This document shows, in pieces, positions 1-20,882 of a stretch of DNA of 20,882 bases. Source of the stretch: a virus. Under the pieces are notes generated by a model that made no database searches, was not told the DNA's origin, and saw nothing but the letters and a program-made list of their open reading frames with translations. Position numbers and translations under genes: made by a program. The stretch's first letter is position 1. Every line of letters begins with the position of its first letter. The stretch lies in the IMG/VR virus record IMGVR_UViG_3300033182_001560, positions 1 to 20,882 of that record. One strand, written 5' to 3'.

Positions 1-58
1 ACGAGTCAAAATAGCTTTTTCCTACACCAAATCTATTATTTCTTCTAAAACCAGCCAT
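1..58 (-). CDS. N-terminus of an unidentified protein (partial, runs off the left edge)
   Basis: An ATG at 58-56 (minus) opens a frame that stays open to the window edge and begins MAGFRRNNRFGVGKSYFDS. Its ATG overlaps the TAA of the upstream 119-aa gene in a TAATG junction, which suggests translational coupling and supports it as a real start. Only 19 residues are visible, basic and Gly/Arg-rich, so no family can be assigned. By position it probably belongs to the same virion-protein transcription unit as its neighbour. Confidence 0.6.
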   Translation of the reverse strand, partial: MAGFRRNNRFGVGKSYFDS

Positions 59-417
59 TAAGTTTCCTCTATACCGTTAACAATAATGTTCACTGACGAC
101 CCTGCGCCACATATGGCTACTATCTGATCAGAATTAGAAGCACCCGCTGTTGAACCGTTATTATTAAGGACTAGAGATGTAGATAAAGACAATGTTTCAT
201 CAGCGGAAAGCGATATGTCATTAAAGAATATATGAGAATCCGCTAAAGTTTCTCCAGCTGGTTTACAGTAAATAGTTACTGTTGTTGTGGCTGAAGAATA
301 GTTGCAAAGTATTATTTCCTTAACTATGGTTACAGTTCCCTGCGGAACGGTATAATAATCCGCACTAGAAGTTGTTAAGGTAGAAGGTCCAACTAAACGT
401 TTTTGATACAGAGGCAT
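58..417 (-). CDS. Small beta-rich virion-type protein (119 aa)
   Basis: This 119-residue protein begins MPLYQKRLVGPSTLTTSS and is made of alternating hydrophobic and Ser/Thr-rich segments ending in VNIIVNGIEET. It has no signal peptide or membrane segment. The pattern, with a VPQGTVTIVKEIILCN strand early and Ser/Thr-rich beta strands after it, resembles small structural or head-decoration proteins common in tailed phages; this is general resemblance, not a named family. AGGGAG lies 6-7 nt before the ATG at 417. It is coupled to the next gene by TAATG and diverges from the P450 unit. Confidence 0.65.
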   Translation of the reverse strand: MPLYQKRLVGPSTLTTSSADYYTVPQGTVTIVKEIILCNYSSATTTVTIYCKPAGETLADSHIFFNDISLSADETLSLSTSLVLNNNGSTAGASNSDQIVAICGAGSSVNIIVNGIEET

Positions 418-471
418 GCAAACTCCCTAAAGATTTGTGATTAATTTTACCACACATTCGACTAATCTTCA

Positions 472-477
472 ATTATA
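472..477 (-). promoter_or_regulatory. Candidate phage promoter (-10 element) for the 119-aa virion gene
   Basis: TATAAT lies on the minus strand about 55 nt upstream of the ATG at 417, inside the 11-mer GTTACTATAAT. The same 11-mer recurs on the minus strand before the 70-aa gene at 12502. No convincing -35 hexamer is visible 16-18 nt upstream, so the recurrence is the main support. Confidence 0.4.
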
Positions 478-522
478 GTAACCTGATACAGTTTTAATCG
501 CAAAAACTAAAGCGTGGTGGAA

Positions 523-543
523 TATACCAAATTATGGTATAAT
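523..543 (+). promoter_or_regulatory. Extended -10 promoter with overlapping inverted repeat, upstream of the P450 unit
   Basis: TGGTATAAT at 535-543 is a perfect extended -10 element (TG-N-TATAAT), with no recognisable -35. It overlaps an inverted repeat, TATACCA (523-529), AATTA, TGGTATA (535-541), which could be an operator. Transcription would start near 549-551, at the ATG of the following gene, so the mRNA would be leaderless. The 10-mer ATGGTATAAT recurs in front of the gene at 16883. Confidence 0.6.
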
Positions 544-550
544 ATCATAT

Positions 551-976
551 ATGAATGAATACATGTATCTCGAAAAAATCACTTTTGCTACCGCTGTTTC
601 TTTTACCGTAGCAGACAGTATTTATAAGATTAGGAAAAATAGGTTCACTCAGCCCAAAAATGTGAAAAAATGGAAAATGGTAATAGCTGACGGGTTGCAT
701 CATTTTAACTATGATTTGAGCAAAATAGTGGAGGAAAGGGGCTATAGCTTTACAGAAACACCATTTGCCTATTGCCATGTAGACTCAAGAACCCTAATAG
801 GCAATCGATACAGTGGATGTGATGCAAGAATATACTTAAACATTGGACCCGGTAAGATGAACTTACCTATGGATTTAGAAGTTGGTGACGCAATGATAAC
901 CACCACAAAAGAAAACACGTTTTATTCAAGACCAGAAAGCATAGTTTTCTACAGGGACCTAGTAAAAAATGACTAA
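551..976 (+). CDS. Unknown 141-aa protein co-transcribed with the P450
   Basis: I do not recognise this protein. It is soluble, with a basic helical N-terminal half (for example KIRKNRFTQPKNVKKWKM) and a C-terminal half of probable beta strands (DARIYLNIGP, then DLEVGDAMITTTKENTFYS). An H76-V-D78 triad followed by a strand like those in 2OG oxygenases hints at a degenerate double-stranded beta-helix, but no distal His or Arg follows, so I make no such call. It has only a few scattered cysteines and no Cys-cluster, so it is not a ferredoxin. The ATG at 551 has no Shine-Dalgarno and sits where transcription should begin; Met5 at 563 is an alternative. It overlaps the P450 gene by 8 nt, so the two are translationally linked. 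Confidence 0.6.
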   Translation: MNEYMYLEKITFATAVSFTVADSIYKIRKNRFTQPKNVKKWKMVIADGLHHFNYDLSKIVEERGYSFTETPFAYCHVDSRTLIGNRYSGCDARIYLNIGPGKMNLPMDLEVGDAMITTTKENTFYSRPESIVFYRDLVKND

Positions 977-2192
977 AGCCCCAATAAGTGATGAGTGGAT
1001 ACTGGAGTTATCTGTTGATCATCATGATCGAGAAGTAAGATCTTCAATTTTTAATACTTACACAGAACTAAGAAAACCAGTATGGTTCAACGATCATAAA
1101 AGGCCAGATATAAACTATTTATCAGTTTTTACCTGGGACGATGTAACACTAGTCAGCTCAAAATCAGATATATTTCACTCTAAAGAAGGCTATCTAATAA
1201 ATGACAACTTTGACAGAATGTCATTTGACGGCTCACTTTTATCAATGAATGGTGAAGAACACAAAAACATGAGAGGGATTGTTTCCTCAATATTCACCAA
1301 CAAAATGGTTCAAGAGTTAGAGCCAATGATAAGAAGAATTACAAAAACCGCCTTTGAAAAAGCTTTATCCAAAAATGATCAAATTGACATATTTCAAACA
1401 GTCTGCACGGAAATACCTTTAAATATAAACGTAGAAATGATGGGTATGCCTGAAGAGTTGAAATATGAGATATTAAATCTCACAAAATTTATAGTCGCAA
1501 ATGATGATCCTGACTATGGGAACAGCAACCCACTAAAATGGCTGCAGGCAACAAAAAAAATGAGGAAGCACGCTTTAAACGTGGGCGAGCTAAATAAAAA
1601 TTCTCAAAATATAAATATGACTACAATGCTGCTAAATTCCATGGATTCCTCTAAAAATCTTACCTTAGAAGAGTACGCACAGTTCTTTATGCTACTAGTT
1701 ATTGCTGGAATGGAAACAACTACACATTCCTTAGCTCACGGTATAAAGTTACTTTACCAGAATCCAGATCAACTTGATTTACTTAAAAACAACTTCGAGA
1801 GTTACATAGAAACAGCTTGTGAAGAAATATTAAGAGTTGAACCAACAGTTATGCACTTCAGAAGAACTGCAACAGTTGATACGGAAATATCTGGTGTACC
1901 AGTTAAAAAGGGTGACAGAATACTAACATGGTACAACTGCGCAAATAACGATCCACAGAAATTCAATGATCCATACCAGTTTGATATCACTAGACCTAAA
2001 AGACCTCTGCATACCACCTTTGGCGGTCCAGGTATACACCACTGCCTTGGCGCTGGTCTAGCTAGACTCGAAATGAAAATATTTTACGAACACCTCTTTG
2101 ACTTTATGCCTCATATAGAAATAGACTTTGAGAACATAAAGTACGTTAAAACACGTTGGGCGAATGGCTACAAATCAATGCCCTTGAAATAA
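969..2192 (+). CDS. Cytochrome P450 (CYP124/CYP125-like heme loop)
   Basis: This is a complete 407-residue soluble bacterial-type P450 monooxygenase; such enzymes insert one oxygen atom from O2 into an organic substrate, using electrons from a separate redox partner. All hallmarks are present: C-helix H98-xxx-R102, I-helix AGMETT at 246-251, K-helix E286-xx-R289, and the heme loop FGGPGIHHCLG at 351-361 with Cys359 as heme ligand. The FGG-x-G-x-H-x-C-LGAxLAR spacing matches actinobacterial CYP124/CYP125/CYP142-type enzymes, known for sterol and branched-lipid oxidation; the substrate here is unknown. No ferredoxin or reductase gene lies in the window, so electrons would come from the host. 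Length is normal and there is no N-terminal membrane anchor. AGGGA lies 11 nt before the ATG. It is convergent with the main gene block. Confidence 0.95.
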   Translation: MTKAPISDEWILELSVDHHDREVRSSIFNTYTELRKPVWFNDHKRPDINYLSVFTWDDVTLVSSKSDIFHSKEGYLINDNFDRMSFDGSLLSMNGEEHKNMRGIVSSIFTNKMVQELEPMIRRITKTAFEKALSKNDQIDIFQTVCTEIPLNINVEMMGMPEELKYEILNLTKFIVANDDPDYGNSNPLKWLQATKKMRKHALNVGELNKNSQNINMTTMLLNSMDSSKNLTLEEYAQFFMLLVIAGMETTTHSLAHGIKLLYQNPDQLDLLKNNFESYIETACEEILRVEPTVMHFRRTATVDTEISGVPVKKGDRILTWYNCANNDPQKFNDPYQFDITRPKRPLHTTFGGPGIHHCLGAGLARLEMKIFYEHLFDFMPHIEIDFENIKYVKTRWANGYKSMPLK

Positions 2193-2248
2193 AAAAGCCT
2201 ATATAGGGTAAAAAGTGAAAAAAATTTTATAGGGGGTTTTTGTTTTTT
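2191..2248. terminator. Probable bidirectional terminator between convergent units
   Basis: CCTATA (2198-2203) and TATAGG (2228-2233) can pair. On the plus strand this is followed by a T-rich run from 2237, which would end the P450 unit. On the minus strand it is followed by C then six T at 2196-2191, which would end the long oxygenase block. The stem is short and AT-rich with a long loop, so the fold is uncertain, but the convergent position and T-runs on both strands fit. Confidence 0.5.
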
Positions 2249-2271
2249 AACTTTTTTTCGTTTTTCGGTTT

Positions 2272-3279
2272 TTATTCTGAATCAGGAATACAGTGTTCAG
2301 ACCTAGGTATATAATGATGCTTATGGTCTATATCATAAAGTTCTGCGGCTAAAGGTGTTATAGAAATCCAAAACTTCTCTCCGACTGTATATTTATCTAG
2401 CCTAAAAGAAATCCAAAACTTCTCTAACATTGTTTTATCCATGTATACAATTTTCCCCTTTTTCTCAGGAGGCTCTCCCATATAGATAGCTGCAGTATTA
2501 TGACCACCTCTAACTAAACTTTGTATATATGAATCCCACTCTTCTTCCGAGTTAAACTCAGATCTTTTCTGATCCCAAATTGTCGTGTCAGTAGTTTCAT
2601 ATTGAATATATGATCTTGTAAAATACTTTTCTGCACCAGATGGACTATTCACGGCATGAAAGTAGGGCTCTCCTTCCGGAGCCTTTGGGTATAAAGGTGA
2701 ACCAGATGGAAAAACAATAATTTCTCCAGCTTTTGGTTTTACTGGAATAATGTTTTCACCATGAAGAAAAACAACTTCACCACCATCGTAATCGTCATTA
2801 ATATAAGTGTTAGCAGTTATTAAAAATTTTCTACCAGGCCAGAACCATTCTCCTATAGGATAATCAGTATGGAACTGCATTCTCAGATTATCTTTATCTG
2901 CATTCGTATGCTCTGCGGGTAATTCTTTTTCATCAAAATATTTAGCGATATTTGGAGACGTTACAAATGAATTTTGTGGCCATTCAATTTGATTATATTC
3001 CATGTAATGATTCACAACTTTAACTGTCGCATTTTTTAAGGTGTCATAACAATATTTCTCTATGCGACATAATTCACTGTCATCCATATATTCACCGTCA
3101 TCTCCATGAACGTTGACAAGACCATAAGTGCCGAATATGAACCAGTCTTTCCACTTCTCAAATATATATTCACCTGTAGAATTACTTTCCATAAACTTTA
3201 CATACTCAAAAAGTTTATCAATTTCATCATAAACATTTTTGTATACAAATATCCTAGGATAAACTTCTTCAAAATCCAT
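2272..3279 (-). CDS. 2-oxoglutarate/Fe(II) oxygenase with unusual C-terminal extension (335 aa)
   Basis: The oxygenase core spans about residues 100-230. Iron ligands appear as H137-T-D139 and H208, and the strand between them carries NDDYDGGEV. The residue ten after the distal His, where Arg normally binds 2-oxoglutarate, is K218; R222 is the alternative. The last ~100 residues have no oxygenase motifs and contain EKFWIS twice. The start at 3279 is supported by AAGGTG 7 nt upstream, and the gene begins 6 nt after the FkbM gene stop. It is the last gene of the minus-strand block, before the terminator. Prolyl-4-hydroxylase-like enzymes hydroxylate proteins, but the substrate here is unknown. 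Confidence 0.85.
   Translation of the reverse strand: MDFEEVYPRIFVYKNVYDEIDKLFEYVKFMESNSTGEYIFEKWKDWFIFGTYGLVNVHGDDGEYMDDSELCRIEKYCYDTLKNATVKVVNHYMEYNQIEWPQNSFVTSPNIAKYFDEKELPAEHTNADKDNLRMQFHTDYPIGEWFWPGRKFLITANTYINDDYDGGEVVFLHGENIIPVKPKAGEIIVFPSGSPLYPKAPEGEPYFHAVNSPSGAEKYFTRSYIQYETTDTTIWDQKRSEFNSEEEWDSYIQSLVRGGHNTAAIYMGEPPEKKGKIVYMDKTMLEKFWISFRLDKYTVGEKFWISITPLAAELYDIDHKHHYIPRSEHCIPDSE
2362..2425 (-). repeat. 19-bp direct repeat encoding EKFWIS twice
   Basis: AGAAATCCAAAACTTCTCT (plus-strand sequence) occurs at 2362-2380 and again at 2407-2425. The 45-bp offset keeps the reading frame, so the oxygenase C-terminus contains two EKFWIS segments 15 residues apart. Perfect nucleotide identity implies a recent local duplication. 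Confidence 0.85.
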
Positions 3280-3285
3280 AATGTA

Positions 3286-3864
3286 TCACCTTAAATATTT
3301 TCTAAACTTATCAATAGGAATTACTTTCGGATCGACCCACCAATCCTCATGTGACTCTTTTCTGACTAAAGTGTACCCTAAACAATCTAAAATCTCTCTC
3401 TGTGCGTCACGCATTCCCGAATTCCTAAAATACATATTAGTATCATGCTCGAAAGTGATAATAGTAAATCTGTATTTGTTCAATGGTACAGAAATGAGCC
3501 CAAGTAGTGTAGTGTAATGATTACCAAGGGGTCGACAATCAAAATCGTACCCGGCATCTATATCAACTTGTAGATAGTCTATCTGATTTGGAAAATTATT
3601 GTCAGAAAAGTAACATAAATAATCAAAATCTAGGGCATCTCCCATACACGGGTTAATCCTATTAGAAATGAACTCTTCTCTTCTGTCATCTTCTATCTCA
3701 AATGAGATTCCAGTCCAAGAAAAATCTGTCTCTAAATAATAAGTATTGCTTCCCTGTGTCGAATGAAAAGCGCCTAACTCCACGTAGTAACCATTTTCTT
3801 TATAGTCAAGTAGGTCTAAAACAAATTCTTCCTGACCACTAGATCCTCTATAACCTTTATCCAT
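3286..3864 (-). CDS. FkbM-family SAM-dependent methyltransferase
   Basis: This 192-residue protein matches the FkbM pattern: GYYVELGAF at 25-33 is the SAM-binding motif I, followed by the N-T-YYLE helix and SWTGISFEIE, where a family-typical Glu ends strand 2. IDYLQVDIDAG at 95-105 occupies the conserved acidic strand-4 position, and HEDWWVDP near residue 172 is a typical C-terminal signature. Such enzymes usually O-methylate sugars or small molecules, so glycan or polyketide-like decoration is plausible. GAAGGC lies 8 nt before the ATG at 3864, which is one base from the upstream oxygenase stop. Length is normal for a minimal FkbM domain. Confidence 0.85.
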   Translation of the reverse strand: MDKGYRGSSGQEEFVLDLLDYKENGYYVELGAFHSTQGSNTYYLETDFSWTGISFEIEDDRREEFISNRINPCMGDALDFDYLCYFSDNNFPNQIDYLQVDIDAGYDFDCRPLGNHYTTLLGLISVPLNKYRFTIITFEHDTNMYFRNSGMRDAQREILDCLGYTLVRKESHEDWWVDPKVIPIDKFRKYLR

Positions 3865-3865
3865 A

Positions 3866-4408
3866 TCAGTTAGCCTTCAGTTTTAACTCAGACCAAAATT
3901 GTGTAGACGATATTTTTTTACCACTTAAAACCTCTAGAGATGCGTGAACATATTCCGACCTAAACAATATTAGTCTATTTTTTTTCTTAGGTATTCTGAT
4001 ATCTAAGTCTTTAAAGTCTAATTCCCCACCTTCATATGAATCATTAATAAAATGAACTGAAGAATATATATGCTGCTTAACCCGAATTTCCTCACTGTGT
4101 GCGTTGTGGTACATATCATCGTGATAGTGCATAGAGCATCCTTTTTCGTATATCATATAAGGTATATGAGCTTTATGACATATATTAATACCATACACAT
4201 CAATGATTGTAGTCCTAAGAAAATCTAGGTAGCTCCATGCAAGAACATCTCCTTCTTGATCTAGAAAATAAGTATACCTATCAACACAGTCACCACTTCG
4301 CTTAAAATAGTCTTGCTTGCCTAATTCTACTTTTTCAAGCAATACATCTATTCCATCAAAAAAATCATCAATTACGCATACGTCATGATCAAAACCGACT
4401 AATTCCAA
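3866..4408 (-). CDS. 2-oxoglutarate/Fe(II) oxygenase, prolyl-4-hydroxylase-like (180 aa, TTG start)
   Basis: This is a compact single-domain oxygenase. Iron ligands are H96-D-D98 in MHYHDD and H155 in YVHASLEVLSG; the middle strand carries NDSYEGGEL. K165 replaces the usual 2-oxoglutarate-binding Arg ten residues after the distal His; animal collagen prolyl 4-hydroxylases also use Lys there. The start is TTG, supported by AGGAG 6 nt upstream, and it lies inside the last ten bases of the WhiB/SGNH gene. The predicted product is a hydroxylase for a protein side chain or small molecule; no substrate can be read from the sequence. Confidence 0.85.
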   Translation of the reverse strand: MELVGFDHDVCVIDDFFDGIDVLLEKVELGKQDYFKRSGDCVDRYTYFLDQEGDVLAWSYLDFLRTTIIDVYGINICHKAHIPYMIYEKGCSMHYHDDMYHNAHSEEIRVKQHIYSSVHFINDSYEGGELDFKDLDIRIPKKKNRLILFRSEYVHASLEVLSGKKISSTQFWSELKLKAN

Positions 4409-5592
4409 TCTAAACTCCTATCTACCAAATTTGCCAAATGTATAGAGTCATGAACCCCAGGCCTATTCCCACGTAGATTGTACTCATAAAATTTCAGCCC
4501 CTCAACATCACACAGGTCACTGCACTCATTTAAATCTAATTTATTTTGCAAATCGAAAATCATTAAAGAATCTATGCAATTACACTCTTTAATTATATCA
4601 TACACAACACCGTCTAGGGATAGAACAACAAACTTACAACCCAAAACTTTACAAACAGCTTGCATATTGTATAGTATAGAAAAAGACTCTAAAATAGCTT
4701 TGTGCTCTTCGTCTTTTCTAAATTCAACATTCTTTACTGAAGAATCTATTATCTTTTCAGGGTGCTCATATCCATAATTATCATTCCAATTTATCGAATA
4801 ATTATAAAAAATTCTTCTACCAACTTTAGAATCTACCTCTAAAGGATAATTGTAGTCATTTAATTTTGAAACTACAATTATAACTTTTTTAGGAACACCA
4901 AAATTATTTAGATGATAAAAAAAGTTTTTAGACAACTTATGTAAGCTGCCATCTACCAAAGACATATTATTTATTTTAATATTTCTCATATCTGATAACA
5001 ACCCTGTCCAGGCATACGACTGAGGAAGACCAACGGGAATACTCTCTTGTCCTCCGAGCACTAAGAGATCAGGATCTTGAACAAAACTTGAACCAACATA
5101 CTTATGCTCGTTTACCCTGTAAGATATAGACTCTTCTGCATCATGCCAGCCTAAGTCTTGATAAATTTTTGGTAAGTCTTTAATATCACCAATTCTTGGT
5201 TCAGATTGGTCTTGAATTCTGACTTCTGCATCAAAACTTAACGACTTATAGTCTATATTTTCATTCTTTATTTGATTTTTAAATAAATAAGTTTTAGAAT
5301 CTGCTAGTCTATGATTTTTCATAAACAAAACATGCTGATAGCACCTTCTATATGTAATATTATTTTTGGATTCCCCAGACAAAAGAGCTTTGTCTATCCA
5401 CTCACACTTTTCTTCATAATTCATCCCAGCAATATAATGATCAATGTTGCTATTAACAGCATAATGAAGGCAATCTACCACTGCTGGGCAATCTGATAAG
5501 CAGGGTGGATCTGCTTCCAGTTCCCTAATAGACATACCTGTACAGGAAGCGCCACTAAACGCATCAGTATCTGGAAGTTTAATCTTATCCAT
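4399..5592 (-). CDS. WhiB-like Cys domain fused to an SGNH-hydrolase-like domain (397 aa)
   Basis: Residues ~15-70 resemble a WhiB iron-sulfur domain: C17, then C31-x3-C35-x5-C41 within CPAVVDCLHYAV, followed by YIAGM in the place of the WhiB G-W/GG turn. WhiB proteins bind a [4Fe-4S] cluster, usually as C-x2-C-x5-C, so the first spacing is one residue longer. Residues ~165-397 look like an SGNH/GDSL esterase fold: block I is LGGQES (179-184, where GDS is usual), block II NNMSLVDGS, block III SKLND with N245, and block V D382-xx-H385. The altered block I makes catalysis doubtful, with S184 the possible nucleophile. I know of no such standard fusion. The gene starts 10 nt after the preceding stop and overlaps the next gene by 10 nt. 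Confidence 0.6.
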   Translation of the reverse strand: MDKIKLPDTDAFSGASCTGMSIRELEADPPCLSDCPAVVDCLHYAVNSNIDHYIAGMNYEEKCEWIDKALLSGESKNNITYRRCYQHVLFMKNHRLADSKTYLFKNQIKNENIDYKSLSFDAEVRIQDQSEPRIGDIKDLPKIYQDLGWHDAEESISYRVNEHKYVGSSFVQDPDLLVLGGQESIPVGLPQSYAWTGLLSDMRNIKINNMSLVDGSLHKLSKNFFYHLNNFGVPKKVIIVVSKLNDYNYPLEVDSKVGRRIFYNYSINWNDNYGYEHPEKIIDSSVKNVEFRKDEEHKAILESFSILYNMQAVCKVLGCKFVVLSLDGVVYDIIKECNCIDSLMIFDLQNKLDLNECSDLCDVEGLKFYEYNLRGNRPGVHDSIHLANLVDRSLDWN

Positions 5593-5602
5593 AAAATAAA
5601 CT

Positions 5603-6286
5603 CTACTCGTAATAGAACTGACCAGTTTCTAGTGCAGACGGAGGACTATCCTTGTGCCAAACATTGACGACCATAACTTGTCTATTCCCAGATTTGGTGG
5701 CAGTTGTTTCATGCAGTCTTCTACCAGCATCAAAGCAGATAAGTCTATTGGGTACGTAAGCTAGTCTCTCTCTTCTTTCCGGTGGTGACTTTATTTTATC
5801 TACGTTTTCCCTCTCTAATGCATCGGTGGGACTGCCTTCTATCCATCCTTCATGCAACTCTAGAAAACCTGGATCAGGACTCTGCGCAAAACCATACCAA
5901 ACACATCCATAAGAAGGAGCATTAAATGTTCTATCTTTTTCATAGGCAAAGCTGTCTTCATCTACATGTATGTCTAAGTACTGTCCTTCTAAGGAAGTTC
6001 TAGTCCAATATTCAAAACCGCATACTTCGTCAATGGGAAAAGGAAGGAAACTTTCATTAGACCATATTTTTTTTATAACCTTTTTCCTCAAAGTATCGGC
6101 TGGAGAGTTCCACCATCCGTCCCAAAACATGTAAGGTGCGTAACAGTCTGCTTCGGTATCATGAAAATAGTTATTATACTTACCAATATTTTCTATGTCA
6201 CCCATATTTTGGGGAAAAAATTGATTGTCTGATTTTATTTCCTCAATTAGATTTTGATCTTTTATAAAGTTATCTATAACTATCAT
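5603..6286 (-). CDS. 2-oxoglutarate/Fe(II) oxygenase (227 aa)
   Basis: Active-site residues are H107-V-D109 in LDIHVDE, the distal H192 in RRLHETT, and R202 ten residues later in SGNRQVMVVNVW. Between them is a longer insert, about residues 115-180, rich in Glu and Pro (for example LHEGWIEG and KSPPERRERL). I chose the ATG at 6286, which lies 10 nt after the stop of the preceding gene and opens with MIVIDNF, the usual N-terminal strand of this family. A longer frame from a GTG at 6331 would overlap the upstream gene by 35 nt and lacks a spaced ribosome site. The substrate is unknown. Confidence 0.85.
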   Translation of the reverse strand: MIVIDNFIKDQNLIEEIKSDNQFFPQNMGDIENIGKYNNYFHDTEADCYAPYMFWDGWWNSPADTLRKKVIKKIWSNESFLPFPIDEVCGFEYWTRTSLEGQYLDIHVDEDSFAYEKDRTFNAPSYGCVWYGFAQSPDPGFLELHEGWIEGSPTDALERENVDKIKSPPERRERLAYVPNRLICFDAGRRLHETTATKSGNRQVMVVNVWHKDSPPSALETGQFYYE

Positions 6287-6296
6287 ATCATTCCAA

Positions 6297-7175
6297 TCAT
6301 AAATTACTATCGTAATAAAGTTTACTTTCACCTATGTCAGATCTATTGAAGATTCTTTGACCCTCAATCCATCCCCCAGAGTAGCTATGAATAACATTTC
6401 TATTATCCCACAATAAAAAATCTCCTTCAGACCACGACCACGTAACCCAATTATTAGAATCTTTTAAATAATCTTCAATGTAAGTACAGTACTCCAGACA
6501 TAGATCTGCATTAGAGGATAGTAACCTGTTTGAAAAAGCACTCATAATGTTAAGGGATACATTTCCTGTAACAGGATGGTTGCATAGTGCTGGATAATTT
6601 CTAATAGGCCACATAACATTGTTATGGTCTATTCCTGGTGACGCTGTATCAAAATCCAGCAGGCTGCTTGTAGCTATCTCTTCATCCCTAGAAGGACCTC
6701 CAGAAAGTGAGATCATATTGTATTTACCTAAAATTTTCTTCAGCCTATGCGGCAGATGTTCAAACATTTCTTCTTTATCTACAAAAATAGTTTTACCGCA
6801 ATCAGAAGAGCAAGTAAAAACTTTCATGTTCATACTTATAAATGTTGGAATCGAAATTTTAGGATCAGATATGGGACTTTCATCTGAATGCCAGTTGCTA
6901 TGCAAATACCTTAGAAGTTCATCAGGAGTGCTGTCAGGACCATACTTAACCTGACCCTCATGGAAATGGCCTTGCCTAAAGTTTATCCTTCCCTCCTGCT
7001 CTGGATCAATTGGTTCACAAGAGTAAACCGACTTCATTATCTCCATCTGCTCATCAGGCTTTAAATCGATAGAAGGAACAACAACGGCTTTTCCATTCAT
7101 TAAAGCCGAATGAATTGACTCGGCGCTAAACAGTAAGTCTTCATATGAGTTGGCTAACAACTTATAAATTTTCAT
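6297..7175 (-). CDS. TauD/TfdA-family 2-oxoglutarate dioxygenase (292 aa)
   Basis: This differs from the other oxygenases and follows the TauD/TfdA pattern, whose members hydroxylate small molecules such as taurine, clavaminate precursors or betaine-like compounds. H96-S-D98 in NWHSDESP gives the facial triad with H263 in DNRNVIHSYSGG, and WSEGDFLLWDNR precedes it as usual. R274 and R278 fall 11 and 15 residues after the distal His, the TauD spacing for substrate and 2-oxoglutarate contacts. Length is typical. The ATG at 7175 overlaps the preceding TAA in a TAATG junction. A small-molecule substrate is more likely here than a protein one, but none is identified. Confidence 0.9.
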   Translation of the reverse strand: MKIYKLLANSYEDLLFSAESIHSALMNGKAVVVPSIDLKPDEQMEIMKSVYSCEPIDPEQEGRINFRQGHFHEGQVKYGPDSTPDELLRYLHSNWHSDESPISDPKISIPTFISMNMKVFTCSSDCGKTIFVDKEEMFEHLPHRLKKILGKYNMISLSGGPSRDEEIATSSLLDFDTASPGIDHNNVMWPIRNYPALCNHPVTGNVSLNIMSAFSNRLLSSNADLCLEYCTYIEDYLKDSNNWVTWSWSEGDFLLWDNRNVIHSYSGGWIEGQRIFNRSDIGESKLYYDSNL

Positions 7176-7957
7176 TATAACTTATAATTTCCTGACATCA
7201 TTCTAGCTTTAGAATCCTCTATGAGATCTGGCATCCATATTCTATATGGATTTTCTTGACCTATAACTTCATCTCTTTCAAAGTCTACACCATAACAAGC
7301 CATTGTCAAAAATGCGTACCTAGCTCCACTAGTAACTGGGTACACCTCATGTCTACCTATGTAATTAGAAGGATATATTAATACAGTCCCAGGCTTAGGA
7401 CTATACTCAACATTTATATTTGGAAAATGCATTTGACCACCCTCATAATCTTTTCCGCATTCATTTAAATATAAATTTGTACTCGTACTGTTGTGCATAG
7501 AAACCTGATTCTGAGGCCTAGATCCCCATTCCCAAGGAATCTGATCATCACAGTGAGCACCTATATGCTGACCATCTTCATACCCAGCGATGTGGCCTTT
7601 TGGTCTCCACCAAGCTGTAGTGGCAGCATCGGGGAAATAAGCGCAATACTCAACAAGTGCGTCATATATTGCGTCTTCGCACTTCTGAATAAAATCTACC
7701 CACTCAGGCTTCGGCTCCCTACCTATCTGCTCACCCTTAAGGTCCAAAAATCTTTGCGGTGCTAAATTAATATCATCTAATCTAAATTTAAATCCTGTCT
7801 TATTTCTGGCATACTTTACACCATCTTCCTCATAGTATGTAAAAGAATCTTCTTCATTCTTTTTAAGCCAAGATGTGTACTCTGTAACTAAATCTTTATC
7901 AATTTCTAAAACATTTTCACATGCAACTATGCCCATACCTAAGTGAACTGATTCCAT
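7175..7957 (-). CDS. 2-oxoglutarate/Fe(II) oxygenase, WW-GH subgroup, copy 4 (260 aa)
   Basis: Numbered from the ATG at 7957, iron ligands are H135-C-D137 and H203, with R213 binding 2-oxoglutarate (HEVYPVTSGARYAFL). The segment AWWRPKGHIAGYEDG just before the HxD motif is shared with the three genes upstream and marks a distinct subgroup. The N-terminal LGMGIVACENV strand also aligns with them. I chose the ATG at 7957 because AGAGG lies 5 nt before it; an in-frame ATG at 7972 would add five residues. A 65-nt gap separates it from the preceding gene, wider than most junctions here. It couples to the TauD-like gene by TAATG. Confidence 0.85.
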   Translation of the reverse strand: MESVHLGMGIVACENVLEIDKDLVTEYTSWLKKNEEDSFTYYEEDGVKYARNKTGFKFRLDDINLAPQRFLDLKGEQIGREPKPEWVDFIQKCEDAIYDALVEYCAYFPDAATTAWWRPKGHIAGYEDGQHIGAHCDDQIPWEWGSRPQNQVSMHNSTSTNLYLNECGKDYEGGQMHFPNINVEYSPKPGTVLIYPSNYIGRHEVYPVTSGARYAFLTMACYGVDFERDEVIGQENPYRIWMPDLIEDSKARMMSGNYKL

Positions 7958-8022
7958 AATAACCTCTTTCATTTCATTTTACCTAAAAATATCTCTTCAA
8001 TAAAAGTACGTGTGCATCAATC

Positions 8023-8904
8023 CTATGTGTTAAGGTTTGTTACCTTGTATTGCTCAGAGCTCTTATCATAACCTTTGGCTAATAAATATTCTCTATAATC
8101 CTCTCTGAGTGTGGGCATGTAGACGTTAGTACTAATTCTTGCTTTTTCCGGCTCTTTAACTGGGTCACATACGTCTTCATACACTGAAGGATTAGGAGTT
8201 CCCTGACTATACCATCCGAGATATGAAACCCTGTGCCCCTTTCCAACAGGCTTAACTTCATGCGCAGCCATGAAATTAGAAGGAAACATAAGTATATCTC
8301 CTGCTTTAGGTTGGTAATCAATATCTAAGTAATTAAAATAGTGATGACCTTCAGTAAAATTGTTACCTGTCAACTCCTCCTCAGAATCAACGGAAGAATT
8401 AACATAAACTAGACAAGAAATTATACTCCTAAGAGCCAGTTCATCTCTAGTAGAATGTACTCCATATATGTACTCTGCGCTTGTGTCAGAATGGCTACCA
8501 AGGTACACGCCATCCCTATAAGATACTACATGCCCCTTTACCTTCCACCATACACAATTGTAAGCTAAAGGAAACATCTCAAAGTATTTTAATAAATACT
8601 TATCTTTAGACTCTTCTAAAAAATTGAATAACTCGTGAACCTCATCCCTAGGGTCTTGATGCATCATTGATGCCCTTCTGGGCATGGAATATATAGAGTC
8701 TTTACTGAAAAGATATCCACTCTTATTCATGTAAGTTTCCTCACCAGTTTCTGGGTCAGAAGTTATATCATACATAGCAGCCTCTTCTTCATCCAGGGCT
8801 CTACAGAAGATGTCATAGGTCCAATCAAAATCGTAGTCTACTGCGTTTCGAAAAAGTACTACACCGCCACCTAAATGCTCAGGATCAACGTCATTATAAA
8901 TCAT
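8023..8904 (-). CDS. 2-oxoglutarate/Fe(II) oxygenase, WW-GH subgroup, copy 3 (293 aa)
   Basis: Iron ligands are H138-S-D140 in LGSHSDTS and H215 in AAHEVKPV, with R225 at the 2-oxoglutarate position. The subgroup signature VWWKVKGHVVSYRDG lies at about 118-132, and the N-terminal strand LGGGVVLFRN matches copies 1 and 2. The chain ends in a family-specific tail that includes YMPTLREDYREYL. The start overlaps the preceding stop in an ATGA junction and has AGAGG 7 nt upstream. Domain order and length match the neighbours closely, so this arose by tandem duplication. The cosubstrate is 2-oxoglutarate; the target is unknown. Confidence 0.88.
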   Translation of the reverse strand: MIYNDVDPEHLGGGVVLFRNAVDYDFDWTYDIFCRALDEEEAAMYDITSDPETGEETYMNKSGYLFSKDSIYSMPRRASMMHQDPRDEVHELFNFLEESKDKYLLKYFEMFPLAYNCVWWKVKGHVVSYRDGVYLGSHSDTSAEYIYGVHSTRDELALRSIISCLVYVNSSVDSEEELTGNNFTEGHHYFNYLDIDYQPKAGDILMFPSNFMAAHEVKPVGKGHRVSYLGWYSQGTPNPSVYEDVCDPVKEPEKARISTNVYMPTLREDYREYLLAKGYDKSSEQYKVTNLNT

Positions 8905-9788
8905 TTCTCAACCTCTTCTCTTGTATTAGAACTATGAAAATCTCTACTAACCGGTATTAACTTATGGTCATCATGAGTTTCTCCATAAAATTCTATCACA
9001 TATTTTTTATAATCAGCAAATAATTCTGGCATCCATACTTGGCCACCAAATCTTCCATCTACTGGATCAGAAACCCGAACACCCCTAGTCGGATCGGAAG
9101 AACCCTGACCAAAGTATTCAAGATAAGCAAATCTGTTGCCCTCTTTTACACCCTTTACTTCGTGCGTACACATAAAGTTAGCTGGAAACATTAGTACATC
9201 ACCACGTTGTGGTTTGTAAACTAGTTCTGCGTAAGGAAAATGAATCTCTCCGCCAGTAAAATTTCCATCTTCATATTTTTCTGTAGAAGAATTGAAATAT
9301 GTTATCGCAGCCAGTACGTGACGTATGCCTAGTTGATAGTCTGGCTCAAATCCAGGGGAAAAGTTTATGTCGTTATCGCAATGCAGACCCAGATCTGCTC
9401 CAGCCCCATATGCTAGTACATGCCCCTGGGTTTTCCACCATAAGCAGGGTAACACCATAGGATATATGGATGCATACTCAATCATAGATCGGTACAGCAT
9501 CTCTTCGCAGTGAGAAAAGAATTCTTTCTGCCAGTCTGATTCAAAGTAGTCGTAGAAATCAGTTATTCTACTGCAGCTTTTATCAATATCCTCTATCTTA
9601 AAACGATGTCCACTTTTGTTAGTAGCATAAAGAGCATTCCCATCTTCATCATAAACATATGAATAATGCTTTTCCCTCGCATCGTTTTTTAGTTTTAAAA
9701 GATAATCAGTTATGCCATCAGGTACATTAATTTTATTCCTAAATAAAACTATTCCATTACCCAACAACTCACAGTTATTGGGTAACAT
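8901..9788 (-). CDS. 2-oxoglutarate/Fe(II) oxygenase, WW-GH subgroup, copy 2 (295 aa)
   Basis: Iron ligands are H136-C-D138 in LGLHCDND and H209 in CTHEVKGV, with R219 as the 2-oxoglutarate ligand. LWWKTQGHVLAYGAG at about 116-130 carries the subgroup signature. FTGGEIHFPYAELVYKPQRGDVLMFP is split across the middle strands exactly as in prolyl-4-hydroxylase-like folds (in brief: TGGEIHF, then KPQRGDVLMFP). The tail has VWMPELFADYKKYV, as in the other copies. The ATG directly follows the TAA of copy 1 (TAAATG) with AGGAG 6 nt upstream. Confidence 0.88.
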   Translation of the reverse strand: MLPNNCELLGNGIVLFRNKINVPDGITDYLLKLKNDAREKHYSYVYDEDGNALYATNKSGHRFKIEDIDKSCSRITDFYDYFESDWQKEFFSHCEEMLYRSMIEYASIYPMVLPCLWWKTQGHVLAYGAGADLGLHCDNDINFSPGFEPDYQLGIRHVLAAITYFNSSTEKYEDGNFTGGEIHFPYAELVYKPQRGDVLMFPANFMCTHEVKGVKEGNRFAYLEYFGQGSSDPTRGVRVSDPVDGRFGGQVWMPELFADYKKYVIEFYGETHDDHKLIPVSRDFHSSNTREEVEK

Positions 9789-10901
9789 TTACTGCTCCTG
9801 ACCTATGATAACCGGATCGGTGCCGCAGTTCGCAGCGTCCGTTCCAGGAATCTCTTCCGCCTCATGAGTTGTACCATACTGAGCAACACACCTACCCTGA
9901 TAGACTGGATTTATACCAATATAGGTCTCTTCACCAGTCGTAAATCTTGAGTACTCAGACTTACAGTAGCGCTCATAGTCATCGTATATATTGTTCATCC
10001 ACACAGCAGGACACCATTGGGTAGAGGCATCTGTTTCAGCTATTTCTATATTTGCCTCTCTATGAGGAGATCCCTGACCAAAGAAAGAAAGATAACTATA
10101 CCTAACTCCTGCTTCCATTCTGTCAACATCATGTGAGGCCATATAATTTGTAGGAAAGAAAACTATATCGCCTTTTTCTGGCTTATAGTCAATATCTAAG
10201 TGGAAGAATCTCAAATGACCGCCAACAAAATTTCTACCGTCTAAATCATCCTCAGAATCAACAGAATCATTTAGATACACTAATGCTCCACACGTTTGTC
10301 TGGCTGCCATCTGACCCCTAGGCATATATCTAACACCTTCTGTAACCTTATAGTTTGTGTCGTTATCACAATGGGCACCAAGTACACCTTGGTCTTGATA
10401 CCTAAGAATGTGGCCCCTATTTTTCCACCACAAACACCCTACGATAAGAGGAAAATGGTCAACATACTTAATCAGACACTTATAAATAGTATCTTCCATA
10501 TTGTAAAAGAAGTCACGAATATTATCAGGTGTATCTGGATCTATTGGATGAAGAATTCTAACAGGTGTAGCGGGGATGTCTTCTGGTCTATATCTGAATC
10601 CATCTTCGTTTATACCGTAGGTCTCACCATCTTCAGCTTCAATATATTCCCATCTATTTTGATGGGACTTCGCAGCTCTGTCATCTAGATACTGGTATAC
10701 TGGTTCTTCGTCAAACTTAAGGACATTTTTAAATATTAGAATTCCACCACCGAGGTTTTCAACTTTGAACTCTGATATTTCTTTTAATTCATCATCACCA
10801 ATAACAGGTGTATCTGGAAATATTATATTTGAAACAAAAGCACCTGGGGGTAAATCATATTCTTGCTGCCCTTGCTCCTGCCCACTCATTGTGTCACTCA
10901 T
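9789..10901 (-). CDS. 2-oxoglutarate/Fe(II) oxygenase, WW-GH subgroup, copy 1 with N- and C-terminal extensions (370 aa)
   Basis: This is the largest of the four paralogs. Iron ligands are H177-C-D179 in LGAHCDND and H257 in ASHDVDRM, with R267 at the 2-oxoglutarate position. LWWKNRGHILRYQD at about 157-170 is the subgroup signature. About 45 extra N-terminal residues are Gln/Glu/Pro-rich (MSGQEQGQQEYDLPPG), and a ~60-residue C-terminal tail has several Cys and acidic residues and no known motif. It follows its own sigma-70-like promoter, with AAGGG 7 nt before the ATG, and is the first gene of the sub-operon that runs through copies 2-4. Extensions of this kind could mediate binding to a virion partner; that is a guess. 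Confidence 0.88.
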   Translation of the reverse strand: MSDTMSGQEQGQQEYDLPPGAFVSNIIFPDTPVIGDDELKEISEFKVENLGGGILIFKNVLKFDEEPVYQYLDDRAAKSHQNRWEYIEAEDGETYGINEDGFRYRPEDIPATPVRILHPIDPDTPDNIRDFFYNMEDTIYKCLIKYVDHFPLIVGCLWWKNRGHILRYQDQGVLGAHCDNDTNYKVTEGVRYMPRGQMAARQTCGALVYLNDSVDSEDDLDGRNFVGGHLRFFHLDIDYKPEKGDIVFFPTNYMASHDVDRMEAGVRYSYLSFFGQGSPHREANIEIAETDASTQWCPAVWMNNIYDDYERYCKSEYSRFTTGEETYIGINPVYQGRCVAQYGTTHEAEEIPGTDAANCGTDPVIIGQEQ

Positions 10902-10929
10902 GTAAAACCCTTCTTAAACATAATACATA

Positions 10930-10958
10930 ATCATACTATAACAATAAACAAAATTCAA
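10930..10958 (-). promoter_or_regulatory. Sigma-70-like promoter for the four-copy oxygenase sub-operon
   Basis: On the minus strand, TTGAAT (10958-10953) and TATGAT (10935-10930) are separated by exactly 17 nt in a 76-nt AT-rich gap. Transcription would start near 10923, leaving a ~22-nt leader that holds the AAGGG ribosome site of the gene at 10901. Part of the -10 area (TTATAGTATG) recurs before the FN3 fibre gene. Confidence 0.6.
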
Positions 10959-10977
10959 TTACAAATAAAAACTTCAA

Positions 10978-11718
10978 TTACTTCTTAATTATCACTTGAT
11001 AGCCAATACCGTGAGAAAGGTGATAAGAAGTTATATCATCCCTATCTAATAGCTGCTCGTAAACGTCAACAACAGGTTCCATATAATAATCTTCTGTATA
11101 GAGCCTACCAGACTCATTACCATACTCACCATGTATAACTCCGCCAGAAACAACTGAAGATATAATATCTTCCATAAAGTTATTGTCCACAACAAAGTCG
11201 TAAACAGGCGCACTTACGAAATCAAATTCTCCTGTTAACGAAGATAGGTCTTGCATATCTACAGTTCTATAGGAGAATGAAAAGGGGTAAGATGGCAAGT
11301 CTCTAACAAAATTTTCAAATATGAACAAAGACTCATTGTTAACGAATGTTAAATTACATCCCGAATTAGCTAACAGTGCCAATAATTCAAAGTGAGTATC
11401 AGGCTCAACAATAAGTGCATTGGTGGGCTTAATCATATCCATTACCATCTGGCAATAGAAGCCAACACTTAAGAAAATGTGATCCTTCCAACCTTCTTGA
11501 TTAGAACCTAAGACATCCCATAGATGAATTTTAGCTACAGCCCCTACGGCAACAACTCTTCTGTCCAAGTTTATAGAGTTATTATATTCACCCACTGCCC
11601 TTGATATATCACCGACAACTTCATCCCAGTCATATTCAAGAGATCTTCCAGCGTAGTTGCTAACCTCTCTAGTGACTGTACTTGTTATAAGAAATCTATT
11701 GTCTACAATATTATGCAT
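10978..11718 (-). CDS. Methyltransferase-like Rossmann-fold protein (246 aa), weak assignment
   Basis: The strand/helix order suggests a class I methyltransferase fold: HIFLSVGFYC where motif I would be, ALIVEPD as strand 2 ending in an acidic residue, CNLTFVNNE, FDFVSAPVYDF as strand 4, GGVIHGEYGN as strand 5 and YHLSHGIGYQVIIKK as the C-terminal hairpin. The glycine-rich SAM loop is degenerate, with no GxGxG, so catalysis is doubtful. It overlaps the 108-aa gene by 8 nt and is the last gene before the internal promoter. The alternative is an unrelated alpha/beta phage protein. Confidence 0.4.
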   Translation of the reverse strand: MHNIVDNRFLITSTVTREVSNYAGRSLEYDWDEVVGDISRAVGEYNNSINLDRRVVAVGAVAKIHLWDVLGSNQEGWKDHIFLSVGFYCQMVMDMIKPTNALIVEPDTHFELLALLANSGCNLTFVNNESLFIFENFVRDLPSYPFSFSYRTVDMQDLSSLTGEFDFVSAPVYDFVVDNNFMEDIISSVVSGGVIHGEYGNESGRLYTEDYYMEPVVDVYEQLLDRDDITSYHLSHGIGYQVIIKK

Positions 11719-12037
11719 CTGCTGCCGCCTTTGCTATGTTGTACCTATACCATAATCTTCTAACTGAAGATGTTAAAGCTATGCATCTTATATTTACATT
11801 GATCTGAGCAGACGTTAAAACTTGACCAAATTCACGTAGCTCACTTCTAATTCTTTGGTATGGAAATATTTCCCTAATTTTTTCTACCACTTCATCAATA
11901 GTTAGAACGTTTAACTGATCAGCAGAATAGCCCAATAGCAATAGTATCTCAGTTAGTTTTTCCTCACAATAATCTACCTCACTAGTTGCAGAAAAAGTGT
12001 TGATAGGGTTGGCGGGATCGTAATTTCTTAAACTCAT
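11711..12037 (-). CDS. Unknown 108-aa helical protein
   Basis: I do not recognise this protein. It is predicted mostly helical: amphipathic stretches such as EEKLTEILLLLGYSADQ, a VVEKIREIFPYQRIRSELREF segment split by Pro, and a basic C-terminus with VRRLWYRYN. There is no signal peptide or membrane segment. Its start overlaps nothing but its ATG lies within the stop of the 84-aa gene's ATGA junction at 12034-12037. It overlaps the following gene by 8 nt. Size and position among small co-transcribed genes fit a phage accessory or assembly factor, without direct evidence. Confidence 0.6.
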   Translation of the reverse strand: MSLRNYDPANPINTFSATSEVDYCEEKLTEILLLLGYSADQLNVLTIDEVVEKIREIFPYQRIRSELREFGQVLTSAQINVNIRCIALTSSVRRLWYRYNIAKAAADA

Positions 12038-12288
12038 AACGACCTACTATCGTCTAACTCATCTCTTATATCAGCAAAACCGCTATCTTCTAATCTTACA
12101 CAATTAAGGTATTCCCTATTAGAAGTAATCCATGCTAACTTATCTTTGTTAAAGGATACAGTTCTTTGTTGAAAGTCTTCAGAATCAAAAGGGTCATCTG
12201 AAAGATCTGGATTAACAGATATCTCTTTAGCTCCCACCTCTGAAGCCATAGTATCTAAGTCTTTTTTTGAAAGCGTAAACTTCTTCAT
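12034..12288 (-). CDS. Unknown 84-aa acidic protein
   Basis: I do not recognise this protein. It has a Lys-rich start (MKKFTLSKKDL), an acidic middle (NPDLSDDPFDSEDF) and a C-terminus with EDSGFADIRDELDDSRSL, so it is strongly negative overall and probably partly disordered. AAAGG lies 6 nt before the ATG. It begins 1 nt after the preceding stop and ends in an ATGA overlap with the 108-aa gene, which together support it as real. Confidence 0.6.
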   Translation of the reverse strand: MKKFTLSKKDLDTMASEVGAKEISVNPDLSDDPFDSEDFQQRTVSFNKDKLAWITSNREYLNCVRLEDSGFADIRDELDDSRSL

Positions 12289-12289
12289 A

Positions 12290-12502
12290 TCACACCTTTA
12301 ACTTTGAAAGATTGATGTACATCTCTTTCATAGATCTATAAGACTCATAACTATCATCATCTTCTGATACTGGAATAATATAATCAACAGTAAGATCATC
12401 TAGTGCAACTCCTAGAGATGTTGCCATAGAGGCTACACCAAACTCTAGAAACTCTATTGACTTTTGCTTAGCTCTATTAACAGCTTCTTCTGAAAGGGCC
12501 AT
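12290..12502 (-). CDS. Unknown 70-aa protein
   Basis: I do not recognise this protein. It begins MALSEEAVNRAKQKSIEFLE, an amphipathic helix, and continues with a hydrophobic LGVALDDLTVDYIIPV segment and an acidic linker. The ATG at 12502 is preceded by AAGGAG at a 6-nt spacing, better than a TTG at 12529 that would add nine residues. A candidate phage promoter lies about 30 nt upstream, making this the first gene of a small cluster with the 84-aa, 108-aa and methyltransferase-like genes. Confidence 0.6.
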   Translation of the reverse strand: MALSEEAVNRAKQKSIEFLEFGVASMATSLGVALDDLTVDYIIPVSEDDDSYESYRSMKEMYINLSKLKV

Positions 12503-12531
12503 AATAAACTCCTTAATGATTTCGAACAAAC

Positions 12532-12537
12532 ATTATA
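12532..12537 (-). promoter_or_regulatory. Candidate phage promoter (-10 element) in front of the small-gene cluster
   Basis: TATAAT lies in GTTACTATAAT, the same 11-mer seen upstream of the 119-aa virion gene. It sits in the short gap after the glutathione-peroxidase-like gene and would give a leader of about 23 nt that contains the AAGGAG site of the 70-aa gene. No clear -35 is visible. Confidence 0.4.
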
Positions 12538-12547
12538 GTAACAGGCT

Positions 12548-13168
12548 CTAACCCAGAACCTCATCTATGCATTCTCTAATTGTCCAACTTTCTCCTGTAG
12601 TCAAAGGAACATCGTCTAGCGGCATTGCCTGCCAATTGAATCTTCCTATCATTGTCCCAGTTCTACCAACAATAAACATTTCCCAAGTGTGAGGAATTCT
12701 AGCTAAAGCTGAACCCTCTTGATTCCATCCTTCTCTAGCCTGGTCAGAGTTATCAGCCATACTGTCAGACTTATTTCTTAATGCCTTACCCTTAAGAAGC
12801 GAATAGACCTCACACTCATTTGGCCCATTAACATCTACCTTTTCAGCTATAGGAAAAGTAACAAATGGATACGTCTCTTTCATAAAAGCGCTTATTTCCT
12901 CATTCGTACCAGTCTCCATAAGAGACTGCACAAACTGATTACAAGGGAAAGCAACAACACTAAATCCCCTATCTTCAAACTCTTCCTGAAGCTTTTGAAG
13001 CTGCCAAAAATGTCTCATTGATCTAGCGTATGACCAGAACACAGAACACTGAGGGGTATAATTATATTTAGATACAGTATTAACAATAAGAGTTACCTTA
13101 CCCTTAAACTGTTCCATAAAATTATCTTCGCCATCTATAGACTTAACCTGTACATCATATATAGACAT
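12548..13168 (-). CDS. Glutathione-peroxidase-fold protein lacking the catalytic residues (206 aa)
   Basis: The chain aligns with glutathione peroxidases along its length: MSIYDVQVKSIDG, GKVTLIVNTVSK, TPQC, DRGFSVVAFPCNQF, GTNEEI, VTFPIAEKVDVNG and FIVGRTG. GPx enzymes reduce peroxides with a peroxidatic Cys/Sec supported by Gln, Trp and Asn. Here the Cys position (SKC in the family) is Tyr35 in SKYNYTPQC; the Gln loop is rebuilt (VQSLMETG); and the Trp-Asn of the WNF motif are His160-Thr161. Cys41 and Cys76 remain. About 14 residues are inserted after TPQC. It is therefore probably a non-enzymatic or repurposed thioredoxin-fold protein. The ATG at 13168 forms a TAATG overlap and follows GAGG by 7-8 nt; an ATG at 13183 is less likely. 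Confidence 0.75.
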   Translation of the reverse strand: MSIYDVQVKSIDGEDNFMEQFKGKVTLIVNTVSKYNYTPQCSVFWSYARSMRHFWQLQKLQEEFEDRGFSVVAFPCNQFVQSLMETGTNEEISAFMKETYPFVTFPIAEKVDVNGPNECEVYSLLKGKALRNKSDSMADNSDQAREGWNQEGSALARIPHTWEMFIVGRTGTMIGRFNWQAMPLDDVPLTTGESWTIRECIDEVLG

Positions 13169-13449
13169 TACACAACCTCGCATATTGATTCAAGATAAAC
13201 TTCATCTAAAGTAGGATCTTCTAATTTAACCACACATTTATCACTGTCTAGTGAAAAAATTAACCTACAATCAAAAGGAACATCTAATTCACCTTCTGCC
13301 AAAAGTAAGTCTTCATCATCTATAACAATATTTAAATCCGCAGAACCCTTAAATATTGACAGAGTCAACTTATCTTCACCCTTTTCTAGGGTAAACTCTT
13401 CACTACCTAAGGGAGTTATAACTTTCATTTTACTAGGAACATCATTCAT
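13168..13449 (-). CDS. Unknown 93-aa beta-rich protein
   Basis: I do not recognise this protein. It has alternating hydrophobic strands and acidic turns (EEFTLEKGEDKLTLSIF, then NIVIDDEDLLLAEGELDV, then CRLIFSLDSDKCVVKLEDP), suggesting a small beta sandwich. The ATG at 13449 follows AAGGAGG by 9 nt; a TTG at 13458 sits directly against that site and is unlikely. It overlaps the preceding gene by 8 nt and couples to the GPx-like gene by TAATG, so the pair may act together. Confidence 0.6.
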   Translation of the reverse strand: MNDVPSKMKVITPLGSEEFTLEKGEDKLTLSIFKGSADLNIVIDDEDLLLAEGELDVPFDCRLIFSLDSDKCVVKLEDPTLDEVYLESICEVV

Positions 13450-14167
13450 TGTAGGCAACCTCCTTGATCTCTGGCTCCTTTAGGGTAGGCAAGCCCTCAT
13501 GTCTAGGGCCTATTCTATCACCTTTTTCATTTAAACCTGTTCTTATACCGTTCATCCATGTCCAAGGCTCATCGCGTAATTTCTTCATTTTAGCCTCACT
13601 ATATGACATTCTTTCCTTCATCAAATCCGGCTTATCCCAAAGATACTCTACTTCAACATCCATCTCTGGCATAAGTTTTGAAGGATAAACCATAAAAAAT
13701 ATAAAAGGCATGCCTGCAGGGAATAATACAGGTTCGTTTACCTTGGTGATTTTCCAGCCTGCCTGAACCTCATCTGGCCACCAGTCTGAAGGTATGCTAG
13801 CTGTCAAAGGAACCGCACCATCAACAAAGTAGTTAGGTGAACCGCTTATCCATGTATGGAATCCAGGCTCTGTTTTAAACGCCCATCCTATATGAAAATC
13901 GATCATACCTATTTTATTGCAGTTAGCGATAGTTCTTCCACGATAAACGTCACCCTCAACGATTTGTGGGACGCTGTTGCCACCTTCCCAAGTGACAACA
14001 ACGTCCTGCTGCAAAATGGCTTCCCAACCATTTACATTTGCAGCACTGAGTGGAAGACACCTATAAGCATGTTTGTTATAGGTATCATCCATCCAGTCTC
14101 TTTTCAGTCTCGACTGCTTAACCTCAGGCGAGATCTGATGTGTTCTTACTAGAGTAAGCTTAGACAC
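13442..14167 (-). CDS. DUF6065-like protein (241 aa, GTG start)
   Basis: No catalytic motif is obvious. Recognisable stretches include CLPLSAANVNGWEAI near residue 37, VTWEGG, GFHTWISGSPNYFVDGAVPL and IPSDWWPDEVQ, together with FPAGMPFIFFMVYP. From memory these resemble a domain of unknown function, DUF6065, found in bacteria and phages; a profile search would settle it. The protein is Trp-rich, with a predicted beta-rich core of about 180 residues and a charged helical tail. The GTG start at 14167 overlaps the TAG of the upstream oxygenase, and CAGGAG lies 7 nt upstream. Cupin-like or 2OG-related folds remain possible. Confidence 0.5.
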   Translation of the reverse strand: MSKLTLVRTHQISPEVKQSRLKRDWMDDTYNKHAYRCLPLSAANVNGWEAILQQDVVVTWEGGNSVPQIVEGDVYRGRTIANCNKIGMIDFHIGWAFKTEPGFHTWISGSPNYFVDGAVPLTASIPSDWWPDEVQAGWKITKVNEPVLFPAGMPFIFFMVYPSKLMPEMDVEVEYLWDKPDLMKERMSYSEAKMKKLRDEPWTWMNGIRTGLNEKGDRIGPRHEGLPTLKEPEIKEVAYNE

Positions 14168-15054
14168 TATCTTGCTCCTGCTACATATTGCTGATATTGG
14201 CCCATGTTACTCATATCGCCACCATTTGCCTGCCACTGCTTGTAGCTTTCCATGGCATAGTTTTGAATTTCTTCCTGAATTATCTGTCTTAGCTTTGATT
14301 CATCCATACCAATAGTGGAGTCAGATTTCTTAACTGGGGCAGTTCCACCACTCTTAACAACTGGAGCAGTTTCAGGATTGATTGAAGGCTTTTCTGGTTG
14401 AACATACTTTTGCCCAAAATCTCTTGAAAAACCAGCGTGTTGATGCGCATCATCATTATAGTCAAACATCGTTACTGCACTATATTTTATACCTGACGTA
14501 ACCGGCTTAGACGCATGCGCAAAGATATATGTTGAAGGGAAAAATACACTGTCACCAGCTTCTGGCTTCCATGTTATATCAAGGTAAGGGAAGTACAGCT
14601 CCCCACCCTCATAATCATCATTTATATAAGATACACAAGACACCGTGCAAATATAAGAGAATCCGTGATCAGAATGAACACTGAAGTGCTCTTTAACTCC
14701 ATATCTAACAAAGTTAATTGCCTCCATATAGTTCATCGATATACCATATGTAGAACAATAATCTTTAAGGCAGTCTTTCTGCATAGATGCAACTGTAGTG
14801 TAGACATCTACAAGATCTGAAAATTCAGAAGGTGTTCCAGAAATAAATTTTTCATCCATCTTAAAGTCTACACAGTCTCTATAGTCTGGCATCTTTACAC
14901 CCTCACCAACAAGAGAATCATGCCACTTAAAGTACTCATGACTGCTATCTCTCAAAGCTGTCTCCAACCTAAGTGGTATATTATCTTCTTGAGATATCGT
15001 ATCTTTATATACTACAATTCCTAGTGATGGATCACCTAAGTGTTCTTTGCGCAT
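14167..15054 (-). CDS. 2-oxoglutarate/Fe(II) oxygenase with Pro/Lys-rich linker and helical tail (295 aa)
   Basis: Numbered from the ATG at 15054, iron ligands are H127-S-D129 in FSVHSDHGF and H180 in IFAHASKPVTSG; K190 stands at the 2-oxoglutarate position, ten after the distal His, where Arg is usual. NDDYEGGELYFPYLDITW is the middle-strand region. The last ~75 residues form a Pro/Thr/Lys linker and a helix with KLRQIIQEEIQNYAMESY, which no other oxygenase here has and which may bind a partner. The start is uncertain: 15054 lies 8 nt after the preceding stop and opens MRKEHLGDPSLGIVVY like the family, while an ATG at 15084 would overlap by 23 nt without a good ribosome site. Confidence 0.85.
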   Translation of the reverse strand: MRKEHLGDPSLGIVVYKDTISQEDNIPLRLETALRDSSHEYFKWHDSLVGEGVKMPDYRDCVDFKMDEKFISGTPSEFSDLVDVYTTVASMQKDCLKDYCSTYGISMNYMEAINFVRYGVKEHFSVHSDHGFSYICTVSCVSYINDDYEGGELYFPYLDITWKPEAGDSVFFPSTYIFAHASKPVTSGIKYSAVTMFDYNDDAHQHAGFSRDFGQKYVQPEKPSINPETAPVVKSGGTAPVKKSDSTIGMDESKLRQIIQEEIQNYAMESYKQWQANGGDMSNMGQYQQYVAGAR

Positions 15055-15061
15055 ACTAAAA

Positions 15062-15667
15062 TCAATTACCTTTCTCCGTGGCATGCCAGAAACCAGCTGA
15101 CGTTATTCTATGTCCAGATAGAATCTCAGTCACGGCATGCTCGTATCTGTCAGTTGACGGAAAGTATACCACAGAAGCTGCTACCGGTTCAATCTCTATT
15201 CCTAAATACGGAAATATTAAATTTCCACCAGTAAAATTATCATTAAAATACATTACAGTACTATAGTCTCTTCGAGGATGCCCACTAAATGTAGGTAGTA
15301 GATCACCACTAGAACCAATCTGATCCCAATGAAGATCTATCAAAAATCCAGGTCCACATTTAATTATTGAAGAATTTTCCTCGTGATCTACCAGACAATT
15401 GAAATCTTTTTCTATTTCTTTTCTTAAGAAATTGTTTTTAATTTTTAAAATGCTATCAACTTGAGAAGCTAAACTGGCTAAATGCTCATCTTTACCCGCT
15501 TGAGACCAGTCAATAGAGGAATGATTGTCTCTAGGTTTTTCTGGGATACCCCAAAGACTCGCTTTAAAAGCAAAAGAAGAAAATACTTCAGAAAAAATAG
15601 ACATCTCTTCTTCACTAAATAAATTATACATAATATGTATATCTTTTATTTTTATCTTTTTATTCAT
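15062..15667 (-). CDS. 2-oxoglutarate/Fe(II) oxygenase, compact paralog 2 (201 aa)
   Basis: Iron ligands are H113-W-D115 in IDLHWDQIG and H177 in YEHAVTEILSG, with R187 as the 2-oxoglutarate ligand. It shares the opening IKIKDIHIMYNLFSEEE and the GHPRRD and FTGGNLIFPYLGI segments with the next gene upstream (IKINDIYIVINFFSQDE, GHPSRD, FTGGELEFPDLSI), so the two are tandem duplicates. This is a single domain with no extensions, the length of a minimal prolyl-4-hydroxylase-like enzyme. It overlaps the upstream gene by 8 nt. Confidence 0.88.
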   Translation of the reverse strand: MNKKIKIKDIHIMYNLFSEEEMSIFSEVFSSFAFKASLWGIPEKPRDNHSSIDWSQAGKDEHLASLASQVDSILKIKNNFLRKEIEKDFNCLVDHEENSSIIKCGPGFLIDLHWDQIGSSGDLLPTFSGHPRRDYSTVMYFNDNFTGGNLIFPYLGIEIEPVAASVVYFPSTDRYEHAVTEILSGHRITSAGFWHATEKGN

Positions 15668-16247
15668 ATTTTTCCAATATATTCCAAAACGAACTGGAAG
15701 TAAACCTATAACCAGATAACACAGGGTTTACATGATGTATATGATTTTCATCTGAGGGAAAATATATCAATGATCCTGGAAGAGGGGTAATTTTTATTGA
15801 TAGATCTGGAAACTCTAATTCTCCACCGGTAAATTCAGTAGTGTAATAAACTATACTACTTACATCCCTACTAGGGTGGCCAGCAGGTGTTGGTATATCT
15901 AGCCCTGTACCATTATCGTTATCAATGTGACGATGAAGTCTCCAGCCTTTTTTGCATCGGGAAATGGTACCAATTTCTTCCTCGTTAAGGCGGCAGTTAA
16001 AACTTTTCTCAACGAGTTGTTTTACTAGAACGGACTTTTCAACCATTATAGATTGAGCTTTATTTACTAAGGCTAAATTATCTTCACTTTTTAAAGACAT
16101 TGACCAATCTAAAGCTTGATCTAAACTACCTACTGAGTCACCATCTATATATTCAGCTATCTCAAAAAATTTAGAAAAGAAATCAATTTCATCTTGAGAA
16201 AAAAAATTTATTACGATATAAATATCATTAATTTTAATTGTTCTCAA
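15660..16247 (-). CDS. 2-oxoglutarate/Fe(II) oxygenase, compact paralog 1 (195 aa, TTG start)
   Basis: Iron ligands are H107-I-D109 in LHRHIDNDNG and H171, the first His of HHVNPVLSG; R181 follows at +10. The start is TTG at 16247, directly after the TAG of the upstream gene, with GAGG 8 nt before it. No ATG exists before residue 50, and the N-terminus aligns with paralog 2, so the rare codon is believable. TTG may keep its expression below that of its neighbours. The single-domain length fits prolyl-4-hydroxylase-like enzymes; the substrate is unknown. Confidence 0.88.
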   Translation of the reverse strand: MRTIKINDIYIVINFFSQDEIDFFSKFFEIAEYIDGDSVGSLDQALDWSMSLKSEDNLALVNKAQSIMVEKSVLVKQLVEKSFNCRLNEEEIGTISRCKKGWRLHRHIDNDNGTGLDIPTPAGHPSRDVSSIVYYTTEFTGGELEFPDLSIKITPLPGSLIYFPSDENHIHHVNPVLSGYRFTSSSFWNILEKYE

Positions 16248-16883
16248 CTACATAACCTCAGTTATCGTATAAAATGATGGTGTAGTCCATCTCTCTCCTG
16301 ATATCATTCTTTTTACACCATGCAGATAATGTATGTCGCCCGGATGGGCAACAGCTAAACCAGGTTCAATCTTTAACTCTATATCAAACTCTGGATAATA
16401 AAACTCTCCTCCTTCAAAATTACCATTCCAATATACAATAGAATTAATATCATAAGTTGGAAAAGGGTTGGGTGAGCCATCGTTTAACTGTTTATCAGCA
16501 TGGGGTTGCTGCTCGTTACCCGGAAGCCATCTAATTAAAACAGGTGGTCTCTGATAAAGTTTTACATTAAACTTATCTTCCAATAGGTACTGCATTTTCT
16601 TAATATATTTATCTATCAGATTATAAATATCGGGATTTATTTCACCTATTATTCTACCCGAACACATCCTATCCCACCAATAGGCGGCGTCATAGGTGCA
16701 TGTACCATCTTCATTAAACTCATCTTCCATAGGATTTTCCCATCTATCTATTGTGGGAAAGAAATCCTGAAGGATCTTTAAGTCATTGAGTTCAACAAAG
16801 TTTTTCTCAATGACTATATTATCTACAGAATCACCAAAGTGACCTGGATTAATTAATGATTTTTCTTCCACAATTTCACTCAT
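16248..16883 (-). CDS. 2-oxoglutarate/Fe(II) oxygenase next to the FN3 fibre (211 aa)
   Basis: Iron ligands are H128-A-D130 in QQPHADKQ and H188 in YLHGVKRMISG, with R198 as the 2-oxoglutarate ligand. The middle strands read NGNFEGGEFYYPEFDIEL, and VLIRWLPG precedes the HxD, as in prolyl-4-hydroxylase-like enzymes. About 100 N-terminal residues are helical and acidic. It is the first gene after the (F/Y)FPP fibre and has its own promoter. The ATG at 16883 lacks a Shine-Dalgarno and lies at the predicted transcription start, so it is probably expressed from a leaderless mRNA. Its position makes it the best single candidate for modifying the fibre repeats. Confidence 0.88.
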   Translation of the reverse strand: MSEIVEEKSLINPGHFGDSVDNIVIEKNFVELNDLKILQDFFPTIDRWENPMEDEFNEDGTCTYDAAYWWDRMCSGRIIGEINPDIYNLIDKYIKKMQYLLEDKFNVKLYQRPPVLIRWLPGNEQQPHADKQLNDGSPNPFPTYDINSIVYWNGNFEGGEFYYPEFDIELKIEPGLAVAHPGDIHYLHGVKRMISGERWTTPSFYTITEVM

Positions 16884-16889
16884 TCAAAC

Positions 16890-16919
16890 ATTATACCATT
16901 GCCCCCCTCTGACAATCAA
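16890..16919 (-). promoter_or_regulatory. Promoter of the oxygenase block (extended -10, leaderless)
   Basis: On the minus strand, TTGATT (16919-16914), an 18-nt spacer and TATAAT (16895-16890) form a near-consensus promoter, with an extended -10 TGGTATAAT. Only six bases, GTTTGA, separate TATAAT from the ATG, so transcription would begin at the start codon. It shares ATGGTATAAT with the promoter at 535-543. Confidence 0.65.
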
Positions 16920-16935
16920 GCCAAAGGGGGAGCAA
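16899..16935 (-). other. GC-rich hairpin after the FN3 fibre gene
   Basis: Just past the fibre stop, TTGCTCCCCCT (minus, 16935-16925) can pair with AGGGGGGCAA (16908-16899), leaving one unpaired T and a ~16-nt loop. The hairpin has no T-run after it and overlaps the spacer of the next promoter. It may slow or process the fibre transcript instead of acting as a classic terminator. Confidence 0.5.
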
Positions 16936-16938
16936 CCA

Positions 16939-19104
16939 TTACTTAAAGTATGGCGGGAAGTATGGCGGGAAGTATGGCGGGAAGTATGGCGGGAAGTATG
17001 GCGGGAAGAATGGCGGGAAGAATGGCGGGAAGAATGGTGGGAAGAACGGTGGGAAGAATGGCGGGAAGAATGGCGGGAAATAAGGTGGGAAGTATGGCGG
17101 GAAGAATGGCGGGAAATAAGGTGGGAAATAAGGCGGGAAGAACGGTGGGAAGAACGGTGGGAAGAACGGAGGGAAATATGGTGGGAAGAATGGCGAGGTT
17201 GCCTGTCCTGCACCGCTTCTTTCATAGTATCCATTATGAGGATTTACGGTAATAAAATACTCATTATTATCTAAACCTGTAACAGTAAAGGTTTGAGAAT
17301 TAAGAGCATCAGGTACAATACCAACAAGAGTAAAAGTTGTAGTCGAAGATAAGGGTGTTAAAGCCTTATATATCTTATACTCTCTTTCAGGTGTTCCGGT
17401 ACTAGTCGAAGAACCAAAATCTGTATGTGTCCACGTAATGGTAATTTCACCAGTTGTTCCAGTCGTAGAGACAGAAACATCACTTGGATCACCAGGAATA
17501 TCTGCGGCAATTTTCCAGCTCGTAGGGGAGCTATAGGAAGAACTGGCTACGTCGTTATTGGTTCTAACTCTATACGAGTAGAATGTGCCAGATGTTAATC
17601 CTGTATGACTATAGGAAGTAGATGTAGTTCCAGTAACAAGATTACTGAACGACGCCGAAGCCTCGGAATTAGCACTGTTTGTCGTTGTAGCCACTTGAAG
17701 ATCATAGGTTACACTTGAATCACCAGAACCACTAGCTGCACTCCATGTAACAGTAATTTTATTACCATAACCCTGACCAACCTCTACAGTATGATCAGAC
17801 GAAGCAACGAAGGTATCTCCTACAGTATCAACTCCGTTCTCTCCAGTAGCCTCATGAGTACTGGTCAAACCAGTTGGTGTAGCTGGAGTACCAAAAACTA
17901 AGAAAGTTCCCAAATCCGAATATGACCCAAGAACATTCGTTCTAGTATTCTTAACTCTTACCCTGAATTGGTAAGTCGAACCACCAGTTAACCCACTAAG
18001 CGTTAAGCTAGTTCCGGTAGTTAGAGAAGCAACGGTATCATAGTTCCCTACCCCATAAGATAATTCGTAGCTGATATTAGCAGCGGTTTCACCGGCTGTC
18101 GTTGAAGCAGCTGTCCAATCTACAACAATTTGTCCAGAACCAGTTCTAGAAAAACTTTCAGAAGTCACAGTACCAGGAGTTCCAGTTGCATATCCACCGT
18201 CAACTGTTACACCAGTACTCGACTGAGCAGAGTTGTTTGTTACAACTTTAAACCAATAGTTTTGACCCAAAGTAGCGGAATCAAATGATGCCGAAGTCGA
18301 AGAAGTCGTAGTTAAAGACGTTGATGGACTAGAAGTTGTACCATAATATACAGTATAAGTTATATTACCTATAGTGTCATTTCCCGTTCCGCCCGCACTA
18401 ATCCCAGTCCAAGATATACTGAATGTACCAGGATCTGTTGTTGTGCTTGGGGTTGCTGTAAGCCCGGTTACATCTGAAGGAGCAACTAAAAGTGGGATAT
18501 TAGCGACAGTGCTAGAGGAGGAAGTATAATCTGAATCAAACAGACTATTCTTTGTAACAACCTTAAAATCATAAGTATTATTTGAATCAAGTCCAGTAAC
18601 AGTCTCTGAAGTTGTACCGTAACTAACTCCACCAAATAAAGTATAAGGTAAGGTACCATTAACCCTGTAATAAATCTGATAACTAATATTAGACGTATCA
18701 TCAGATCCAAGATCAGTTGCTTCAGACCAAGATAGTGTTAGGGCAGTTGAACTACTTACCGATGTAGTTACTGTTCCGACAGAGCCTGGTGCGCCAATGA
18801 CCTTATAAGGAGTGGAAAACTCGTAAATATCACTGTCAACACCAGCTGACGTTACATAGCACTTGAAAGTGTAGGTAGTTCCTTCGGTAGCAACCCAAGT
18901 ATTTGTGGCAAGTGCAGAAGTTCCAGTTTCTGTGTGATCTAATACCCCATCAACATACGCCTCAGTTGTGTAAACCAAGTCGGTAGAACCATCTCTACCA
19001 GCATACTCCACATCAAACGCAAAGAATATACTATTATCATAATCTAAACTTCTTGTAACATCATTAATTACTGGCTTTTTACCACCATAGTCTTTAACTG
19101 CCAT
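16939..19104 (-). CDS. Fibre/adhesin with five FN3-like domains and a C-terminal (F/Y)FPP repeat tail (721 aa)
   Basis: After an N-terminal Ig-like region (1-103), five FN3-type beta sandwiches follow at roughly 104-205, 206-307, 308-405, 406-535 and 536-635. They share endings such as TYDFKVVTKN, YWFKVVTNN, TYQFRVRVKN and FYSYRVRTNN. Residues 639-718 are exactly twenty four-residue units, FFPP or YFPP, ending YFK. There is no signal peptide, as expected for a virion protein. FN3 arrays are common in phage tails, where they bind carbohydrate surfaces weakly. The (F/Y)FPP tail is unusual and presents forty prolines and forty aromatics. The ATG at 19104 follows AGG by 8 nt. It lies between the V-T-G fibre and the first oxygenase. 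A second surface-adhesion role is inference. Confidence 0.85.
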   Translation of the reverse strand: MAVKDYGGKKPVINDVTRSLDYDNSIFFAFDVEYAGRDGSTDLVYTTEAYVDGVLDHTETGTSALATNTWVATEGTTYTFKCYVTSAGVDSDIYEFSTPYKVIGAPGSVGTVTTSVSSSTALTLSWSEATDLGSDDTSNISYQIYYRVNGTLPYTLFGGVSYGTTSETVTGLDSNNTYDFKVVTKNSLFDSDYTSSSSTVANIPLLVAPSDVTGLTATPSTTTDPGTFSISWTGISAGGTGNDTIGNITYTVYYGTTSSPSTSLTTTSSTSASFDSATLGQNYWFKVVTNNSAQSSTGVTVDGGYATGTPGTVTSESFSRTGSGQIVVDWTAASTTAGETAANISYELSYGVGNYDTVASLTTGTSLTLSGLTGGSTYQFRVRVKNTRTNVLGSYSDLGTFLVFGTPATPTGLTSTHEATGENGVDTVGDTFVASSDHTVEVGQGYGNKITVTWSAASGSGDSSVTYDLQVATTTNSANSEASASFSNLVTGTTSTSYSHTGLTSGTFYSYRVRTNNDVASSSYSSPTSWKIAADIPGDPSDVSVSTTGTTGEITITWTHTDFGSSTSTGTPEREYKIYKALTPLSSTTTFTLVGIVPDALNSQTFTVTGLDNNEYFITVNPHNGYYERSGAGQATSPFFPPYFPPFFPPFFPPFFPPYFPPYFPPFFPPYFPPYFPPFFPPFFPPFFPPFFPPFFPPFFPPYFPPYFPPYFPPYFPPYFK
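16951..17190 (-). repeat. Twenty tandem 12-bp units encoding (F/Y)FPP
   Basis: The array has a 12-bp period, coding-strand form TTC-CCG-CCA-T(A/T)C, with one TTC/TAC change giving Phe or Tyr in the first position. Units differ by a few synonymous changes (CCG/CCA/CCC/CCT-like), so it is partly degenerate. Runs of identical units (six FFPP, then four YFPP) suggest copy-number change by slippage or recombination. The other strand is rich in GGCGGGAAG and could form G-rich structures. Because 12 is a multiple of 3, other frames are also open through it. Confidence 0.95.
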
Positions 19105-19118
19105 ACTTTGTACCTACC

Positions 19119-19128
19119 ATACTATAAA
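19119..19128 (-). promoter_or_regulatory. Weak candidate promoter for the FN3 fibre gene
   Basis: TTATAGTATG on the minus strand contains TATAGT and lies ~15 nt before the fibre ATG; the same 10-mer occurs at 10941-10932 in the promoter of the four-copy oxygenase operon. No good -35 hexamer is visible, so recurrence is the main support. Confidence 0.3.
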
Positions 19129-19154
19129 ACTTCTTTTATTTTAGCATAAAATCA

Positions 19155-20882
19155 TCAGGCTGACAAGTCTCCAGTTGCAACCCAAGAATCTGAACCCCTC
19201 TTTATCAAAGTTACCATTGACCACTGATCTCTCAACTTTAGACCCGGAGTTGCATTAACTGTAACGCCAGAACCTACGGCTATTGTAGTTTGTCCAGCGC
19301 CCGTTTGGAGAACCATAATCTGTGAACCAACAGGGAAGTTAACACTTGATTCAGGTGGTACAGTCAATGTGTTGGCTGAGGCATTAGAAACTTCAACAAG
19401 CTTATCTTTGTCACCAATGGCTAAAGTGTAAGATGCTGTCTGCTGATTAAAGGCAAGGAGTGAAGATGTAAACTCAATTTCATCTGTACCATTACCTATA
19501 ATAATCTTATCGTTAGTTGAATCCCAAGCTATGCTTCCATCGGTAGAAGATGTGGTTGTTGATAATACGATAGCACTTCCAGATATTCCCACTGAAGAAG
19601 ATAATGCTGATGAACTGAGTACTTCTGAACCGTTGATATAATAAGCTTTACCAGAAGCCAGATCCATGTGCTCAGACGAGGTCCAGGCATCTGTTGAATC
19701 AACCCAATTAAATGTTTTATCTGTGGCGCCTTTGAGTGTGATGCCACCACCGTCTGCTGTTGTATCTGTTGGCGTTGCAACGGATCCAAGTTCAATATTT
19801 TTATCATCAACTGAAAGAGTGGTTGAGTTAACGGTTGTAGTTGTACCATTAACGGTTAGGTTTCCATCTACGGTAACATCATTAAAGGTAACATCATCTG
19901 TTGTTCCAACAGCCTGACCAATTGAATAAATTGGAGTTGCGCCCTCACCAGCAACAAAAGTTAAAGACACACCAGTGCCAGCTGCTGCGCCTGATAAATA
20001 GTTTCCAGTCGTGTCAGTGCCGAGGGCAACACTGTCGGCTGCAACCGTCGCAGTTAAGGTGACGTCTGAAGATCCATCCAGCGATACAGATCCAGACAAA
20101 TCACCACCCAAACTAATTGTCCTAGACGTAGTCCAGGAATCAGCCGACCCAGTTACATTACCTGTCACATTACCAGTGACATTGCCGGTAAGATCGCCCG
20201 TTACATCAGCGGTAACGGTATTGAATGTTACATCAGAAGTTGTTTCTACTGCCTGGCCAATTGAATATGTCGGAGTAGCACCCTCGCCAGCAGTAAATGA
20301 TAGCGATACACCAGTACCCGCTGCTGCACCAGACAAATAATTTCCAGTAGTATCTGTACCTAGTGCGACTGAATTTGGCTCAATAGTAGTAGTTATTGAA
20401 ACATTTTCAGATCCATCAACAGAAGCACTACCAGTAACATCACCAGATAATGATATTGTCCTAGAAGTTTGCCAGGCTGAAGCCGTGCTTGCATTACCCG
20501 TCACATTACCTGTTACATTACCTGTAAGGTCACCAGTAACGTCACCGGTAACATTACCAGTAAGATCACCTGTAACGTTACCAGTAACATTCCCCAATAA
20601 ATCGCCATCAACATCGCCAGTTAAATCTCCGGTAAAAGTGCTATTTAAGGAATCAACTAATAGAACTGGTGTGGCATCTTGGCTATAAACGTTACCTGTA
20701 ACGTTGCCGGTAACGTTACCGGTAAGATTACCAGTTACATTGCCCGTGACATCACCAGTGACATTTCCAGTTACATTACCTGTGACATCTCCTGCTAAAT
20801 CACCAGTTACATCGCCTGTAAGATTACCCGTGACATTGCCGGTAACATTACCAGTAACATTACCAGTTAAATCGCCCGTGAC
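19155..20882 (-). CDS. Phage tail fibre with V-T-G repeats (partial, N-terminus beyond the right edge)
   Basis: The frame is open from the window edge at 20882 to the TGA at 19155, giving 575 residues here; the ATG at 20597 is internal to the repeats and is not the start. The N-terminal visible part is a run of G-N/D-V/L-T units, interrupted by VYSQDATPVLLVDSLNS. Two copies of a ~90-residue module follow (SRTISL to VTFN), then a beta-rich region with TTVNSTTLSVDDKNIELGS and a C-terminal domain ending in SMVTLIKRGSDSWVATGDLSA. This build matches trimeric tail fibres of marine T4-like phages, where such repeats form a shaft and the last domain contacts the receptor. A 50-nt gap separates it from the FN3 fibre gene. 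Confidence 0.85.
   Translation of the reverse strand, partial: VTGDLTGNVTGNVTGNVTGNLTGDVTGDLAGDVTGNVTGNVTGDVTGNVTGNLTGNVTGNVTGNVYSQDATPVLLVDSLNSTFTGDLTGDVDGDLLGNVTGNVTGDLTGNVTGDVTGDLTGNVTGNVTGNASTASAWQTSRTISLSGDVTGSASVDGSENVSITTTIEPNSVALGTDTTGNYLSGAAAGTGVSLSFTAGEGATPTYSIGQAVETTSDVTFNTVTADVTGDLTGNVTGNVTGNVTGSADSWTTSRTISLGGDLSGSVSLDGSSDVTLTATVAADSVALGTDTTGNYLSGAAAGTGVSLTFVAGEGATPIYSIGQAVGTTDDVTFNDVTVDGNLTVNGTTTTVNSTTLSVDDKNIELGSVATPTDTTADGGGITLKGATDKTFNWVDSTDAWTSSEHMDLASGKAYYINGSEVLSSSALSSSVGISGSAIVLSTTTSSTDGSIAWDSTNDKIIIGNGTDEIEFTSSLLAFNQQTASYTLAIGDKDKLVEVSNASANTLTVPPESSVNFPVGSQIMVLQTGAGQTTIAVGSGVTVNATPGLKLRDQWSMVTLIKRGSDSWVATGDLSA
19869..20477 (-). repeat. Two tandem ~90-residue fibre modules
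   Basis: Copies at 20477-20211 and 20138-19869 both run from W-x-TSRTISL to DVTFN and share ALGTDTTGNYLSGAAAG. They are separated by a short V-T-G stretch (20210-20139). DNA similarity is clear but imperfect, pointing to an older duplication or repeated exchange. Confidence 0.85.
20484..20882 (-). repeat. 12-bp periodic V-T-G (GNVT/GDLT) repeat array
   Basis: More than twenty four-residue units G-(N/D)-(V/L)-T are visible, interrupted once at about 20692-20630. Wobble positions vary while the protein is kept, so selection acts on the peptide. The array continues past the window edge. Such arrays form fibre shafts and recombine easily. Confidence 0.9.

Follow-up and report, generated by a model that had tools for sequence, protein, structure and literature searches.

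An exchangeable cassette encoding an intact cytochrome P450 in a group of phages with probable actinobacterial hosts

We found that a viral sequence of 20,882 nucleotides (IMG/VR record IMGVR_UViG_3300033182_001560, positions 1 to 20,882; hereafter the window), from a virus that probably infects aquatic actinobacteria, carries an intact cytochrome P450 gene with complete catalytic motifs, in a small cassette that some close relatives share and others precisely lack. Our preferred reading, to which we assign a probability of about 0.45, is that the P450 of this exchangeable cassette, transcribed from the cassette's own promoter, hydroxylates a branched or isoprenoid lipid of the host by way of host redox proteins. 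The features discussed below are listed in Table 1.

Table 1. Location of the cassette, its neighbours and the P450 genes of related phages
Feature	Record	Coordinates	Strand	Remark
Left neighbour, tail/virion-type protein (phrog_20100)	window	58..417	-	100% amino acid identical in P450-less sister
Mobile cassette (promoter region, ORF141, P450)	window	531..2192	+	absent from sister phages G401/G402
Candidate extended -10 promoter TGGTATAAT	window	535..543	+	7 nt before ATG551
ORF141, 141 aa	window	551..976	+	first gene of unit; no family match
Cytochrome P450, 407 aa	window	969..2192	+	intact ORF; start overlaps upstream ORF by 8 nt
I-helix oxygen-activation motif AGMETT, residues 246-251	window	1704..1721	+	read directly
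ExxR motif EILR, residues 286-289 (E286, R289)	window	1824..1835	+	read directly
Heme-binding loop FGGPGIHHCLG (F351...C359-L-G361)	window	2019..2051	+	read directly
A/T-rich terminator-like element	window	2193..2275	.	between convergent P450 and 2OG oxygenase genes
Right neighbour, 2OG-Fe(II) oxygenase	window	2272..3279	-	76% amino acid identical in sister
Oxygenase island	window	3866..16883	-	ten further 2OG-Fe(II) oxygenases, TauD-like enzyme, glutathione peroxidase
Type B P450	3300007541_008324, 3300025646_008632			
Type C P450	3300043438_001827, 3300042324_000876			also in two fragments
Type D P450	3300034104_004584 (206 kb), 3300042507_005041, 3300044716_001607			
WS/DGAT-family acyltransferase upstream of type C P450	L249	6596-8005		overlaps P450
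WS/DGAT-family acyltransferase upstream of type D P450	L251	6578-7966		overlaps P450

The P450 gene and its cassette

The initial annotation described a complete P450 with all hallmarks, in a unit opposed to the surrounding genes and equipped with its own promoter and terminator. The gene is indeed complete: its product matches PF00067 (E=3.8e-26, 92 bits against a Pfam cut-off of 22.8), which places it in the superfamily, and the heme-thiolate Cys loop, the ExxR motif and the I-helix pair are all present. The axial ligand is Cys359 (codon 2043-2045), and the I-helix reads A246-G247-M-E249-T250-T251, with E249-T250 as the acid-alcohol pair. The GC content of the gene is 36%, versus 38% for the phage.

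The unit also holds a second gene that the earlier reader had missed, ORF141, whose 3' end runs into the P450 start. Both genes lie on the plus strand between flanking genes on the minus strand, which bears out the opposed orientation. Identification of ORF141 as a ferredoxin, a flavodoxin or a 2OG-like protein was rejected, with no motif, no family or PDB match and an hhalign probability of 0.3%. No lipid signature was found in it, and its AlphaFold model was uninformative (pLDDT 40).

Upstream of ORF141, an extended -10 pattern at the given ATG spacing occurs once in the window versus 0.13 times expected, and the equivalent of TGGTATAAT in the relative, TGGTATAGT, likewise lies 7 nt before the ATG. 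Consensus and conservation therefore make this a candidate promoter belonging to the cassette, and its distance from ATG551 points to a leaderless mRNA. No good -35 was found at the candidate, and a simple sigma-70 scan missed it. The claimed terminator did not hold up. The A/T-rich element behind the P450 recurs once elsewhere in the 86-kb relative G002 and is also present in P450-less sister phages, so it is not the cassette's own; an intrinsic-terminator scan of the unit found none, and the fold was unremarkable (z=-0.88). A terminator specific to the P450 unit was rejected on these grounds.

The two sister phages without the P450, IMGVR_UViG_3300007538_000049 and 3300025655_000054, align to window positions 1-530 at 97% nucleotide identity and resume at 2193, with about 6 nt in between; the missing piece stops exactly at the P450 stop codon. 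Since they lack exactly 531-2192, this is a discrete cassette that carries its candidate promoter. Presence and absence at one site between close relatives is a mark of a moron, and the moron-like build first proposed is supported by the exact empty site of this accessory cassette. Differences were also observed around it. The right neighbour is the outlier among the proteins shared by window and sister, the remainder being 92-100% identical, and its nucleotide identity is 83% at 2272-3279 versus 93-97% elsewhere. Three genes near the cassette site are likewise missing in the sister. This low identity, together with the three further missing genes, suggests that the site undergoes homologous exchange of blocks.

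A search for the same unit in related phages, proposed with the initial annotation, recovered it from two IMG/VR contigs of 61,635 and 86,299 bases, which are 99.9% alike where compared. In both, ORF141 and the P450 stand between the same flanking genes as in the window, and the amino acid identity to the window is 88% for the P450 and 84% for ORF141. Both genes are under strong purifying selection and are selectively maintained. The identities of the three codon positions between window and relative are 0.91/0.96/0.60, a divergence biased to third positions, and dN/dS (NG86) is ~0.04 for the P450 and ~0.07 for ORF141, values to be read with caution as dS is ~1.5, near saturation.

These comparisons bear directly on two further readings, namely that host DNA was wrongly joined to the phage during assembly, or that the gene is a passenger in decay. 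The cassette is polymorphic between close relatives, and cells of the presumed host phylum carry many P450s, as these readings would allow. Against both stand the identical junctions and flanks in independent contigs, the open reading frames, the low dN/dS of the P450, its phage-like GC content, and the fact that none of the cellular P450s found exceeds 38% identity. Chimeric assembly is refuted by the shared junctions and the precise empty site, which uphold a phage origin, and we consider this explanation as a whole extremely improbable.

The phage group, its host and the oxygenase island

Actinobacteria are well supported as the host phylum. WhiB is described as actinobacterium-specific (PMC7771536), and PF02467 matched over its cut-off in the 86-kb and 61-kb relatives (G001/G002) and in five other records of the group; in the control set, a match was found in Corynebacterium only. 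Because the relatives encode WhiB, the host is taken to be actinobacterial. Within the 20.9-kb window itself, Pfam identified no WhiB. A 397-aa protein at 4399-5592 (minus strand), matchless in Pfam, shows WhiB-like cysteine spacing by eye at its N-terminus. Among deposited phages, the left neighbour of the cassette matched just one, whose host is the actinobacterium Pontimonas. The phage group is well marked by a 241-aa protein at 13442-14167 (minus strand), which at least 80 related viral contigs share at 62-93% identity and which has no match among deposited phages; at least 156 related viral loci were retrieved with it.

A tail gene lies on one side of the cassette and a dozen iron dioxygenases on the other. 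Eleven 2OG-Fe(II) oxygenases lie within 2272-16883, all with an invariant HxD...H, the right neighbour being the eleventh. This minus-strand island is unusually dense for one phage segment and has a glutathione peroxidase at its middle. The island of one relative (L006:2762-4267, 15912-17363, 18591-19628) holds a tryptophan halogenase, a carbamoyltransferase and a GlcNAc-type glycosyltransferase. Beyond the island, an FN3-like tail protein (16939-19104, minus strand) ends in about 20 tandem (F/Y)FPP units, with the repeats at ~16946-17195. Relatives G002, G402 and G417 share this tail, and G452 encodes an FPP-repeat protein of 142 aa.

Classification of the P450

From the heme loop, the P450 had been read as a CYP124/125-type enzyme; the affinity holds and membership does not. 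In a first tree it falls within a CYP268/CYP124-like clade (UFB 96 / SH-aLRT 97), and in a more widely sampled tree it is basal to that clade at 90/81, which answers the phylogenetic check proposed at the outset. Inner support for its placement is 84/97 and 81/39 in the two trees, and its stem is very long (~2 changes per site), so its position within the clan is not secure. In both trees it lies outside the CYP125 and CYP142 branches. An AlphaFold2 model (pLDDT 78, pTM 0.81) was searched against the PDB with Foldseek, and the top matches were CYP125MRCA, CYP124, CYP268 and CYP125/142, with P450s at TM 0.8-0.87. The CYP124 structures among the top matches have cholestenone, phytanic acid or farnesol bound, and the CYP268 structure has pseudoionone. 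By sequence, the closest solved structures are CYP125MRCA (35%, E=8e-66) and CYP124 (33%, the value for the M. tuberculosis enzyme). Tree and predicted fold together place the P450 in the CYP124/268/125/142 clan.

P450 families are delimited at an identity of at least 40% to family members. A search of 395 Acidimicrobiia genomes and a species-genome scan yielded no cellular P450 above 38% identity, and Acidimicrobiia genomes of roughly 1.1 Mb, which may be Actinomarinales, held only distant P450s (28-29%). As its identity to the cellular P450s found does not exceed 35-38%, membership in CYP124 or CYP125 was rejected and, judged by this measure, the protein would constitute its own new family within the clan. 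Recent capture from a host was likewise rejected for the genomes scanned.

P450s in related phages

The P450 survey covered 51 records among the at least 156 related loci plus the loci themselves, and dedicated scans then added more P450s. Besides the type of the window (type A), three more types, named B, C and D, occur in related phages, all collinear with and inside the oxygenase island. Type B falls inside an Acidimicrobiia CYP124-like clade (100/100) and has 47-51% identity to cellular P450s. Types C and D, 39% identical to each other, belong to another part of the P450 tree, not close to type A, and each directly follows and overlaps an ORF for a WS/DGAT-family acyltransferase, whose HHxxxDG motif is intact in C.

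A single viral origin of all four types was rejected (AU p=7e-5), while monophyly of A and B was not (AU p=0.098), which implies at least two, perhaps three, acquisitions. The phage group has thus taken up P450s at least twice independently. The further uptake of other P450s by related viruses, on at least one occasion, suggests that such viruses have had repeated use for enzymes of this class. A bolder generalisation, which we regard as doubtful, is that a hypervariable island in widespread large actinobacterial phages repeatedly recruits unrelated P450s, each with a small partner or an acyltransferase, and that this amounts to a lipid- or virion-oxidising pathway of the phage run on host electrons alone, which would make a new category of function in phage metabolism.

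Proposed function

In our preferred reading, what we infer is the expression of the cassette, the redox supply by the host, the lipid substrate and the benefit to the phage. During infection, the P450 and its small conserved partner ORF141 would be made from the cassette's own promoter. The P450, of the class-I bacterial type, would take up heme and draw electrons from a host ferredoxin and ferredoxin reductase. It would most likely hydroxylate a hydrophobic molecule of the host at its terminal or branched end, with a methyl-branched fatty acid, an isoprenoid, a quinone side chain or a sterol-like lipid as candidates, and the product would be a changed membrane or lipid chemistry of the host. 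The window P450 would then be one of several captured by the phage group into an oxygenase-rich region near tail genes.

As the initial annotation had noted for the window, no redox partner is recognisable: a motif search of the window, of the 86-kb relative and of the 206-kb phage in the group found neither ferredoxin nor flavodoxin, which points to electron donors of the host. Other viral P450s have likewise been proposed to rely on host donors (PMC9405906). The clan, the closest folds and the WS/DGAT genes next to types C and D favour a substrate that is hydrophobic, branched or isoprenoid. Methyl-branched lipids are hydroxylated at the omega position by CYP124, and the side chain of cholesterol is oxidised by CYP125/142 (PMC6469627). 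An identity of 33-35% is too low for a safe transfer of the substrate class, and the lipid-type neighbour occurs with types C and D, which are not close to type A. The island, with its 2OG oxygenases and, in relatives, the halogenase, glycosyltransferase and carbamoyltransferase, looks more like a system for modifying proteins, glycans or small molecules.

The P450 and the 2OG oxygenases could accordingly act on the virion, oxidising side chains of tail proteins, for example in the (F/Y)FPP repeats, or sugars on them. P4H-like 2OG oxygenases directly follow the FPP tail gene, so the repeats may be their hydroxylation substrate; the position of the cassette between tail gene and oxygenases, the conservation of the FFPP/YFPP repeats in the adjoining tail protein of several relatives, and the collinearity of types B, C and D inside the island also fit such a role. 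Yet type A has a candidate promoter of its own and the opposite orientation, the sister without the cassette keeps its tail genes and most of its oxygenases, and the enzymes that resemble the P450 in fold and sequence have lipids and sterols as substrates. We judge virion or glycan modification to be unlikely.

The P450 might instead tailor a secondary metabolite or signal, or detoxify a compound of the habitat, to the benefit of the infected host. Generic P450s from bacterial biosynthetic clusters match it as well, and one relative has the halogenase and carbamoyltransferase, but the window annotation includes no PKS, NRPS or RiPP scaffold enzymes, and the clan affinity is again to lipid and sterol enzymes; this role seems quite unlikely to us. 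If oxidation of a host lipid is the correct reading, these phages would use electrons of the host to alter the lipids of actinobacteria; if the virion is the target, they would oxidise tail proteins of their own. In either case, the empty site in a near-identical sister provides a natural with/without pair.

Comparison with known P450 systems

CYP124 and CYP268 share the fold of the window P450 (TM ~0.86), its long heme loop and the conserved segments FRRTATxDTEI and WYNxANxD, and form its best-supported sister clade in the first tree. At 33-35% identity, however, they fall under the usual 40% family limit; their I-helix reads AGNETTRN where the window P450 has AGMETTTH, and the window P450 sits on its own long branch. 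For CYP125 and CYP142, the steroid C26/27 hydroxylases, it is the reconstructed ancestor CYP125MRCA that is the best PDB match in both sequence and fold, whereas the window P450 stands apart from both of their branches.

P450 genes had initially been called rare in phages. Among deposited phages, searches with the window P450 and with CYP124 gave no match at the sensitivity used, in line with rarity there; since the reported P450 of Mycobacterium phage Adler was not recovered either, such a search is blind to distant P450s. That case, CYP102L1 (Lamb et al. 2019, via PMC11814380 and PMC9405906), and the three further types in relatives qualify the claim of rarity. As summarised in these later papers, the Adler enzyme is likewise a P450 of an actinobacteriophage without redox partners of the phage; by that description it differs in being named to another family, CYP102, and in being reported as host-derived, whereas the window P450 has no close cellular source among the genomes scanned and is carried, together with a partner ORF, on an exchangeable cassette. 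The best viral fold match was CypX A0A6J5NCR8 of an uncultured Caudovirales phage (BFVD, E=1e-17), at only 22% identity. Giant viruses also encode proteins with this P450 fold, with full-length matches below 20% identity and eukaryotic hosts. Phage P450s were previously known from an isolated case or two; what is new here is the clan, the cassette with its natural empty site, and the recurrence in one phage group of four P450 types with at least two independent origins.
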